NCBI RefSeq assembly: GCF_011305535.1
Contig: NZ_CP049905.1
Span: forward strand, 3,532,001 to 3,596,000
DNA: 64,000 bases
Source: Diaphorobacter sp. HDW4B
GTDB lineage: Bacteria; Pseudomonadota; Gammaproteobacteria; Burkholderiales; Burkholderiaceae_C
Direction: 5' to 3'
The notes under the pieces are model-generated. The model saw nothing but the letters and a program-made list of their open reading frames with translations. It did no database searches and was not told the origin of the DNA. Position 1 is the first letter of the stretch; each line of letters begins with the position of its first letter. This document shows positions 1-64,000 of the stretch, piece after piece. The position numbers were made by a program, and so were the translations under genes.

Positions 1-289
1 TTCTGTCGATGTGTTATTTGAGAAATGCCCGTTTTGTGAATATTTGAGAGTTATGCATGTATTTGAATTTGAATGATATTGAATAGTGGGTCGGTATTTT
101 GGCTGTATTGGGATTTTTCTGAAATATCTCGATTTGTGTATTGAAAAATTAACTTTGTTTCCTTTTGTTTGATATATTGAATTGGAACCGATTGAAATGA
201 TGGTCGTGCAGGTGGGGATTTTCGGGGTGCACGAGAAATCGCTTTGAACGGGGAATGAAAAATCAATATATGCAGTGGGAGGCTGCTCT
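1..289. other. AT-rich upstream region of the IPTL-CTERM gene
   Basis: About 290 bp, clearly more AT-rich than the rest of the window, with runs such as TATTTGAATTTGAATGATATTG near 56-80. No coding frame with a credible ribosome site was found. It probably holds the promoter of the gene at 290, but I could not single out a convincing -35/-10 pair. Confidence 0.4.
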
Positions 290-1534
290 ATGTTCAATCT
301 GAAACGAAGTGCTTTGAGTACGGCTGTGCGATGTGCGGTGACTGTTGCGGGTGTGAGTGGGGCAGGATTTGCCGTTGCCGGGCTGGTGGATGCGTCCTAT
401 CCCACTGGCACAACGGCTGGGACATGGACGGTGGACCGATATGCCCCGGCCGTTTTCGCTGCCGGTGGAACAGTGGCGGGTCGCAGTGGGGTGCTCAATC
501 TGGGTGTCGCGCAGGCGGATTCCTTGGCCAATCGGCCCGCCGCATACAACACCGCTTTCTACAACACCCAAGGCCGTGGAATGGCGATGAGCGCGGGGGG
601 CTATTCGGTGATCTACGGAAGCCTTTTCATCCCGACCAGTTGGACCACGTCAAGCGGCATTGCTGCCAACCGCCGCACCGACATGTGGGGAACTGCTGCA
701 CCGGCCACCGGCGGAGACACCTGCACGGCTGCGGGCTGCGACCACTTCCCGATCCTCGGATTTTCCAATGCGGACGTGGCCAGTCCCACCACAGCAGGTG
801 GTACGGGGCGATACCGTGTCTGGGACACGCAAACCGGCTGGCAGGAACTCAGCGCCATCCCGGTCAAATATGACCAGTGGAGCGACATGTGCATCGCGTT
901 CACGGGCACAGAACTCAAGAGCTACATCAATGGAGCGCTGGCCTACACGCAAAGCGATCTGACGCATGCCGACGTTGCCACGCTGGGCCCGACCACCCAG
1001 TTCAGTCGCATGATGATGCAGGCCTACAACTTTGGCAGCGACTACACGGCGCAATGGAGCAGCATCGGATATGGCCAGCTCGCCGCCGTTGCTGCACAGA
1101 CCGGCAACGGGCAGAACACCAATGTGAGCACCGGTTTTGCCACGTCGTTGACCGTGGTGGCGCAAGACACATCCGGAGCGCCATTGCCCTGCGTGCCGAT
1201 CACCTTCACCGTGCCGGCATCCGGCGCGTCGGCCACGTTGAGCACGATGACTGTTTTCACGGATGTGACCGGAACAGCCACAGTCACGGCAACGGCTAAT
1301 GCGACGGCGGGTGCCTATGCGGTGACCGCCGCAGCGCCTGGACTGGCAGCGCCAGCCAGCTTCAATCTCACCAACGTGACACCGGTGGTGGTTCCGCCCA
1401 AGGAGCCCACCATCAGTGCCGCGGCACCGATCCCGACACTGGGCCAATGGGCGCTGATGGCGCTGAGCCTGCTGGCAGGGCTGAGTGGCATGTTCATGCT
1501 CACGAGGCGTTCGAGCGAACGGCATCGTTCGTGA
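290..1534 (+). CDS. IPTL-CTERM-sorted exported protein with Ig-like domain
   Basis: A 414-aa exported protein of unknown function. It starts with an N-terminal signal segment (about residues 1-35, basic LKRS start then a hydrophobic stretch). The middle region (about 40-270) contains four cysteines and resembles a lectin or laminin-like fold only in general character. An invasin/Big_1-like Ig domain follows (about 275-375; pattern of VPITFTVPASG and TGTATVTATAN). The C-terminus has the IPTLGQWA motif, a hydrophobic helix and an RRSSERHR basic tail. That tripartite tail is the IPTL-CTERM sorting signal, handled by an archaeosortase/exosortase-type protease in related bacteria. ATG 290 is chosen because GGGAGG lies 7 nt upstream; a GTG at 275 is in frame but has no ribosome site. 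The gene stands alone downstream of an AT-rich stretch and converges on the oxidase operon. Confidence 0.85.
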   Translation: MFNLKRSALSTAVRCAVTVAGVSGAGFAVAGLVDASYPTGTTAGTWTVDRYAPAVFAAGGTVAGRSGVLNLGVAQADSLANRPAAYNTAFYNTQGRGMAMSAGGYSVIYGSLFIPTSWTTSSGIAANRRTDMWGTAAPATGGDTCTAAGCDHFPILGFSNADVASPTTAGGTGRYRVWDTQTGWQELSAIPVKYDQWSDMCIAFTGTELKSYINGALAYTQSDLTHADVATLGPTTQFSRMMMQAYNFGSDYTAQWSSIGYGQLAAVAAQTGNGQNTNVSTGFATSLTVVAQDTSGAPLPCVPITFTVPASGASATLSTMTVFTDVTGTATVTATANATAGAYAVTAAAPGLAAPASFNLTNVTPVVVPPKEPTISAAAPIPTLGQWALMALSLLAGLSGMFMLTRRSSERHRS

Positions 1535-1542
1535 TGGACTTT

Positions 1543-1571
1543 GGGCTCCAGCTTGCATGCGGCTGGAGCCC
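1543..1571. terminator. Bidirectional terminator-like hairpin
   Basis: Perfect 10-bp stem GGGCTCCAGC / GCTGGAGCCC (1543-1552 and 1562-1571) with a 9-nt loop. It sits between two convergent genes (stop at 1534 on the plus strand, stop at 1593 on the minus strand). There is no strong T-run on either side, so efficiency is uncertain. Confidence 0.65.
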
Positions 1572-1592
1572 GCCTTAGTTGTCTCAGTCGCC

Positions 1593-3191
1593 TCAGTCCC
1601 CGCAAACCCGCTGCCCCGAACTCGTCGCCTGAGATTGCGCGCGCGCTGCGGGCGAGGGGTTGAGCGGGCCTGCGTTCACGTTGATCCATTGACTGGCGTT
1701 GGTGGGATGTGGCTCCATGGTTTCGAGCTGGTTCACGCGGCGCAGAAAGCAGAAGTTCTCGAATGGCACGGGCGGCTGGTAGCCCTTGATGCCGAAGGCG
1801 GTGGCCTCGGGGCCGATGTATTCGCTGATGGGGGCTTCGTATGAACCGTAGGCGTAGCCGCCGCGTCGGCTCGCGCCGGGCAGGCCGAGCTCGACCGAGT
1901 TGGTGCCGGGGGCAAATTGTGCGCCGCCGCTGCTTCCGGGCGAGAGCGTGACGCGCACCGCACGGCGCACGACGCGGGCGTCTTCCTTGGCGGACCAGAT
2001 CATCTTGAAGCGGCCCAGTTGCGCGCCAGTGGTGGGCACCAGTCGTGTGGCAAGGCGTGCGGGTGCGGCGGTGGGCGGAAGGGCGCTGCTGTCGATGTCG
2101 TCATCGAAGATGTCGACGGTCACGCTGCGCGATGGATCGGTGGTGAAGCCGATGAGTTTGAAGCGCGACGTCTCTTCCTGCGGCAGATCGGCATAGCGCT
2201 CGCCCACCGTGCCTTCGAGCGCTTCTTCGATGAACACGTAGGCCGGCTCCACGCCCGGCGAGGTGTAGATGCCAAGCTCGGCCTCCAGTCCGTGCAGCGA
2301 CACGAAATAGCCCTGCGCGTCCTTGTCGAGCCGACCGACATAGTTGACGAAATCGCCCTCGCGCAACGGGGCTGGCAGATGCGGTTTGCAGCCCAGGAGC
2401 GCCACGGCACCGATTCTTCCGGTGCCGCTTTGAACGGGAATTTCCCCACAGGTAAAGCGCTTGACAGCAGCGTCCGAAGGCCGGTTGCCGGAGGGGCACA
2501 GCGCATCGCTCGGTCCGCGCGGAATGCATACGGGAAAGCCGGTGCGCGCATGCACGGGCGAGTTGCCGGGGTCGAGCGCAAAGCGCTGATCCTGTGTGGT
2601 CTGCGTGCGGCCGTAGATGCCTTCCGGATCGTTGAGTTTGAGGCGCGCGGATGCGGCGTTGTTGCCGGTGCCGGGCTCGGAGCCGACGACGATGCTGCCA
2701 TCTGCGCCAAAGCTGCGGATGAAGCCGCCACCCAGATGCAATGCGCCCTGCGAGATGCGCACCGAGCCCGCGAGGTAGACACCGTTGACGATGTTGCCCA
2801 TGACCTCGACTTCGGCTGGCGGCAACGGGCATTGTCTGCCCGCGAATTCGGGAGTGACAGGGCAGGCGAGATCGGCGGGGCGCAGGTCCTGCAGCGCCAG
2901 GCCGCTGCGGTTGGCGTTGATCGTGGACCGCAGGTCGCGGCCCTTGAAGAGTTGCTGCGCGGTGAGGTAGCCGCCCGGCATGGTGATCACCAGATTCTGC
3001 GGAAGGCGCACGTCCACCCCGCGCACGCGCAAGGTGGCTGCCGATGTGCGGCTTGCGGGCTGATCGAGCGTGAAGCGCTCGATGTGGCCGATGATGGCAA
3101 AGCCCGTCGGCGGCTGCACGGGCTGCGCCTGCGCGACGGACACCAGTCCAAGCCACAGCAGTGCAAAGCAGAGGATGGTGCGGACTTTCAT
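1593..3191 (-). CDS. Exported protein of unknown family, last gene of oxidase operon
   Basis: 532 aa with a clear Sec signal peptide (MKVRTILCFALLWLGLVSVAQA, cleavage after about residue 22). I do not recognise the family. The mature part starts with a beta-rich segment (GFAIIGHIERFTLD, then LRVRGVDVRLP) that reads like a small beta-barrel. The middle has several Cys pairs (around CPVTPEFAGRQCP, CIPRGPSDALC, CGEIP, GCKP), and there is a second REGDFVNYVGRL segment. Disulfides in the periplasm are likely. Its ATG overlaps the stop of the upstream cytochrome gene (ATGA at 3188-3191), so translation is coupled and the product probably works with the multicopper oxidase system. Function is otherwise unknown. 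Confidence 0.85.
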   Translation of the reverse strand: MKVRTILCFALLWLGLVSVAQAQPVQPPTGFAIIGHIERFTLDQPASRTSAATLRVRGVDVRLPQNLVITMPGGYLTAQQLFKGRDLRSTINANRSGLALQDLRPADLACPVTPEFAGRQCPLPPAEVEVMGNIVNGVYLAGSVRISQGALHLGGGFIRSFGADGSIVVGSEPGTGNNAASARLKLNDPEGIYGRTQTTQDQRFALDPGNSPVHARTGFPVCIPRGPSDALCPSGNRPSDAAVKRFTCGEIPVQSGTGRIGAVALLGCKPHLPAPLREGDFVNYVGRLDKDAQGYFVSLHGLEAELGIYTSPGVEPAYVFIEEALEGTVGERYADLPQEETSRFKLIGFTTDPSRSVTVDIFDDDIDSSALPPTAAPARLATRLVPTTGAQLGRFKMIWSAKEDARVVRRAVRVTLSPGSSGGAQFAPGTNSVELGLPGASRRGGYAYGSYEAPISEYIGPEATAFGIKGYQPPVPFENFCFLRRVNQLETMEPHPTNASQWINVNAGPLNPSPAARAQSQATSSGQRVCGD

Positions 3192-4552
3192 GGCAGCTCC
3201 TTTCGTGAGCGCAGTTCGGAAAATGGCGAGGATGCGGGCGATGCGGGCGGTCTGGAGACGAACGGCTCGGGCTGCCAGCCATGCGCCTGACTGCGGCTGA
3301 ACGCCAGCGGCGCGCCGGGCAGTGGCGCGTATCCGGTGAGCGAACGGGCTTGCGCGAGCAGCGACTCCGGCACCACGTTGCGGCCGCTGCGTGCCAACGC
3401 TTCCACTGCGGTGCGGGCCGCGGCTTGGCCGAGCACGAACCAGAGCGATTGACCTTGCCGCTCGGCGTGGTCGGCGACCGCCAGCGGGACAAAGAGGATC
3501 AGCCGGTGATCGAGTTCGGGTGCTTCGAGCGGCTTGGCGCGCATGCCCGAGAGTTCGATCAACTGCTTCAACGTGATGCCTGCCTCACGCCAGCGCGAGC
3601 GCAGAGAATCGACCTCCGCTGCCGGTGCGAATGCGGCGACGCACAAGCGGGTTCCCGCAGGCCATTTGGGCGTGCGCTGCGTTTCAGAAGAGATGCTCAA
3701 ACCGCGTGGATCGAAGGTCCATCGGATGCAATCGGCCGGTGCGTTCTGCAATTGCTCCATGGCGATGCGGGCCTGCTGCTCAAGACTGGGAAGCAGCGGC
3801 CATTGCCAGCCGGAAGGGTCGGCGTTGCGCGCCTGAACATCGAGTGTGGCGATGCTGGGAAGACGCTGGTCGCGCAGCAGTTTTTGCTGTGCCGGAAGCA
3901 GCGCGCTGGCCACCAGCGCAAACACATCGCTTGGCAAACCGCGATCCGATGGCAGCAGTCGCAGTTGCCGACCATGCACGCCGCCTGCGGCATTGGTTTG
4001 ATCGAGCACGCTTTGCACGCCCGCCATCACTTGCGCGCGTGCGTCTGCATGTGCGATCCCTTCGAGCGCAACGCCCAGTCGCAGCTCGTTCGACGAGATG
4101 CCGCTCTGGGGTTGCGCTGCATTGCCAAGCCATGGCCAGAAGGCGTCGAGCGCGGCTACTTCATCGTGGGTCAGCGCGTATCGCGGCATGGCGGGGTGGA
4201 GTGGGCGGCCTGTCGCATCTCGTCCATCGCGCAACGCATTCGCAAGGTTCAGACGACTTGTTTTTCCTGCCGCCCATCGAATGTCGGGCGCTGCCACGTT
4301 GGCCTCGCGCGAGCCTTCGCCCAGCGGACCATGGCACTGCACGCAGGCCACGGCCGAGGCGGGCATGGGCGCGCCGGAGACCGTCGCTGGCTGCGTGAAT
4401 GGGCGCGTGCCGTAAAAGAGCGCGCGGCCTTGTTCTGCTGCTGGCGTCCATGGGGGCAATGGCTCGCTGGCGCGTGCTGAGCAAGGCATCTGCAGCGCAG
4501 CCAGCCCGGTGGCCGCGGCGAGCAGCAGAGTCAGGGCACTGTGCGGCGACAT
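3188..4552 (-). CDS. Cytochrome c fused to a Peripla_BP_6-like domain
   Basis: 454 aa, exported (signal peptide about 1-28, ending SARA-SE). A single class I c-type haem site CVQCH lies at residues 70-74, and Met122 (HPAMPRY) is a plausible axial ligand. From about residue 153 the protein resembles the branched-chain amino-acid binding protein fold: LRLGVALEG, then NAAGGVHGRQLRLLPSD at about 187-203. It lacks an obvious transporter partner. The haem domain could carry electrons to or from the multicopper oxidase; the second domain could be a docking or ligand-sensing module. Both roles are inferences from position. ATG 4552 is preferred to an upstream in-frame start at 4714 because the signal peptide begins there. 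The stop overlaps the next gene's ATG. Confidence 0.85.
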   Translation of the reverse strand: MSPHSALTLLLAAATGLAALQMPCSARASEPLPPWTPAAEQGRALFYGTRPFTQPATVSGAPMPASAVACVQCHGPLGEGSREANVAAPDIRWAAGKTSRLNLANALRDGRDATGRPLHPAMPRYALTHDEVAALDAFWPWLGNAAQPQSGISSNELRLGVALEGIAHADARAQVMAGVQSVLDQTNAAGGVHGRQLRLLPSDRGLPSDVFALVASALLPAQQKLLRDQRLPSIATLDVQARNADPSGWQWPLLPSLEQQARIAMEQLQNAPADCIRWTFDPRGLSISSETQRTPKWPAGTRLCVAAFAPAAEVDSLRSRWREAGITLKQLIELSGMRAKPLEAPELDHRLILFVPLAVADHAERQGQSLWFVLGQAAARTAVEALARSGRNVVPESLLAQARSLTGYAPLPGAPLAFSRSQAHGWQPEPFVSRPPASPASSPFSELRSRKELP

Positions 4553-4574
4553 GATGGCTGGCACCGTTTGCGTT

Positions 4575-5186
4575 TCAGGCTGCGGCGGCGCGCAGCCATT
4601 GAAGAATGTCGTTGGCGCTGGCCAGGCCCAGCGACCGCAGCCAACGCGACTTGCCCGCGTGGCCCACCCAGATCTGCGCGGGATGGTCGGCCAATGATGC
4701 GGCATGCGCGCCAAACGCGCGCAGCACCTCGTCGATGTCGCGTGTGTGCGCCGCGTTGCCGGTCAACATCCACCAACGGGCCTCTGCGCCGATGCGTGCT
4801 TCGTGGCGTTCGGCAAAGCGCGAGACGGCTTGCGGCGAATCGCCCAGCGGATCGATGGACAGCGAAACCAGCGTCGTCTGCTGTGCCGAATCCTGCGCTT
4901 GCAGCATATCTTGCAACTGCCGAAAAATGGCGGTCTGAGGTGGGCAGAAGCTGCTGCAGCCCGTATAGAAAAAGTTCACGGCAACCGGCCCGCGTGCAAG
5001 CAACGGGCGCAAGGCAACGGGATCGCCACGATGGTCGAGCAGCGTTACATCGGGCACGCGCGGGGCTTGCGCGTTCCAGTGGGGCGTTGCCGTGGTGCGC
5101 GCACACAGAACGCGTGGCCAGCACAGCGCGGAAACGGCGGCACCAGCGGCTGCGCCCGCGAGCAGACTGCGGCGTCCGGAGATCAT
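4575..5186 (-). CDS. SCO1/SenC/PrrC family copper chaperone
   Basis: 203-aa periplasmic thioredoxin-fold protein. The N-terminus has a twin-arginine-like start (SGRRSLLAG) and a hydrophobic segment. The copper-binding CxxxCP motif is at Cys77 and Cys81 (TGCSSFCPP), and the third ligand is probably His168 (ADHPAQIW), as in the family. SCO proteins deliver copper to cytochrome oxidase CuA or to other copper enzymes; here the obvious client is the giant multicopper oxidase of the same operon. The ATG at 5186 overlaps the stop of the beta-propeller gene (ATGA), which argues for translational coupling. The downstream cytochrome gene follows after 22 nt. Confidence 0.92.
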   Translation of the reverse strand: MISGRRSLLAGAAAGAAVSALCWPRVLCARTTATPHWNAQAPRVPDVTLLDHRGDPVALRPLLARGPVAVNFFYTGCSSFCPPQTAIFRQLQDMLQAQDSAQQTTLVSLSIDPLGDSPQAVSRFAERHEARIGAEARWWMLTGNAAHTRDIDEVLRAFGAHAASLADHPAQIWVGHAGKSRWLRSLGLASANDILQWLRAAAA

Positions 5187-7048
5187 GGCAAACCTCCCAG
5201 CACATGCGAGCCGAGCGCTCCTGCATGAAACGGCAAATCGTGCGAGGCGCTGCTCACCAGCAGATCGATGCTGGTCTGGCCGGGGGGCTGCGCGATGCGC
5301 GCTTCGTAGATGCCGTCGCCCGCAAAGCGCATGGTGCGGCGGGTTTGCCAGCCGCTGCGTTTGTCGAACACCAGCAATTGCAGATCGCGCACATCGGCCA
5401 GCGGCTGTGCCTTGTCGCCTTCGCCCACCGAGAGCGCCGCGCGCACCAGCCAACCCTCGCCATCGGTCTTTACCTGCAGCAGACGCGCGCGCACCTGCGC
5501 AGCGGCAGCAACGACGGCGCTTTGGTTCTGCGTGCCGATCACCGGCACTTCGAGCGCAACGCATTCCGCAAAACGCGGCTGCACGCCGCTCACCACCAGC
5601 TCGTAGTTGCCGCTGCGTGGCGCGCGCAACGTTGCGCGGTAGCGGCCCTCGCCCAGCGACTGCAAACCATCGTCGAGCAACAACAGCGCGAGCGGGCTGC
5701 GGCGGTAGTTCGAGAAGCTGCCGATGGGCGCCATCATGCCTTCGGTGTATTGGTAGATCTGGCCGTCGTGGGGGCTGGCGACATACATGCCCGCGCCATC
5801 GGGCAGGCGTTGCAATCGATGTGCGCCGCTGCCCGGCGCAAGGCTGGGCGCGGCATCGCGCGGTTGCGCACCCACCGCTACCTGCACCGGCTTGGCCTTG
5901 CCGTTTCGCAGATCGGCCAACGACAACAGCATGGCGCGTGATGCGACGGCGCTGTGCAGATAGGCGAAACTGCCGCTGAAGGCGATGTCGGTGATGGCGG
6001 ACTCCAGCGGCAACTGCTGCAGCACGCGCGTCGTGGCGACGTCGATGACGAGCACATCCGTGGCGGTTGTGGCGAGCGCGTGGCGGCCTTCGTCGAAAAG
6101 TGCAATGCGTTGAACCGCGCTGGTGGTGTCGATGTGCTGCTGCGCAGTCCCTCGCGCATCCAGCCACACCAGCCCGCCAGCGGCGGGCGCGGCCAGTGCG
6201 CGCTGCGCCAGAGGGCTCCAGACGGCGTGCAGCAGGCGGCCAGTCGGGGCGACCTGTGCGATCTGTGCGCCTTGCCCGATCTGTGCAGGGACGCGCACGA
6301 TGCCATCCACCCCCAAGCCCAGCGGTTCGCTGGCCTGATCGGGCAACAGCCAGGCCTGCACGCGCGGCGCGGCAATGCGCTCGGGATCGCTTTGCGCGTT
6401 GGCGATGCGCAGCCACTCGTCACGACCGGCCTGCGCCACCCAGATGGCGCCGCCAGCCTCTGCCAGCGCAACCGGGCGCGCGCCGTTTGCCAACTTGTAG
6501 CTGCGCCGCACGCGCCGTGCGTCGGTGTCCACCACCAGCACCTGATCGACTTCGGGCAGCGCCAGCCACACCTCGTGCACATCGGCGCGTTGCAGCACGG
6601 CGACGGGCGTGCCGGGCAGGGTCAGCACATCTTCGAGCTTGGCCTGATTGAGGCGCAGAAACGGGTTGATGAAGGTGAGCGTGTTGTCCGTGTTCACTGC
6701 GAGCAGGCGGTGGATGTTGAAGTCCACGGCCGCGCGTCGCCCCAATCCCGGTGATGCGAGCATGCGCACCTTGTCGCGGCATGCCAGTTCGCCTTCGGAC
6801 AAGGTCGGCAGCGGCTTTTGCAGCCAGGCAGCCAATCGGCGCGCAGGCAGCGAAACAGGCTGGCCTGTGGCTTCGTCGCGCAGCGTGAGTTCGAGCGTTG
6901 CCAATCCATCGGCGGGCAGGGGCTTGAGCTGCGCCTGCACCTGCACCGCGCCTTCGCCCTCGGCGCGCGCCATCCGGATGGGCGAGCATGCATAGAGCGC
7001 GGCCGCCACCGGCAGCAGCCATCGCAGGAGGTGGGACGGTTTGCGCAT
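5183..7048 (-). CDS. Exported YVTN-type beta-propeller protein
   Basis: 621 aa with an N-terminal signal peptide (MRKPSHLLRWLLP..., predicted cut ARA-EG near residue 29). It contains repeated blade-like units of the YVTN/Lvp type: LLAVNTDNTLTFI, VLVVDTDARRVRRSYKL, DVLVIDVATTRVLQQL and MYVASPHDGQIYQY. A C-terminal beta-rich part (about 460-621) has the SGNYELVVSG and GIYEARIAQPPG segments. Similar propellers in redox operons act as binding scaffolds; no active-site motif is visible. ATG 7048 lies one nucleotide beyond the preceding stop (7050-7052). A longer in-frame start at 7150 would overlap the upstream gene and has no leader. Confidence 0.85.
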   Translation of the reverse strand: MRKPSHLLRWLLPVAAALYACSPIRMARAEGEGAVQVQAQLKPLPADGLATLELTLRDEATGQPVSLPARRLAAWLQKPLPTLSEGELACRDKVRMLASPGLGRRAAVDFNIHRLLAVNTDNTLTFINPFLRLNQAKLEDVLTLPGTPVAVLQRADVHEVWLALPEVDQVLVVDTDARRVRRSYKLANGARPVALAEAGGAIWVAQAGRDEWLRIANAQSDPERIAAPRVQAWLLPDQASEPLGLGVDGIVRVPAQIGQGAQIAQVAPTGRLLHAVWSPLAQRALAAPAAGGLVWLDARGTAQQHIDTTSAVQRIALFDEGRHALATTATDVLVIDVATTRVLQQLPLESAITDIAFSGSFAYLHSAVASRAMLLSLADLRNGKAKPVQVAVGAQPRDAAPSLAPGSGAHRLQRLPDGAGMYVASPHDGQIYQYTEGMMAPIGSFSNYRRSPLALLLLDDGLQSLGEGRYRATLRAPRSGNYELVVSGVQPRFAECVALEVPVIGTQNQSAVVAAAAQVRARLLQVKTDGEGWLVRAALSVGEGDKAQPLADVRDLQLLVFDKRSGWQTRRTMRFAGDGIYEARIAQPPGQTSIDLLVSSASHDLPFHAGALGSHVLGGLP

Positions 7049-7049
7049 C

Positions 7050-7619
7050 TCAATGCATCCAGTGGTAGATCCAGCCGATGGCCAGCTTGCCCACGGGGCC
7101 GCCGTTGCTGGCGATGCGGATGCGAATGGCATCGATGCGCTCGTCAGCATCCACGCCAGCGCTGAGAAACGCGGCGGTGGTGAAATCTCCGGGCAGGCAG
7201 ACGTGATCGGTCACGCCCGCAACGGGCGGCATGTCGTCGAACCCGTTGTTGCCCTGCAAGCGAATGCCGAGCGTGGCTTCGTAGTCGGTGCCGACCGGCG
7301 CCAGCATGGCCGCGAACAGGCCGACGCTGCGCACGCCCGATGTGAAGCTGAGCGTGAGCGCGCCGGAGTCGGGCGAGGTGATCATCAACAGCGGCGTGCG
7401 CCGTTCGAGATTCACATCGAGCCCGCCCGCCGGTGAGCAGACCGAAGACTGAATCACCTGTCCTGAAACCGGCGAGTTCACGGTGACTGCGCACTGGCCG
7501 CTGCTGTGCGCATAGGCACCAGCGGCCAGACGGATCGGCATGGGCGGAATGTCGCCGCTTCGCAGCCAGCCGATGAGGTTGCTGTTGTTGAAATCGGTGG
7601 GAAACATTGCGTTGGCCAT
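7050..7619 (-). CDS. Conserved-type hypothetical protein without export signal
   Basis: 189 aa, beginning MANAMFPTDFNNSN. It is a beta-rich sequence (ALTLSFTSGVRSVGLFAAMLAPVG, YEATLGIRLQGNNG, IDAIRIRIASNGGPV) resembling the jelly-roll or PEP-CTERM-associated adhesin type of fold, with three cysteines (two closely spaced in the middle, one near HVCLPGD). I do not recognise a named family. Unlike every other product of this operon it has no N-terminal signal peptide or membrane segment. It starts 8 nt after the multicopper oxidase stop with GAGGAC as the ribosome site. It may be co-exported with, or act in the cytoplasm on, one of its neighbours. Confidence 0.75.
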   Translation of the reverse strand: MANAMFPTDFNNSNLIGWLRSGDIPPMPIRLAAGAYAHSSGQCAVTVNSPVSGQVIQSSVCSPAGGLDVNLERRTPLLMITSPDSGALTLSFTSGVRSVGLFAAMLAPVGTDYEATLGIRLQGNNGFDDMPPVAGVTDHVCLPGDFTTAAFLSAGVDADERIDAIRIRIASNGGPVGKLAIGWIYHWMH

Positions 7620-7627
7620 GGCAGTCC

Positions 7628-10600
7628 TCAGGGTTTGATGGAGTCGGAAGCGGAGTGCGAAGTGGGGTCACCCGATGGCGCGTGCACGCGCAGGATTCCC
7701 CATGCGCCGCCATCGAAAAGGAAGCTCGCCTGATCGCGCAGCAGGTAGTCCTTGGGCAGTGCGGCCTTGCCACCTGCGACCATGCCCAGCGTCACGCCCA
7801 TCATCGGACCAAAGCCGTTGTAGATGCCTTGCCAGAGCATGCAGCCTGAGGGCAACGGGCCGCTTGAAACGTCGCAACGTGCAGGGTCGAAAACGCGCGA
7901 TTGCTGATTCCATGGATTGGGTCGGAAGCCATGCCCGGCCACGGTGAGGCCTTGCTGGCGCGTGTGGCCGCCGGCATGCACGAAATGCAGGCGCATGGGC
8001 GTGCCGGCCTTGGCGTTGATCACCGGCGTTTCAGGGTCGCAGGCGAGCGGCCCGTTGCCGTTCGGTGGCATGCCCGCTTCGCATTGCGTGCCTTGCTTTG
8101 CGGAACTCAGCACCGCGGTCAGATCGAAGTTCTCGTTGCGGTCTCCGAAGTCCACCGACGGGCTGCCGACGGTGCGTGCCCACAGCGGTTCTGTCTTGAA
8201 GTTGATGGCCTTGACGCCGTAGTCGTCGGGCTCTTCCGCACCCTTCAGATCCGGCACGGGAAAGCCGCCGCGCACGGCGCTCACGGCATCTTGCTTGAGC
8301 AGCACATGGTCGCCATAACGATTGCCATCTGCTGTGCAGACGGTGCGCGAGGTGCCGCCGGGGAAGTTGCGCTGATCGTCGTCGCACACGCGCGAACCCT
8401 CGGGGCCGATGACGAGTGCCCCCGCAAGCCCATGCACTGCGTGCTTGACCACATCGCCAAAGCTGCGCAGCGGCAGGCCACCGAATTCGACGGGCTGACT
8501 GGCAACGCGCGGGCCACTGCCATCGTTCACGCGCTGCAGATCGCGCGCCGACCAGACCAGCGTGCGGCTGCACCGGTCAGCCTCGCGCTCGGCGTCGTTG
8601 CGGCACGCGGGAACGAGCGAGCCGGGTGTCTGCGTGAGCGATGTGGCGACCGGCGATTCGGCGGCCAGCAGCGCGCCGTTCCAGCTCACGTTCGATCCGT
8701 CTGCGTGCACCGGGTTCTGCGCCACGCGTGGTGCGGACAGGCCCACCGTGCTCGACATGGTGAACTGGTTGAGGTTGAAGCCATCGGTGATCATCGGCAG
8801 AAAGTTGTAGTACGCCTCGGCCTCGGTGAGCGGGCTGCTGCGCGGCACGGCGGGCGCGAGGTGGTTGCGCAGCTTCACTGTGATGCACTGGCCTGCGGCG
8901 GCGCGCAGCACCAGCGGTTCGACGGTGCGCTGCTGGTTGCGGAACTGGTTCTGCAATTGCGCCCAGATGGCGCTGTGCGTTGCGGGCTGCGGCTGTGCGG
9001 GATCGGCACCGTCAAAACAGCCCATGTCGGTGAGCTTGCTGGCGTCGCGCTGGCAGGTCTTGCTCTCGCGGTTGAGCACGTAGACCACGGCATGCGGGTC
9101 GCGGATGCCGAATCGGCGGCTGTATTCCAGACCGGCTGTGGCCGAGCCGCAGTTGCCCATCAACTCGCAGACTTTGGCGACGCTCACGTCGAAGCTCTTC
9201 ACATCCATCGATTCGCCAGCGCTTCGGCCACTGGTGCATGCGGCGAGTTGCGCTTCGAGCAGTTCGGGCGTCGCCGTCGCCGTCGCCGTGGCGCGCGGCA
9301 CGCGTGCGATGCGCCGGGCGACCTGATCGGCGGTGTTGGCAAGCCCGCAATTGCGCCCCTGCGATGGATCGCAGTACGCGCGCAGCGTGCCCCACATGCC
9401 GTCCCACAACTGGTCGACGGACGAGCCGAAATACAGATAGTCGGCCTGCGGCAGATTGAAGTGGGGAATGCGCACGTCGAACTCGAAATGCTCGGAAATG
9501 CCGATGGGCTGGGCGTTGGTGTAGCCCGAGTTGTCGGAGTCCGGCATGCGCAGCCACTTGGTGCCGTTCATCGTGAAGATGTGCTGCGCTTCCTGCGATC
9601 CTTGAACCAGGCGGATCTGCACCGGATCGCCCTCGTGGCTGGCCAGAATCGGTGTGGCCACGTCTCCGAACGCGCGCCAGGATTCGCCCACATGCAGGGC
9701 GGGGCGCGTGGCCGTGACGCGCGCGGCGCAGAAGCGGCGGAATTCCTCATCGCTGCGCGCCTCGAACGCAAAGTTCGGCGCAGTGCCACCGGGGCTCCAT
9801 TGGTTGGATGCGTAGAGCGAGCAGTTGAAATCCTGCCGCCATTGCTCGGCCTGTTGGACGACGGAGCGCAGGCGCGCCTTTTGCTGTGCGGTGGACTGCA
9901 TGGCGCGCAGCGTGGGCGAGACCAGATCGACCTCGGTCTGCGGCGCACGCCGGTTGCTGTTTTGCGCAATCCATTTCACATAGCTGCGCGTGGCGAGATC
10001 GCGGTCGCGCCTGGCATGCACGGCGCTGGAAAAGCCATTGGCCATGTCGCGCAGACAGTCGCTGTCGCCCACCTGGCAGGTGCTGCCGTCGGCGCGCTTG
10101 GAGGTCTCTGAATAGTCAAATCCGCCCAGCGACGGGTTCCAGTGCACATCGGCAATGCGCAGCGCGAGCGGTTCGTTGCGGTAGTTGACGAGTTGCGTGC
10201 CGGGGTCTTCGCTGGCGATCACCAGCGGGCGGGCAGGGTTCACCGCGACCTGCCGTTCGCCGAAACGGCGCATCGACACGTCGCGTGGCAGCTCGGTGTT
10301 GATGGGTTCGAGCGCGAGGTTGTAGACCATGGCGAAGTCGGCAAACGCGAGTCCGAATTCGCGGCGTGTCTGGTGTGCTTCGCCGCTGGTGCAGTTCACG
10401 TCGTTGCCGACCTGATAGGGGCTGCTGCCCGGTTCGTTCAGGCAAGTGGGCGAGACGATGGTCGCGCGTGTCGCGGTCGGCCCGCCGTCCTTGCGCTGCG
10501 GGTGGCGCAGCGGTGGGCGTGGCTGCAGCATGGCGATCTGCTCGTCGCCCAAGCCACCTGTGGGAGAGGGTGGGGCGCTCAGGTCCGCGCCGCCGATGAC

Positions 10601-13600
10601 TGCTGCAGTCAAACAGGCATCGGCCTGCGCTTGGATGGCGCGATCCTGATCGGTGGCCTGTGCGCCGAGCGCCGCCACGCGCTGGCGTTGCGCGAAGGAT
10701 GCGCGAATGCCCGCATCCAGCGCTTGTACGTCGTTCACGTTCGCGCCCGCCACGGCCGCGCAGGTGTTCAGCACGCTTTGGCGTTGGGCCGGGTCGGCGG
10801 GCAGTTCGGCGCGCCAGACGGAGTTGGCGGGCTCGATCACCAGCGCTGCATACAGGCCATGCTGCTGGTGCGAACTGGGCCCGAAGTGGTCGTGCGTGAA
10901 CACGGTGCGCAGTGTGTTGTCCTTGCCTGCGAGCGGGCCGTTGCGCACCAGAATCGGGTCGGCCCACCAGCGCTGCGTGGTGCGCTGCGCGCCGCAGTAG
11001 GGGTGGTGTTTGTTCAGGCGTTCGAGGTAGGCGTGGTCGCCTTCGTTCGCGCCTTGCGGTGGGCACAGGCCCTTGGCGGCGAGCTGTGGGTCGCGCGCGG
11101 CGTTGGCATGTATCGCGCCACCGGGTTGGAACAGCGGATGTGGCTTGGGCGCAAGCAGCCTGCGTCCGGCAGTGTGGTTGATCGCCATGATGCGCTCGCG
11201 CACTTCGTCGGGGCTGTACGCGCCGTCTTCGTAGTTGAAGCCGTTGCCCGAGCCGTCGGATGAGGTGACGTCGAACTTCACCAGATGGATGTGCTGGCCG
11301 ATGGTGTCGGTGGGGGTGTAGATCTGGAAGTCGTCGGCGTTGAGCGCGCTCGGCACAAAGTTGGACGATTTGAAATGGATGCAGTCGCCCGAGTTGGCGC
11401 GAAAGAACAGCGGCTCGGGCATCTTCGTGCGGTTGTTCGCGTTGATCACGTCCTTGATGTCGTCTTCCAGAATCACGATGCGGCCTTGCGGGTCGAACCA
11501 GCCGTGGCGGTTGACGGTGATTTCGGTCTGTATGAAGGCCGCGCGGTAGTCGCGCACTGGCGCGTTGATCGGGCAGGGGTTGGCGAATGGCGCACCGGGC
11601 GCGCGGCCACGGCCATTCACGCGGAACAGCGGCTCGCCCTGCGGCGCAGGCATGCCCGCTGTGGTGGCCGAGAACGCCGTGCGGTAGCCGTTGCCGAAGG
11701 TCCACCAGGAAGGGCGCGGCTGCGTTGTCATCGGGGCAGGTTGCAGACCACCCTCGGCAAGCGATCCGGCTTGCGCGAGTTGGCCTTCATGGAATTGCAT
11801 GGCTGCTTTTTCGGCCGGAGTGCCTTCATGCGGCAGCACGTCGATTTCAAGCGTCTTCCATTCGCCCGCGAGCGCTTCGAATGCGGTGGGAAACTCGCGC
11901 GCGACCTTCGCTGCGATGACCTGCGCGGCCTCTCCACCTTTGGCCTTGGCTGCATTCAGCAGCTTGCGGTAGCCCGGCGTTCCGGGTCTCTCGCGCCAGA
12001 GCATCGAGACCTCGCCGCGCTTGACCACATGGCGCGGTAGGCCGCCGTCCACCACTTTGTTTGCATCGGGGGCTTGCGCGTAGTTGGTGTAGCCGGGATC
12101 GTTCACGTCCATGTCGAGCACGGGCTGCGGTGGCCGATGGCCGGGCGATCCCGCCACGTAGAACGGGTAGCCGCGAAACGCCGCGCTCGGCATGGGCGCG
12201 AGCGCAATGCCGGGCAGCGGAACGAGCGCCGGGGTCTCGATGCCCGACGTCACTTCCGCATCGGGCAGGCTGCGGCTTTGCGGGTTGTTCTGTGCGCTCA
12301 CGGGCTTTTTCGGATCGAAGGTGCCGCGATGCAAGCCGTTCTCGAACGCATCGTGCACGCGCCAGAGCTCCCACATGCCCTGCGCGAAATGCGGATAGAG
12401 GTGGCAGTGGAAGATCGAGTCGCCCACGGTCAGGTTGCGATTGCCCGATCCGCCGAATTCGATGCCGTAGCTGAAGGTCGCGCCTGGCGAGATGGTCTGC
12501 GAATCGAGATAGGTCGAATTGGGGTCGCTTGCATCCATCACCCACTGGTGCGCGTGCAGGTGAAAGACATGGGTCTCCTTCGGCCCTGCATGCAGGTTGC
12601 GGAACACCACCGGGTCGCCCAGATAGCTGTGGTGCACGTTGGATGGATCATCCGGATAACGCGCGCCAGTGGGGTGCTTGCCCTCGCTGTCCCACTTCAG
12701 CACTAGCGCCGGATCGCCATTGGCCCAGGACGAAAGAAAGAACTCTTCGGCGCGGCATTCCGGGCATTTCGCAGCGGGCCCCACACCGCGTTGCGGCTGT
12801 GCGGCATAGGCGGTCGAGCCCATGCTCGACACGCCGTAGTTGATGCCCATGCCGTCCTTGATGTAGTGCAGCGGGTTGTCCTCATCCTCCAGTTCGGGGA
12901 AGGCCTGCACCGCATGCACCTCGTCATGCAGCACCACGGTGAATTCGCGGAACGCCGGCTCGCAGCGCTGGCCGTCGACCAGCGTGTCCTTCATGCGCTC
13001 CTCGCAGCGCTTTTGCTGCCTGGGGCTGCGCACGATGATGGCGTTGATGTCGCTGTGCACGATCTCGCCGTCCCTGACCATCGAAAGCCGCTCGTAGTCG
13101 ACTCTCTCGTAGGGGTGCGCGTTGCTTCCATTGGCTTGCGTGGCCACGCTTTTCATGGCGTCTTCGCTGATCTGCGAGCGATACCAGCTCGATTGCGGCG
13201 GCTCCACATTCACCGCTGCAAACAGGCCCAGACCGATCTGTCCGCCGTCGCCTTCGCCGCCGATCGGTGCTGCGGTGGAATGCGCAAAAAAGCTGCCTTC
13301 ATGGCGCGCGGCCCACAAGGTGACGGAGGTCTGGCCAGGCTGGATGACCGAGCCGCTGCGGTAGCGGCCTTTCACCTCATTCGATGTGTTGTGATGAAAG
13401 AAGATGCCTTGCCGTTCGGGCAGGCCCACGTAGGTGCCGTCGCCCCCGCACACCGCATTCACCGGGCAGTTGCGTGGCTGCTCCACTTCCAGGCCCGAGA
13501 TGAAGAACGATGCACTGCGCGTGCGTGGCGCGTCAACGCTGACTTTGGACAGCGGCTTGAGCTGGCGTGACGAAGGACTGCCGATCGGGTCCATCAAATG

Positions 13601-14137
13601 CGCAGGGGCTGCGGCCACGCGTTGGCCGTTCAGCGGCACGGTGGGGTCCGGCGGCTTGCCGCCTTCTTCTTCCCACTCGGGCGAGAGCCAGTTGTGCAGC
13701 GTCACCTCCAGGCAGCCGCCCTCGTGCACGCGCAGCACCAGAGGGCGAGGGCGCTTGTCGTCGCGCAGTCGGGCGTTGCCGGGACCGATCGCCTTGCTGG
13801 AGTCCAGCGCCACCACATCGCGTTTGAGCGCATACATCATTCCTGCAGGAACAAAGGCGCCAAAGCGATTGAGCACATAAGCCTGTTCGAGCGCGACGAT
13901 TTCGGCGCGGATGGTGTTGCCTGCGCGGCACTGCGTGGAGGCCTGGGGAGGAAGTGGTTCCGTTGTCTGAGGCTGCGGCTCCGGCATGGATGGCGATGTC
14001 GTCGGCGCAGTGCAGGATGCGGTCGCCGCAGCACAGGCAATGACCAGCATCCGCAGCGCACGTGACCATGCGGATGGCCATGAAAATGGCATGCGCGTGT
14101 GCTCTCCGACTCCCGTGGAACGACTGAATCGCATCAT
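7628..14137 (-). CDS. Giant multicopper oxidase (Mn-oxidase-like size class)
   Basis: 2,169 aa from ATG 14137 (GAGGGAG just upstream; ATG 14134 is equally good; a TTG at 14173 is less likely). The N-terminus has a hydrophobic export segment ending TASC, a weak lipobox, so it may be a lipoprotein. Numbering from the TTG reading, copper-ligand motifs are: HEGSFFAH (291-298), HLHAHQW (538-544), HCHLYPHFAQGM (589-600, the classic T1/T2/T3 motif HCHxxxHxxxxM), HIHLVKFD (about 960), HDHFGPSSHQQHG (about 1090-1102), HIFTMNGTKW (about 1530), HAVHGLAG (about 1915) and HFVHAGGH (about 2070). That is several cupredoxin domains, far above the usual 450-600 aa. Bacterial Mn(II) oxidases (MnxG, MofA, McoA) are comparably oversized; substrate assignment here is inference only. 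First gene of the operon. Confidence 0.9.
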   Translation of the reverse strand: MMRFSRSTGVGEHTRMPFSWPSAWSRALRMLVIACAAATASCTAPTTSPSMPEPQPQTTEPLPPQASTQCRAGNTIRAEIVALEQAYVLNRFGAFVPAGMMYALKRDVVALDSSKAIGPGNARLRDDKRPRPLVLRVHEGGCLEVTLHNWLSPEWEEEGGKPPDPTVPLNGQRVAAAPAHLMDPIGSPSSRQLKPLSKVSVDAPRTRSASFFISGLEVEQPRNCPVNAVCGGDGTYVGLPERQGIFFHHNTSNEVKGRYRSGSVIQPGQTSVTLWAARHEGSFFAHSTAAPIGGEGDGGQIGLGLFAAVNVEPPQSSWYRSQISEDAMKSVATQANGSNAHPYERVDYERLSMVRDGEIVHSDINAIIVRSPRQQKRCEERMKDTLVDGQRCEPAFREFTVVLHDEVHAVQAFPELEDEDNPLHYIKDGMGINYGVSSMGSTAYAAQPQRGVGPAAKCPECRAEEFFLSSWANGDPALVLKWDSEGKHPTGARYPDDPSNVHHSYLGDPVVFRNLHAGPKETHVFHLHAHQWVMDASDPNSTYLDSQTISPGATFSYGIEFGGSGNRNLTVGDSIFHCHLYPHFAQGMWELWRVHDAFENGLHRGTFDPKKPVSAQNNPQSRSLPDAEVTSGIETPALVPLPGIALAPMPSAAFRGYPFYVAGSPGHRPPQPVLDMDVNDPGYTNYAQAPDANKVVDGGLPRHVVKRGEVSMLWRERPGTPGYRKLLNAAKAKGGEAAQVIAAKVAREFPTAFEALAGEWKTLEIDVLPHEGTPAEKAAMQFHEGQLAQAGSLAEGGLQPAPMTTQPRPSWWTFGNGYRTAFSATTAGMPAPQGEPLFRVNGRGRAPGAPFANPCPINAPVRDYRAAFIQTEITVNRHGWFDPQGRIVILEDDIKDVINANNRTKMPEPLFFRANSGDCIHFKSSNFVPSALNADDFQIYTPTDTIGQHIHLVKFDVTSSDGSGNGFNYEDGAYSPDEVRERIMAINHTAGRRLLAPKPHPLFQPGGAIHANAARDPQLAAKGLCPPQGANEGDHAYLERLNKHHPYCGAQRTTQRWWADPILVRNGPLAGKDNTLRTVFTHDHFGPSSHQQHGLYAALVIEPANSVWRAELPADPAQRQSVLNTCAAVAGANVNDVQALDAGIRASFAQRQRVAALGAQATDQDRAIQAQADACLTAAVIGGADLSAPPSPTGGLGDEQIAMLQPRPPLRHPQRKDGGPTATRATIVSPTCLNEPGSSPYQVGNDVNCTSGEAHQTRREFGLAFADFAMVYNLALEPINTELPRDVSMRRFGERQVAVNPARPLVIASEDPGTQLVNYRNEPLALRIADVHWNPSLGGFDYSETSKRADGSTCQVGDSDCLRDMANGFSSAVHARRDRDLATRSYVKWIAQNSNRRAPQTEVDLVSPTLRAMQSTAQQKARLRSVVQQAEQWRQDFNCSLYASNQWSPGGTAPNFAFEARSDEEFRRFCAARVTATRPALHVGESWRAFGDVATPILASHEGDPVQIRLVQGSQEAQHIFTMNGTKWLRMPDSDNSGYTNAQPIGISEHFEFDVRIPHFNLPQADYLYFGSSVDQLWDGMWGTLRAYCDPSQGRNCGLANTADQVARRIARVPRATATATATPELLEAQLAACTSGRSAGESMDVKSFDVSVAKVCELMGNCGSATAGLEYSRRFGIRDPHAVVYVLNRESKTCQRDASKLTDMGCFDGADPAQPQPATHSAIWAQLQNQFRNQQRTVEPLVLRAAAGQCITVKLRNHLAPAVPRSSPLTEAEAYYNFLPMITDGFNLNQFTMSSTVGLSAPRVAQNPVHADGSNVSWNGALLAAESPVATSLTQTPGSLVPACRNDAEREADRCSRTLVWSARDLQRVNDGSGPRVASQPVEFGGLPLRSFGDVVKHAVHGLAGALVIGPEGSRVCDDDQRNFPGGTSRTVCTADGNRYGDHVLLKQDAVSAVRGGFPVPDLKGAEEPDDYGVKAINFKTEPLWARTVGSPSVDFGDRNENFDLTAVLSSAKQGTQCEAGMPPNGNGPLACDPETPVINAKAGTPMRLHFVHAGGHTRQQGLTVAGHGFRPNPWNQQSRVFDPARCDVSSGPLPSGCMLWQGIYNGFGPMMGVTLGMVAGGKAALPKDYLLRDQASFLFDGGAWGILRVHAPSGDPTSHSASDSIKP

Positions 14138-14650
14138 GTTCTCCCTCGCGTGCGAAGCATTCGGGCGCGGCAAGGCATGCCAGCATGCAGGCGTGCATGG
14201 CCGCTGGGCGGGTCATTGAGTAGCCAGGCTACGTCACCGTGGTCATGTACCGGGAGTCGTCTTGCGCGGCTTGCGGTACAGGAGCTATCCCCGCCAAGCC
14301 TGCGTGCTGGTCGCAGCGGTGGCGCTGCGACGCTGTCTCCACGTCCGTGCCAGTTCTTCTCTCCATGGAAGAAGGGCACATCGGTGCGCGGATTTCTAAT
14401 TCATTGGCACGCAACCTACGGAGTCAAACCTGGCGAGCGGGCAAGTCCGGTGCGCGTTGCGCGGATGTCTGCCATTGGTCGGCGAACATGGCGAAAGTGC
14501 CTGAGCGCTCACTTCGTTTGTATCGAAGGAACCGTAACATGAGAGCGTCAGACTGTTGTAACGAGCGCGACGATTGGAATTGTTAACCAATTCCAAATTG
14601 AAGCAAGGGGTTTGGAGGTCCCCTGCCGGATTCACGACTCTTGCGATTGC
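14138..14650. other. Structured leader and intergenic region upstream of oxidase operon
   Basis: 513 bp between the panB stop (14651) and the multicopper oxidase start; both genes are on the minus strand. No credible gene. It contains four inverted repeats: GTAGCC/GGCTAC (14220-14232); TGTACCG/CGGTACA (14246-14252 and 14274-14280); a perfect 9-bp stem GTCGCAGCG/CGCTGCGAC with loop GTGG (14310-14331); and TTGGAATTG/CAATTCCAA (14574-14596). On the minus strand the first three would lie in the 5' untranslated RNA of the operon, the last near its promoter. I could not match it to a known riboswitch. Confidence 0.5.
14574..14596. promoter_or_regulatory. Palindrome, candidate operator of the oxidase operon
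   Basis: Inverted repeat TTGGAATTG-TTAAC-CAATTCCAA: perfect 9-bp arms and a 5-bp spacer, AT-rich, no T-run. It is located between panB and the oxidase gene, about 440 bp upstream of the latter. The shape fits a dimeric regulator site better than a terminator. The regulator is unknown. Confidence 0.45.
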
Positions 14651-15559
14651 TTACCAAGCGTGAACTTGATCGTTCGGAAATTCCCCGGATTTGACCGCTC
14701 GCACATAAGCCTCGATAGCACCGCGCACCGAGCCCGCGTCCTGCATGAAGTTGTGCACGAACTTCGGGTTCTTGCCGAGGTTCACGCCCAGCATGTCGTG
14801 CATCACCAGCACCTGGCCTGCGGTGCCGCTGCCCGCGCCGATGCCGATGGTGTGGCAGTGCGGCAGCGCCTGCGTGAGGCTGCGCGAGAGTTCGGCGGGC
14901 ACCATCTCCAGCACCAGCATCGATGCGCCCGCGTCCTGCAGCTCGGCGGCCTGACGGCGCAGCGTGGCGGCGGCCACATCGTCACGGCCCTGAACGCGGT
15001 AGCCGCCCAGTGCGTGCACGGTCTGCGGCGTGAGGCCCAGATGCGCGCACACCGGCACGCCGCGCTCGACCAGAAACTGCACCACGGGCGCGGTCCAGCC
15101 ACCTCCTTCGAGCTTGATCATGTGTGCGCCCGCCTGCATCAGTCGGCTGGCGCTGCGCATGGCTTGCTCCTTGTTTTCGGCATAGCTGCCGTAGGGCAGA
15201 TCGCTGATCAGCCAGGCCGTGGCCTGCGCACGGTGCAGGCCACGCGCCACGCATTCGGTGTGATAGGCCATGTGGTCCAGCGACACGCCCACGGTGCTGT
15301 GCAGGCCCTGGCAGACCATGCCCAGCGAATCGCCCACCAGAATGCACTCGATGCCCGCCGCATCGGCCACGGCCGCGTAGGTGGCGTCGTAGGCGGTGAT
15401 CATGGTGATTTTCTCGCCCGCTTCGCGCATCTGCGCCAGACGCGGCAGGCTGATGGGTTTGCGCTGCGGCATGGGGGAGGCGGGCGGAATCGTGCCGTAG
15501 GGGGTTCCGGTCGTGGACGTCGCCGTGGACGCGGGTGCGGGCGTGTTGCTGGTGCTCAT
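14651..15559 (-). CDS. panB: 3-methyl-2-oxobutanoate hydroxymethyltransferase
   Basis: 302 aa. Transfers a hydroxymethyl group from methylene-tetrahydrofolate to 2-oxoisovalerate, giving ketopantoate for pantothenate/CoA synthesis. The PanB signatures are present: [27 protein letters not shown] (metal-binding Asp), [15 protein letters not shown] and [21 protein letters not shown]. The N-terminus carries about 30 extra Ser/Thr/Pro-rich residues before PISLPRLAQ. Start ATG 15559 has a CGGAGG site 7 nt upstream. It stands alone here: panC is not adjacent. It is transcribed divergently from pabBC. Confidence 0.96.
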
Positions 15560-15686
15560 GGAAGTGCCTCCGTACTTTTTGGAAATTGGGCGAAGTCTAT
15601 AAGACTCGCCGGAACCGCGCCAAAGAGCAAGGACATGGGCGACTGCGCGGCGTCGATCCGCTGCTGCATGGAATAATTTGCGCCCC

Positions 15687-17483
15687 ATGCTCGCCACACA
15701 GATCGACTTTCCGAACCCGCACGACCCCACCGCAACGCGCCTGCGTTGGCGCTTTGGAACGCCGTTGCGGGTGTGGCAGGCGCATGCGATCGATGAAGTG
15801 CGCGGCGTTCTGGAGGCGGTCGATCAGGCCGCGCGCGCCGGTCGCTGGTGTGTAGGCGGGCTGGCGTATGAAGCGGCGGCCGCTTTTGACGTCGCTTTTG
15901 ACACCGCTTTTTCCACGCGCATTCCGAGCAGCGGATTGCCGCTCGCATGGTTTGCCGAATTCGATGCGCCCGTGAGCGCCGATTCCGATGATGCCGAGGC
16001 CAACCAACAGCTTGCGCACATTCACTGGAAACCCGGCCCGCATTCCGAGCAGGCACGCCCTGCGTTCGAGGCCGACATCGCGCGCATTCACGCAGCGATT
16101 GCGGCGGGCGAGTGTTATCAGATCAATTACACCGCGCCGCTGCATGGCGAATTGTTCGGCTCGTCCCGAGCGCTGTTCGATGCCTTGCGCGCATCGCAAC
16201 CCGATGGGTATGTGGCGTGCATGGATTGGAATGGCGAGCAGATTCTGAGCCTCTCGCCCGAGCTGTTTTTCGATTGGAATGGCGAGCAGTTGCTGACGCG
16301 CCCGATGAAGGGCACCGCCGCGCGTGGTGCAACGCAGGAAGAAGACGAGGCGCTTGCGAATCACCTGCGCACATCCCCCAAGGAGCGCGCAGAGAACGTG
16401 ATGATCGTCGACCTGCTGCGCAACGATGTCTCGCGCATCGCCACGCCGCACAGCGTGAAGGTGCCGCGTCTTTTTCATGTGGAAGCCTTGCCGACGGTGT
16501 GGCAGATGACATCCGACGTGACTGCGCGCACGCGCGAAGGCACGCGCCTGGTGGACGTGTTCGCGGCGTTGTTCCCATGCGGATCGATCACGGGCGCGCC
16601 CAAGGTACAGGCGATGCGCCTGATCGCCGAACTCGAATCCGCACCGCGTGGCGTGTACTGCGGCGCGCTGGGCATCGTGCGGCCAGGGGATGTGCCGGGC
16701 AGTCTGCATGCCACGTTCAACGTGCCGATTCGCACGCTCACCGTGCGCGGCGATCAGGTGCAATGCGGCATCGGCAGCGGCATCACGTCTAGTGCGAATG
16801 CGGCGGACGAATGGCAGGAGTGGAAACACAAACGCGCCTTCATCGACCGCGCCTTGCCGCCACTGCAAGTGCTGGAAACCTTGGCGTTGGAGCAAGGCCG
16901 TTTCAGGCATCTCGACAAACACCTTGCGCGCATGCGTGCGTCGGCTGCGCATTTCCATTTCGATTGGCCCGAAGCGCAGATCGAGCAATCGCTGAACGCG
17001 CTGCGCGAAGCCCATGCACAAGGCACTTGGCGCGTGCGTTTTCTGCTTGGCGAAAACGGCGTTTTCGAAGCACAAGCGTTTGCTTTCAGCGCAACGCAGC
17101 AGCCCGTGAAGCTGGCCTTGGCCGATCGCGCATTCACCGCAGCGCACAGCGACTTTGTGCGCCACAAGACCACGCGCCGCGCGCATTACGCGGCGTTTGA
17201 ACCGGCCATCGACAGCGGCGTGTTCGACGTGATTCTGTGGAACGAAGCGGGCGAAATCACCGAATGCACGCGCGGCAACATCGCCATGCAGATGGACGAC
17301 GATGGCCGCTGGATCACGCCGCCGTTGTCATGCGGCCTGCTGCCCGGCGTGGGCCGCGCGCTGGCCATCGAGTCTGGCCGCATGCAAGAAGAAGTGCTGC
17401 ATGTGCGAGACATAAGCAAAGTCCGCACATGGGCCTTCCTCAACAGCCTTCGCGGCTGGCTGGATGTGGTTGTTGTTCGTTGA
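15687..17483 (+). CDS. pabB: Fused aminodeoxychorismate synthase I / aminodeoxychorismate lyase
   Basis: 598 aa, a natural PabB-PabC fusion making 4-aminobenzoate for folate. The N-terminal part (about 1-380) is a chorismate-binding anthranilate synthase I-like domain with [21 protein letters not shown] and [16 protein letters not shown]. The C-terminal part (about 385-598) is a PLP-dependent fold-type IV lyase with the HKTTRR lysine motif (catalytic Lys in [11 protein letters not shown]), ECTRGNIAM and [13 protein letters not shown]. The glutaminase PabA is not nearby. ATG 15687 is used; an in-frame TTG at 15678 is less likely. The stop is followed 28 nt later by a hairpin repeat. Confidence 0.94.
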
Positions 17484-17511
17484 GCGTTCGGTTTGTCGCT
17501 CGTGCGGGGGC

Positions 17512-17603
17512 GGCAATACAGCCCCTCATGCGTCGTTGTGGAAGCCTTGCCGTATCGGCATACTGTCTGCGGCTTCACGCCTAGCCTGAGGGGCTGTCTT
17601 GCC
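17512..17603 (+). repeat. Covarying hairpin repeat, copy A
   Basis: 92-bp imperfect palindrome. The outer stem GGCAATACAGCCCCTCA pairs with TGAGGGGCTGTCTTGCC except for one T/C mismatch. An inner stem AAGCC/GGCTT surrounds an apical GTAT-CGGC-ATAC. The same layout recurs at 54398-54646 and 57582-57677 with compensated base changes. It lies 28 nt after the pabBC stop, so it may end or protect that transcript. Confidence 0.8.
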
Positions 17604-17702
17604 GTTGTGGCTACCAACTCGACGGCCCACTTCGCTTCGCAGGTCCGCTCCAGCAAGCGGAAACCAAGACCAATACAAAGTCGGCGCTCTGCTCGCACCC
17701 CG

Positions 17703-17896
17703 CATCTCACGAAGTCGTGAGATGCCGCACGAGCGAAGCGATGTGCCGTAACTTCCTCTTCCAAACTGATTTCCGGCGGTTGTCCGAGCAGAGTGACGAA
17801 GGAACGCCGCGAGTTCCGCCGGAGGTATTGAAAGCGATTTTTGGTGACTTTTTGGCGCAAGCAAAAAGTTACTGCCCAGCCGGGGGCAGTCCCGGC
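17703..17896 (+). repeat. Interspersed repeat of about 190 bp, copy 1
   Basis: Begins with a palindrome CATCTCACGAAGTCGTGAGATG-like (22 bp) and ends with GCCCAGCCGGGGGCAGTCCCGGC-type sequence. It also contains TTTGGTGACTTTTTGGCGCAAGCAAAAAGTTACT. Related copies lie at 28887-29086 (same strand) and 63421-63604 (opposite strand). Confidence 0.8.
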
Positions 17897-17932
17897 ATCC
17901 GCACTCAACCCCCTGGCAGAACAACAAAAAAC

Positions 17933-18652
17933 TCAATGCGCAGGAAACGCCAAGAGGTATTCATAACTAACCTGCGTAACCCGCAAATCCCCCGCCAAAG
18001 GCACCCTTAAAACAGCCACCAACTGATTGGTCCCCACAGCCGGAGTCACACGCACAACCCCATCGGCATCCGAAATCACCGGAGTCCCCGACTCCCCCAG
18101 AGCAACCCGAACCCCTTCGCGAGGCCGCCCATCGAACAGCACGCGAAACTCCACAGCCTCCCCCGCATGCGCAGCCTTGTGCGACACAGCCACAATCTCC
18201 AGCTTCTGCCCCAATTCTTGCTTGGCGATCACGCCCCATTGAATCAAGGTCTTGTGAAACTTGAGCGCATGCACGCCGCTCGTTGCGCCGGGGTTTTCGT
18301 TCATCGGCTTGTTGACCATCGGCCCGTCGCCCACTTTGCTGTAGAAGCCGTTGTCGAATTCGGCAGACAGCATCGCCGCTTGCTTGTTGGACGCTGGCGT
18401 GACGCGCGCGCCGCCGGGCATGGCTTCGATCTTCACGTCGATCTTGCGACCGCGTCGGTCATACGCTTTCACGCTTTGCAGTTTCTCGATGGGAAAGGTT
18501 TCGAGCTTGCCTGCATGGCCGCCGAACTGCACGGTGTAAGCGCCGTTGGCATCGGCCTCCAGCCAGACGTTGTGCGCTTGCGCGATGACGGGTGCGCAGG
18601 TCAAAAACACGGTGAGCGCGGCGCTGTGGACAAGAGTGTGGAGTCGATTCAT
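17933..18652 (-). CDS. DUF4198-type periplasmic protein
   Basis: 239 aa with a signal peptide (MNRLHTLVHSAALTVFLTCAPVIAQA-HN). The mature protein starts HNVWLEAD, typical of the DUF4198 family (beta-sandwich proteins, often beside TonB receptors or metal transport genes). Later segments include FHKTLIQWGVIAKQELGQKLEIV and VLFDGRPREGVRVALG, with an Ig-like C-terminal half. Histidine near the mature N-terminus could bind metal, but this is not established. ATG 18652 is chosen over TTG 18661; neither has a good ribosome site. It follows the TonB receptor gene by 39 nt on the same strand and is very likely co-transcribed. Confidence 0.85.
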   Translation of the reverse strand: MNRLHTLVHSAALTVFLTCAPVIAQAHNVWLEADANGAYTVQFGGHAGKLETFPIEKLQSVKAYDRRGRKIDVKIEAMPGGARVTPASNKQAAMLSAEFDNGFYSKVGDGPMVNKPMNENPGATSGVHALKFHKTLIQWGVIAKQELGQKLEIVAVSHKAAHAGEAVEFRVLFDGRPREGVRVALGESGTPVISDADGVVRVTPAVGTNQLVAVLRVPLAGDLRVTQVSYEYLLAFPAH

Positions 18653-18691
18653 GAAGAACAAAAAGGGGAGTCTGTTGAAGGAGGTGGAAGA

Positions 18692-20764
18692 TCAGAAACG
18701 CGCTTGCACGCCCACTTTGAAGGCACGCGGCGCGCCGGGTGTGTAGAGCTGCGTGCCGCCGATCATCGAAGACGATGTGGCATGGACCTTGTCGGTGAGA
18801 TTGCTCACCACTGCATAGATGCGCAGGCCGCTGCTTGGCAGGTCATGGCTCACGCCCGCATCCCATGTGGAGAATCCGTTGTAGTGGGCGGCATTGGTGT
18901 CGTTGACCGCATAGCGGCCCACGTGTCGCCAGGTGAGTGACGTTTCCCACGAAGGGGCGGCGCGCCATGTCACGCCGAGCGTGGTGGTGCTGCGCGGCAC
19001 GCCTGCCACCTGATTGCCGATGAGTGCGGCGTTGCCGTTTTCGAGCACGCGGGAACGGGCGCTGCCCCAGGCCAAATGCAGGTCGACGCTGCGATGCGCA
19101 GCCCACAGCGCGCTGGCTTCCACACCCGTGCGGCGGGTGCGGCCGTAGTTTTCGTACAGGCCTGCAGCCACCGCACGAATCTCGTCGGAGGACAGCATGC
19201 GGTACGCGGCGACGTCGAGCACCAGACCTTGCATGGGCTTGATCTGCGCGCCCACTTCGGTCTGGCGGAAGATGTTGGGATCGAGATGGGCGGCACCCAG
19301 CGCGTATTTGGCAAAAGTGCTTGGCAGCGCAAAGCCTTCGGACCAGCTCGTTCGCAGCAGCACACCCGGAGCGACCTGCGAGCGCACGCCGATCTTGGGG
19401 CTGGCGTGCGATGTTCTGTTGAGCGCGCCGCAGGGATCGGTTCCTGTTTCCGGCCCGTTGCGTGAGCAGTCTCCGGTGAAGCGATCCCAGCGCAGGCCTG
19501 CGGATATCTGGAACAGCGGATGCATCGGTGCATCCAGCTCACCGAAAGCGGAGAGACTGTTGAGCTTCGACGTGCGGTCGCCGATCGCCGGGTTCACACG
19601 CGTGCGGTTGTTCAGGCCGTCGTAATACTCGTAGTCCGTGGCTTCGCGAAAGGTCTCGATGCCCGCCACCCATTTGAGCGGCGTGATCGCTGTTTGGTGA
19701 CTTCCATTCAAGCTCATGCCCGCGCCGTAGACCGTGCGGTCGTAGCTCTCCTCGCGCTGTCGCCAATTGATCGTGTTGGCCGGGCGGCTGAACCAGCGCG
19801 AAAAACTTTGCTGCGTGGTGTAGGCAAATCCCAGCCAGGTAAGCTCTGAGGCGAGTGTGTAGCGCACGTCGGCGCGCAGCGTGGCGAAGTCTTTCTTTGC
19901 GCCATCGTTCATCGCGCGCGCGTCCTTGCCGTAGGGATCGACGGCGAATTGCGCACCGGTCAGATAGCCGGGGTTGTCGCCTTCACTGTGGTGCAATCGG
20001 CCCGAGATCGAGAATTCGAAATCGCGACTCGCCTGCTTGCTCCAGCGTGCCGAGAGCGTGCTGCGGTCGTTCCTCGATTGCGCGCGAAAGCCGTTGCTGC
20101 GGTAGTGTTGCGCGGCCAGATTGAGATGCTCGCCTTCGCCGATCTTCAAGCCGAACGCGGCCTGCGCATCCAACGTGGAGTGCGATGCGAGGCTCACATC
20201 GACGTCCTTGTATTCCTCATGCTTGCGTGTTTCGATGGCCATGAGACCTGCTCGGTTGAAGTTGCCGTACAGCGCAGAGACGGGCCCCTTGTAGACCGTG
20301 AAGCGATCGATCTCCAGCGGCACGACCACGTTCAGATCGACATAGCCGTCGGCATGCGACATGGCCTCGTTGAGCGGAATGCCGTCGAGCACCACGCCGA
20401 TGTCGCCGCCATGCCCGCCGCCACCGAAGCCGCGCATCACGATGGCATCGCCCACGCCCGAGAGCTGGTAGCTCTGCACGCTCATGCCGGGCACTTTGCG
20501 CAGCAGCTCCTGCGGGTGGCTGATGTGCGCGTCCTGAATATCCTGCGTGCCCAGCTCGGTCGATGAGTAGGCCGCCGCCGCGCCGCGTGCGGTCTGGCCC
20601 TTGATTTCGATGGTGGGGAGCGAGGCGACGGTGGTGGTATCCGTCTGGTTCGATTCAGTGGCTGATGCGGCGTTGGCAGAAAAAGAAAAAAGTGCGCAGA
20701 GCGTTGCGGCGAGCGGGGAAGGGCGGAATCGTGATGGCTTCATCGTGCGGGATGCGAGATGCAT
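18692..20764 (-). CDS. TonB-dependent outer-membrane receptor
   Basis: About 690 aa. It has an N-terminal signal peptide (MKPSRFRPSPLAATLCALFSFSANA), a TonB-box-like region before the plug (PTIEIKGQTARG), a plug domain (about 70-180: QDIQDAHISHPQELLRKVPGMSV, IVMRGFGGGGHGGDIGVVLDGIPLNE, YKGPVSALYGNFNRAG) and a 22-strand barrel ending with an aromatic residue (VGVQARF). The glycine/histidine-rich GFGGGGHGGDIG in the plug is unusual. No cobalamin riboswitch was seen upstream. The substrate is unknown; pairing with DUF4198 suggests a metal or metallophore. Start choice: ATG 20764 (GGAG only 2 nt away) or 20743 or 20791; uncertain. Confidence 0.88.
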   Translation of the reverse strand: MHLASRTMKPSRFRPSPLAATLCALFSFSANAASATESNQTDTTTVASLPTIEIKGQTARGAAAAYSSTELGTQDIQDAHISHPQELLRKVPGMSVQSYQLSGVGDAIVMRGFGGGGHGGDIGVVLDGIPLNEAMSHADGYVDLNVVVPLEIDRFTVYKGPVSALYGNFNRAGLMAIETRKHEEYKDVDVSLASHSTLDAQAAFGLKIGEGEHLNLAAQHYRSNGFRAQSRNDRSTLSARWSKQASRDFEFSISGRLHHSEGDNPGYLTGAQFAVDPYGKDARAMNDGAKKDFATLRADVRYTLASELTWLGFAYTTQQSFSRWFSRPANTINWRQREESYDRTVYGAGMSLNGSHQTAITPLKWVAGIETFREATDYEYYDGLNNRTRVNPAIGDRTSKLNSLSAFGELDAPMHPLFQISAGLRWDRFTGDCSRNGPETGTDPCGALNRTSHASPKIGVRSQVAPGVLLRTSWSEGFALPSTFAKYALGAAHLDPNIFRQTEVGAQIKPMQGLVLDVAAYRMLSSDEIRAVAAGLYENYGRTRRTGVEASALWAAHRSVDLHLAWGSARSRVLENGNAALIGNQVAGVPRSTTTLGVTWRAAPSWETSLTWRHVGRYAVNDTNAAHYNGFSTWDAGVSHDLPSSGLRIYAVVSNLTDKVHATSSSMIGGTQLYTPGAPRAFKVGVQARF

Positions 20765-20855
20765 GTCTCCTTGTCGTTTGACTGAGGACATGCAAGTCTC
20801 GTACCCATCACCAGCCGTGGCTGTGCGGTGTCATCGGCAGCCTATGCAGTCACTT

Positions 20856-20881
20856 GCCCCAGCTTGGTGCATGGCTGGGGC
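20856..20881. terminator. Terminator-like hairpin after the isomerase gene
   Basis: GCCCCAGC (20856-20863) pairs with GCTGGGGC (20874-20881) around a 10-nt loop. It lies between the stop of the minus-strand isomerase gene (20995) and the TonB receptor start. There is no long T-run, so it could equally be part of the receptor mRNA leader. Confidence 0.5.
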
Positions 20882-20994
20882 AGTGTCGTCATCCGCGTTG
20901 CCGCCGTGCGTGGAATGACGGTTTCGGTGTCCGCTGAGCTTTCGTTTTGGATGCGGAATTGAAAGCCGGGCTTGCACCTTGAGGCGTGGCTGAC

Positions 20995-21354
20995 TCAGAG
21001 CCGCTCTTTCACATAACTGCCGCGATCCATGTCGACGATCTCGACGCTGAGCTGCACCATCAGGCCTGCAGGATGCGGCGTGTGCTTGCGCAGCACCACG
21101 GCGATGTGTTCGGCCAGTTCCTTCTTGGCTTCGGGCGTGCGGCCCGACAGCAGGCGCAGTTGTGCGTGCACGAAGCCGCGACCTGCGGGTTGGTTGCCGA
21201 TCTCGAAATGCTCGATGCGATTGGTGCGGCTCTTGAGGTCGGCCTCGTCCTTGACTTCTGGGTGCGAGCACAGCGCAGCGTTCACGTCCTTGAGGATTTG
21301 CGCTTGCGGAAAGTCGGTGAGGTTGGCGCTGTAGTCGATGACGAGATGAGGCAT
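20995..21354 (-). CDS. 5-carboxymethyl-2-hydroxymuconate isomerase family protein
   Basis: 119 aa, a tautomerase-superfamily enzyme. The mature N-terminus is Pro2 (MPHLVIDYSANL), the catalytic general base in this family. The full CHMI-like length and segments are present: GRGFVHAQLRLLSGRTPEAKKEL and QLSVEIVDMDRGSYVKERL. In homoprotocatechuate degradation CHMI isomerises 5-carboxymethyl-2-hydroxymuconate, but no other hpa genes are nearby, so the physiological substrate is uncertain. It lies between scpA (upstream on the same strand) and the TonB receptor. A (GAGAAA)6 tract fills the 94-bp gap in front of its start codon. Confidence 0.88.
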   Translation of the reverse strand: MPHLVIDYSANLTDFPQAQILKDVNAALCSHPEVKDEADLKSRTNRIEHFEIGNQPAGRGFVHAQLRLLSGRTPEAKKELAEHIAVVLRKHTPHPAGLMVQLSVEIVDMDRGSYVKERL

Positions 21355-21394
21355 GTCGGAGGTCTCCGCAGAACGAAAAAAGAAAAGAGAGAAC

Positions 21395-21430
21395 GAGAAA
21401 GAGAAAGAGAAAGAGAAAGAGAAAGAGAAA
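21395..21430. repeat. (GAGAAA)6 simple-sequence repeat
   Basis: Six perfect GAGAAA hexamers flanked by more purine-rich sequence. It is placed between scpA and the CHMI-like gene, about 40 bp upstream of the latter's ATG (on its strand the tract is a TTTCTC run). It is a candidate slippage tract in a promoter or 5' UTR. Confidence 0.9.
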
Positions 21431-21448
21431 GAAAGACGAAAGGCGAGA

Positions 21449-22315
21449 TCAGACCGGCGTGTAGGCGAGGCGCACGTAGATCGGCGCGAAGGCTTCGGCC
21501 TGCGTGATTTCGATGAGCGTTTCCTTGGCCAGTTCGAGCAGCGCGATGAAGGTCACGACCAGCACGGTGCTGCCCTTTTCGGGTTGAAACAGCTCTTCGA
21601 ATTCGACAAAGCGGCGGCCTTGCAGCGTCTTGAGCACGTTGCTCATGTACTCGCGCACGGAGAGTTCTTCGCGCGTGATCTTGTGGTGCTGAACGAGTTT
21701 GGCGCGCTTCAATATGTCGCGCCAAGCGTCCTGCAGATCGACCAGTTCCACATCGGGAAAGCGTGGCTGCAGGCTTTGTTCGATGTAGACCTGCGCGCGC
21801 AGAAAGTCGCGGCCATATTGCGGCGCGGCACCCAGGCGCTGGCTGGCGAGCTTCATCTGTTCGTATTCGAGCAGGCGGCGCACCAGCTCGGCGCGCGGGT
21901 CTTCGGGCTCGGCTTCGCCTTCCTGCTTCTTGGGCGGCAGCAGCATGCGCGACTTGATCTCGATGAGCATCGCGGCCATCAGCAGGTATTCGGCGGCCAG
22001 CTCCAGATTGCGGCTGCGGATCTCGTCGACATAGCTCAGGTACTGCTGCGTGACCTTGAGCATCGGGATGTCGAGGATGTTGAAGTTCTGCTTGCGGATC
22101 AGATAGAGCAGCAAGTCGAGCGGACCTTCGAACGCTTCGAGAAAGATTTCCAGCGCGTCCGGCGGGATGTACAGATCCTGCGGCAGCGCGAACAACGGCT
22201 CACCGTACAGACGAGCGAGCGCGACCTGATCGATGACGTCAGGCAGACCATCCGCGCCGGCCTTCTGCCCGGGCGTGTCGTCTTCGGTGATGGACGGGTC
22301 GTTGTTCTTTGCCAT
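21449..22315 (-). CDS. scpA: Segregation and condensation protein A
   Basis: 288 aa kleisin of the bacterial SMC condensin complex; with ScpB it bridges the SMC heads and helps chromosome compaction. Hallmarks: FEGPLDLLLYLIRKQNFNILDI near residues 62-83, YLLMAAMLIEIKSRMLLP, and a C-terminal winged-helix part (STVLVVTFIALLELAKE...). An N-terminal extension of about 55 residues (NNDPSITEDDTPGQKAG) precedes the conserved part, as is common in Burkholderiales. DUF3460 lies upstream on the same strand, 50 nt away, the usual neighbourhood. scpB is not in the window. Confidence 0.95.
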   Translation of the reverse strand: MAKNNDPSITEDDTPGQKAGADGLPDVIDQVALARLYGEPLFALPQDLYIPPDALEIFLEAFEGPLDLLLYLIRKQNFNILDIPMLKVTQQYLSYVDEIRSRNLELAAEYLLMAAMLIEIKSRMLLPPKKQEGEAEPEDPRAELVRRLLEYEQMKLASQRLGAAPQYGRDFLRAQVYIEQSLQPRFPDVELVDLQDAWRDILKRAKLVQHHKITREELSVREYMSNVLKTLQGRRFVEFEELFQPEKGSTVLVVTFIALLELAKETLIEITQAEAFAPIYVRLAYTPV

Positions 22316-22365
22316 GGCGGGCGCTCAGTCAGCTCGGAAGGCGGCTGGGCGCGGGCATCGATCGA

Positions 22366-22569
22366 TCAGGAGTTGGTCTGGTAGACGTAAGGCTTCTGCG
22401 CGACGCGGCCTTCGCTGTATTCCTTCTGGACGTCGCGGTCGATTTCCTTGTCCCACAGCAGCGAGCGGCCGAATTGCTGCTGCTTGTCCAGCTCGGGCTT
22501 CTGTTCCTTGAGCTTGTTGATGAACTGCGTGGTATCGGATTGGTAGTCGGGGCGACGGAAGAAGGACAT
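22366..22569 (-). CDS. DUF3460 family protein
   Basis: 67 aa, a small betaproteobacterial protein of unknown role. Sequence features: MSFFRRPDYQSD start, a charged helix (TQFINKLKEQKPELDKQQQFGR) and a conserved LLWDKEIDRD segment. It is found in this position in front of scpA in related genomes. The start at 22569 gives the family's usual length; an upstream in-frame ATG would add residues that do not fit the family. Confidence 0.88.
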   Translation of the reverse strand: MSFFRRPDYQSDTTQFINKLKEQKPELDKQQQFGRSLLWDKEIDRDVQKEYSEGRVAQKPYVYQTNS

Positions 22570-22759
22570 GGCTTTTTTCTGTGGAAGGTGATCCATCCCG
22601 CCGACCGCAATGTGCAGCGCGGGGGAGTCAGATGCGCATTTTAGCCGTTGCGCCGTTTCCTGTGGTTTTGGTCCTGCCGAGCCCACTGAGCGGGCCACCT
22701 TGGCGTAGATGGAGACCTTGCTGTCTCAGGCGCTGGCAGGCGGTGACGGTGCGTTGGTG

Positions 22760-24713
<1,954 letters not shown>

Positions 24714-24715
<2 letters not shown>

Positions 24716-24734
24716 GAAACGTTATCTGTTTCAT
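24714..24734. promoter_or_regulatory. Palindromic activator site at the regulator start
   Basis: ATGAAAC-N7-GTTTCAT (24714-24720 and 24728-24734), with another ATGAAACAG half-site at 24744-24752. These resemble known PrpR half-sites (TGAAAC/GTTTCA). It covers the regulator's start codon and sits about 85-100 bp upstream of the sigma-54 promoter, a usual distance for an enhancer site. Confidence 0.7.
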
Positions 24735-24815
24735 GAGTGTTGCATGAAACAGTTTGAAGTCAAGCATCTGGCTGGATTTCGTTGCAAATCAATGGCTTAT
24801 GCGTCTATCGAAAGC

Positions 24816-24830
24816 TGGCACGCCGAATGC
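24816..24830 (+). promoter_or_regulatory. Sigma-54 (-24/-12) promoter
   Basis: TGGCACGCCGAATGC: GG at 24817-24818 and GC at 24829-24830, exactly 10 nt apart as in the consensus TGGCAC-N5-TTGC. It lies 35 bp in front of the CoA-transferase start and downstream of the PrpR-like sites. Confidence 0.85.
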
Positions 24831-24864
24831 AACCCCCCACTGAAACATTCATTGGAGGCAGAAA

Positions 24865-26061
24865 TTGGCACTCGAACACATCACCGTTCTGGATTTGACG
24901 CACATGCTTTCCGGCCCCTACGGCACCATGCTGCTGGCCGATCTGGGGGCGCGCACCATCAAGGTCGAGCCGCCCGGAACGGGTGAGGGCACGCGCCGTC
25001 TGCTGGAGCACGATCCCGACTATTCGCGTGACGGCATGGGCGCGTACTACCTCACGCTCAACCGCAACAAGCAAAGCGTTTGCGTCGATCTGAAAAGCGA
25101 GGCGGGGCGTGCGGTGTTTCTCGATCTGGTGAAGCAGGCCGATGTGGTGTTCGACAACTTCAGTGTCGGCGTCACGCAGCGGCTGGGTATCGACCACGAG
25201 ACGCTGGCCAAGGTGAATCCGCGCATCATCACCTGCTCGGTCAGCGGCTTCGGGCAGACCGGCCCGGCCACGCAGCGTCCCGCGTTCGATCAGGTGGTGC
25301 AGGCCATGGGCGGCGGCATGTCGATCACCGGCACGCCCGAGACCGGCCCCACGCGCAGCGGCATTCCGATCGGTGATCTGGGCGGCGGCATCTTCGGCGC
25401 GCTGGGCGTGCTGGCCGCGATTGCCGAGCGTGATCGCACGGGCGTCGGTCAGCATGTGGATGTGTCGATGCTCGATGTGCAGATATCGCTGCTCAACTAC
25501 ATGGCGACGATGTACCTGATGTCCGGCATCGTGCCCGAGGGCATCGGCAATGGCCACTTCGTGCATGTGCCGTACAACAGCTATCCGACCTCGGACGGTC
25601 ACATCATCATCGCCTGCATCGGTGATCCATTTTTCGTGCGCTTTGTGGACTGCATCGGCATCGACGAACTGCGTGATCCCGAATACCGCAAGCAGCCCGT
25701 GCGCTATGCCGTCAAGGCGAAGATCGATGCGCTGGTGAGTGCCAAGCTGCGCGAAAACACCACGGCTTACTGGCTCAAGTTGCTCAGCGAAGCGCGCATT
25801 CCGTGCGGCCCTGTCAACAACTTTGCGCAGGCCCTGAGCGACCCGCAAGTTGTGGCGCGCGACATGGTGGCCGAGGTGACCATGCCCGATGGCGAGCGTC
25901 TGCGCATGCCGGGCAATCCGGTCAAGCTGTCTGCCGCAAAGGCCAAGACCTTCACCGCGCCGCCCACGCTGGGCGCGCAGACCGAGGCGGTGCTGGGCAC
26001 GGAGCTGGGCTATTCGGAAGAGCGGCTGCAAGCGCTGCGCTCATCCGGCGCGATTGCTTGA
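24865..26061 (+). CDS. Class III (CaiB/BaiF) CoA-transferase
   Basis: 398 aa. It transfers CoA between acyl-CoA and a free carboxylic acid. Family features: ALEHITVLDLTHMLSGPYGTMLLADLGA at the N-terminus, NRNKQSVCVDLKSEAGRAVFLDL, and GVGQHVDVSMLD carrying the acceptor Asp region (about residue 200). It starts with TTG at 24865; GGAGG lies 6 nt upstream and no ATG alternative fits. First gene of an operon with an HMG-CoA lyase (15 nt gap) and a Bug binding protein. Likely role: activation of the imported acid to its CoA thioester before cleavage by the lyase. Confidence 0.93.
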   Translation: MALEHITVLDLTHMLSGPYGTMLLADLGARTIKVEPPGTGEGTRRLLEHDPDYSRDGMGAYYLTLNRNKQSVCVDLKSEAGRAVFLDLVKQADVVFDNFSVGVTQRLGIDHETLAKVNPRIITCSVSGFGQTGPATQRPAFDQVVQAMGGGMSITGTPETGPTRSGIPIGDLGGGIFGALGVLAAIAERDRTGVGQHVDVSMLDVQISLLNYMATMYLMSGIVPEGIGNGHFVHVPYNSYPTSDGHIIIACIGDPFFVRFVDCIGIDELRDPEYRKQPVRYAVKAKIDALVSAKLRENTTAYWLKLLSEARIPCGPVNNFAQALSDPQVVARDMVAEVTMPDGERLRMPGNPVKLSAAKAKTFTAPPTLGAQTEAVLGTELGYSEERLQALRSSGAIA

Positions 26062-26076
26062 AGAAAGGGCTGCGCC

Positions 26077-27000
26077 ATGGAACAGATTTTCGTCACCGAT
26101 GTCGCGCCGCGCGATGGCTTGCAGAACCAGCAGATTCCCGTTTCGACCGACGCCAAGCTGGAACTGATCGACAAGCTGGTTGCAGCCGGTGTGCAGAGCG
26201 TGGAGACAACCAGTTTTGTCTCGCCCAAGGCCGTGCCGCAGATGGCCGATGCGGGCGAGCTGGTGCCGCAGGTGAATGCGCGCTGGCCGCAGTTGCGCAG
26301 CTCGGTGCTGGTGCCCAATCTGAAAGGATTGGAGCGCGCACACGCCGCAGGCGCGAAAGAGATTGCCGTCGTGCTTTCGGCCACCGAAACCATGAACCGC
26401 AAAAACATCAACATGGGCTTGAACGAGGCGTTGGAGGTGAGCGAAAAAACGCTCGCCGCCGCGCACGCTCTGGGCTTGAAGACGCGCGCCTATGTGGCCG
26501 TGGCGTTCGAATGCCCGTTTGAAGGCGAGACCTCGCTCGATGAAGTGCTGCGGCTGTCTGCGCGCATGCATGCAGCGGGCGCAGGCGAGATCGTGATTGC
26601 CGACACCATCGGCGCGGCCTCGCCAGCGCAGGTGAAAGAGCGCATGAACGCCGTGAAGAAAGTGGTGCCGCTCGCGCAACTGGCCATCCATCTGCACGAC
26701 ACGCGCGGCATGGGCGTGGCCAATGCATGGGCGGCGCTGGAGGCGGGCGTGCGGCGTTTCGATGCCAGCGTGGGCGGCATTGGCGGCTGCCCGTTTGCAC
26801 CGGGTGCGGCGGGCAATCTGGCGACGGAAGACCTCGTGCTGATGGCCGAGCGTAGCGGCTTTTCCACAGGCATTTCCATCGACGGGCTGATGGATGCGAT
26901 TGCGTTCGCGTCGGCGCAATTGCAGCGGCCGCTGGGTGGCCGGAGCATGGCGTGGCTGCAGCGCGAAAAGGCCAAGCGCGGCGGCATTCAGCCCGAGTGA
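26077..27000 (+). CDS. Hydroxymethylglutaryl-CoA lyase family enzyme
   Basis: 307 aa TIM-barrel lyase. Conserved elements: VAPRDGLQNQ at residues 9-18 (metal and substrate contacts), VETTSFVSPKAVPQMAD, HLHDTRGMGVANAW (metal-binding His pair) and the signature GGIGGCPFAPGAAGNLATED with the catalytic Cys. HMG-CoA lyase cleaves 3-hydroxy-3-methylglutaryl-CoA to acetoacetate and acetyl-CoA; close relatives act on other 3-hydroxyacyl-CoAs such as citramalyl-CoA-type substrates. With the CoA-transferase upstream, a free C5/C6 branched dicarboxylate is the likely starting compound (inference). Confidence 0.92.
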   Translation: MEQIFVTDVAPRDGLQNQQIPVSTDAKLELIDKLVAAGVQSVETTSFVSPKAVPQMADAGELVPQVNARWPQLRSSVLVPNLKGLERAHAAGAKEIAVVLSATETMNRKNINMGLNEALEVSEKTLAAAHALGLKTRAYVAVAFECPFEGETSLDEVLRLSARMHAAGAGEIVIADTIGAASPAQVKERMNAVKKVVPLAQLAIHLHDTRGMGVANAWAALEAGVRRFDASVGGIGGCPFAPGAAGNLATEDLVLMAERSGFSTGISIDGLMDAIAFASAQLQRPLGGRSMAWLQREKAKRGGIQPE

Positions 27001-27040
27001 TTCCATTCGACAAGCAAAAAATCAAAGCAAGGAGACGCAC

Positions 27041-28054
27041 ATGCATCGCGCTGGAAAACAGCATCTTTCGCGCCGTCCGGCACTGTTGGCGCTGTTGGCG
27101 CTACCTGCCGCATGCGTCGGCATGATGACGCTGCCCACGTCTGCCTGGGCTGACACCTATCCCAGCAAACCGATTCGCCTGATTGTCCCCTTCGCCCCCG
27201 GTGGCGTGACGGACACCGGTGCCCGCGTGGTGGCGGAAAAGCTCAGCGAGCGTCTGGGCCAACAGGTGGTGGTGGACAACAAGCCGGGCGCATCCGGCAA
27301 CATCGGCACGCAGCTGGCGGCGACGGCTGCGCCCGATGGCTACACGCTGGTCGTGGGTTTTGATGGCACCATGGTGGTCAACCCGCATGTCTACAAGAAA
27401 GTGCCGTTCGACACGCTCAAGGACTTCGCGCCGGTCAGCAAGATTGGCGATGCGGCGCTCATCATCGTCACGCACCCGTCGGTGCCGGTGAAGGATCTGC
27501 AGTCGCTGATTGCGTACTCGAAAAGCACGCCGGGTGGGGTCTCCTACGGCAGCGCGGGCACGGGCAGCACGCCGCATCTGGCGGGTGAACTGCTCAAGGT
27601 GAAGACGGGCGCGAACTTCGAGCATGTGCCCTACAAGGGCGGCGGCCAGGCCATGGCCGATGTGGTGGGCGGCACGCTGCCCATGCTCTACACGGCGGTG
27701 GCGGGCGCATACCAGTTCGTGCAGCGCGGGCAGGTCAGGGCGATTGCGGTGTCCACGGCCAAGCGCCTGCCATCGCTGCCCAATGTGCCGACGGTGGCCG
27801 AATCCGGCGTGCCGGGCTTTGTGGTCAATTCGTGGATCGGCATCCTCGCGCCCGCAAAGACGCCGCAGCCCATCATCGACCGGCTGCAGAAGGAACTGAA
27901 CGCCGTGGTGCACAGCCCGGACACCAAGGAGCGTCTGGCATCGCTGGGCATCGAGTCCTCGGGCAACACGCCAGCGGAATTCCGCGCCGAGATCGAGACC
28001 GACCTGAAGAAATATGCGGATGTAGTGAAGACTGCAAACATTCGTGTGGATTAG
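27041..28054 (+). CDS. Bug/TctC-family periplasmic substrate-binding protein
   Basis: 337 aa. A signal peptide of about 38 residues is followed by the Bug signature YPSKPIRLIVPFAPGGVTDTGAR, then VVVDNKPGASGNIGT, GYTLVVGFDGT and the VPYKGGGQAMADVVGG motif. Bug proteins capture carboxylates or aromatics for tripartite tricarboxylate transporters; no TctA/TctB membrane genes are near, as is usual for the many orphan Bug genes of this family of bacteria. Start ATG 27041 has AAGGAG 8 nt upstream. Third gene of the sigma-54 operon, 40 nt after the lyase. Confidence 0.93.
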   Translation: MHRAGKQHLSRRPALLALLALPAACVGMMTLPTSAWADTYPSKPIRLIVPFAPGGVTDTGARVVAEKLSERLGQQVVVDNKPGASGNIGTQLAATAAPDGYTLVVGFDGTMVVNPHVYKKVPFDTLKDFAPVSKIGDAALIIVTHPSVPVKDLQSLIAYSKSTPGGVSYGSAGTGSTPHLAGELLKVKTGANFEHVPYKGGGQAMADVVGGTLPMLYTAVAGAYQFVQRGQVRAIAVSTAKRLPSLPNVPTVAESGVPGFVVNSWIGILAPAKTPQPIIDRLQKELNAVVHSPDTKERLASLGIESSGNTPAEFRAEIETDLKKYADVVKTANIRVD

Positions 28055-28184
28055 CATCGCTGCCAACCCAAAGCCGCCATCACGCGTTAGAGTGCCGTCC
28101 ACGGCTTGGTCTGCCTGAAAAGGATCATGATGAAGACGATGGATGGTTCGACAACGAGTGCAACTGGAAGAAGAAGGACACCTC

Positions 28185-28685
28185 ATGGCAATGATGCGCT
28201 TGGCGCGCGCGGGTTTGGCAGCAACTCTCGCGGTGGTGACGATGCTGGTCGGGTGTGACGACCAGCGCATCAAGGAACTGGAAGAAGGCCTTTCCACAGA
28301 GGTGGACGTGCGCGCCAAGTTTGGCGAGCCCGCCTACATCTGGCAGGAGTCCGACGGCTCGCGCACCTTCGAATACAACCGTCAGCCCATGGGCGCGCGC
28401 AACTACATGATCACCATCGGCACGGACGGCAAGATGAGCGCCTTGCGCCAGGTGCTCGCGCCGCACAACTTCGAGAAAATCCAGCCCGGCATGACTCAGG
28501 AACAGGTCCGCCGCATGCTCGGCATGCCCGCCAAGGCCATGCCGTACGAACTCAAGCAGACCGTGGAATGGGACTGGAACTGGATCGACCCACCGACAAG
28601 GCAGATGCATTTCACGGTGGTCTTTGGCCCCGATCACCTGGTGAAAAACAGCTACAGCGCCGAAAAGCTCCACGATGGACCATAA
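28185..28685 (+). CDS. BamE/SmpA/OmlA-like lipoprotein
   Basis: 166 aa. It has a lipoprotein signal peptide with lipobox LVGC (Cys at about residue 25: TMLVGCDDQ). The mature part carries two copies of the OmlA-type motif: STEVDVRAKFGEPAYIW and IQPGMTQEQVRRMLGMPAKAM. SmpA/BamE domains support outer-membrane protein assembly; with two repeats and a C-terminal FTVVFGPDHLVKNS segment this is a paralogue rather than canonical bamE. AAGGA lies 7 nt before ATG 28185. It follows the Bug gene by 130 bp and probably has its own promoter. Confidence 0.85.
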   Translation: MAMMRLARAGLAATLAVVTMLVGCDDQRIKELEEGLSTEVDVRAKFGEPAYIWQESDGSRTFEYNRQPMGARNYMITIGTDGKMSALRQVLAPHNFEKIQPGMTQEQVRRMLGMPAKAMPYELKQTVEWDWNWIDPPTRQMHFTVVFGPDHLVKNSYSAEKLHDGP

Positions 28686-28830
28686 GGAGGGGCATCCCCC
28701 TGAGGCGCTGTCGCGCCTTCCCCCTTCTCTCTGCGTGCTTCGCACTCCGGGAAGGGGGACAACGCCAGCGGCCTGGCAAAGCCAGTTCCGCGGCGTTCGC
28801 TGGCATGGCCTGCTCCGCGGCCTTTTGAAT
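28686..28830. repeat. Comamonadaceae-type GC-rich intergenic repeat
   Basis: Begins GGAGGGGCATCCCCCTGAGG and continues through TTCCCCCTTCTCTC...GGGAAGGGGGAC and CGGCCTGGCAAAGCC. I recall very similar intergenic sequence from Acidovorax/Delftia/Variovorax genomes; only one copy is in this window, so family membership rests on memory. It directly follows the BamE-like gene and could form a terminating hairpin. Confidence 0.5.
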
Positions 28831-28886
28831 CTTTGAGCACATAGCGCCACTGGCGATGGGCAGAGCCTTCGTTCAACGACGTCAGA

Positions 28887-29086
28887 CATCTCGCGCAGTC
28901 GCGAGATGTTCCGGGCACGAGCAACGCGAAGTGCCGTGAATACCTCTTCCAGACTGACTTGCGGCAAGCTGTCTGAACGGAGCGCCTTCGGCGCGCAGAG
29001 AGTTTTGCCGCAGGTATTCGAGCGCGTTTTTGGTGACTTTTTGCGCGCAAGCAAAAAGTTACTGCCCAGCCGGGGGCAGTCCCGGC
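28887..29086 (+). repeat. Interspersed repeat of about 190 bp, copy 2
   Basis: Starts with CATCTCGCGCAGTCGCGAGATG (palindrome), then GAAGTGCCGTGAATACCTCTTCCAGACTGACTT, and ends TGGTGACTTTTTGCGCGCAAGCAAAAAGTTACT plus GCCCAGCCGGGGGCAGTCCCGGC-type sequence. Same orientation as copy 1. Confidence 0.8.
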
Positions 29087-29209
29087 CTCAAAAACCAACC
29101 CCTCAGCAGAAGCAAAATCAGGTAGCAACAGTAACCCCGAGGTGACGGGCGAGCTCCTCTGGCTCAGCCACCGGCCGGAGCACTACAACAAGCGGTGAAG
29201 CTCGATAGC

Positions 29210-30112
29210 TCAGTGGGCTGCCTGAACGGCTTGCTCCGCACATTTCATCAAATCCTGTGCCCAGCGAACGCGGGGCGAGGTTCGCTGCCACAACAGGCCC
29301 AGCTGACGCGTCGGCAAGGGCTGCGCGCTTTGGAGTGGTGGCAGCGCGAGCTTGTGCAGCTCACGCCCCTGCACCAGTGTGTCTCCTACATCGGGCACGA
29401 GGCCGACGCCCAGTCCGCGCTCCACCATCATTGCCACGGCCATGACCGAGTTGAGCTCCAAGCAAGCATGGGCACGAACTTCCTGCGCATCGAGATAGCT
29501 TTGCGCCAATTTGCCGCCGGCGAGTGAGCGGTCGTAGCGCACAAGTGGGCGTTTGCGCAGCAACTCCAGCGGGTCGATGTGAGCATCCTTGGGCTGGCAC
29601 AGCAGCACCAGTGTTTCTTCCCGCAGCGCAGACCAGCAGATGGTCTTGGGCAGGTCGAAAGCGGGCTTCAGGCAGATGGCCACGTCGAGCTCGCCCTGAG
29701 CCAGCGCGGTGTATAGCTTGGGCGTGTTGTCCACCGTCACATGCACTTGCACGCCCGGATTGCGCTGCAACAGGCGCTGCAGAACATCGGGAAGAAAGCT
29801 GTGCAGGACGGTGTTCAGCGTTCCAAGCCTGAGTTCGCCGCGATCTGCCTCGGAGGTGACCCAGTCGCGCAGCTCGTCGCAGTCCTGCAAAAGCCGCTGA
29901 CCCTTCTCGAACAACCGTTCACCTGCAGCGGTAGGCCGCACGCTCCGGCCATGGCGTACCAGCAGCGTAGCGTCCAGTTCGCGCTCCAGTGCGCGCATCT
30001 GCTGAGCGACAGCGGCGGGGCTGATGCCCAACTGGCGCGCGGCGTCGGACATGGAGCCGAGCTTCACGACTTTCAAGAAATGGTGGATGTATCGAGTCTC
30101 CATATCCAACAT
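29210..30112 (-). CDS. LysR-family transcriptional regulator
   Basis: 300 aa. N-terminal winged helix-turn-helix (about 4-62: HHFLKVVKLGSMSDAARQLGISPAAVAQQMRALERELDATLL), then a LysR substrate-binding domain with a short hinge. Start ATG 30112 (MLDMETRY) has a GAAGAA run upstream; ATG 30103 is an alternative. It is divergent from the Bug-pcaB-pcaC operon with 94 bp between the start codons, and a perfect palindrome abuts its start. It is therefore the probable regulator of that operon, perhaps responding to protocatechuate-pathway intermediates (inference). Confidence 0.92.
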   Translation of the reverse strand: MLDMETRYIHHFLKVVKLGSMSDAARQLGISPAAVAQQMRALERELDATLLVRHGRSVRPTAAGERLFEKGQRLLQDCDELRDWVTSEADRGELRLGTLNTVLHSFLPDVLQRLLQRNPGVQVHVTVDNTPKLYTALAQGELDVAICLKPAFDLPKTICWSALREETLVLLCQPKDAHIDPLELLRKRPLVRYDRSLAGGKLAQSYLDAQEVRAHACLELNSVMAVAMMVERGLGVGLVPDVGDTLVQGRELHKLALPPLQSAQPLPTRQLGLLWQRTSPRVRWAQDLMKCAEQAVQAAH

Positions 30113-30131
30113 TTTCTTCAAAATGAAGAAA
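30113..30131. promoter_or_regulatory. Palindromic operator between lysR and bug
   Basis: TTTCTTCA-AAA-TGAAGAAA: two 8-bp arms and a 3-bp spacer, immediately next to the lysR start codon and 76 bp before the Bug gene. LysR regulators commonly bind such a dyad near their own promoter. Confidence 0.6.
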
Positions 30132-30206
30132 GCGACGAGCAGTGTTTTTCCGCGTGCGGTCAAGGGACACTTGCGTTATCCATTCAAAGTTCAAAGGAGA
30201 CCGCTC

Positions 30207-31196
30207 ATGCGCTTTGCACCTTCACGCCGCCAGTGGCTGACATCGACGGTTGCGGCTGTCGCCACCGCGCAAATGCCCGCATGGGCGCAGTCACGTACGC
30301 AACCGGTGCGCTTGGTGGTGCCGTTCGCACCAGGCGGCGGCAACGATGTGCTTGCGCGACAGATGGCGCATGGGCTGACCGAGCAGTTCAAGATCAACAT
30401 GATTGTCGAGAATCGCCCCGGCGCTGGGGGGAATCTGGGTACGGAATTCGTGGTGCGAGCAGCCGCAGATGGCGGCACATTGCTGCTTGGGCACACAGGC
30501 ACAGTGTCGATCAACCCGGCGCTCTACGCGGGGCTCAAGTTCGATGCCACCACTGATCTGCAGCCGTTGGCGATGTTTGCGTCTTCCGCACTGTTGCTGG
30601 TGGTTCCTGCATCGTCGCCCCACAAGAACGTGGCCCAGCTGGTGCAGGCCCTGCGCAGCGGCAAGTCCAGATCGTTCAATTACGCATCCAGCGGTTCCGG
30701 CACGGGCGGTCATCTGACGGGCGAGCTGTTCGCACACGAGCTGGGCGTGAAGGCCACGCATGTGCCATACAAAGGAACGACGCCGTCGCTCACCGATGTG
30801 GCAGGCGGAGTGGTGGACTTCAGCTTTGGCGTGATTCCATCGGCCTTGGCCTTGATGAAAACGGGCAAATTGCGCGCACTGGCCATCACCAGCGCCAAGC
30901 GTCATGCGCTGTTGCCACAGGTGCCGACCATTGCCGAAGCAGGCGTTCCGGAGCTGGCAAAGTTCGAGAGCACGCTGACCTACGGCATTCTTGCGCCCAA
31001 GGGGACGGCAAACAACGTGATCAGCCTGCTTGGGGAGCAGATTCTCAAGGTGGCTGCCACACCTTCGTTTCAATCCAAACTGGGCGTGGAAGGTGCTGAA
31101 CCGTTGTTGGGTGATGCGGCTGCATATGGTCAGCGCATCCGTTCGGAAAATACCAAATGGGCGGCGGTTATCAAAGCTTCCAACGTGCAGGTCTGA
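30207..31196 (+). CDS. Bug/TctC-family periplasmic substrate-binding protein
   Basis: 329 aa. The signal peptide carries a twin-arginine-like start (APSRRQWLTSTVAAVATAQMPAWA). The Bug signature follows: QPVRLVVPFAPGGGNDVLARQ, VENRPGAGGNLGTEFV and VPYKGTTPSLTDVAGGVVDFSFG. ATG 30207 has AAAGGAGA 6 nt upstream. It is first in an operon with pcaB and pcaC (9 nt gap to pcaB), so the ligand is likely an aromatic acid or a muconate-type intermediate. No tripartite transporter membrane subunits are present here. Confidence 0.92.
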   Translation: MRFAPSRRQWLTSTVAAVATAQMPAWAQSRTQPVRLVVPFAPGGGNDVLARQMAHGLTEQFKINMIVENRPGAGGNLGTEFVVRAAADGGTLLLGHTGTVSINPALYAGLKFDATTDLQPLAMFASSALLLVVPASSPHKNVAQLVQALRSGKSRSFNYASSGSGTGGHLTGELFAHELGVKATHVPYKGTTPSLTDVAGGVVDFSFGVIPSALALMKTGKLRALAITSAKRHALLPQVPTIAEAGVPELAKFESTLTYGILAPKGTANNVISLLGEQILKVAATPSFQSKLGVEGAEPLLGDAAAYGQRIRSENTKWAAVIKASNVQV

Positions 31197-31205
31197 GGTG
31201 CGCCC

Positions 31206-32549
31206 ATGTCATCCCTGATGCACGACTACCTGACTCCCGAGACGCCGCGTCCGCTGTTTTCCGATGCGCAATGGCTGGAGGCGATGCTGACCTTCGAGTC
31301 CCAGCTTGCTCAGGCCGAGGCGGAATGCAGCGTGATCTCGCAAGACGCAGCAGATGCAATCTCGCGCGCATGCGAGTGCGTCACCATTGACCGCGATACC
31401 TTTGTTCGACAGGCGCGGCAAAGTGGGGCGATCGGTGTTGCGCTGGTTCGCCCGTTGCAGCAATGGCTTTCCAGTCATGCTCCCGATGCCGCCCAGTGGT
31501 TGCATTGGGGCAGCACCACGCAGGATGTGGTGGACACGGCCAATGCGATGCTCACGCAGGAAGCGCTCAAGGATTTGCAGGCATCGCTGGGCGGGCTGTG
31601 CGCGCAATTGGAGCGGCTGGCGAACGAACATGCTGACACGCCGACGATGGCGCGGACACTGATGCAACCCGCGCAGGTGACAAGCTTCGGTTTGAAGTGC
31701 GCACAAATGGCCAGAGCCTTGGTCTGGCAATCCGAGCAATTGAAGAGCGCTGCACAGTCTGCGCTGGTGGTTCAATTGGGCGGCGCTGTGGGCAATCGCG
31801 CAAGCCTTGGAGACAAGGCATTGCCCGTGGAGAAGGCGCTTGCACGTCGTCTGCAGCTTGGCGTTTCAGGGAGCGGATGGCATACGCAGCGGGCTCCATG
31901 GATGCGGCTTGGCATGGAGGTCGCCGTCCTCTGCGGCAGCTTCGCCAAGCTCGCGAAAGACTGGGCTTTGCTGTCGCAGTTCGAAGTGGGAGAAATCAGC
32001 GAATCCACGCACGGAAGCACATCGAGTGCCATGCCCCACAAGCGCAACCCGGTGCACTGCATGCAGGCCATAGCGCTGACGCAGGCCGTGCCGCAGATGG
32101 CGGCGACGCTGCTGTCCTGCATGCCTCAAGCACATGAGCGAGCCTTGGGGGAATGGCAGGCAGAGGTCGCCCAATGGCCAGCGCTGTGGCGACATGCGAT
32201 TGCTGCATGCAGTGCGCTGGAACAGGCAGCCGAAGGCCTTCAGGTACATGAGAGTCGGATGAAGGCCAACATCGATGCGTTGCGGCAGGTGATTTTTTCC
32301 GAGTCATTTGTGCAGGCTTTGGCTCCGCTGCTGGGGCAGGTGAAGGCGAGTGAGCTCGTGAGTGTGCAAAGCGAGCGGGCGCTGACCGAGTCGCGCCCAT
32401 TGGGACTACTGCTGCAGCAATGGCTTGAGCATTCTGTCGAGTCTGGTGCCCCGCGCCATCAGGCCTACGAGATGATAAGCAGCGTGGCCGATTTGGATAA
32501 CGCAGTGGCTGCGTCTGCACACGAATGCCGGAAATTGATGGAAGAATGA
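31206..32549 (+). CDS. pcaB: 3-carboxy-cis,cis-muconate cycloisomerase
   Basis: 447 aa, a fumarase/adenylosuccinate-lyase superfamily enzyme of the protocatechuate branch of the beta-ketoadipate pathway. Signatures: QWLHWGSTTQDVVDTA (about 97-112), RTLMQPAQVTSFGLK and the superfamily motif GSTSSAMPHKRNPVHC (about 270-285, catalytic Ser loop). Length matches bacterial PcaB. It lies between the Bug gene and pcaC; pcaH/G, pcaD and pcaIJ are not in the window. The stop codon is followed directly by the ATG of pcaC. Confidence 0.92.
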   Translation: MSSLMHDYLTPETPRPLFSDAQWLEAMLTFESQLAQAEAECSVISQDAADAISRACECVTIDRDTFVRQARQSGAIGVALVRPLQQWLSSHAPDAAQWLHWGSTTQDVVDTANAMLTQEALKDLQASLGGLCAQLERLANEHADTPTMARTLMQPAQVTSFGLKCAQMARALVWQSEQLKSAAQSALVVQLGGAVGNRASLGDKALPVEKALARRLQLGVSGSGWHTQRAPWMRLGMEVAVLCGSFAKLAKDWALLSQFEVGEISESTHGSTSSAMPHKRNPVHCMQAIALTQAVPQMAATLLSCMPQAHERALGEWQAEVAQWPALWRHAIAACSALEQAAEGLQVHESRMKANIDALRQVIFSESFVQALAPLLGQVKASELVSVQSERALTESRPLGLLLQQWLEHSVESGAPRHQAYEMISSVADLDNAVAASAHECRKLMEE

Positions 32550-33038
32550 ATGCTCCGTCTGCAAAGCCCACCATCTCGAATTGAACTCGCCATGCCCACT
32601 CCCTCCGAAACCTCCATCGAACAAGGCCTCATCAACCGCCGCCGCGTGCTGGGCGATGCCTGGGTGGACCAATCCGTCGCCAACGCCAATGCGGTCAACG
32701 TCGAGTTCCAGCGTCTCATCACGTCCTACGCGTGGGACCAGATCTGGAGCCGCCCCGGGCTGGATCGCCGCACGCGCCGCATCATGGTGCTGGCGATCAC
32801 GGCGTCCATGGGGCGTTGGGACGAGTTCGAACTGCATGTACGCACCGGCCTGCAGGCCCCGCGGGGTGACGAACAGGCCGCGCCGCTTGATCTCGAAACG
32901 CTCAAGGAAGTGCTGCTGCAGACCGCTGTCTACGCGGGCGTTCCAGCGGGCAACACGGGCATGGCGATCGTGCTGAAGGTGGCGCGCGAGTTGGGGCTGG
33001 AGCTGGCACCGGCGGATTTTCACCAGCCGATGCCCTGA
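32550..33038 (+). CDS. pcaC: 4-carboxymuconolactone decarboxylase
   Basis: 162 aa, AhpD/CMD-like fold. It decarboxylates 4-carboxymuconolactone to beta-ketoadipate enol-lactone, the step after PcaB. Features: RRRVLGDAWVDQSVANA, WDQIWSRPGLDRRTRRIMVLAITASMGRWDEFELHVR (active-site His) and LLQTAVYAGVPAGNTG. ATG 32550 follows the pcaB stop without a gap and has GGAAGA just before it, suggesting coupled translation; ATG 32592 (MPTPSETS) would match the usual family length better. Last gene of the Bug-pcaBC unit. Confidence 0.93.
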   Translation: MLRLQSPPSRIELAMPTPSETSIEQGLINRRRVLGDAWVDQSVANANAVNVEFQRLITSYAWDQIWSRPGLDRRTRRIMVLAITASMGRWDEFELHVRTGLQAPRGDEQAAPLDLETLKEVLLQTAVYAGVPAGNTGMAIVLKVARELGLELAPADFHQPMP

Positions 33039-33159
33039 GCCTTTCATCACAGGCGGATCACGACCTTGCCGAGCGGTCCGCGTTGCAGATGTGAACACGC
33101 TCGGGGTGCAGCGTATGCCAGCGTTGTGAGGTCTGATGACGAGTGGGCATGGAGAAATT

Positions 33160-33204
33160 ATTCATAGATGGATGAAAATCCGATAAAAACCAATATCTAT
33201 GAAT
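33160..33204. promoter_or_regulatory. hipBA-type operator, distal dyad
   Basis: ATTCATAGAT (33160-33169) and ATCTATGAAT (33195-33204): perfect 10-bp inverted repeats separated by 25 bp, in an AT-rich stretch upstream of the hipB-like gene. The same words recur at 33274-33319. Confidence 0.8.
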
Positions 33205-33273
33205 TTTTCTTGGAGAAAAACCAGAGTCCGCAGCGAAAAAACCACGCTGTAGCGCAATCGCATCAAAGAAAAT

Positions 33274-33319
33274 ATTCATAGATTTGCACAAATCGAGGAT
33301 TTGAATAACATCTATGAAT
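33274..33319. promoter_or_regulatory. hipBA-type operator, proximal dyad
   Basis: ATTCATAGAT (33274-33283) and ATCTATGAAT (33310-33319), 26 bp apart. The last two bases of the second arm are the first two of the hipB-like ATG (33318). This is a typical autorepression arrangement for an antitoxin. Confidence 0.8.
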
Positions 33320-33779
33320 GCCACGCCAGAACACCAGTCCCGCCGAGTATCCGCAGGCCGTCCTGCGGCAGATTGAGCTGCTTGCGCAGAACATCGTCAT
33401 CGCTCGCAAGCGGCGTGGCGAGACGCAGGCGCAGTGGGCCAAGCGGCTGGGGGTGTCCCAGCCCACGATGGCGCGCATCGAGCGCGGTGATCCGTCCGTG
33501 GCGATGGCGTCGTATGTGATGTGCATGTGGCTCATCAACCAGGCCGAGGGGCTGGCTGATCTGATTGCACCCGACCGCGACAGGGCGGCGCTGGAGCAGG
33601 AGGTTCGCAAGGTGCGCACTTCCGGTCGAAAGTCGACAGCAACGCAGTGGCCCGCAGCGCAAGTGCCAGCACCGACACTGCGTGTGATGGAGCCTCGGCC
33701 TTCGGTCGGCAAGGCCAATGCGGCTGGGCTTGCGGCGCTGCTCAACCCACAAGACCAAGCTGGTGGGATGAAGTCATGA
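33318..33779 (+). CDS. HipB-like antitoxin, XRE-type DNA-binding protein
   Basis: 153 aa. The XRE helix-turn-helix occupies about residues 22-75 (IVIARKRRGETQAQWAKRLGVSQPTMARIERGDPSVAMASYVMCMW). The C-terminal 75 residues are extended and Pro/Arg-rich, longer than E. coli HipB (88 aa). It is expected to bind and neutralise the HipA-like kinase and to repress its own promoter through the two upstream dyads. Its stop overlaps the hipA-like start (ATGA, 33776-33779). Confidence 0.88.
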   Translation: MPRQNTSPAEYPQAVLRQIELLAQNIVIARKRRGETQAQWAKRLGVSQPTMARIERGDPSVAMASYVMCMWLINQAEGLADLIAPDRDRAALEQEVRKVRTSGRKSTATQWPAAQVPAPTLRVMEPRPSVGKANAAGLAALLNPQDQAGGMKS

Positions 33780-35038
33780 CGACCGCATTGCCAGACGGCG
33801 TGACCCCGCGCAGCTACGTTCCGCAGGACAGGCTTTTTCTCTGGGCGCTGATCAACCCGGCGCGGCCCATGCTGGTGGGCGAGCTGCAACTGTCGGCGCT
33901 GGTGCCCGATTGCTCCACGTTCATCTATGGCGCGCAGTGGTGGCATTTTCCATTGAGCGAGGACTTGCCGTTGCTGGCGGGGCAGGAATTCAGCGCAGGT
34001 GAGAAAGGCAGCGCGCCCGGAGCCATCGACGATGCGCGTCCTGATCGCTGGGGCGAGCGCATCATCCGCCATATCGACCGACCTGCGCGGCTGTCGATTC
34101 TGGAGATGCTGCTGTTTGCCGGTGACGATCGTTTTGGTGCGCTGGGCGTTTCTGTGTCGGCCGAGCAATACGTGCCGCGCCATCTCGGGCCTTATCCCCA
34201 GTTGCGCGACTTGGCGCAGTTGAATGCCGCCATCGAAGAGGTGCAGCACCAGTCGCCCGTGACCGACGCCATGCAGCGCCTGCTGCAACCCGGAGTCACG
34301 CTTGGCGGTGCGCGGCCCAAGGCGTTGCTGCAGACCGATCAAGGCCCGCGCGTCATCAAGTTCAGCGAACTTGATGACGCCGTGGACACGCCGCTCATCG
34401 AGCACGCAACGATGACGCTGGCCGCCAAGGCGGGCATCAGCGTGGCGCAAACGGCGGTGCTGCCCATACCGCGCAGCAAGTCACGTCATGCACTGACCAT
34501 CGAGCGGTTTGATCGTCACGAAAACATGCGCTTGCATTGCCTTTCAGCCAGAACGCTGTTGCGCGCCGCAGGGCTGGAGGAGAGCTATGCGGCGCTTGCC
34601 TCCGTGTTGCTGCGCATTGCGCATCCGGACAGGCAGATCGCCATGCGCGAAGAGCTGTTCAAGCGCATGATCTTCAACATCCTCATGGACAACACCGACG
34701 ACCACGAGCGCAACCACAGCGTGCGCATGATGCTCGATGGCTACTACGAACTCACGCCCGCTTATGACGTGGTGCCGTCGCTGCAGAATCTGGGTTATCA
34801 GGCGATGAGCGTCGGCAATTCAGGTGCGGAATCCAGCATCGACAACGCGCTTACGGCCATCAACGAATTTGGCATTCGCAGACCGCGCGCCATCGCGTTG
34901 ATTCAACAAGTGGTGCGCGTCGTCGATCGCTGGAAAGCGCACTTCACCAAGCTGGGCGTGAGCGCATCCGACATGGAGTTGCTGCGCGCCAGCATCGACC
35001 GCGATGCGCTTCGGTTGCAGCGCAAGGCGTATTCCTGA
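33776..35038 (+). CDS. HipA-like serine/threonine kinase toxin
   Basis: 420 aa. It has a HipA N-terminal domain (about 1-120) and kinase domain. Visible motifs: GVTLGGARPKALL (Gly-rich ATP loop, about 177-190), KFSELDD, the catalytic NTDDHERNH (about 305-313) and metal-binding LTPAYDVVPS. HipA kinases phosphorylate targets such as glutamyl-tRNA synthetase and slow growth. Translation is coupled to the antitoxin by the ATGA overlap. The 3' end is 3 bp from the convergent DUF3325 gene, so this pair is tightly inserted next to the iron operon. Confidence 0.9.
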   Translation: MTTALPDGVTPRSYVPQDRLFLWALINPARPMLVGELQLSALVPDCSTFIYGAQWWHFPLSEDLPLLAGQEFSAGEKGSAPGAIDDARPDRWGERIIRHIDRPARLSILEMLLFAGDDRFGALGVSVSAEQYVPRHLGPYPQLRDLAQLNAAIEEVQHQSPVTDAMQRLLQPGVTLGGARPKALLQTDQGPRVIKFSELDDAVDTPLIEHATMTLAAKAGISVAQTAVLPIPRSKSRHALTIERFDRHENMRLHCLSARTLLRAAGLEESYAALASVLLRIAHPDRQIAMREELFKRMIFNILMDNTDDHERNHSVRMMLDGYYELTPAYDVVPSLQNLGYQAMSVGNSGAESSIDNALTAINEFGIRRPRAIALIQQVVRVVDRWKAHFTKLGVSASDMELLRASIDRDALRLQRKAYS

Positions 35039-35041
35039 GCC

Positions 35042-35392
35042 TTATCCCAGCGCCACCGCAAATGCCGCGCTGATGCCGCAGACCACTGCCGCGCAGGCCA
35101 TCAGCCTTGGAAAATAGGGCAGAGCCACCACCACCAGCACGGCGCCCAGAGTCAGAAATCCCCACCAAGCGACAAAGCCCACGGTGGCGCCCAAGCCGGT
35201 GATGCAAGCCCACAGTGACGCGATGAGCAGGGCGCTGCCGATGGCTCGAAAAGTCCATTGTTGAAGTGGCGTGGGGGATCGTCTCCCCGTGACCTGCTCG
35301 CAGTGCCTGTCCATTGCCAGACACAGCGACAGCATTCCTGAAAAGCACAGTGCAGCAGTGCATGCGATGCTGAAGAAAAGTGGTGTCGTCAT
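35042..35392 (-). CDS. DUF3325 inner-membrane protein
   Basis: 116 aa with about four transmembrane helices (TPLFFSIACTAALCFSGMLSLCLAM at the N-terminus, then three helices after the RRSPTPLQQW linker). DUF3325 proteins accompany iron-siderophore operons next to PepSY proteins. ATG 35392 overlaps the stop of the DUF3649 gene (ATGA). It is the last gene of the iron operon. Confidence 0.85.
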   Translation of the reverse strand: MTTPLFFSIACTAALCFSGMLSLCLAMDRHCEQVTGRRSPTPLQQWTFRAIGSALLIASLWACITGLGATVGFVAWWGFLTLGAVLVVVALPYFPRLMACAAVVCGISAAFAVALG

Positions 35393-35703
35393 GCGCCGCC
35401 TCGCAAGCACCAGAGCAGCACCCCCGCGATGGCTGCAAGGCCCATCATTCCAAGCCAAGCACGCAAAGCGGTTCGCGCGCAGAACACCCAGAGGGCAATG
35501 ACGGTGTAGATCACAAAGCTCAGCAGACTTGCCGTGAGCACGCTGTTGGCGCGCGAGACCCCCGCGACATGCGGCAGGGCCAGCGCGAGCACGGAGGACA
35601 GCAGTGCCGTGAGCGCGTAGCCGCCCAGGCTGGCGGCAAGAACACGGCTCAGAATGCCCAGGCGGTATGCGCCAGAAACAGTGCGCTGCTTCCTGGCCTT
35701 CAT
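35389..35703 (-). CDS. DUF3649 inner-membrane protein
   Basis: 104 aa, with an N-terminal basic segment (MKARKQRTVSGAYRLGI) and three transmembrane helices. The DUF3649 family is of unknown mechanism and is found in iron uptake operons with PepSY and DUF3325 proteins, as here. ATG 35703 overlaps the stop of the PepSY gene and its own stop overlaps the DUF3325 start, so all three are translationally coupled. Confidence 0.85.
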   Translation of the reverse strand: MKARKQRTVSGAYRLGILSRVLAASLGGYALTALLSSVLALALPHVAGVSRANSVLTASLLSFVIYTVIALWVFCARTALRAWLGMMGLAAIAGVLLWCLRGGA

Positions 35704-37349
35704 GGCGCAGCCCTTGGCTTGTGATGTTGCTTGCTGTGTTGTTTGCCGTATTGTTTGCAATGGACCCGCCATGCGAGATAAGCCAGGAGAACGCCGAGCA
35801 GCAGGGTGGTCAACTCGACCCACGCGCTTTGCGCATCGCCGCGTGTGGCGTAACTCACGACATGCTGTCCGGTCGTGAAGAAGTTCAGCAAAGGCAGGCC
35901 GATGCACAGCGCCGAGGCGAGTGCAAACTGCTCCACCCACGCGCGCAGGGCGGGGCGAATCCACGCGTGGACCAGCGCCAATCCGCACACGATGAGAAAG
36001 GCGCGGATCTCCCAGAGTTCACGACCTTCCATCGCTGCCGGTATGAGCCGATTGGCGTACAGATAGGCCACCGACGCGATGCCGATGCCTGCCAGCGAAG
36101 CCACGTTCATGGCCTCGACAAAGCGGTAGAAAGCGGGCGTTGCCTGGCCGAATTCCTGCTCGCTCTTGCGTCGGCGCTTGACCATGAAGAGAATGCCGCC
36201 CATCGCAATCATCGCCGTGCCCAGCAGGCCGCTCACGAAGTAGAGCCATTTCATGCTCCAACCGCCAAAGTGCACCACGTGCAGCGCTTTGATCATGTCG
36301 TGGACCTGGTCGGAGGAGAACTTGTCCGGCGGCTGGGCGCGCTGCACATTCAGCACCTCGCCGTTCACGCCGTCGAAACTGACGATGCTCGGCGGGTTGA
36401 GGACTGTCTGCGCAGCGGCATCCGCAGTGTCGGACTTCCCGAACACACGCACGGTCATGTGGCGGTCGCCCGGCTGATCGACCATCACCATGCGTGCGGG
36501 CCGGCCTGTCAATGCCTCTGCTTGTTGCAACAGCGGCTCCAGCGGCAAAAGATCTGCAGGCGTGCCGGTTCGTGGGCGTGCGGGGGCGGTGGCTTCGGGT
36601 TTGAGTTCCTTCTGAAAGCGCGCATGGGCTTGCGTTGTGCCATATGCCGCTTGCAATGGCTGCGGCATGTAGGTGGAGTAGAAAAACGCCACGCCGGTAT
36701 AGACGATCATGAAGAGAAACGGCAGCGTGAGCACCGCCGTGGCGTTGTGTGCGTCCAGCCAGGATCGCTGTCCCTTGCCGGGGCGAAAGGTGAAGAAGTC
36801 CGCAAAGATGCGCCGGTGCACGACAACGCCGGAGACCAGCGTCACCAGTGCGCACATGGAGACAAAGCCGACGATCCAGAAGCCGATCATGTCGCCGTGC
36901 AGCATGTAGTGGAACAGCATGAAGTGCCGTCCGCCTTCGGTCTTGCGGCCCCAGGGCGCGGGCAGAATTTCACCCGTCGCCGGATGCATGACCGCCTGAT
37001 GGTTGATGCCACGGCCTTCGCCGCTGCGCCAGGCCAGCAGCATGGCGTCGGCGGGGTGCTTCGGCAACTCGATGCGCCAGAACCGTGCATCGGGCGCTGC
37101 GTGTTGCAGATGCTGAACGGCGAGTTCGGTGATGTGGCGTTGCTCGCCCTTCTTCTCGTTGATGCTGGCGTTGGCGCCGACATCGACATGGACGGCCTCC
37201 AGCACGGGTCTGGCTGTCATCCATTGCGTGATCGCATCACGAAAGACGCTGATGCTGCCGGTCAGAAAAATGGCGCACAGCAGCCATCCGCACACGAGAC
37301 CAATCCACGTGTGCACCCATGCCATGGTCTGGCGAAAACCTTCCTTCAT
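35700..37349 (-). CDS. PepSY-associated transmembrane (PiuB-like) protein
   Basis: 549 aa. The N-terminal helix MAWVHTWIGLVCGWLLCAIFLTGSISVF and the RRIFADFFTFRPGKGQRSWLDAHNATAVLTLPF segment are typical of PepSY_TM proteins. Periplasmic PepSY domains lie at about 40-130 and 215-330, with four or more further helices. Members are thought to reduce ferric siderophores at the inner membrane through bound haem; conserved His in HTW, HYMLHGD and DAHNA fit haem ligands. It lies 27 nt downstream of the TonB receptor and overlaps the next gene. Confidence 0.9.
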   Translation of the reverse strand: MKEGFRQTMAWVHTWIGLVCGWLLCAIFLTGSISVFRDAITQWMTARPVLEAVHVDVGANASINEKKGEQRHITELAVQHLQHAAPDARFWRIELPKHPADAMLLAWRSGEGRGINHQAVMHPATGEILPAPWGRKTEGGRHFMLFHYMLHGDMIGFWIVGFVSMCALVTLVSGVVVHRRIFADFFTFRPGKGQRSWLDAHNATAVLTLPFLFMIVYTGVAFFYSTYMPQPLQAAYGTTQAHARFQKELKPEATAPARPRTGTPADLLPLEPLLQQAEALTGRPARMVMVDQPGDRHMTVRVFGKSDTADAAAQTVLNPPSIVSFDGVNGEVLNVQRAQPPDKFSSDQVHDMIKALHVVHFGGWSMKWLYFVSGLLGTAMIAMGGILFMVKRRRKSEQEFGQATPAFYRFVEAMNVASLAGIGIASVAYLYANRLIPAAMEGRELWEIRAFLIVCGLALVHAWIRPALRAWVEQFALASALCIGLPLLNFFTTGQHVVSYATRGDAQSAWVELTTLLLGVLLAYLAWRVHCKQYGKQHSKQHHKPRAAP

Positions 37350-37376
37350 GCGGACGCTATCCGACGCTCAACGCAC

Positions 37377-39806
37377 TCAGAACGAGCCGCGCACGGTCAG
37401 CATCACATTGCGTGGTGTGCCGTAGTAGTTGCCGTTGCGTGTGCCGCCGATGATTTCCCAGTAGTGCTTGTCGAACACGTTGCCCACGTTGACGGCGGCC
37501 TGCCAGTTCTTGTTGATCCGGTAGGCTGCGCGCAGATCGAGAATGGCGCGGCCGGGATTCTCGATCGGCGGAACGGAGGAGTTGGAGCGGGCGGACAGGG
37601 ATGCGCCAATCGTCCAGTCCTGCAGGTCACCCGGCAGGCGGTAGCTGGTGGCGGCACGCAGCAAATGCTTGGGCGTGTCGGTGCTCAGCGGCATGCCGGT
37701 CGGGTCCCAGGTTTTCAGGCGTGTGTAGCCTGCAGAGACTTCCCAGCCGCGTGCGATCTGACCGGCGGCTTCGAGGTCATAGCCGGTGCTGCGCATGGTG
37801 TCGACATTGCGGTAGCAATTGCTGGTCGAGATGCCGGGGCACAGACCTGCATTGGCGGTATCCAGCACGGCCACATCGCGCTTCTTGATGCTGAAAACGG
37901 AGAGCGCCACGTTGAGCTTTCCGTCCATCAGTTCCCCCTTCACGCCGGCCTCGTAGTTGGCACCAACGGCTGGTTTGAGCGCTTCTCCGGAGACGGTGAA
38001 ATACTGGGTTTGTGGTGTGAAGGTGCTGGCGTAGCTGGCATAGAGCGACCATTCGCGGGTGAGGTCATAGACCACCCCTGCGTAAGGCGTGAACTCGGCG
38101 TTCTGCTTGTAGCTGTTGGTGATCGCGCCTGTCAGCTGGTTGGTCGCGCGGAAGTCATACCAGTTGAATCGCCCGCCCACAAGCAGGTGCAGCGGCTTGG
38201 CCAACTGCAGACGTGCGCTGCCGTAGATGCTCTTGCGCTTCTCGTGGTCGAACAGGCTGTTGGCGTAGGCGGGCGTGTCGGGCTCGGGCACCAGCGAGTG
38301 GTTGACGTTGTAGATGTCGACCGGAATGTTCCTGCTCAGTGTTGTCGAGCGAAAGCCGGACTTCACATCCGACCAGTCCGCGCCGAACATGGCCTGGTGC
38401 TTGCCGCCGAATGCCTCGAACGAGCCCGTCACGTTGGCATCCAGCCCATCGGCCTTGATGTCGCGATCCGTGAAATACAGGCTGGTGAAGGCTGGGCCTT
38501 TCAACGTGACCGGGTCCACCGCACCGCGAATTGTGCCGAGCTTCTGGGTGATGTCGGTTTCCCCGTGGCTCACGGTGACCTTGCCGCGCCAATCGCCATT
38601 GAAGCGGTGTTCGACCTCGGCGAAGACATCGTTGACGACGGCTTCGTGGCGGTTCCATTTCTGAGCGACCTGGGTGGAGCGCGCCACATCGATGGGGGTG
38701 TTGTTGGAGAACCAGGGCAGGCCGAAAATCGCATAGCCGTCGATGTCCACCTTCTGGTGGCGCAGGCCAACCGTGGCCTTGGTGTCGCGGGTGAGGTCCG
38801 CGTCGATCACGCCATAGACCATGGGCTCCTTGGAATGGGTCACGTCGTAGAAATACTCGCGATCCTGATAGGCCGCCACCACGCGGCCACGCACGGTGCC
38901 CGCTTCGTTGAGCGCACCACCCGCATCGATTTCGGTGCGAAAGTTGTTCCATGAGCCCGCGCTGAATGCCACGTCGAAATGCTTTTCCGCACGTGGGCGC
39001 TTGCGCACCATGTTGATCACGCCGCTCGGGTCGCCCGCTCCCACCACCACGGCACCGGCACCGCGAAGCACTTCCACGCGATCGAAGATGGCGGTATCGA
39101 CCGGCACCCAACCCGTAGGGTTATAGGTGACGCCGGAAACGCCATCCAGCAGAAAGTTGGATTCGGGCAGCACATAACCCCGCATCATGTACACGTGCGC
39201 GCCGAAGTTGCGCTGCGACTTGGATGTGCCCGTGGTCTGCGCCAGCACGTCTTCCAGAGTCACCAGATTCAGATCATCCATCTGTTGACGGGTGACCACC
39301 GTAACGGACTGCGGGGTCTCGCGGATCGACTGCTCCATTTTTCCGATGGTCAAAGCGCGCGTGGTATAGGAGCCCGTGCCTTCGGTGATGGCGGCATCGC
39401 GGACGTTCGGCGCAGCGACCACATTCACGGTGGGCAGCGTGCCGTCGTGGCCGGAGCGCGCCGCTGGTGGGGGCTCGGGTGCCTTGCGCACGATGACGAC
39501 TGCGCCGTCGATGTTGGCGACCAGGCCACTGCCTGCCAGCAACTTGTCCAGCGCCTCGCGCGCGGTCAGCGTGCCGGACACGGCGGGAGCCTGCTTGCCC
39601 ACGACCAGTTCGGGCGGTGCCATCAACTGCAGCTTGGCCTGGCGCGCCAGTTCATTGAGGGCCGATCCCAGCGGCTGAGCGCTCACGGCAATGGCAACGG
39701 GTGCCGCAGCGGCTTGCGCGTGGGCAAGCGGTGCAGCGGCACAGGAGGCGGCGACGACCGCAATGGCCAGGGCCACGGGCGCGAGACGCGAGCTCGGATT
39801 CGACAT
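37377..39806 (-). CDS. TonB-dependent siderophore receptor with STN signalling domain
   Basis: 809 aa. Signal peptide (MSNPSSRLAPVALAIAVVAASCAAAPLAHAQ), then an STN domain (about 33-100: AVSAQPLGSALNELARQAKLQLMAPPELV) that signals to the FecR-type protein. The plug follows (about 165-275: SIRETPQSVTVVTRQQMDDLNL, MRGYVLPESNFLLDGV, VLRGAGAVVVGAGDPSGVINM), then a barrel ending NVMLTVRGSF. It is of the FpvA/FhuE ferric-siderophore type; the exact ligand is unknown. A longer in-frame start at 40061 is rejected because it would run into fecR and lacks a signal. GGAG precedes ATG 39806. Confidence 0.94.
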   Translation of the reverse strand: MSNPSSRLAPVALAIAVVAASCAAAPLAHAQAAAAPVAIAVSAQPLGSALNELARQAKLQLMAPPELVVGKQAPAVSGTLTAREALDKLLAGSGLVANIDGAVVIVRKAPEPPPAARSGHDGTLPTVNVVAAPNVRDAAITEGTGSYTTRALTIGKMEQSIRETPQSVTVVTRQQMDDLNLVTLEDVLAQTTGTSKSQRNFGAHVYMMRGYVLPESNFLLDGVSGVTYNPTGWVPVDTAIFDRVEVLRGAGAVVVGAGDPSGVINMVRKRPRAEKHFDVAFSAGSWNNFRTEIDAGGALNEAGTVRGRVVAAYQDREYFYDVTHSKEPMVYGVIDADLTRDTKATVGLRHQKVDIDGYAIFGLPWFSNNTPIDVARSTQVAQKWNRHEAVVNDVFAEVEHRFNGDWRGKVTVSHGETDITQKLGTIRGAVDPVTLKGPAFTSLYFTDRDIKADGLDANVTGSFEAFGGKHQAMFGADWSDVKSGFRSTTLSRNIPVDIYNVNHSLVPEPDTPAYANSLFDHEKRKSIYGSARLQLAKPLHLLVGGRFNWYDFRATNQLTGAITNSYKQNAEFTPYAGVVYDLTREWSLYASYASTFTPQTQYFTVSGEALKPAVGANYEAGVKGELMDGKLNVALSVFSIKKRDVAVLDTANAGLCPGISTSNCYRNVDTMRSTGYDLEAAGQIARGWEVSAGYTRLKTWDPTGMPLSTDTPKHLLRAATSYRLPGDLQDWTIGASLSARSNSSVPPIENPGRAILDLRAAYRINKNWQAAVNVGNVFDKHYWEIIGGTRNGNYYGTPRNVMLTVRGSF

Positions 39807-39909
39807 CAGGACAATCTCCACAAGACTATTCAGTACAACTTCACTTCCTGTGCAGACGCATGACGCGCCAAGGTGTTGAGGTCGCTTTGGAGATTTTTTG
39901 AAAATTTTT

Positions 39910-41094
39910 TCAGCGATTGCCGACGCGCACAATTTCCATCTGTCCTGTGTCCGTGGGTTTGAGCCGCACGGCCAGCACTTGAGGGAGCGCCAGCGCAAAA
40001 GCGTCCAGTCGGCGCAGGTCGAAGCTGCCGTGCACGCGCAGTCTGGCGACTTGCGGATCACGCACCACCATCCTGGTCGGGCCGTAGCGTTCGAACTCGG
40101 TCAGCACCTGTGCGAGTGGAACGTCGTTGAAGCTCACCCGTCCTTCGCGCCAGGAAGCCTCGGCTCCCGGCGACGGGGTGATGGCACCCAGATGGCCTTC
40201 GGAGTCGGCGGCAATGGCCTGTCCCGCCGTCAGTAGCACTGCCGAGGCATCGTCTGTGGGAGTAGCCTGGATCTCCTTGTCGTCGGTTCCGCCATCGGTC
40301 TGCGCCACGCGCACCCGGCCCTCGGTGACGTTCACGCTGACACCGCCCTGATCCAGCCCGGTGCGGGTATGCCGCACCGAAAAGCGCGTGCCGACGACGG
40401 TGACGCGCACCGTTCCTGCTAGGACATGAAATGGCTTTTCCGGATCGCTCTGCACCGCGAACTGGGCCTGCCCTTCGGGCAAGCGCACTTCGCGCCGATG
40501 GCGGTAGAGCGTGACATCGGCCTGCGTTGCCGTGTCGAGAAACAGCGTGCTGCCATCGGGCAGGGTGATTTCCTTTTGCTGGCCGCGCACGGTGGCAAAG
40601 CTTTGTGTGAAAACCGGTTGCTGTTGCCAGGTCTGCCAACCCAACCAGCCACCACCGACGACCATGGTGACCACGCCCAGCATGGCGAGCCGGGGCACGA
40701 ACTGTGCTGGCCGCAGTGGCAGCCACTGCGTCAGTCCGCCCAACCATGTGCGGCGCGGCCCGGGCGATGGTGTGGGCAGCGGCTGGGAGGCGTCGGCCTT
40801 CGGCAGTGCGGCCTTGAGGGCATCGACCCCATCCTGCGGCAGCGCGTCCATGCGGCCCCAGACGTCTTCGAGTTTCTCCAGTTCAGCGCCATGCTGTGGG
40901 TCGGCTGCCAGCCATTCCTCCAACTCGGCTTCTTCCTGCGCCGAGAGGCCATCCTGACGGCGGATCATCCAGCCCGCCGCAGCCGCTTCCACCGGGTCTT
41001 GCCCGGCGATGAACTGCTGAAAATCGAGCGCGTCCGCATCGCCGAACTGGGCCGAAGATTCGCTGGATTTCGCGGAATGAAAAGAGGGTTGCAT
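39910..41094 (-). CDS. fecR: FecR-type anti-sigma / sigma-regulating protein
   Basis: 394 aa. The N-terminal cytoplasmic part has the FecR_N motif (AAAAGWMIRRQDGLSAQEEAELEEWLAADPQHGAELEKLEDVW). One transmembrane helix follows (about 135-155: LAMLGVVTMVVGGGWLGWQTW), then a periplasmic FecR domain (TVRGQQKEITLPDGSTLFLDTATQADV) and a C-terminal STN-like subdomain. It transmits occupancy of the TonB receptor's STN domain to the sigma factor. The start is uncertain: ATG 41094 lacks a clear ribosome site. The gene is 64 nt downstream of fecI. Confidence 0.9.
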   Translation of the reverse strand: MQPSFHSAKSSESSAQFGDADALDFQQFIAGQDPVEAAAAGWMIRRQDGLSAQEEAELEEWLAADPQHGAELEKLEDVWGRMDALPQDGVDALKAALPKADASQPLPTPSPGPRRTWLGGLTQWLPLRPAQFVPRLAMLGVVTMVVGGGWLGWQTWQQQPVFTQSFATVRGQQKEITLPDGSTLFLDTATQADVTLYRHRREVRLPEGQAQFAVQSDPEKPFHVLAGTVRVTVVGTRFSVRHTRTGLDQGGVSVNVTEGRVRVAQTDGGTDDKEIQATPTDDASAVLLTAGQAIAADSEGHLGAITPSPGAEASWREGRVSFNDVPLAQVLTEFERYGPTRMVVRDPQVARLRVHGSFDLRRLDAFALALPQVLAVRLKPTDTGQMEIVRVGNR

Positions 41095-41158
41095 GTGCTG
41101 GTGCTGGCTTCTTATGAAGTGTAGACGCACGACCGGGTGACAAGTGGAGGTCGGCGGC

Positions 41159-41671
41159 TCACTTCGCATCGGGAGACTTGCGGCCATGAAAGCGATCGTC
41201 GCAAGCCTTGCAGACCAGCACGCCGCGAATCACATGCTGGGCCACCATGTTGCGAGAAATCCCCATCTTGTCGGCCACTTCCTGGTGCGAGAGTCCATCG
41301 AAGCGGTTGAGGATGAACGCTTCCCGGCAGCGCGGCGGCAGGCTTTCGATGGCGGCAAACATCGCGCTCGCATACTGTGTGAATGCGTAGACCTCGTCGG
41401 GCTGCTGGCATTGGGGCTGTGCCGGCAATTCATCTTCGGTGAGCTGCTCAAGGCTTTCGTGATCGCGCACCCGGCTGCGACGGTGGTGGTCGGTGAGCAG
41501 ATTGCGCGCCGTGCGATAGAGCAGGGCGCGTGGGTCGAGCACGGTTTCGCCAGACCGCCCGACCGCCAGAAAGCGTGCATAGACCTCCTGCACCAGATCG
41601 GCCGCCGCGTCACGATCCTTGAGGTTCTTGGCGCAGAAGTTCAGCAGTTCTCTGTAGTAGTGGACGGACAC
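41159..41671 (-). CDS. fecI: ECF sigma factor of the FecI type
   Basis: 170 aa, GTG start. Region 2 (HYYRELLNFCAKNLKDRDAAADLVQEVYARFLAV) and region 4 (LPPRCREAFILNRFDGLSHQEVADKMGISRNMVAQHVIRGVLVC) are clear; no other domain. It directs transcription of the TonB receptor-PepSY genes downstream on iron limitation plus siderophore signal. A Fur-box-like sequence lies about 50 bp before the start. First gene of the fecI-fecR-receptor-PepSY-DUF3649-DUF3325 unit. Confidence 0.93.
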   Translation of the reverse strand: MSVHYYRELLNFCAKNLKDRDAAADLVQEVYARFLAVGRSGETVLDPRALLYRTARNLLTDHHRRSRVRDHESLEQLTEDELPAQPQCQQPDEVYAFTQYASAMFAAIESLPPRCREAFILNRFDGLSHQEVADKMGISRNMVAQHVIRGVLVCKACDDRFHGRKSPDAK

Positions 41672-41722
41672 GGTTCACCGGCGAATGAGGATTCCCGGAA
41701 AACAAACGTCCGAGAGAATCTA

Positions 41723-41741
41723 GATGGAAATCATTCTCATT
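41723..41741 (-). promoter_or_regulatory. Fur-box-like sequence upstream of fecI
   Basis: On the minus strand AATGAGAATGATTTCCATC, close to the Fur consensus GATAATGATAATCATTATC (good match in the AATGAgAATgATT core). It sits 52-70 bp before the fecI start codon, where repression by Fur would be expected. Confidence 0.75.
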
Positions 41742-41808
41742 TTATACGCATCTGGTGAAAACGGTCTTGCAGCGGTCCTGGCCGTCGGATTCAGGCAGCG
41801 AGTGCGTT

Positions 41809-42153
41809 CTAAGGTGCCGGAGAGGGGCTTGGTGTCGCCCTGTTCGCGGGAGCGGCAGCACGCACGGGCGGCGAGTCCTGCAACGGCGCATCCTTGGACT
41901 CGCGATATTTGATCGTGATGCCGCTGTTGTCCTGCTTGGGCTCGTCGTCGTCGAGCATCGCGTCGGCTGCCTTGCCAACGCCCTTGCCGACGATGCGCAC
42001 GGTGCCGATGGCGGCATCTGCGGCGAGGCCGACGACTGATCCTGCGACGCTGACCACGGTGCAGCCGCTCAGTGCGAGCAAAGCAGTGCCGATCAGCAGC
42101 CATGAAAAAGCCCCTCGGCTTGGGATCAGGCGAAGGGGCTTGTGTTGCTTCAT
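41809..42153 (-). CDS. Small lipoprotein
   Basis: 114 aa. Signal peptide with lipobox LSGC (LLIGTALLALSGCTVVSVAGSVVGL; Cys at about residue 31). The mature part has a short hydrophobic glycine/alanine-rich segment (VAGSVVGLAADAAIGTVRIVGKGVGKAADAM), then an acidic and a Pro/Ala-rich tail. It resembles short betaproteobacterial NF038104-type lipoproteins of unknown role. ATG 42153 follows the metG stop by 17 nt and is probably co-transcribed with it. Confidence 0.8.
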   Translation of the reverse strand: MKQHKPLRLIPSRGAFSWLLIGTALLALSGCTVVSVAGSVVGLAADAAIGTVRIVGKGVGKAADAMLDDDEPKQDNSGITIKYRESKDAPLQDSPPVRAAAPANRATPSPSPAP

Positions 42154-42170
42154 GTCGAGCAAATCCGATC

Positions 42171-44240
42171 TCAGTGGATGCGCATGCCGGGCGTCGCGCC
42201 GGGGAAGGGCTCCAGCACGTAGATGCCGGGGTTGGCCTTTTCATCGGCGTGGCTTGCGGCCAGCACCATGCCTTCGCTGATGCCGAACTTCATCTTGCGC
42301 GGCGCGAGGTTGGCCACCATCACGGTGAGCTTGCCTTGCAGTTGCTCGGGCTTGTACATGCTGCTGATGCCGCTGAACACATTGCGCGTGCGGCCTTCGC
42401 CCACGTCGAGCGTGAGTTGCAGCAGCTTGGTCGAGCCTTCGACCGGCTTGCATTCCACGATCTTGGCGATGCGCAGATCGATCTTGGCGAAGTCGTCGAT
42501 GCTGATGGTCGGCGCAATCTCTTCGCCGCCGGGCAGCACGGCCTCCACGACGGGCGCGGGAGGGGCTTCGAACAGCGATTCGAGCTGCTTGGGATCGACG
42601 CGCTGCATCAGGTGCTTGTACTCGCCGATCTGGTGGTCCTTGCCCAGCGGCTTGGCCACGTCGTTGAAATCTTCGGGCGGCACGATCAGGAAGTTGGCCA
42701 CTTCGGCGGCCACTTGCGGCAGGATCGGCTTCAGGTAGATCGTGAGGATGCGGAAGGCTTCGATGCAGGTGGTGCACACGTCCTGCAGACGCGCTTCCAT
42801 GCCTTCCTTCTTGGCCAGTTCCCACGGCTTGTTGGCGTCCACGTAGCTGTTCACGCGGTCGCACAGCAGCATGATTTCACGCACGGCACGCGCGGTGTCG
42901 CGGGCTTCGTAGGCGGCGATGATGGCCGGTTGCTGCTCGCGCATCTGGGCGATCAGCGCCTGGCCGTCTTCGCTCATCTCGCCGAGCTTGCCGCCAAAGC
43001 GCTTGACGAGGAAGCCCGCCGCGCGCGAGGCGATGTTCACGTATTTGCCGATCAGGTCGGCGTTCACGCGCGCCATGAAATCTTCGGCGTTGAAGTCGAT
43101 GTCTTCGTTCTTGCCGTTGAGCTTGGCACCCAGGTAGTAGCGCAGCCACTCGGGGTTCATGCCCAGACTCAGGTACTTGAGCGGATCGAGGCCCGTGCCG
43201 CGGCTCTTGCTCATCTTCTCGCCGTTGTTCACGGTCATGAAGCCATGCACGCAGATCTTGGTCGGCGTCTTGCGGCCGCTGAACTTCAGCATCGCGGGCC
43301 AGAACAGCGTATGGAAAGTGATGATGTCCTTGCCGATGAAGTGGTACTGCTCCAGCGCCGGATCGGCCATGTAGGCGTTGAAGTCTTCACCGCGTCGGTT
43401 CAGCAGTTCCTTGAGCGATGCGAGATAGCCCACGGGCGCGTCCAGCCACACGTAGAAGTACTTGCCCGGCGCGTCGGGAATCTCGATGCCGAAGTAGGGC
43501 GCATCGCGGCTGATGTCCCAGTCGTCCAGACCTTCACTGGTCGAGCCGTCCGGGTTGGTGCGAACGCCGAACCATTCCTTGATCTTGTTAGCCACTTCGG
43601 GCTGCACATGCAGGCCGTCCTGCGTCCACTCGGTCAGGAACTCGACCGCGCGTGGATCGGAGAGCTTGAAGAAGAAATGCTCCGAAGTCTTGAGCACCGG
43701 CTTGGCACCGGACAGCGCCGAGTACGGATTGATCAGGTCGGTAGGCGAATAGACCGAGCTGCAGACTTCGCAGTTGTCGCCGTACTGGTCCTTGGCGTGG
43801 CAACGAGGGCATTCGCCCTTGATGAAACGGTCGGGCAGGAACATGTTCTTCTCGGGGTCGAAGAACTGCTCGATGGTGCGCGTCTCGATGAACCCGGCCT
43901 TCTTCAGGTCGAGGTAGATCTGCTTGGACAGCTCGTGGTTTTCCGGGCTGTCGGTGTTGCTCCAGTTGTCGAAGGCAATGTGAAAGCCGTCGAGATACTG
44001 CTTGCGACCCGCAGCGATGTCGGCCACGAACTGCTGGGGCGTCTTGCCCGCCTTCTCGGCGGCAATCATGATCGGCGCGCCATGGGCATCGTCGGCACCC
44101 ACGAAGTTCACCAGACTGCCCTGCATTCGCTGCGCACGCACCCACGTGTCGGCCTGGATGTATTCCATGATGTGGCCGATATGGAAGTTGCCGTTGGCAT
44201 ACGGCAATGCGGTGGTGGCGAAAATCTTGCGTGCAGTCAT
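42171..44240 (-). CDS. metG: Methionyl-tRNA synthetase
   Basis: 689 aa. Charges tRNA-Met. Class I HIGH motif at residues 20-23 ([10 protein letters not shown]), KMSKS near 342, and a zinc-binding [17 protein letters not shown] knuckle (about 146-162). The C-terminal tRNA-binding (OB-fold) domain (about 580-689) includes [26 protein letters not shown]. Length and domain set are those of the dimeric E. coli-type enzyme. It lies between a patatin gene and a small lipoprotein gene. Confidence 0.98.
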
Positions 44241-44342
44241 CGGTTCAAACTTTCGATAAGCCTCGAAATTGTGGCAAATGGGCCATTGGGGCTATTCCGG
44301 GCGGAACCGTGCATTGTAAATGCGGATGTTTTCTCGTACGCG

Positions 44343-45572
44343 TCAGTGGGCTTGGTTGGGCACCATCCACCCGAAAAACGCGCAGATTTCCTCCCGTTTG
44401 GCCTGCACATCGGCCCGGCCCAGTTCCATCAGTTCCTGCGTGAAGCCGGTTTCGAACAGCAGATAGCTCGCAAGCGCCGCGCCGCCCACGGCGGGGGAGG
44501 TTTCGCCAGCGGCTGGCATTTTCACGCCGACGGCGCCCAGCAGGGTGCGGATGGTGATGGGCAGGTCGCCGATGTGGCGGGCGGCGATTTCGTCGATGCG
44601 CTGGCTGGGGGAGAGCACCAGCAGGTTCAGGGGGCGTAGCGGGCTGCGCGCGCGGGCTTCGGCGGGGATCAGCGAGAGGGTCTGGTTGATGCGTTCGGCG
44701 CGTTCGATGTCGACCGAGAGGGCGTCCAGAAAGATGCTGGACAGGGCGTGGCCGCCGATCTGGGCGAGTGACGGGTAGTTGGGCTGAACGCCTTGCGGCA
44801 CCTGCGCTTCGGGCTCTTTCATGCGGCCTGCGCCGACGACCAGAATGCGGTCCGCGCCCAGGTGGATCACGGGCGCGATGGGCGCGGTCTGGCGCATGGA
44901 GCCGTCACCCAGATAGTGGATCTGGCCGCCGAAACCCACGGAGCGCGCGGGAAAGATGAACGGAATGGCGGACGAGGCCAGCAGATGGGCGTGGGTGACG
45001 TCGGTGTGCACGGCCTTGCGCTGGGAGCGGATCCACGGCGGGCGGGCGTCGCGCGACTGGTAGAAGGTGATGTGCTCGCCGGTGGTGTAGCTGGACGCGG
45101 TCACGGCCAGTGCGCTCAGGTGGCCTTCGCGGATCAGGCCGGGCAGGCGTTCGAGCCGCACCAGTTCCTTGAGCAGCCCGGCCAGCGGTTCGTTGTTGAG
45201 CAGCGCGTGCGGCCGCACCTTGCGCCAGCGGGCGACCGTCCAGCCGAGCGACAGCAGGGTCAGCCAATGCGCGCCGCTGCGCATCACGCTCAGCGAGTCG
45301 GCGCGGTAGACCTGTTCGGCATGGAAATTTTTCCAGACGCTGGCGAGATGCCGCACCGTGTCGTCGAAATGGTCGGCACCGCAGGCCAGCGCCGAAGCGT
45401 TGATCGCCCCGGCTGACGTGCCGCACATGATCTGGAACGGGTTGTGCTGGCGCGGCTGGCCGCAGGCGATGCGCAGGTCGGCGATGGCCTCCATGACACC
45501 CGCTTGATACGCCGCGCGGGCACCGCCGCCCGAGAGAACCAGTCCGGTGATGGGCGTTTGCGGTGCTTGCAT
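44343..45572 (-). CDS. Patatin-like phospholipase
   Basis: 409 aa serine lipid acyl-hydrolase. Oxyanion motif GLVLSGGGARAAYQAGV (residues 10-26), nucleophile elbow CGTSAGAIN (about 49-57, Ser52-type) and catalytic Asp in LGDGSMRQ (about 216-223) form the Ser-Asp dyad. A C-terminal region of about 150 residues is of unclear function. No signal peptide, so it acts in the cytoplasm or at the inner membrane. The Mrr-like membrane protein gene is 22 nt upstream on the same strand. Confidence 0.92.
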   Translation of the reverse strand: MQAPQTPITGLVLSGGGARAAYQAGVMEAIADLRIACGQPRQHNPFQIMCGTSAGAINASALACGADHFDDTVRHLASVWKNFHAEQVYRADSLSVMRSGAHWLTLLSLGWTVARWRKVRPHALLNNEPLAGLLKELVRLERLPGLIREGHLSALAVTASSYTTGEHITFYQSRDARPPWIRSQRKAVHTDVTHAHLLASSAIPFIFPARSVGFGGQIHYLGDGSMRQTAPIAPVIHLGADRILVVGAGRMKEPEAQVPQGVQPNYPSLAQIGGHALSSIFLDALSVDIERAERINQTLSLIPAEARARSPLRPLNLLVLSPSQRIDEIAARHIGDLPITIRTLLGAVGVKMPAAGETSPAVGGAALASYLLFETGFTQELMELGRADVQAKREEICAFFGWMVPNQAH

Positions 45573-45594
45573 GTTGGCAGTTCAGGTGAGGTGA

Positions 45595-46182
45595 TCAGGC
45601 CTTGCCGCTTTTCGATTGGAGCAGCATGGCAGCCAGCGCGTCGCCTTCGAGCAGCAGCAGGCCATGCTCCTTGGCAAAGGCCCGCGCGGTCTCGCTGACA
45701 GTGCCTTGCAGCACCACATACACGCCGTACTGTGCCTTTAGTCGCACGACAGCGTCGTTGAGTTCCTTCAGCGGCTCGACGCCATGCGTGGCGGCCTTCC
45801 AGCGGCGGGCGCTGACCAGGGTGACGGTGCCCGATTTTTCAAGTCGCAGATCGGCCGCCCTGTCGGTGATGTGCTGAACGCTCTGGCCTTCGCTGGCCCA
45901 GGCGGCTTCGAGCGCGGCGGCAAACTGCTTCCACGACATGCCAGCGGCTTCGGCGCGGATGGCCTCGACCTTGGCGCTGCTGGGGGCCTTGAACTGTCGC
46001 CACGCGGCCATGCAGCCGATGATGAAGATCGGCGCAGCGCCCAGAGCGGCAAACGGCCAGATGTCCTTGGGCAGCAGGGTGCTGCAGGCCGCCACGATGG
46101 CGATGGAGATCACGAAACTGATCCACCACGGGGAACGCAGCAGGATTGCGAACAGGGAGTTCTCGGCCATCTTCAACTTCAC
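45595..46182 (-). CDS. Membrane protein with degenerate Mrr-type nuclease domain
   Basis: 195 aa, GTG start with AAGG 6 nt upstream. Two transmembrane helices (about 8-33 and 38-58) are followed by a restriction-endonuclease-like (Mrr_cat) domain: MSWKQFAAALEAAW, then ADLRLEKSGTVTLVSARRWKAATHGVEPLKELNDAV, then YGVYVVLQGTVSETARAFAKEHGLLLLEGDALAAML. In active members the second strand reads V-Q-C-K; here it reads V-S-A-R, so the catalytic Gln and Lys are replaced while the Asp of ADL is kept. Nuclease activity is doubtful. It probably forms an operon with the patatin gene. Confidence 0.85.
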   Translation of the reverse strand: MKLKMAENSLFAILLRSPWWISFVISIAIVAACSTLLPKDIWPFAALGAAPIFIIGCMAAWRQFKAPSSAKVEAIRAEAAGMSWKQFAAALEAAWASEGQSVQHITDRAADLRLEKSGTVTLVSARRWKAATHGVEPLKELNDAVVRLKAQYGVYVVLQGTVSETARAFAKEHGLLLLEGDALAAMLLQSKSGKA

Positions 46183-46302
46183 GGGAAACCTTCTTCTTTG
46201 GACCTAGGGTCAGGGTAAATGACGGGATTTTTCTAATGCCACGCGCGAGCACGTGTGTTTCAGCTTGGATAGACTACCTGACTCTCGAGGAGTGAATGAA
46301 GT

Positions 46303-47394
46303 ATGGCCATTACTGAACAGGGTCTCATGGAGGCTCTCGCCCAGGTCCGCGACCCCTACACAGACAAGGATTATGTGAGCACGCGCGCGCTGCGCAACGT
46401 GTCCATCAGCGGAGGCGACGTCGCCTTCGACGTGGAAATCGGCTATCCCGCCAAAAGTCTGGTGCCCGAGCTGCGCCAGAAGCTGGTTGCGGCCGCCAAG
46501 TCGCTGCCGGGCGTGGACAACGTCTCGGTCAATATCGTCACCAAGATCATTGCGCATTCGGTGCAGCGTGGCGTGCAGTTGCTGCCGGGGGTGAAGAACA
46601 TCATCGCCGTGGCGTCCGGCAAGGGCGGCGTGGGCAAGAGCACCACCGCCGTCAATCTGGCGCTGGCGCTGGCGGCGGAAGGCGCGAACGTGGGTCTGCT
46701 CGATGCCGACATCTACGGCCCGAGCCAGCCGCTCATGACCAGCACCTCGGGCAAGCCCGAGAGCTTGGACGGCAAGCTCATGGAGCCCAAGCACAGCATG
46801 GGCCTGCAGATCAACTCCATCGGTTTTCTGGTGGACGAGGATCAGGCCATGATCTGGCGCGGCCCCATGGCCAGCCAGGCGCTGGAGCAGCTCATCATGC
46901 AGACGCGCTGGCAGGATCTGGACTACCTCGTCGTCGACATGCCGCCCGGCACCGGCGACATCCAGCTCACCATGTCGCAGAAGGTGCCGCTGACCGGCGC
47001 CGTGATCGTGACCACGCCGCAGGACATCGCGCTGCTCGACGCCAAGAAGGGCATCAACATGTTCCAGAAGGTCAATGTGCCGATTCTGGGGCTGGTGGAA
47101 AACATGGCGGTCCATGTCTGCACCAACTGCGGCCATGCCGAACATATCTTCGGAGAAGACGGCGGCAAGAAGATGGCCGAGCAGATGCAGATGGACTACC
47201 TCGGCGCGCTGCCGCTGGCCATGTCGATCCGCCAGCAGGCCGACAGCGGCAAGCCCACGGTGGTGGCCGATCCGGACGGCGACGTGGCGAAGATCTACAA
47301 GTCCATCGCGCGCTCGGTGGCGGTGAAGATCGCGCAGCAGTCGAAGGATTTTTCTTCCAAATTCCCGTCCATCACCATCAGCAAGAATACTTGA
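46303..47394 (+). CDS. apbC: Mrp/ApbC iron-sulfur cluster carrier ATPase
   Basis: 363 aa. It has an N-terminal MIP18/DUF59 domain (about 1-85), then a deviant Walker A P-loop (ASGKGGVGKSTTAVN, about 103-117), DADIYGPSQP, DMPPGTGDIQLT and the cluster-binding CxxC at VCTNCGHAE (about 269-273). It carries [4Fe-4S] clusters to apoenzymes. Neighbourhood with metG is common in proteobacteria. A stem-loop follows the stop. The start is ATG 46303, with GAGGAG about 10 nt upstream. Confidence 0.95.
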   Translation: MAITEQGLMEALAQVRDPYTDKDYVSTRALRNVSISGGDVAFDVEIGYPAKSLVPELRQKLVAAAKSLPGVDNVSVNIVTKIIAHSVQRGVQLLPGVKNIIAVASGKGGVGKSTTAVNLALALAAEGANVGLLDADIYGPSQPLMTSTSGKPESLDGKLMEPKHSMGLQINSIGFLVDEDQAMIWRGPMASQALEQLIMQTRWQDLDYLVVDMPPGTGDIQLTMSQKVPLTGAVIVTTPQDIALLDAKKGINMFQKVNVPILGLVENMAVHVCTNCGHAEHIFGEDGGKKMAEQMQMDYLGALPLAMSIRQQADSGKPTVVADPDGDVAKIYKSIARSVAVKIAQQSKDFSSKFPSITISKNT

Positions 47395-47402
47395 CGGTGA
47401 AT

Positions 47403-47431
47403 CGCCCAGACCGCCCCAGAGCGGTCGGGCG
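47403..47431 (+). terminator. Stem-loop between apbC and the oxidoreductase gene
   Basis: CGCCC-A-GACCGC pairs with GCGGTC-GGGCG around a CCCAGA loop (one bulged A). It begins 8 nt after the apbC stop and is followed by only a short ATTG, so it is either a weak terminator or an mRNA processing signal. Confidence 0.5.
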
Positions 47432-47461
47432 CCATTGAATCGAGGGCCGAAGGAGACAGCG

Positions 47462-49753
47462 GTGAGCGAGCAGAAGATCGAGTTCTACAAGGGCCCCGCA
47501 GGCGGCTGGGGGGCGCTCAACAGCGTGAAGAATGCGCTGCTGCGGCAGGACATTCCGCTCAAGGGCGCGAAGACGCTGCTCTCGGCCAATCAGCCCGATG
47601 GTTTTGACTGCCCCGGCTGCGCGTGGCCGGATCGCAATCACGCATCCACCTTCGAGTTCTGCGAAAACGGTGTGAAGGCCGTGGCGGCTGAAGCCACGGC
47701 GCGGCGTGCTGGCCCCGAGCTGTTCGCCAAACACACGGTGAGCGAGCTGGCCAAGCAAAGCGATTTCTGGCTTGAAGATCAGGGCCGCCTCACGCATCCC
47801 ATGGTGTTCGATGCGGCCAGCGACAAGTACCGCCCGATTGCATGGGAGGACGCGTTCGCGATCATCGCCAAGCATCTGAACGCGTTGCCCGATCCGAATC
47901 AGGCGATCTTCTACACCTCGGGCCGCGCGAGCAACGAGGCCGCGTTTCTCTACCAGTTGTTCGTGCGCGAGTTCGGCACCAACAATTTCCCCGATTGCTC
48001 CAACATGTGCCACGAGCCCAGCGGCAGCGCCATGCGCCCGCAGATCGGCGTGGGCAAGGGAACGGTCGAGCTGGTCGATTTTGAACGCGCGGACGCGATC
48101 TTCATCTTCGGCCAGAACCCTGGCACCAACCATCCGCGCATGCTCGGCGAGCTGCGCGAAGCACACAAGCGCGGCGCGCGCATCGTGAGCTTCAACCCGC
48201 TGCGCGAGCGCGGGCTGGAGCGCTTTGCCGATCCGCAGGACAAGCTGGAGATGGCGACGTTTGGCTCCACGCCCATCAGCACGCATTACTTCCAACTACG
48301 CGTGGGTGGTGATCTGGCAGCCGTCAAAGGCATGATGAAGCATGTGCTGGAGCAGGAAGCCGCGCGCGGCGATGTGCTCGACCGCGCTTTCATCGCCGAG
48401 CACACCAGCGGCTTCGAGGCGCTGGCGCAAAGCCTGCGCGATGAATCGTGGCAGGTGCTCGAAGAAGAATCGGGCCTGACCGAAGCGCAGATGCGCAGCG
48501 CCGCCGACATCTACATCGGCGCGAACAGCGTGATCGCGTGTTGGGGCATGGGCATCACGCAGCATGTGCATTCGGTGGCGACCATCCAGATGATCGTCGG
48601 TTGGCTGATGCTGCGCGGCAATCTGGGCCGCCCCGGCGCGGGCGCGTGCCCCGTGCGCGGCCACAGCAATGTGCAGGGCGACCGCACCATGGGCATCTGG
48701 GAAAAGCCGCCCGCTGCCTTGCTCGACAAGCTGCAAGCGGTCTACGGTTTTGAGCCGCCGCGCGAAAGCGGTGTGGACACAGTTGAGGCCATTGAGCACA
48801 TGCGCGATGGCAAGGCCAAGGTGTTCTTTGCGCTCGGCGGCAACTTCGCCGCCGCCACGCCCGACACCTACGAAACCTGGAAGGCACTGCAGCGCTGCGA
48901 TCTGACGGTGCATGTCACTACCAAGCTCAACCGCAGTCATGTGGTGCACGGCAAGGAGGCGCTGATCCTGCCTTGTCTCGGTCGCACCGAGATCGACCTG
49001 CAGGCCACGGGCGCGCAGGGCGTGACTGTGGAAGATTCGATGAGCATGGTGCACATTTCCGTGGGCATCAACCCGCCCGCGTCGGAGCATCTGCTGTCCG
49101 AGCCCGCCATCGTCGCGCGGCTCGCGCATGCCACGCTGGGCGCGAAGAGCCGCGTGAACTGGTTGCAGCTTGCGGGCAACTACGCGCTGATTCGCGACGA
49201 GATCGAAAAGGTGTTTCCCGACTTCGCCAACTTCAACCAGCGCGTGGCCGTGCCCGGTGGCTTTCGCTTGCGCAATACGGCCAGCGAACGCGTGTGGACC
49301 ACGGCGAACGGCAAGGCATCGTTCTACGCACACGATGTGCCGCGCGACACGCCATCGCATCGGGCGCGTGAACGCGTGCGCGACCAGATCGTCTTCACGC
49401 TGCTCACCACGCGCTCGCACGACCAGTACAACACCACGATCTACGGCATGGACGACCGTTATCGCGGCGTGTTCGGCCAGCGCCGTGTGGTGTTCATCCA
49501 CGCAGAAGACATTCGCGCGCTGGGCATGAAGGACGGCGACTGGATCAACATTCGCACCGTCTGGGATGACGGCCAGGAGCGCCGCGCCGACGGCTTCAAG
49601 CTCGTGGCGTATGACATTCCGCGTGGCAACATCGCTGCGTATTACCCCGAAACCAACCCGCTGGTGCCGCTGTCTGCCGTTGCGGCGAACGCGGGCACGC
49701 CGACGTCCAAATCGATTCCCGTGGTGCTGGAGTCGGGCAGGGCGGCGGTGTGA
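47462..49753 (+). CDS. FdhF/YdeP-type molybdopterin oxidoreductase
   Basis: 763 aa from GTG 47462 (AAGGAG 6 nt upstream; TTG 47435 is a worse start). It is a formate-dehydrogenase-alpha-like protein of the YdeP family: CxxC at FDCPGCAWPD (about 45-54), molybdopterin domains (ITQHVHSVATIQMIVGWLMLRGNLGRPGAGACPVRGHSN) and a C-terminal molydopterin dinucleotide-binding domain (SHDQYNTTIYGMDDRYRGV). It lacks the full N-terminal [4Fe-4S] cysteine set, and there is no in-frame UGA, so it is not a selenoprotein. In E. coli YdeP is linked to acid resistance; the substrate is unknown. Its stop overlaps the next gene by four bases. Confidence 0.92.
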   Translation: MSEQKIEFYKGPAGGWGALNSVKNALLRQDIPLKGAKTLLSANQPDGFDCPGCAWPDRNHASTFEFCENGVKAVAAEATARRAGPELFAKHTVSELAKQSDFWLEDQGRLTHPMVFDAASDKYRPIAWEDAFAIIAKHLNALPDPNQAIFYTSGRASNEAAFLYQLFVREFGTNNFPDCSNMCHEPSGSAMRPQIGVGKGTVELVDFERADAIFIFGQNPGTNHPRMLGELREAHKRGARIVSFNPLRERGLERFADPQDKLEMATFGSTPISTHYFQLRVGGDLAAVKGMMKHVLEQEAARGDVLDRAFIAEHTSGFEALAQSLRDESWQVLEEESGLTEAQMRSAADIYIGANSVIACWGMGITQHVHSVATIQMIVGWLMLRGNLGRPGAGACPVRGHSNVQGDRTMGIWEKPPAALLDKLQAVYGFEPPRESGVDTVEAIEHMRDGKAKVFFALGGNFAAATPDTYETWKALQRCDLTVHVTTKLNRSHVVHGKEALILPCLGRTEIDLQATGAQGVTVEDSMSMVHISVGINPPASEHLLSEPAIVARLAHATLGAKSRVNWLQLAGNYALIRDEIEKVFPDFANFNQRVAVPGGFRLRNTASERVWTTANGKASFYAHDVPRDTPSHRARERVRDQIVFTLLTTRSHDQYNTTIYGMDDRYRGVFGQRRVVFIHAEDIRALGMKDGDWINIRTVWDDGQERRADGFKLVAYDIPRGNIAAYYPETNPLVPLSAVAANAGTPTSKSIPVVLESGRAAV

Positions 49754-50055
49754 TTTCTGTGTCCGATGACGCGCTGGATGACGAGCAACACCCGCTCGCT
49801 GCACGCATCCTGATCGCGCTGATGCAGGAGCTGCAAACGCGCGGCGACGATGCGGTATCGCTGCCGCGCCTGTCGAAAATTCTGGGTGAAAGTGCCAGCG
49901 TGCTGATGCGCGAGATCACGCTGATGAGTGATGCGCAGATTGGCGTGCAGCGCGGCCCCGGCTGGGTGCGCGTGCGGCAGGAAGATGCGCGCTGGCGGGT
50001 GTCGCTGACGGCTGCGGGCCGCGCGCTGATGAACGACGGCGACCCGCAGAAATAG
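49750..50055 (+). CDS. Small winged-helix-like protein coupled to the oxidoreductase
   Basis: 101 aa, GTG start overlapping the oxidoreductase stop (GTGA, 49750-49753). It is mainly helical: PLAARILIALMQELQTRGDDAVSLPRLSKILGESASVLMREITLM reads like a winged helix-turn-helix, followed by a basic GPGWVRVRQEDARWRVSLT hairpin. I do not know a family name. Coupled translation suggests a dedicated maturation or regulatory partner of the YdeP-type enzyme. Confidence 0.78.
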   Translation: MISVSDDALDDEQHPLAARILIALMQELQTRGDDAVSLPRLSKILGESASVLMREITLMSDAQIGVQRGPGWVRVRQEDARWRVSLTAAGRALMNDGDPQK

Positions 50056-50070
50056 CCGCGAACGCTGCGC

Positions 50071-50565
50071 TCAGGCAGCCATGTCGAGCAGTGCCTGACC
50101 ACTCATGCGGTAGCGAATCCATTCCTTTTGCGGCAATGCGCCGAGACTGTCATAGAACTCCAGCGATGGCGTGTTCCAGTCGAGGCAGCTCCACTCGAAA
50201 CGGCCGCAATCCTTTTCCACGCAGATGCGCGCGAGCGCCTTGAGCATGGCCTTGCCCGCGCCCTTGCCGCGTGCTGCGGGATCGACGTAGAGGTCTTCCA
50301 GATAGATGCCGTTGCGGCCCTGCCAGGTGGAGTAGTTGAAGAAGTACACGGCCATGCCCACGGGCACGCCTTCGGATTCGCAGATCAGCGCATGGGCCGT
50401 CGCGCCGGGCGAAAAGATGGTGCAGTGCACATGTTCTTCGGTGGTCTGCACTTCGTGCTCGGCGTTTTCGTAGATCGCAAGATCGCGCACGAAACGCAGG
50501 ATGGTGGCCGTGTCGCCGATCACGGCGGGGCGGATCACCAGCGTGGAAACTTCTGTCTTGCTCAT
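50071..50565 (-). CDS. GNAT-family N-acetyltransferase
   Basis: 164 aa. GNAT fold with the acetyl-CoA pyrophosphate loop at LEDLYVDPAARGKGAGKAMLKAL (R/Q-x-x-G-x-G/A form). The C-terminal CLDWNTPSLEFYDSLGALPQKEWIRYRM is close to the diamine/spermidine acetyltransferase subgroup. The acceptor is unknown. It lies 22 nt downstream of selD on the same strand, so co-transcription is likely. Start ATG 50565 (MSKTEVS). Confidence 0.88.
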   Translation of the reverse strand: MSKTEVSTLVIRPAVIGDTATILRFVRDLAIYENAEHEVQTTEEHVHCTIFSPGATAHALICESEGVPVGMAVYFFNYSTWQGRNGIYLEDLYVDPAARGKGAGKAMLKALARICVEKDCGRFEWSCLDWNTPSLEFYDSLGALPQKEWIRYRMSGQALLDMAA

Positions 50566-50587
50566 GGCTTCAAAAAATCGTTCTTCA

Positions 50588-51676
50588 TCATTCGACACGC
50601 AGGCCGCTGGCACCTGCTTCGACGTGGCCGATCACTGCGGCGCTGCCAAAGCCTTCACGCGCGAAGATCGCGAGCACGTCATCCACGGCTTCAGGCGCGC
50701 ACGACACGAGCAGGCCGCCCGATGTTTGCGGGTCGCTCACGAGGTTCTGCGTCGTCGCATGCAGGCCGGGTGCGAGTTGCACTTCAGCGCCGTAAGCGGC
50801 CCAGTTGCGACCGCTCGCACCGGTCACGTTGCCTTGTTCGGCCAGTGCGATCACGCCGGGCAGCAGCGGCACCTTGGCCCAGTCCACCACCACTTGCACG
50901 CCCGCACCGCGCGCCATTTCAAGCGCATGTCCGGCCAGGCCAAACCCCGTCACGTCGGTGATCGCATGCACGCCGGGCAGCTCGGCCAACAGCGGGCCGG
51001 GTGTGTTCAGTTGGGTGGTGTTGGTGATCATTTCGCGGTAGCCCGCATCGTCGAGCTTGAGCTTCTTGAGCGCAGCCGAATAGATGCCCACGCCCAGCGG
51101 CTTGCCCAGCACCAGCACGTCGCCCGCCTTGGCTTCGGCGTTGCGGCGCACGCGGTCGGGGTGGACCAGACCCATGGCGACCAGACCGTAGATGGGCTCG
51201 ACCGAGTCGATGGTGTGGCCGCCCGCAATCGGAATGCCCGCCGCGCGGCACACGTCCTGACCGCCGCGCACGATGGCACCGATCACGTCGAGCGGCAACT
51301 GGTTGATCGGCATGGCGACCAGCGCCAGCGCCATGATCGGCTTGCCGCCCATGGCGTAGACATCCGACAGCGCATTCGTCGCGGCGATGCGACCGAATTC
51401 ATATGGATCGTCCACGATGGGCATGAAGAAATCGGTGGTCGCGACCAGCGCCTGCGAGTCGTTGAGTTTGTAGACGGCGGCATCGTCCGAGGTCTCGATG
51501 CCCACCATCAGCTCGGGTGGAATCACGGCGTTCGCGCCGCTGGATTTGAGGATCTCCGACAGCACGCCCGGCGCGATCTTGCAGCCGCAGCCGCCGCCAT
51601 GCGAGAGCGATGTGAGGCGCGGCAGTGCAGTGGCGGGTGCGGTGGAGGGGCTGGATGAAGACGGTGTGGCAGTCAT
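50588..51676 (-). CDS. selD: Selenophosphate synthetase (selenide, water dikinase)
   Basis: 362 aa. It makes selenophosphate from selenide and ATP for selenouridine and selenocysteine. The N-terminal active-site motif GGGCGCKIAP (about 27-36) carries the Cys (no selenocysteine) and Lys; ATP/metal motifs are SDDAAVY, ATTDFFMPIVDDP and GGHTIDSVEPIYGL. mnmH is divergent, 301 bp away, matching a tRNA 2-selenouridine pathway. Confidence 0.96.
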   Translation of the reverse strand: MTATPSSSSPSTAPATALPRLTSLSHGGGCGCKIAPGVLSEILKSSGANAVIPPELMVGIETSDDAAVYKLNDSQALVATTDFFMPIVDDPYEFGRIAATNALSDVYAMGGKPIMALALVAMPINQLPLDVIGAIVRGGQDVCRAAGIPIAGGHTIDSVEPIYGLVAMGLVHPDRVRRNAEAKAGDVLVLGKPLGVGIYSAALKKLKLDDAGYREMITNTTQLNTPGPLLAELPGVHAITDVTGFGLAGHALEMARGAGVQVVVDWAKVPLLPGVIALAEQGNVTGASGRNWAAYGAEVQLAPGLHATTQNLVSDPQTSGGLLVSCAPEAVDDVLAIFAREGFGSAAVIGHVEAGASGLRVE

Positions 51677-51977
51677 GGCGATCCGGGAAAGTGGTCTGGG
51701 GAAATCAACCCATCATCATCCCAGATTTGAGCGGCCAAGCTGCGCACGCGGATATGGGCAAGGGCGCGGCGCGGCATGTCGGCAAAACCGCACCGCCGAC
51801 GTCGTGAGCCGATTCGTCGGACAATAGCGGCCTTGCGGGATGAATGACCGATGCGGCGTGAGCTGCGTCGGCGGCGATGGCACGGGTTTGCAGCGCTGGG
51901 TGAGTTCGCCCGCAAAGGATTCAACCAGCGAGCCTGTATTCGCCTTTCTTGGCGGTGCGGCTCGGATTGCACCAGCC
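51677..51977. other. Divergent selD-mnmH intergenic region
   Basis: 301 bp. It must contain both promoters, but I see no clear -35/-10, palindrome or hairpin. The mnmH frame stays open upstream to 51840, but that extension lacks similarity to the family and a ribosome site. Confidence 0.4.
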
Positions 51978-53036
51978 ATGTCTCACTTCAAACCCGTACG
52001 CCCCGCAGATCGCCACCAGTTCGACGCCCTCATCGATGCGCGTTCGCCCGCGGAGTTCGCGCTCGACCACATTCCCGGAGCCATCAACTGCCCCGTGCTC
52101 GACAACGAGGAGCGCGCCATCGTCGGCACGTTGTTCGTGCAGCAAGGCGCTTTCGAGGCGCGGCGCGTGGGCGGCGCGATGGTGGCGGCCAATCTCGCCA
52201 AACATCTGCACGAGCAATTCGCCGACAAGCCCGAACGCTGGAAGCCGCTGGTCTATTGCTGGCGCGGCGGCATGCGCAGCGGCTCCATGGTGCAGTGGAT
52301 GCGCTTGGTCGGCTGGGACGCGCAGCAGCTCGCGGGCGGCTACAAGTCTTTTCGCCGCCATGTGATCACGCAGATCGAAGAGCTGGTTCCGCAACTGCAG
52401 TTGCGCGTGATTCTTGGCGCTACGGGCAGCGCCAAGACGCGCGTGCTGCAGGCTCTCGAAGCGCAAGGTGCGCAGGTGCTCGATCTGGAACATTGCGCGC
52501 GGCACAAGGGTTCGCTGCTTGGCAATTTGCCGGGCATCGAGCAGCCGTCGCAGAAGAATTTCGAGACGCAGATCGGCACCGTGCTGGAAAAGCTCGATGT
52601 CTCGCGCCCGCTGTATCTTGAAGGCGAAAGCGCGCGCATCGGTCGTTTGACCGTGCCTCTGCCACTGGTCGATCGGATGCGCGAAGCCACTGCCATCGAG
52701 ATTGCGGCCACGCCCGACGCGCGGCTTGACTATCTGCTGCGCGACTACGCTTATCTGGGCGACGATGTCGACCTGCTGACCGGAAAACTCAGGGTGCTGA
52801 CAGAATCGCTGGGCAAGGAAACCGTAGGCCGCTGGCAGAACTGGGCGCAGGAAGGGCAGCTCTCGCCCCTGTTCGCCGAACTCATGCGCCTGCATTACGA
52901 CCCACACTACCAGCGCTCGCAGTCCAACCACTTCAAGCTCTGGGACAAGCGCCAGTGCATCGAGGCGACGTCGCTTGCCAAGGCGGATATCGAGCGCATT
53001 GCCATGCAGATTCTTGCGCTCGAATCGGCGGGTTGA
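51978..53036 (+). CDS. mnmH: tRNA 2-selenouridine synthase
   Basis: 352 aa (also called selU/ybbB). It replaces sulfur by selenium in mnm5s2U at the tRNA wobble position using selenophosphate. The N-terminal rhodanese domain has its catalytic Cys in VYCWRGGMRSGSM (about residue 93); the C-terminal P-loop domain has GATGSAKTR (about 143-151). The Walker A reads GxxGxAKT, with Ala where Gly is usual. Further motifs are DLEHCARHKGSLLG and LEGESARIGR. Divergent from selD, its substrate supplier. Confidence 0.95.
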   Translation: MSHFKPVRPADRHQFDALIDARSPAEFALDHIPGAINCPVLDNEERAIVGTLFVQQGAFEARRVGGAMVAANLAKHLHEQFADKPERWKPLVYCWRGGMRSGSMVQWMRLVGWDAQQLAGGYKSFRRHVITQIEELVPQLQLRVILGATGSAKTRVLQALEAQGAQVLDLEHCARHKGSLLGNLPGIEQPSQKNFETQIGTVLEKLDVSRPLYLEGESARIGRLTVPLPLVDRMREATAIEIAATPDARLDYLLRDYAYLGDDVDLLTGKLRVLTESLGKETVGRWQNWAQEGQLSPLFAELMRLHYDPHYQRSQSNHFKLWDKRQCIEATSLAKADIERIAMQILALESAG

Positions 53037-53129
53037 GCGGTCATTGGCCTGTCTACAAACGCTGACAGACCTGCCACGAACGATCTGAGATAGTCCTGCG
53101 ATAGTTTCAAAAAGCAGGGAGGTTCGTTC

Positions 53130-54338
53130 GTGTCGCGTCATCAGTTTTTCCATAGTTTCCGTAGCACTTGCCAAATCCACGTTCTGGCAGGATTGGTCTA
53201 TGCCGCGAGCACGGCTACTGCACATGCCGCGCCCGCAGGCGTCAGCACCGGCGGGTGCGAGGTGCTTGCATCGGGCCAGTTGCGCACCAGCGAGTATCTG
53301 TACAACTACCAAGGCGGCTGCAAGAACGGTCTGGCCGAAGGCGAGGGCAAGGCGACATGGCAGTTGCGCCATGCCGAGAGCGCTCCGCCGATCACATGGC
53401 AGGGACGGTTTGCGCAAGGCGTCTTTCTGGCCGAGCGCCAGACAACAGGCGCCAGGCGTGTGGACAACCTGCGCGTGCTGCTCGATCTGGGCCCACTCGA
53501 TGCGCCCAAAGGTGCGCAGCCCGGTCGCCTGTGGGCAGAAGGCCGCGTCGAAGGCAAGCTGCCCGCGTCGGCCTGCCAACCGCTGAGTCTGCAGGTCTCG
53601 ACCAACGGCACGTTGAGCGATGACGCGGTCGCCAAAAAGTGGTTGGAAAACGCCTACGCACGCTGGTTGGAGGTCTGCAAACAAAGCAGCGTCGATGCGC
53701 TCAAGGGCCGTTATCTGCGCGTGCAATTGCACGAAGGCGCAGCGTGGACCCCCGATTCGTTCGGCAACATTCCAGCAGGTGTAGTGCAGGGCTCCAGAGA
53801 CTTTGCTTCGTCGGTCGGCAACCCCAAGGAGTGGGTCAGCTACACCAATCGAGCTGCCCAGCAGCAGGCGGCCAATGTGAAGAAACAGGAAGACGCCGCG
53901 CGCGACAAGAAAGATGCAGAGGACCTGGTCGCCAACCAAGCGCGCGTTCGGGCCTTCGCCCACAAACATGGCGCGAACAAATATGCCGAGATCGAATCAC
54001 TGCAAAAAAACCCGTTCCGATTCGGCAACGACGTAGTCCTGCTCGCCGTACGCGTGCGCGAAGCACGCACACCCGAAGAAGCCTTCGTGCGCCCGGCACG
54101 CAGCAATCGCTATGAGTGGTCGTACGTTCTGCTGCGCGGCGCGATTGCCAGTTGGGACGAGCAAGGCCGCATCGTCGCCGCACGCGTCAAGGGCCGATCC
54201 ACCGACGAGCAGACGCGTGATGCGGTGATTCTGGAAATGCTTGGAAGTCAACGCTGCGAGACGCCGAATTGCGAAGACTATCTGCTCATGCCCGGCAAAC
54301 GCTGGCTTGCCGAAGACGGCTTGAGCGACAAGCAGTAA
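53130..54338 (+). CDS. Exported protein with a MORN-like segment, unknown function
   Basis: 402 aa, GTG start with GGGAGG 7 nt upstream. A signal peptide (about 1-34, ending AHA-AP). The N-terminal half has a MORN-type stretch (YLYNYQGGCKNGLAEGEGKATWQ, about 56-78, and ITWQGRFAQGVFLAER). A charged coiled-coil-like helix lies at about 245-285 (QQQAANVKKQEDAARDKKDAEDL). The C-terminal part is beta-rich with a Cys pair (RCETPNC). I do not recognise a family. The gene stands alone between mnmH and a hairpin repeat. Confidence 0.82.
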   Translation: MSRHQFFHSFRSTCQIHVLAGLVYAASTATAHAAPAGVSTGGCEVLASGQLRTSEYLYNYQGGCKNGLAEGEGKATWQLRHAESAPPITWQGRFAQGVFLAERQTTGARRVDNLRVLLDLGPLDAPKGAQPGRLWAEGRVEGKLPASACQPLSLQVSTNGTLSDDAVAKKWLENAYARWLEVCKQSSVDALKGRYLRVQLHEGAAWTPDSFGNIPAGVVQGSRDFASSVGNPKEWVSYTNRAAQQQAANVKKQEDAARDKKDAEDLVANQARVRAFAHKHGANKYAEIESLQKNPFRFGNDVVLLAVRVREARTPEEAFVRPARSNRYEWSYVLLRGAIASWDEQGRIVAARVKGRSTDEQTRDAVILEMLGSQRCETPNCEDYLLMPGKRWLAEDGLSDKQ

Positions 54339-54397
54339 GCGTATTTTGAAGCTACGGCCTACGCAGCGCCGACGATACTGGAATCACTACCCACAAT

Positions 54398-54646
54398 GAC
54401 GAGATAGGCCCTCAGGCGCGATGCAAAGCCACAGACAGTATCAGGGCGACTTGTCTCGGGTGCCCCCGAGCATCGCATCCGTGATTCCGGCGATCTGCGG
54501 CGTTGCAGAGCCTCGCAATAGCGGTGCTATTGCTGCGTTCTGCGCCTTGCATCTCATCCAGAATCACGGCGCGCTGCATCGGGTTCATCCAAGACAAGTC
54601 GCCCTCGGCAAGGCTTTGCAACAAAGCATGAGGGCCTATATCGTCA
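54398..54646 (-). repeat. Covarying hairpin repeat, copy C, enlarged
   Basis: Inverted relative to copies A and B. Outer stem TGACGAGATAGGCCCTCA / TGAGGGCCTATATCGTCA with the same single mismatch as in the other copies. The inner parts AAAGCC and GGCTTT are kept. Instead of the short apical loop it contains a 163-bp palindrome (54443-54605). It lies at the shared 3' end of two convergent genes. Confidence 0.8.
54443..54605. mobile_element. 163-bp palindromic insert, MITE-like
   Basis: Terminal inverted repeats AGGGCGACTTGTCT and AGACAAGTCGCCCT (14 bp, perfect). Two 80-bp halves are related to each other as inverted copies (49 of 80 positions by hand count) around a central GCAATAGC-GGT-GCTATTGC. 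No transposase. It occupies the apex of repeat copy C where copies A and B have only a GTAT-N4-ATAC loop. Confidence 0.55.
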
Positions 54647-54701
54647 TCTCAAAACGACCAACCAATCGAAGCGGAACGCTTCGTAAAAACAAACAAAAAG
54701 A

Positions 54702-55970
54702 TCAAGTCCCAGCGCGTTCGATCATGGCGTGGAGGAGCACGTTGCAGCCGGCGGTGATGTGCTCGGGCTTGGCATCTTCGATCTCGTTATGGCTGATGCC
54801 ATCCTTGCACGGAATGAAGATCATCCCTGCAGGTGCCAGTCGCGCCATGTAGACGGCATCGTGCCCTGCGCCGGAGACGGCATTCATGTGCGAATATCCC
54901 AGCGTTTCCGCGCCACGGCGCACGGCCTCGATGCAGTCGGCGTTGAACGGTTGCGCGGGGTAGCTCGACACCAGATCGATCTTGATCGGCAGTCCGGTTT
55001 CCTTGCTGATCTTGTCGGCCACCGCGCGGATGTCTGCGTCCATGGCTTCGCAGTCGGCATCGGTGGCGTTGCGCAGGTCGATGCTGAATTTCACTTCGCC
55101 CGGAATCACGTTGCGGCTGTTGGGGTGCACATGCACCATGCCGACCGTGCCGCGTCCATGCGGTGGATGGCGGTGCGCGCAGGCCACCACTTCCTGCATC
55201 ACGCGAGTAGCGACTTGCAGCGCATCCTTGCGCAGCGCCATGGGCGTGGGGCCCGCATGCGCTTCCATGCCGGTGACGGTGCAGTCATACCAGCGGATGC
55301 CGAGCACGCCGGTGACCACGCCGATGGTCTTGTCGTTGTCTTCAAGCACCGGACCTTGTTCGATGTGGGTCTCGAAATAGTGACCGATGGGGTGGTCGCC
55401 CGGTTCCTCGGGGCCGATGTAGCCGATGCGCGCAAGTTCGTCCTTGACGCTCTTGCCCTCAGTGTCCTTGGCGGCGTAGGCATGGTCCAGCGTGAAGGCC
55501 TTGGCGAACACGCCCGAGCCCATCATCACGGGCACGAAGCGTGAGCCTTCTTCATTGGTCCAGAACGCAACTTCGATGGGCGCTTCGGTTTCGATGTGGT
55601 GGTCGTTCAGTGTGCGCACCACTTCGATGCCCGCGAGCACGCCGTAGTTGCCGTCGAACTTGCCGCCGGTCGGCTGGGTGTCGATGTGGCTGCCGGTCAT
55701 GATGGGCGGCAGGCTGTTGTTGCGGCCGGGGCGGCGCATGAAGCCGTTGCCGATCTTGTCGATGGTGACGGTCATGCCGGCTTCCTTGGCCCAGCGGGTG
55801 ACGAGGTCGCGGCCCTTCTTGTCCAGATCGGTGAGCGCCAGACGGCAGACGCCGCCCTTGGCCGTTGCGCCGATCTCGGCGAGTTCCATGAGCGACTGCC
55901 AGAGGCGCTCGCCGTTCACGCGCACTTGGCTGACGTCGGTGGCAGTGGTATTTTTCACTTTGGTATCCAT
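54702..55970 (-). CDS. Zn-dependent N-carbamoyl amino acid hydrolase / beta-ureidopropionase
   Basis: 422 aa, M20 hydantoinase/carbamoylase family. It hydrolyses N-carbamoyl-beta-alanine (or N-carbamoyl amino acids) to the amino acid, CO2 and ammonia, the third step of reductive pyrimidine breakdown. Metal-site motifs: GSHIDTQPTGGKFDGNYG (His, Asp), NEEGSRF (Glu) and HIEQGPVLE (His), with a final His in GISHNEIEDA. A dimerisation domain lies at about 215-330. It is the last gene of the pre operon, 39 nt after the dihydropyrimidinase. Confidence 0.93.
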   Translation of the reverse strand: MDTKVKNTTATDVSQVRVNGERLWQSLMELAEIGATAKGGVCRLALTDLDKKGRDLVTRWAKEAGMTVTIDKIGNGFMRRPGRNNSLPPIMTGSHIDTQPTGGKFDGNYGVLAGIEVVRTLNDHHIETEAPIEVAFWTNEEGSRFVPVMMGSGVFAKAFTLDHAYAAKDTEGKSVKDELARIGYIGPEEPGDHPIGHYFETHIEQGPVLEDNDKTIGVVTGVLGIRWYDCTVTGMEAHAGPTPMALRKDALQVATRVMQEVVACAHRHPPHGRGTVGMVHVHPNSRNVIPGEVKFSIDLRNATDADCEAMDADIRAVADKISKETGLPIKIDLVSSYPAQPFNADCIEAVRRGAETLGYSHMNAVSGAGHDAVYMARLAPAGMIFIPCKDGISHNEIEDAKPEHITAGCNVLLHAMIERAGT

Positions 55971-56009
55971 GTTGGTTATCTCCTGAGGCTATTTTGCAGC
56001 AGAAGCCGC

Positions 56010-57794
<1,785 letters not shown>

Positions 57795-59285
57795 TCACGC
57801 ACGCCTCAAAGTGGCCTGCGTGGATGCCATGTGGCTGCCCATGCCGAGGCGGTAGACCACGGCGGCGATGAACAGGCCGATGAACCAGGCGTAGGCATAC
57901 AGCTCCTTGAAGACGCTGCCTACGTTGGGGAAGGTGTTGGGGAAAGCGGCGTTCAGGAAGCCGGGGACGTTGGGCGCGACGCCGATCACGAAGGCCGCTA
58001 CGGCTACCCAGTTCCAACCGCCGGAGTAGGTGTATTTGCCGTTTTCTTTGTAGAGTTCGGGCACGTCGAGTTGTGTGCGACGGATGAGGAAGTAGTCCAC
58101 CATCAGGATGCCGGCAATCGGACCGAGCAGGGCGGAGTAGCCGATCAGCCAGGTGAAGATGTAGCCCTGTGTGGATTCGAGAATCTTCCAGGGCATCATC
58201 ACGATGGCGATGGCCACGGTGATGTAGCCGCCGGTGCGGTAGCTGATCTTGCGTGGGTTCAGGGCCGAGAAGTCATAGGCCGGGCCGACGAGGTTGGCGG
58301 CCAGATTCACGCTCACGGTGTCGACCAGCAGCACGATCAGCGCGATCAGCACGGCGATGCCGGTCATGCGTGCTGCTACATCGACGGGGTCCCACAGCGC
58401 CTTGCCGTAGATGACCACCGTTGCCGATGTGACGATCACGGCCAGACCTGCAAGCAGGCCCATGGGAACGGGCAGACCGATGGCTTGGCCGACGACTTGG
58501 TCGCGCTGCGATTTGGCAAAACGCGTGAAGTCGGGAATGTTCAGCGCGAGCGTGGCCCAGAAGCCGATCATGGCGGTGAGCGATGGCCAGAAGGTGCCCC
58601 AGAACTGGCCTGCCTTGGGGCCGCCTGCTTCGAATGCGGAAGGCTTGTTCAGGATGGGACCGAAGCCGCCCGCCTTTTCATAGACCCACCACAGCAACAC
58701 AAAGCAGATGACGATCTTCGCGGGAGCGGTGTAGGTTTCGAGCTTGCGGATCGACTCGATGCCGTGCACCACGAAATAGAACTGGATGGCCCAGAACACC
58801 AGGAAGCAGATGAGCTGCGCGAGGTTGATGCCGAGGCCCGGAATCTTGTCGCTCTCCAGCGGATGGCCGAGGATCACGCCCAGCAGCGTGTAGATCATCA
58901 GGCCGCCGAACCAAGTCTGGATACCGTACCAGCCGCAGGCCACCAGCGCGCGCAGCACGGCGGGCAGCTTGGCCCCTTTGGTGCCGAAAGAAGCGCGTGC
59001 GAGCACCGCATAGGGAATACCGTATTTCGCGCCCGCATGACCGATGAGCAGCATGGGCACCAGCACGATCACGTTGGCGAGAAACACCGTCATCACCGCC
59101 TGCATGGCCGACATGCCGCCTTCGACCAGACTGGCTGCCAGCGTGTAGGCCGGGATGCACATCACCATGCCGATCCACAGGGCGGTGAAGTGGTACCAGC
59201 GCCAGGTTCGCTGCGCCTCGGTGGTGGGCGCTAGATCGTCATTTGTCAGGTCGCTGGCGGCACCAGCGGTATGCGGGCTTGTCAT
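57795..59285 (-). CDS. NCS1-family nucleobase:cation symporter
   Basis: 496 aa with about 12 transmembrane helices. NCS1 features: ATTEAQRTWRWYHFTALWIGMVMCIPAY at the N-terminus, GIPYAVLARASFGTKGA, GWYGIQTWFGG and NIPDFTRFAKSQRDQ. Likely imports uracil, thymine, allantoin or hydantoin; given the operon, pyrimidines or their dihydro forms. It is 166 bp downstream of preA on the same strand. Confidence 0.93.
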   Translation of the reverse strand: MTSPHTAGAASDLTNDDLAPTTEAQRTWRWYHFTALWIGMVMCIPAYTLAASLVEGGMSAMQAVMTVFLANVIVLVPMLLIGHAGAKYGIPYAVLARASFGTKGAKLPAVLRALVACGWYGIQTWFGGLMIYTLLGVILGHPLESDKIPGLGINLAQLICFLVFWAIQFYFVVHGIESIRKLETYTAPAKIVICFVLLWWVYEKAGGFGPILNKPSAFEAGGPKAGQFWGTFWPSLTAMIGFWATLALNIPDFTRFAKSQRDQVVGQAIGLPVPMGLLAGLAVIVTSATVVIYGKALWDPVDVAARMTGIAVLIALIVLLVDTVSVNLAANLVGPAYDFSALNPRKISYRTGGYITVAIAIVMMPWKILESTQGYIFTWLIGYSALLGPIAGILMVDYFLIRRTQLDVPELYKENGKYTYSGGWNWVAVAAFVIGVAPNVPGFLNAAFPNTFPNVGSVFKELYAYAWFIGLFIAAVVYRLGMGSHMASTQATLRRA

Positions 59286-59451
59286 GGGAACGCTCCAGTT
59301 GGTTTCAATGATTTTTCAAGGGAAGCAAACTCTCATCTCACTAGCAAAAAACCTACCACTTTCAGCAACCACCATTGCCCCGGATTGGGGCAATGGCGGT
59401 GCTTAACTCACTCTCGAACTCCATCCGTCCAAACTGCAAAAGTGACGATAT

Positions 59452-60771
59452 TCACGCCTCTGCCGCAGTAAGGCATTGGGGATTGTTCGGATGCGTGGTC
59501 CAATTGGCATATTCGCCTGTCACCTTGATGCCGGTGCGTGCATCCACTTCGCCCACGGCCAGCGCGCGCATGGAGATCGTGTCCGGGACCGGGCAGATCG
59601 ATACGCACAGGTTGCAGCCGACGCACTCGGCTTCGTTGATTTCGAACTTGCGTTCTCCGTTCTCTCCCTTCTTGTAGAAGATGGCCTGGTGCGAGGTGTC
59701 CTCGCACACCACATGGCAGCGACCGCACTGGATGCACGAGTCCTGATTGATCACGGCCTTGTCGATGTGGTTGAGATTGAGCTGCTTCCAGTCCTTGACC
59801 GTGGGAACGGCCTTGCCCCGGAAGTCTTCGATGGTCTTGTAGCCGTGCGCGTCCATGAAGTTGGACAGACCATCGCACATGTCCTCGACGATCTTGAAAC
59901 CGTAGACCATGGCCGCAGTGCATACCTGCACCGAGCCGCAGCCGAGCGCAATGTATTCGGCCGCGTCACGCCAGGTGGTGATGCCGCCGATGCCGCTGAT
60001 CGGCAGACCCGCAGTCTCCACATCGCGCGCGATTTCACCCACCATGTTGAGCGCGATCGGCTTGACGGCCGGGCCGCAGTAACCGCCGTGCGAACCCCAG
60101 CCGCCGGTGTTGGGGTGCATGGCCATGGATTCGAGATCCACGCCCATGATGGAGTTGATCGTGTTGATCAGCGAGACCGCATCCGCACCGCCGCGTTTGG
60201 CCGCGCGGGCAGGCTGGCGCACGTCGGTGATGTTGGGCGTGAGCTTCACGATCACCGGCATCTTGGAGTAATGCTTGCACCACTCGGTCACCATCTGGAT
60301 GTATTCGGGCACCTGACCGACCGCCGCGCCCATGCCGCGTTCGCTCATGCCGTGCGGGCACCCGAAGTTCAGTTCGATGCCATCCGCGCCCACGTCTTCG
60401 ACCATGGGAAGAATATTCTTCCAGCTCTCTTCGACGCAAGGCACCATCAGCGAGACGATCATTGCGCGATCGGGCCACAGGCGTTTGACGCGGCGGATTT
60501 CCTCCAGATTCTGGCGCAGTGGTCGGTCGGTGATCAACTCGATGTTGTTCAAGCCCATCACGCGGCGGTCCTGCGACATGAGGGTCGAATAGCGCGGGCC
60601 GTTCACGTTGACGACTGGTGGATCTTCACCCAGCGTCTTCCACACCACGCCGCCCCAGCCCGCTTCGAAGGCGCGGGTGACGTTGATCTCCTTGTCGGTC
60701 GGCGGTGCAGATGCAAGCCAGAACGGATTGGGACTCTTGATGCCCAGAAAATTGCTGCTGATATCGGCCAT
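59452..60771 (-). CDS. preA: NAD-dependent dihydropyrimidine dehydrogenase, catalytic subunit
   Basis: 439 aa. It reduces uracil/thymine to the 5,6-dihydro forms. FMN TIM-barrel (about 1-320) with the active-site Cys in LNFGCPHGMSERGMG (about 135-149) and IGGITTW. The C-terminal ferredoxin module has two [4Fe-4S] sites: CIQCGRCHVVC and CVGCNLCVSICP. AGGAG lies before ATG 60771; a longer frame from 60828 is not supported. It forms the enzyme with preT, 46 nt upstream. Confidence 0.97.
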   Translation of the reverse strand: MADISSNFLGIKSPNPFWLASAPPTDKEINVTRAFEAGWGGVVWKTLGEDPPVVNVNGPRYSTLMSQDRRVMGLNNIELITDRPLRQNLEEIRRVKRLWPDRAMIVSLMVPCVEESWKNILPMVEDVGADGIELNFGCPHGMSERGMGAAVGQVPEYIQMVTEWCKHYSKMPVIVKLTPNITDVRQPARAAKRGGADAVSLINTINSIMGVDLESMAMHPNTGGWGSHGGYCGPAVKPIALNMVGEIARDVETAGLPISGIGGITTWRDAAEYIALGCGSVQVCTAAMVYGFKIVEDMCDGLSNFMDAHGYKTIEDFRGKAVPTVKDWKQLNLNHIDKAVINQDSCIQCGRCHVVCEDTSHQAIFYKKGENGERKFEINEAECVGCNLCVSICPVPDTISMRALAVGEVDARTGIKVTGEYANWTTHPNNPQCLTAAEA

Positions 60772-60817
60772 GTTGATTCTCCTGATTCGGGTTCGGTGCG
60801 ACGGTGGAATGTGCTGC

Positions 60818-62173
60818 TCAAGCCGCATTCAACGCAGCGTGGATGGACTGCGCGGCGACCTTGCCGTGCTCCACCGCTTCGACGGTGAGGTCGCGCCCTC
60901 CCGCGCGACAGTCACCGCCCGCCCAGACACGCGCGACGCTGGTGCGTCCCTCGTCGTCCGTGGCGATCCTCCCGGATGTCAATTGGATTTCTTCGCCCGC
61001 GTGATCGGCGGTGTAGCTCTGGCCGATGGCTTTGAGCACCATGTCGGCTTCGATCACGAATTGCTCGTCGGTCTCGGTGATGCCGCCGTCCGCGCGTTGC
61101 GTGGTCATCGCAAAGCGCACACCGCTCACCTTGCCGTTGTCGCTCAGAATCTCCTTGGGCGTGCTCCAGTGCTTGATCTTCACGCCGTGCGTCTGCGCCC
61201 AGCGCTGCTCCACGGTCGATGCCGACATCGCGGATGCGCCACGGCGATACACGATGGTCACGTCTTCGGCACCCAGCTTGGTGGCCTGCACGGCAGCATC
61301 CACGGCGGTCATGCCGCCACCGATCACCACCACTTTGCGACCGACCGGGATCTCGGAGAAACTGCCTGCCTGGCGCAGTTCCGCAATGAAATCGACCGCA
61401 TTGCGCAGGCCTTCCGCCTGAGGTTCCGCGATGCCGATGCTGTTGACGCCGGAGAGGCCGAGACCGAGAAACACCGCGTCGTAGCCTTCGAGCAGCGAGT
61501 CCACCGTCATGTCGCGGCCGAGGCGCTGATTGCAGCGCACCGAGATGCCGCCGATGGACAGAAGCCAGTCGATTTCCTTCTGCGCGAAGCCGTTAGTCGT
61601 CTTGTACGTGGCAAGGCCATATTCGTTCAAACCGCCAAGTTTGGGTCGGGCATCGAATAAGACCACGTCGTTGCCACGCATGGCGAGACCATGCGCCGCC
61701 GCCAATCCCGCAGGGCCCGCGCCCACTACGGCGATGCGCTTGCCCGTGGATGCGGCGCGTGTGAGCAGTGGCGCTCCTGGGTTGTCGAACAGCGCGTCCG
61801 TAGCGTAGCGCTGCAGTGACCCGATCTCCACCGGCTTGTCTTCATTTTTGTTGCGCACGCAAGCCTGCTCGCACAGCACTTCGGTAGGGCATACGCGAGC
61901 GCACATGCCGCCCAGCGGGTTGGATTCGAGAATCGCCTTGGCCGCGCCGCGATCGTTGCCCTGCGCAATCCGCTGGATGAAGCTGGGAATGTCGATGCTG
62001 GTGGGGCACGCCGTCATGCAGGGCGCGTCGTAGCAGTAGTAGCAGCGCTCGGCTTCGATCAGCGCTTGCGGCTTGGTGAGCGGGGCGTGCGAGTCGCTGA
62101 AATTCACAGCGTACTCCACAAGGTTCAGGCGTGCGGCGTGCACTCCACACGCGCGGTTGGCGGTCGATTCCAT
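60818..62173 (-). CDS. preT: NAD-dependent dihydropyrimidine dehydrogenase, NAD-binding subunit
   Basis: 451 aa, GltD/DPD N-terminal-like. Iron-sulfur cysteines: CYYCYDAPCMTACP and CARVCPTEVLCEQAC (about 44-104). FAD motif RIAVVGAGPAGLAAA (about 147-161); NAD motif KVVVIGGGMTAVDAAV. It passes electrons from NADH to PreA. GAGGAG precedes ATG 62173. First gene of the five-gene catabolic operon, divergent from the TetR gene. Confidence 0.97.
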   Translation of the reverse strand: MESTANRACGVHAARLNLVEYAVNFSDSHAPLTKPQALIEAERCYYCYDAPCMTACPTSIDIPSFIQRIAQGNDRGAAKAILESNPLGGMCARVCPTEVLCEQACVRNKNEDKPVEIGSLQRYATDALFDNPGAPLLTRAASTGKRIAVVGAGPAGLAAAHGLAMRGNDVVLFDARPKLGGLNEYGLATYKTTNGFAQKEIDWLLSIGGISVRCNQRLGRDMTVDSLLEGYDAVFLGLGLSGVNSIGIAEPQAEGLRNAVDFIAELRQAGSFSEIPVGRKVVVIGGGMTAVDAAVQATKLGAEDVTIVYRRGASAMSASTVEQRWAQTHGVKIKHWSTPKEILSDNGKVSGVRFAMTTQRADGGITETDEQFVIEADMVLKAIGQSYTADHAGEEIQLTSGRIATDDEGRTSVARVWAGGDCRAGGRDLTVEAVEHGKVAAQSIHAALNAA

Positions 62174-62572
62174 CGTGGCTCCTCTTTATTTTGTGGGGCG
62201 GGTCAGAACAAGCGGGAAAGCGTGGCGGCGGCAAGGCGTGCGTGCTGCTGCATGGCAGAGGCGCGCTTGTGCCGCGTATGTGGCGTGTGAAAGCCAATGG
62301 GTTGAGCCGGTCGCAGCAAGGGCGACGGAATCGGATGCGCAAAGTCTCGAGGTGTCATCGCGGGCCTCTTCATGTTGCAGCAGGTCTTTGGTGCCTGCAT
62401 GGGTGGCTGAAACGAATCGCGGTGCTTTCATCGTTGAGGCGATGGTGCGAACGCGTTTCGCTGTGGCTGAGGTAATAATTTACTTAGTGGTAAAAAATTA
62501 CCAATCAGTAAAAACCCACGGTATGCAAACCCCATGCCTGAAATTGCCGCACTGCCGCATCACAATGGAGGC
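62174..62572. other. Divergent control region of the pyrimidine operon
   Basis: 399 bp between preT and the TetR-like gene. It contains the AT-rich 34-bp palindrome at 62479-62512, the only strong signal seen. The preT-proximal 250 bp shows no gene. Confidence 0.6.
62479..62512. promoter_or_regulatory. 34-bp operator palindrome
   Basis: TTTACT-N3-TGGTAA-AAAA-TTACCA-N3-AGTAAA: nested perfect arms symmetric about 62495/62496. It lies 61 bp before the chosen TetR-like start (22 bp before the longest reading frame start). The spacing and size fit a TetR-type dimer pair. Confidence 0.75.
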
Positions 62573-63361
62573 ATGAAAGACGTGCCACCAGTTTCCATTT
62601 CCGATGCCCACAAACCCGTATCTGCTGCCTCCGTCCGCTCCACAACGGTGCGCAACAAGCACAAGGATGAAGCAGTGAGCGCCCCCCGAGATGGAACAGC
62701 GCCTGCCGCAACGCCAACCACCACACCTGTGACCGGAACGCGCGCGCCGACCGCATCGCGCCTGCGCAAGGAACAGGCGATCTTGAAAGAGGCGGAAAAC
62801 CAGTTCGCCGTTTTCGGATTCGAAGGTGCGTCTCTCGAGAACATCGCCAACGCCGTGGGCATCAGCCGGCACAACCTGCTTTACTACTTTCCCAGCAAGG
62901 ACGTGCTCTATCGCCGCGTGCTCGACGACGTGGTTTTTGGCTGGCTGGCGGGCATGGAGGACGTGTGGCGCGAACAGACCGACCCGGTCAAGGCGCTGCG
63001 TTCGTACATCCACGGCAAGCTGCGCTCGTCTTTCGAACGCCCGAATGCGGCCAAGATCTTCGCGAAGGAAGTGATCGCCGGAGCCCCGCGTTATGCCGAC
63101 GTGATCGCTTCGTCCGTGAAGCCCGTGCTCGACCAGGAAGTGCAGGCCTTCGAGCGCTGGGCCCAGCACGGTCTGGTGGCCCGAATGGACTTCACCCACC
63201 TCATGTTCGTGATCTGGACCGTTACCCAAGCCTATGCAGAACACCAGGCACAGTTTGCGATTCTGCTGGGCAAGCCTGCGCTGGACGAGACCGACTTCGA
63301 ACGTGCGGAGGAAGTGATCACGCGGTTGGTGTTGAGTGGGTTGGGGCAGAAGGTGGATTAG
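62573..63361 (+). CDS. TetR/RutR-like transcriptional regulator
   Basis: About 262 aa. The first 60 residues are Ala/Pro/Thr-rich and of low complexity. Then follows a TetR helix-turn-helix (RLRKEQAILKEAENQFAVFGFEGASLENIANAVGISRHNLLYYFPSKDVLYRRVL) and a RutR/YcdC-type C-terminal domain (VLDQEVQAFERWAQHGLVARMDFTHLMFVIWTVTQAYAEH). RutR senses uracil/thymine in E. coli. Being divergent from the pre operon with a palindrome between, it is its probable repressor. The start is uncertain: ATG 62573 (GGAGG too close), ATG 62534, or GTG 62675, which has the best-spaced AAGGA. Confidence 0.88.
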   Translation: MKDVPPVSISDAHKPVSAASVRSTTVRNKHKDEAVSAPRDGTAPAATPTTTPVTGTRAPTASRLRKEQAILKEAENQFAVFGFEGASLENIANAVGISRHNLLYYFPSKDVLYRRVLDDVVFGWLAGMEDVWREQTDPVKALRSYIHGKLRSSFERPNAAKIFAKEVIAGAPRYADVIASSVKPVLDQEVQAFERWAQHGLVARMDFTHLMFVIWTVTQAYAEHQAQFAILLGKPALDETDFERAEEVITRLVLSGLGQKVD

Positions 63362-63420
63362 GTTTTTTTGCCTGCCTGCTTGCCTGCTTGCTTGGTTCGA
63401 GGGTTGAGGCCGGGTTTCGC

Positions 63421-63604
63421 CCCGGCGGGCGAGTCACTTTTGCTTGCGCGCAAAAGTAACCAAAACGCGCTTTGAAGTCCTCCGGCAGAACTCGACTTCG
63501 CGCTTGCGCGCTCCGCTCGGACAACCGCCGGAAATCAGTTTGGAAGAGGTGGTTTCGGCACTTTGCTTCGCTCGTGCCGGTTCATCTCGCGATTTCGCGA
63601 GATG
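63421..63604 (-). repeat. Interspersed repeat of about 190 bp, copy 3 (inverted)
   Basis: Read on the minus strand it starts with the palindrome CATCTCGCGAAATCGCGAGATG-like (22 bp) and continues as copies 1 and 2 (GAACCGGCACGAGCGAAG, ACCTCTTCCAAACTGATTTC) to TTTTGCGCGCAAGCAAAAGTGACT and CCGGGG. It is the most divergent at its far end. Confidence 0.8.
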
Positions 63605-63715
63605 TTGGTGTGCGAGGTTTGTCTTGCTTGAAATTGCTTTTTCGCTGAGGCGGCGCAGACTGCCTGCGTGCGTCATGTTCTAGGTTCTTCGGATGGCGGC
63701 ATGCTGATTGCTGTC

Positions 63716-63733
63716 TATATCTGAACGGATATA
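63716..63733. promoter_or_regulatory. Operator-like dyad before the toxin gene
   Basis: TATATC-TGAACG-GATATA, perfect 6-bp arms with a 6-bp spacer, 3 bp before the ATG at 63737. It overlaps a TATAAT-like -10 region. Fits autorepression by a HigA-type antitoxin. Confidence 0.65.
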
Positions 63734-63736
63734 ATC

Positions 63737-64000
63737 ATGACGCAAAAAAGAAGGCTTCTTCACTGGGAAGGTTCGTCGAAAAAAGACTTCAAGACCTTCC
63801 CGGTTGCAGTGCAGAAAGACATGGGTGTGGCGCTTTTCGTCGTGCAGTTGGGCGGCAGTCCCGGCATGGCGAAACCATGGAAAGGTCTGGGCAGTGGCGT
63901 GTTCGAGCTGTTCGAGGACCATCGTGGTGACACCTTTCGCGCCGTATACACGGTGCGGGTGGGCGATGTCATTCATGTTCTGCACGCATTCCAGAAGAAA
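63737..64000 (+). CDS. RelE/HigB-type (Gp49-like) toxin, truncated by window end
   Basis: 88 residues to the window edge, frame still open. Sequence begins MTQKRRLLHWEGSSKKDFKT and contains VAVQKDMGVALFVVQLGG, AKPWKGLGSGVFELFEDHRGDTFRAVYTVRVG and VIHVLHAFQKK, the hallmark of the phage-derived Gp49-like/HigB mRNA-interferase family (about 100-110 aa). It therefore lacks only the last 15-25 residues. The antitoxin, usually a HigA-type XRE protein, should follow just outside the window. It lies downstream of interspersed repeat copy 3. Confidence 0.88.
   Translation, partial: MTQKRRLLHWEGSSKKDFKTFPVAVQKDMGVALFVVQLGGSPGMAKPWKGLGSGVFELFEDHRGDTFRAVYTVRVGDVIHVLHAFQKK

Follow-up and report, generated by a model that had tools for sequence, protein, structure and literature searches.

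A conserved six-gene variant of the mnxG-type multicopper oxidase operon, probably for manganese oxidation, in Diaphorobacter sp. HDW4B

We found a variant of the mnxG-type operon at positions 1593-14137 of a 64,000-nucleotide stretch of the Diaphorobacter sp. HDW4B genome (contig NZ_CP049905.1; hereafter, the window). The locus probably serves metal oxidation outside the cytoplasm, at the cell surface, and Mn(II) is the most likely substrate. Mn(III) may be a further candidate. The genes and their surroundings are as follows.

g1, 7628-14137, minus strand: 2,169-aa exported multicopper oxidase (MCO) of MnxG/MofA type
g2, 7050-7619, minus strand: small leaderless protein of 189 aa, predicted to fold as a beta-sandwich/jelly roll
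g3, 5183-7048, minus strand: exported beta-propeller of YVTN type (621 aa), as encoded in second place in the published mnxG operon
g4, 4575-5186, minus strand: 203-aa SCO1/SenC copper chaperone
g5, 3188-4552, minus strand: 454-aa fusion of cytochrome c and a periplasmic binding domain
g6, 1593-3191, minus strand: exported protein of 532 aa, rich in beta structure and with conserved Cys
panB-g1 intergenic region, 14138-14650, minus strand: 88% mean column identity in three congeners
Flanking gene, 275-1534, plus strand: IPTL-CTERM protein with a lectin-like match, convergent with the operon

A previous sequence-only reading had described six tightly packed, co-directional genes, and this was borne out when the ORFs and junctions were recomputed on the minus strand. 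The junctions are 8 nt (g1-g2), 1 nt (g2-g3), -4 nt (g3-g4), 22 nt (g4-g5), and -4 nt (g5-g6). In addition, by a simple measure, the peak hydropathy of the first 50 residues was 1.75-2.79 for g1, g3, g4, g5, and g6 and 0.87 for g2.

The g1 protein matched the NCBIfam model of MnxG (NF041487) in five stretches along the protein (E = 1.6e-224), and its relative in PDB was MnxG 9bxa (E = 9.8e-87). In Pfam, it gave a sub-threshold match to Cu-oxidase_2 and nothing else. The MnxG score was 748.2 bits, far under the curated cut-off of 3,100 of NF041487; the equivalog threshold was thus not reached, and g1 is not an MnxG equivalog. The copper ligands, on which the sequence-only reading had hung its interpretation of the oxidase, are present by alignment: 12/12 expected ligands were found in the window protein, a complete T1 and T2/T3 set. 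The motifs are in the order C-D-A-B (C at 523-528, D at 577-588, A at 949-951, and B at 1082-1084), and the roles of these positions are those which we take from general knowledge of MCOs. Furthermore, when MCO core regions from 93 sources were aligned (90 rows; none from L022, L044, and L051), eight ligand sites were kept in 90/90 rows, the A pair in 88/90, and the B pair in 83/90; the remaining positions were gaps, with zero substitutions. In the alignment with 9bxa, an Ala of MnxG stands opposite His 583 of the window protein, a presumed type 1 ligand.

On its own, the g3 protein of the window matched propellers weakly, and it had no hit in NCBIfam at E 0.001. When it was combined with 18 of 60 members into a profile of 19, the surface-layer propeller 1l0q was found (E = 5.2e-54), and the PQQ and YVTN propeller models matched 15 and 14 of these 19 members, respectively. 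The sequence-only reading had also named an SCO copper chaperone and a haem-c/binding-protein fusion, and both assignments hold. The g4 protein scored 55 bits for SCO1/SenC in Pfam against a cut-off of 22.8, and it has a CxxxC motif (C77, C81) and a conserved H168. The cytochrome c domain of g5 has one CxxCH motif (C70, C73, H74, and M122), and the Peripla_BP_6 region of the window protein is just under the Pfam family cut-off. When the window g5 was aligned with 18 of 43 located members, Peripla_BP_6 was matched in 19/19 and Cytochrom_C in 18/19. Meanwhile, the g5 profile found Leu/Ile/Val-binding proteins in PDB, which are of the branched-chain amino acid class. According to the available text of PMC5566968, mofABC and related clusters include SCO, and MofC-like proteins combine Cyt c with a periplasmic binding domain, which is the domain plan of g5.

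The available descriptions of the Pseudomonas putida GB-1 mnxG operon (PMC11409713, PMC8218464) give a giant MCO, a YVTN propeller, SCO1/SenC, and a cytochrome c/amino-acid-binding fusion in the same order as in the window, where g2 is an extra gene between the MCO and the propeller. In Table 4 of PMC11409713, the GB-1 operon consists of mnxG, a YVTN propeller, SCO1, SCO1, a substrate-binding protein with a cytochrome c domain, and SurA. However, by this published description, to which the window was compared, GB-1 has two SCO genes and a SurA-domain gene in the last place, and neither g2 nor g6 is listed. We found no prolyl isomerase in the window operon, since none of the six proteins matched a PPIase family at E up to 0.1; the flanking 275-1534 gene and panB are not PPIases either. 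Gene deletions in GB-1 identified MnxG and McoA as Mn oxidases, and the mnxG mcoA double deletion is described as forming no Mn oxide under the conditions used (available text of PMC11930936). In addition, the cytochrome c maturation genes of P. putida are described as having a role in Mn oxidation (PMC11409713).

Other known systems are similar in part. The operons of OF001 and A210 have been described (PMC8218464). The mofABC operon of Leptothrix discophora SS-1 and the mof-like operon of Rubrivivax sp. A210 include, as described, a giant MCO and a MofC-like cytochrome/binding-domain protein (PMC5566968, PMC8218464). However, a prolyl isomerase, MofB, is encoded in the mof operon and not in that of the window, and MofA was compared by description. 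The A210 operon, as described, also includes an exported unknown protein, which may be a counterpart of g6. The Bacillus complex MnxE3F3G (PMC5622069, as available; PDB 9bxa) has a MnxG homologue with small partner proteins encoded alongside, but its MCO has ~1,230 aa, and we found no homology between g2 and the two small ORFs (presumed MnxE/MnxF) beside the homologue on a Priestia plasmid. Compared by description, the ompB cluster of Geobacter sulfurreducens includes an MCO, a distant MofC homologue, and SCO, and it is tied to Fe(III) reduction (PMC5566968). Thus, the sequence-only claim of one extracytoplasmic oxidation machine is right in that there is one operon with a manganese-oxidase-like MCO, but it is overstated for a novel machine, because the plan is that published, as far as described, for GB-1 (PMC11409713) and is close to the mofA clusters (PMC5566968). 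The type of system is known, and g2 and g6 set the window variant apart from the described operons. These two families are the only ones that are truly unnamed. No description of the exact six-gene set was found in a full-text literature search, subscription journals being mostly outside its reach.

The g2 protein of the window matched no Pfam family and has no recognisable solved relative in PDB. Its predicted structure is a jelly roll/beta-sandwich (pLDDT 91.5), and this model had four matches among PDB folds at E <= 0.001, which are carbohydrate-binding-module-like sandwiches of weak similarity (best TM ~0.45). DUF1521 (1/20 members, E = 7e-4) and FlgD_ig (1/20 members, E = 0.09) were not taken as real. 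Among 20 aligned g2 members, the peak N-terminal hydropathy ranged from 0.02 to 1.44, and for 28 g6 members it ranged from 0.86 to 2.99, although the two ranges overlap and the start codons were picked by script; g2 is likely to be without a leader. The identity of g2 to the window was 71, 65, and 23% in loci L009, L010, and L011.

For g6, the identities in L009, L010, and L011 were 89, 87, and 43%, compared with 87, 84, and 53% for g1, and those of g3-g5 were below those of g6 in all three loci. By this measure of sequence identity, g6 is the best conserved of the five MCO partners. The g6 protein of the window matched no Pfam family, and DUF7243 (1/28 members, E = 0.18) was not taken as real. 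The quality of its structural model was modest (pLDDT 73.5), and a PDB fold search with this model gave zero matches at E 0.001. In 369 genomes of the window's class, g6 was found nearly full-length in two, both with a six-gene MCO, and a partial g6-like stretch was found in two further genomes without an MCO. Meanwhile, 13 of the 369 genomes matched the MCO profile; the match was strong in seven, of which five lacked g6. By this distribution, g6 follows the six-gene MCO clade and not MnxG-type MCOs at large, and the N-terminal part of g6 is found elsewhere too.

In four loci (L062, L063, L064, and L068; three Planctomycetota MAGs and one titled Bacillota), there are two g6-like proteins each, of ~800 and ~1,475 aa, on the strand opposite to the MCO. 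In seven others (L035, L038, L039, L041, L047, L048, and L049), which belong to a neighbouring, mostly Nitrospira MCO clade, g6 is upstream of the MCO and not at the operon end.

To survey the gene neighbourhood, we used iterated g2-g6 profiles over all ORFs of 85 sources. One of these was the window, four were loci of related genomes, and 80 were the best of 550 genome-scan relatives. In this set of the best 80 of 550 relatives plus five, g2 was present in 23/85 sources and g6 in 40/85, and the order g1-g2-g3-g4-g5-g6 on the same strand was found in 19/85 (18 genomes, as L010 and L020 were taken as one). Thus, the six-gene unit is not due to chance, and its homologues do co-occur in other genomes as the sequence-only reading implied. 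The carriers are Alpha-, Beta-, and Gammaproteobacteria and Nitrospirota. In the same 85 sources (best 80 of 550 plus five), exactly g1-g3-g4-g5 was found in 18, g6 before g1 with g3-g4-g5 after it in seven, g1 alone in 13 (eight of which have <1 kb of downstream DNA), and other mixtures in 28, including MCO and propeller alone (seven) and g6 with g1 (four). The MnxG model matched 9/369 genomes of the class, and four of those regions were inspected. In G360 and G213, the order is MCO-propeller-SCO-SCO-cytochrome, as published for GB-1. The same genes are oriented differently in G087, and the contig of G092 ends after the propeller.

We built a FastTree phylogeny of 84 MCO rows (the 90 less L020, L055, L074, L078, L083, and L086). 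All 17 six-gene rows were in one 19-row clade with support of 100, although FastTree readily joins long branches and the Priestia outgroup is long. The two further rows of this clade are L025, whose MCO frame is truncated (1,497 aa), and L030, at a contig end. Three MnxG-model rows (L105-L107) formed their own clade elsewhere and were not the nearest kin of g1. The names in the 19-row clade are Nitrospira, Nitrosomonas, Rhizobium, Mesorhizobium, Methylocystis, Ancylobacter, Roseicella, Paracraurococcus, and Roseomonas (plasmid). Such mixed genera within one MCO clade suggest that the six-gene set was transferred whole between distant bacteria; many of the records are MAGs, and mis-binning could account for single rows. 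In addition, a tblastn search of 72,556 plasmids gave 22 records with a relative, and one of the four that were fetched, Roseomonas gilardii pRo-1, carries all six genes; its oxidase, g2, g3, and g6 are annotated as hypothetical proteins. The g6 of pRo-1 is split into two overlapping ORFs (L109:19607-21171), perhaps by a frameshift or a sequencing error. With the full-text literature search taken into account, no substrate test is known to us for any member of this six-gene clade.

Within the genus (the window genome, 6.2 Mb in two contigs, and G001-G005; n = 6), the MCO is present in three genomes and absent from three. The site is empty in G001, G002, and G004, where panB (window ~14,620-14,690) joins sequence ~345 bases left of the window start, with ~90, ~25, and ~690 unmatched bases, respectively (the G004 assembly is 83% complete, in 1,130 contigs). 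In Diaphorobacter caeni, the operon is at the same site without the 275-1534 gene, which is matched in the G003 locus. Upstream of panB, at 15597-20791, there are ORFs of 529 and 240 aa without a Pfam match, a DUF4198 protein, and a TonB-dependent receptor; these genes are possibly a metal or cofactor uptake set. No heme peroxidase (PF03098) that could be a second Mn oxidase was found in the window genome, G003, or G005, and one was found in G050.

Upstream of g1, a palindrome GGAATTGGTTAACAATTCC at 14576-14594 is near-conserved in three congeners, and an inverted repeat GTCGCAGCG/CGCTGCGAC at 14310-14331 is kept in three congeners with a varying loop length. From this conservation, both are possible operator sites. 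No Mn riboswitch or other known RNA was matched by Rfam in this region. A sigma-54 promoter, as reported for GB-1 mnxG, was rejected: there is a conserved -24-like GGCACG block without the -12 GC.

We propose that the SCO protein (g4) would deliver copper and that g1 would draw electrons from Mn(II) at the type 1 copper, with O2 as their acceptor at the trinuclear site. The g5 fusion, with its one haem, might exchange electrons with the MCO or sense a ligand via its binding domain. Meanwhile, the propeller g3 and the exported g6 could serve for docking or as a scaffold, keeping the enzyme and the growing mineral outside the cell, and the leaderless g2 may help assembly in the cytoplasm or leave the cell bound to a partner. 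A bolder and rather doubtful idea is that g2 and g6 are a mineral-handling module added to the MCO core, in which g6 templates or holds the oxide and g2 chaperones g6 or travels with it; the set would then be a mineralisation cassette transferable between phyla, nitrifiers included.

The Mn(II) reading is favoured by the MnxG profile and 9bxa matches, the ligand set, the operon plan, the co-occurrence in the clade, and the GB-1 deletion data. It is weakened by the g1 score below the MnxG cut-off, by the MnxG-model rows not being the nearest kin, by the Fe links of MofA and OmpB, and by the absence of a Mn riboswitch and a clear sigma-54 promoter upstream of g1. Those Fe links belong to an alternative that we regard as unlikely, in which the same machine has another main substrate, as an Fe(II) oxidase or an outer-surface electron-transfer MCO of the OmpB/MofA kind. 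Fe(II) oxidisers are described as having MofA-type MCOs with MofC-like fusions, some with SCO, and OmpB of Geobacter as needed for Fe(III) oxide reduction (available text of PMC5566968). In addition, mofA ranked among the most highly expressed genes of Fe-rich Leptothrix mats, and a possible role as an Fe oxidase is also discussed for MofA (available text of PMC11412304). However, the best curated model match of g1 is the Mn oxidase MnxG, and g5 has one haem motif and no multihaem wire.

A surface oxidase for organics (phenolics, humics, or a polymer), with Mn oxidised incidentally, seems less probable still. MCOs are often laccases, g5 has a binding domain of the branched-chain amino acid class, and the g2 fold is carbohydrate-binding-module-like, but that fold match is weak, as given above, and the closest characterised relatives that we found are metal oxidases. 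Although SCO and MCO occur in copper handling too, it is very improbable that the operon mainly handles copper or removes a toxic metal, since no CopA/CopB/CopC-type Pfam match was found in the six proteins and ten neighbouring ORFs, and the NCBIfam match of g1 is MnxG alone.

Taking oxidation of Mn(II) as the preferred reading, our results show that the manganese-oxidase operon has a conserved six-gene version, in which two families unnamed in Pfam travel along. Isolates among the carriers, by record title, are D. caeni and Rhizobium sp. Root483D2, in which gene removal should be feasible. Furthermore, genomes titled Nitrospira and Nitrosomonas carry the set, and whether such nitrifiers oxidise Mn can thus be tested directly.
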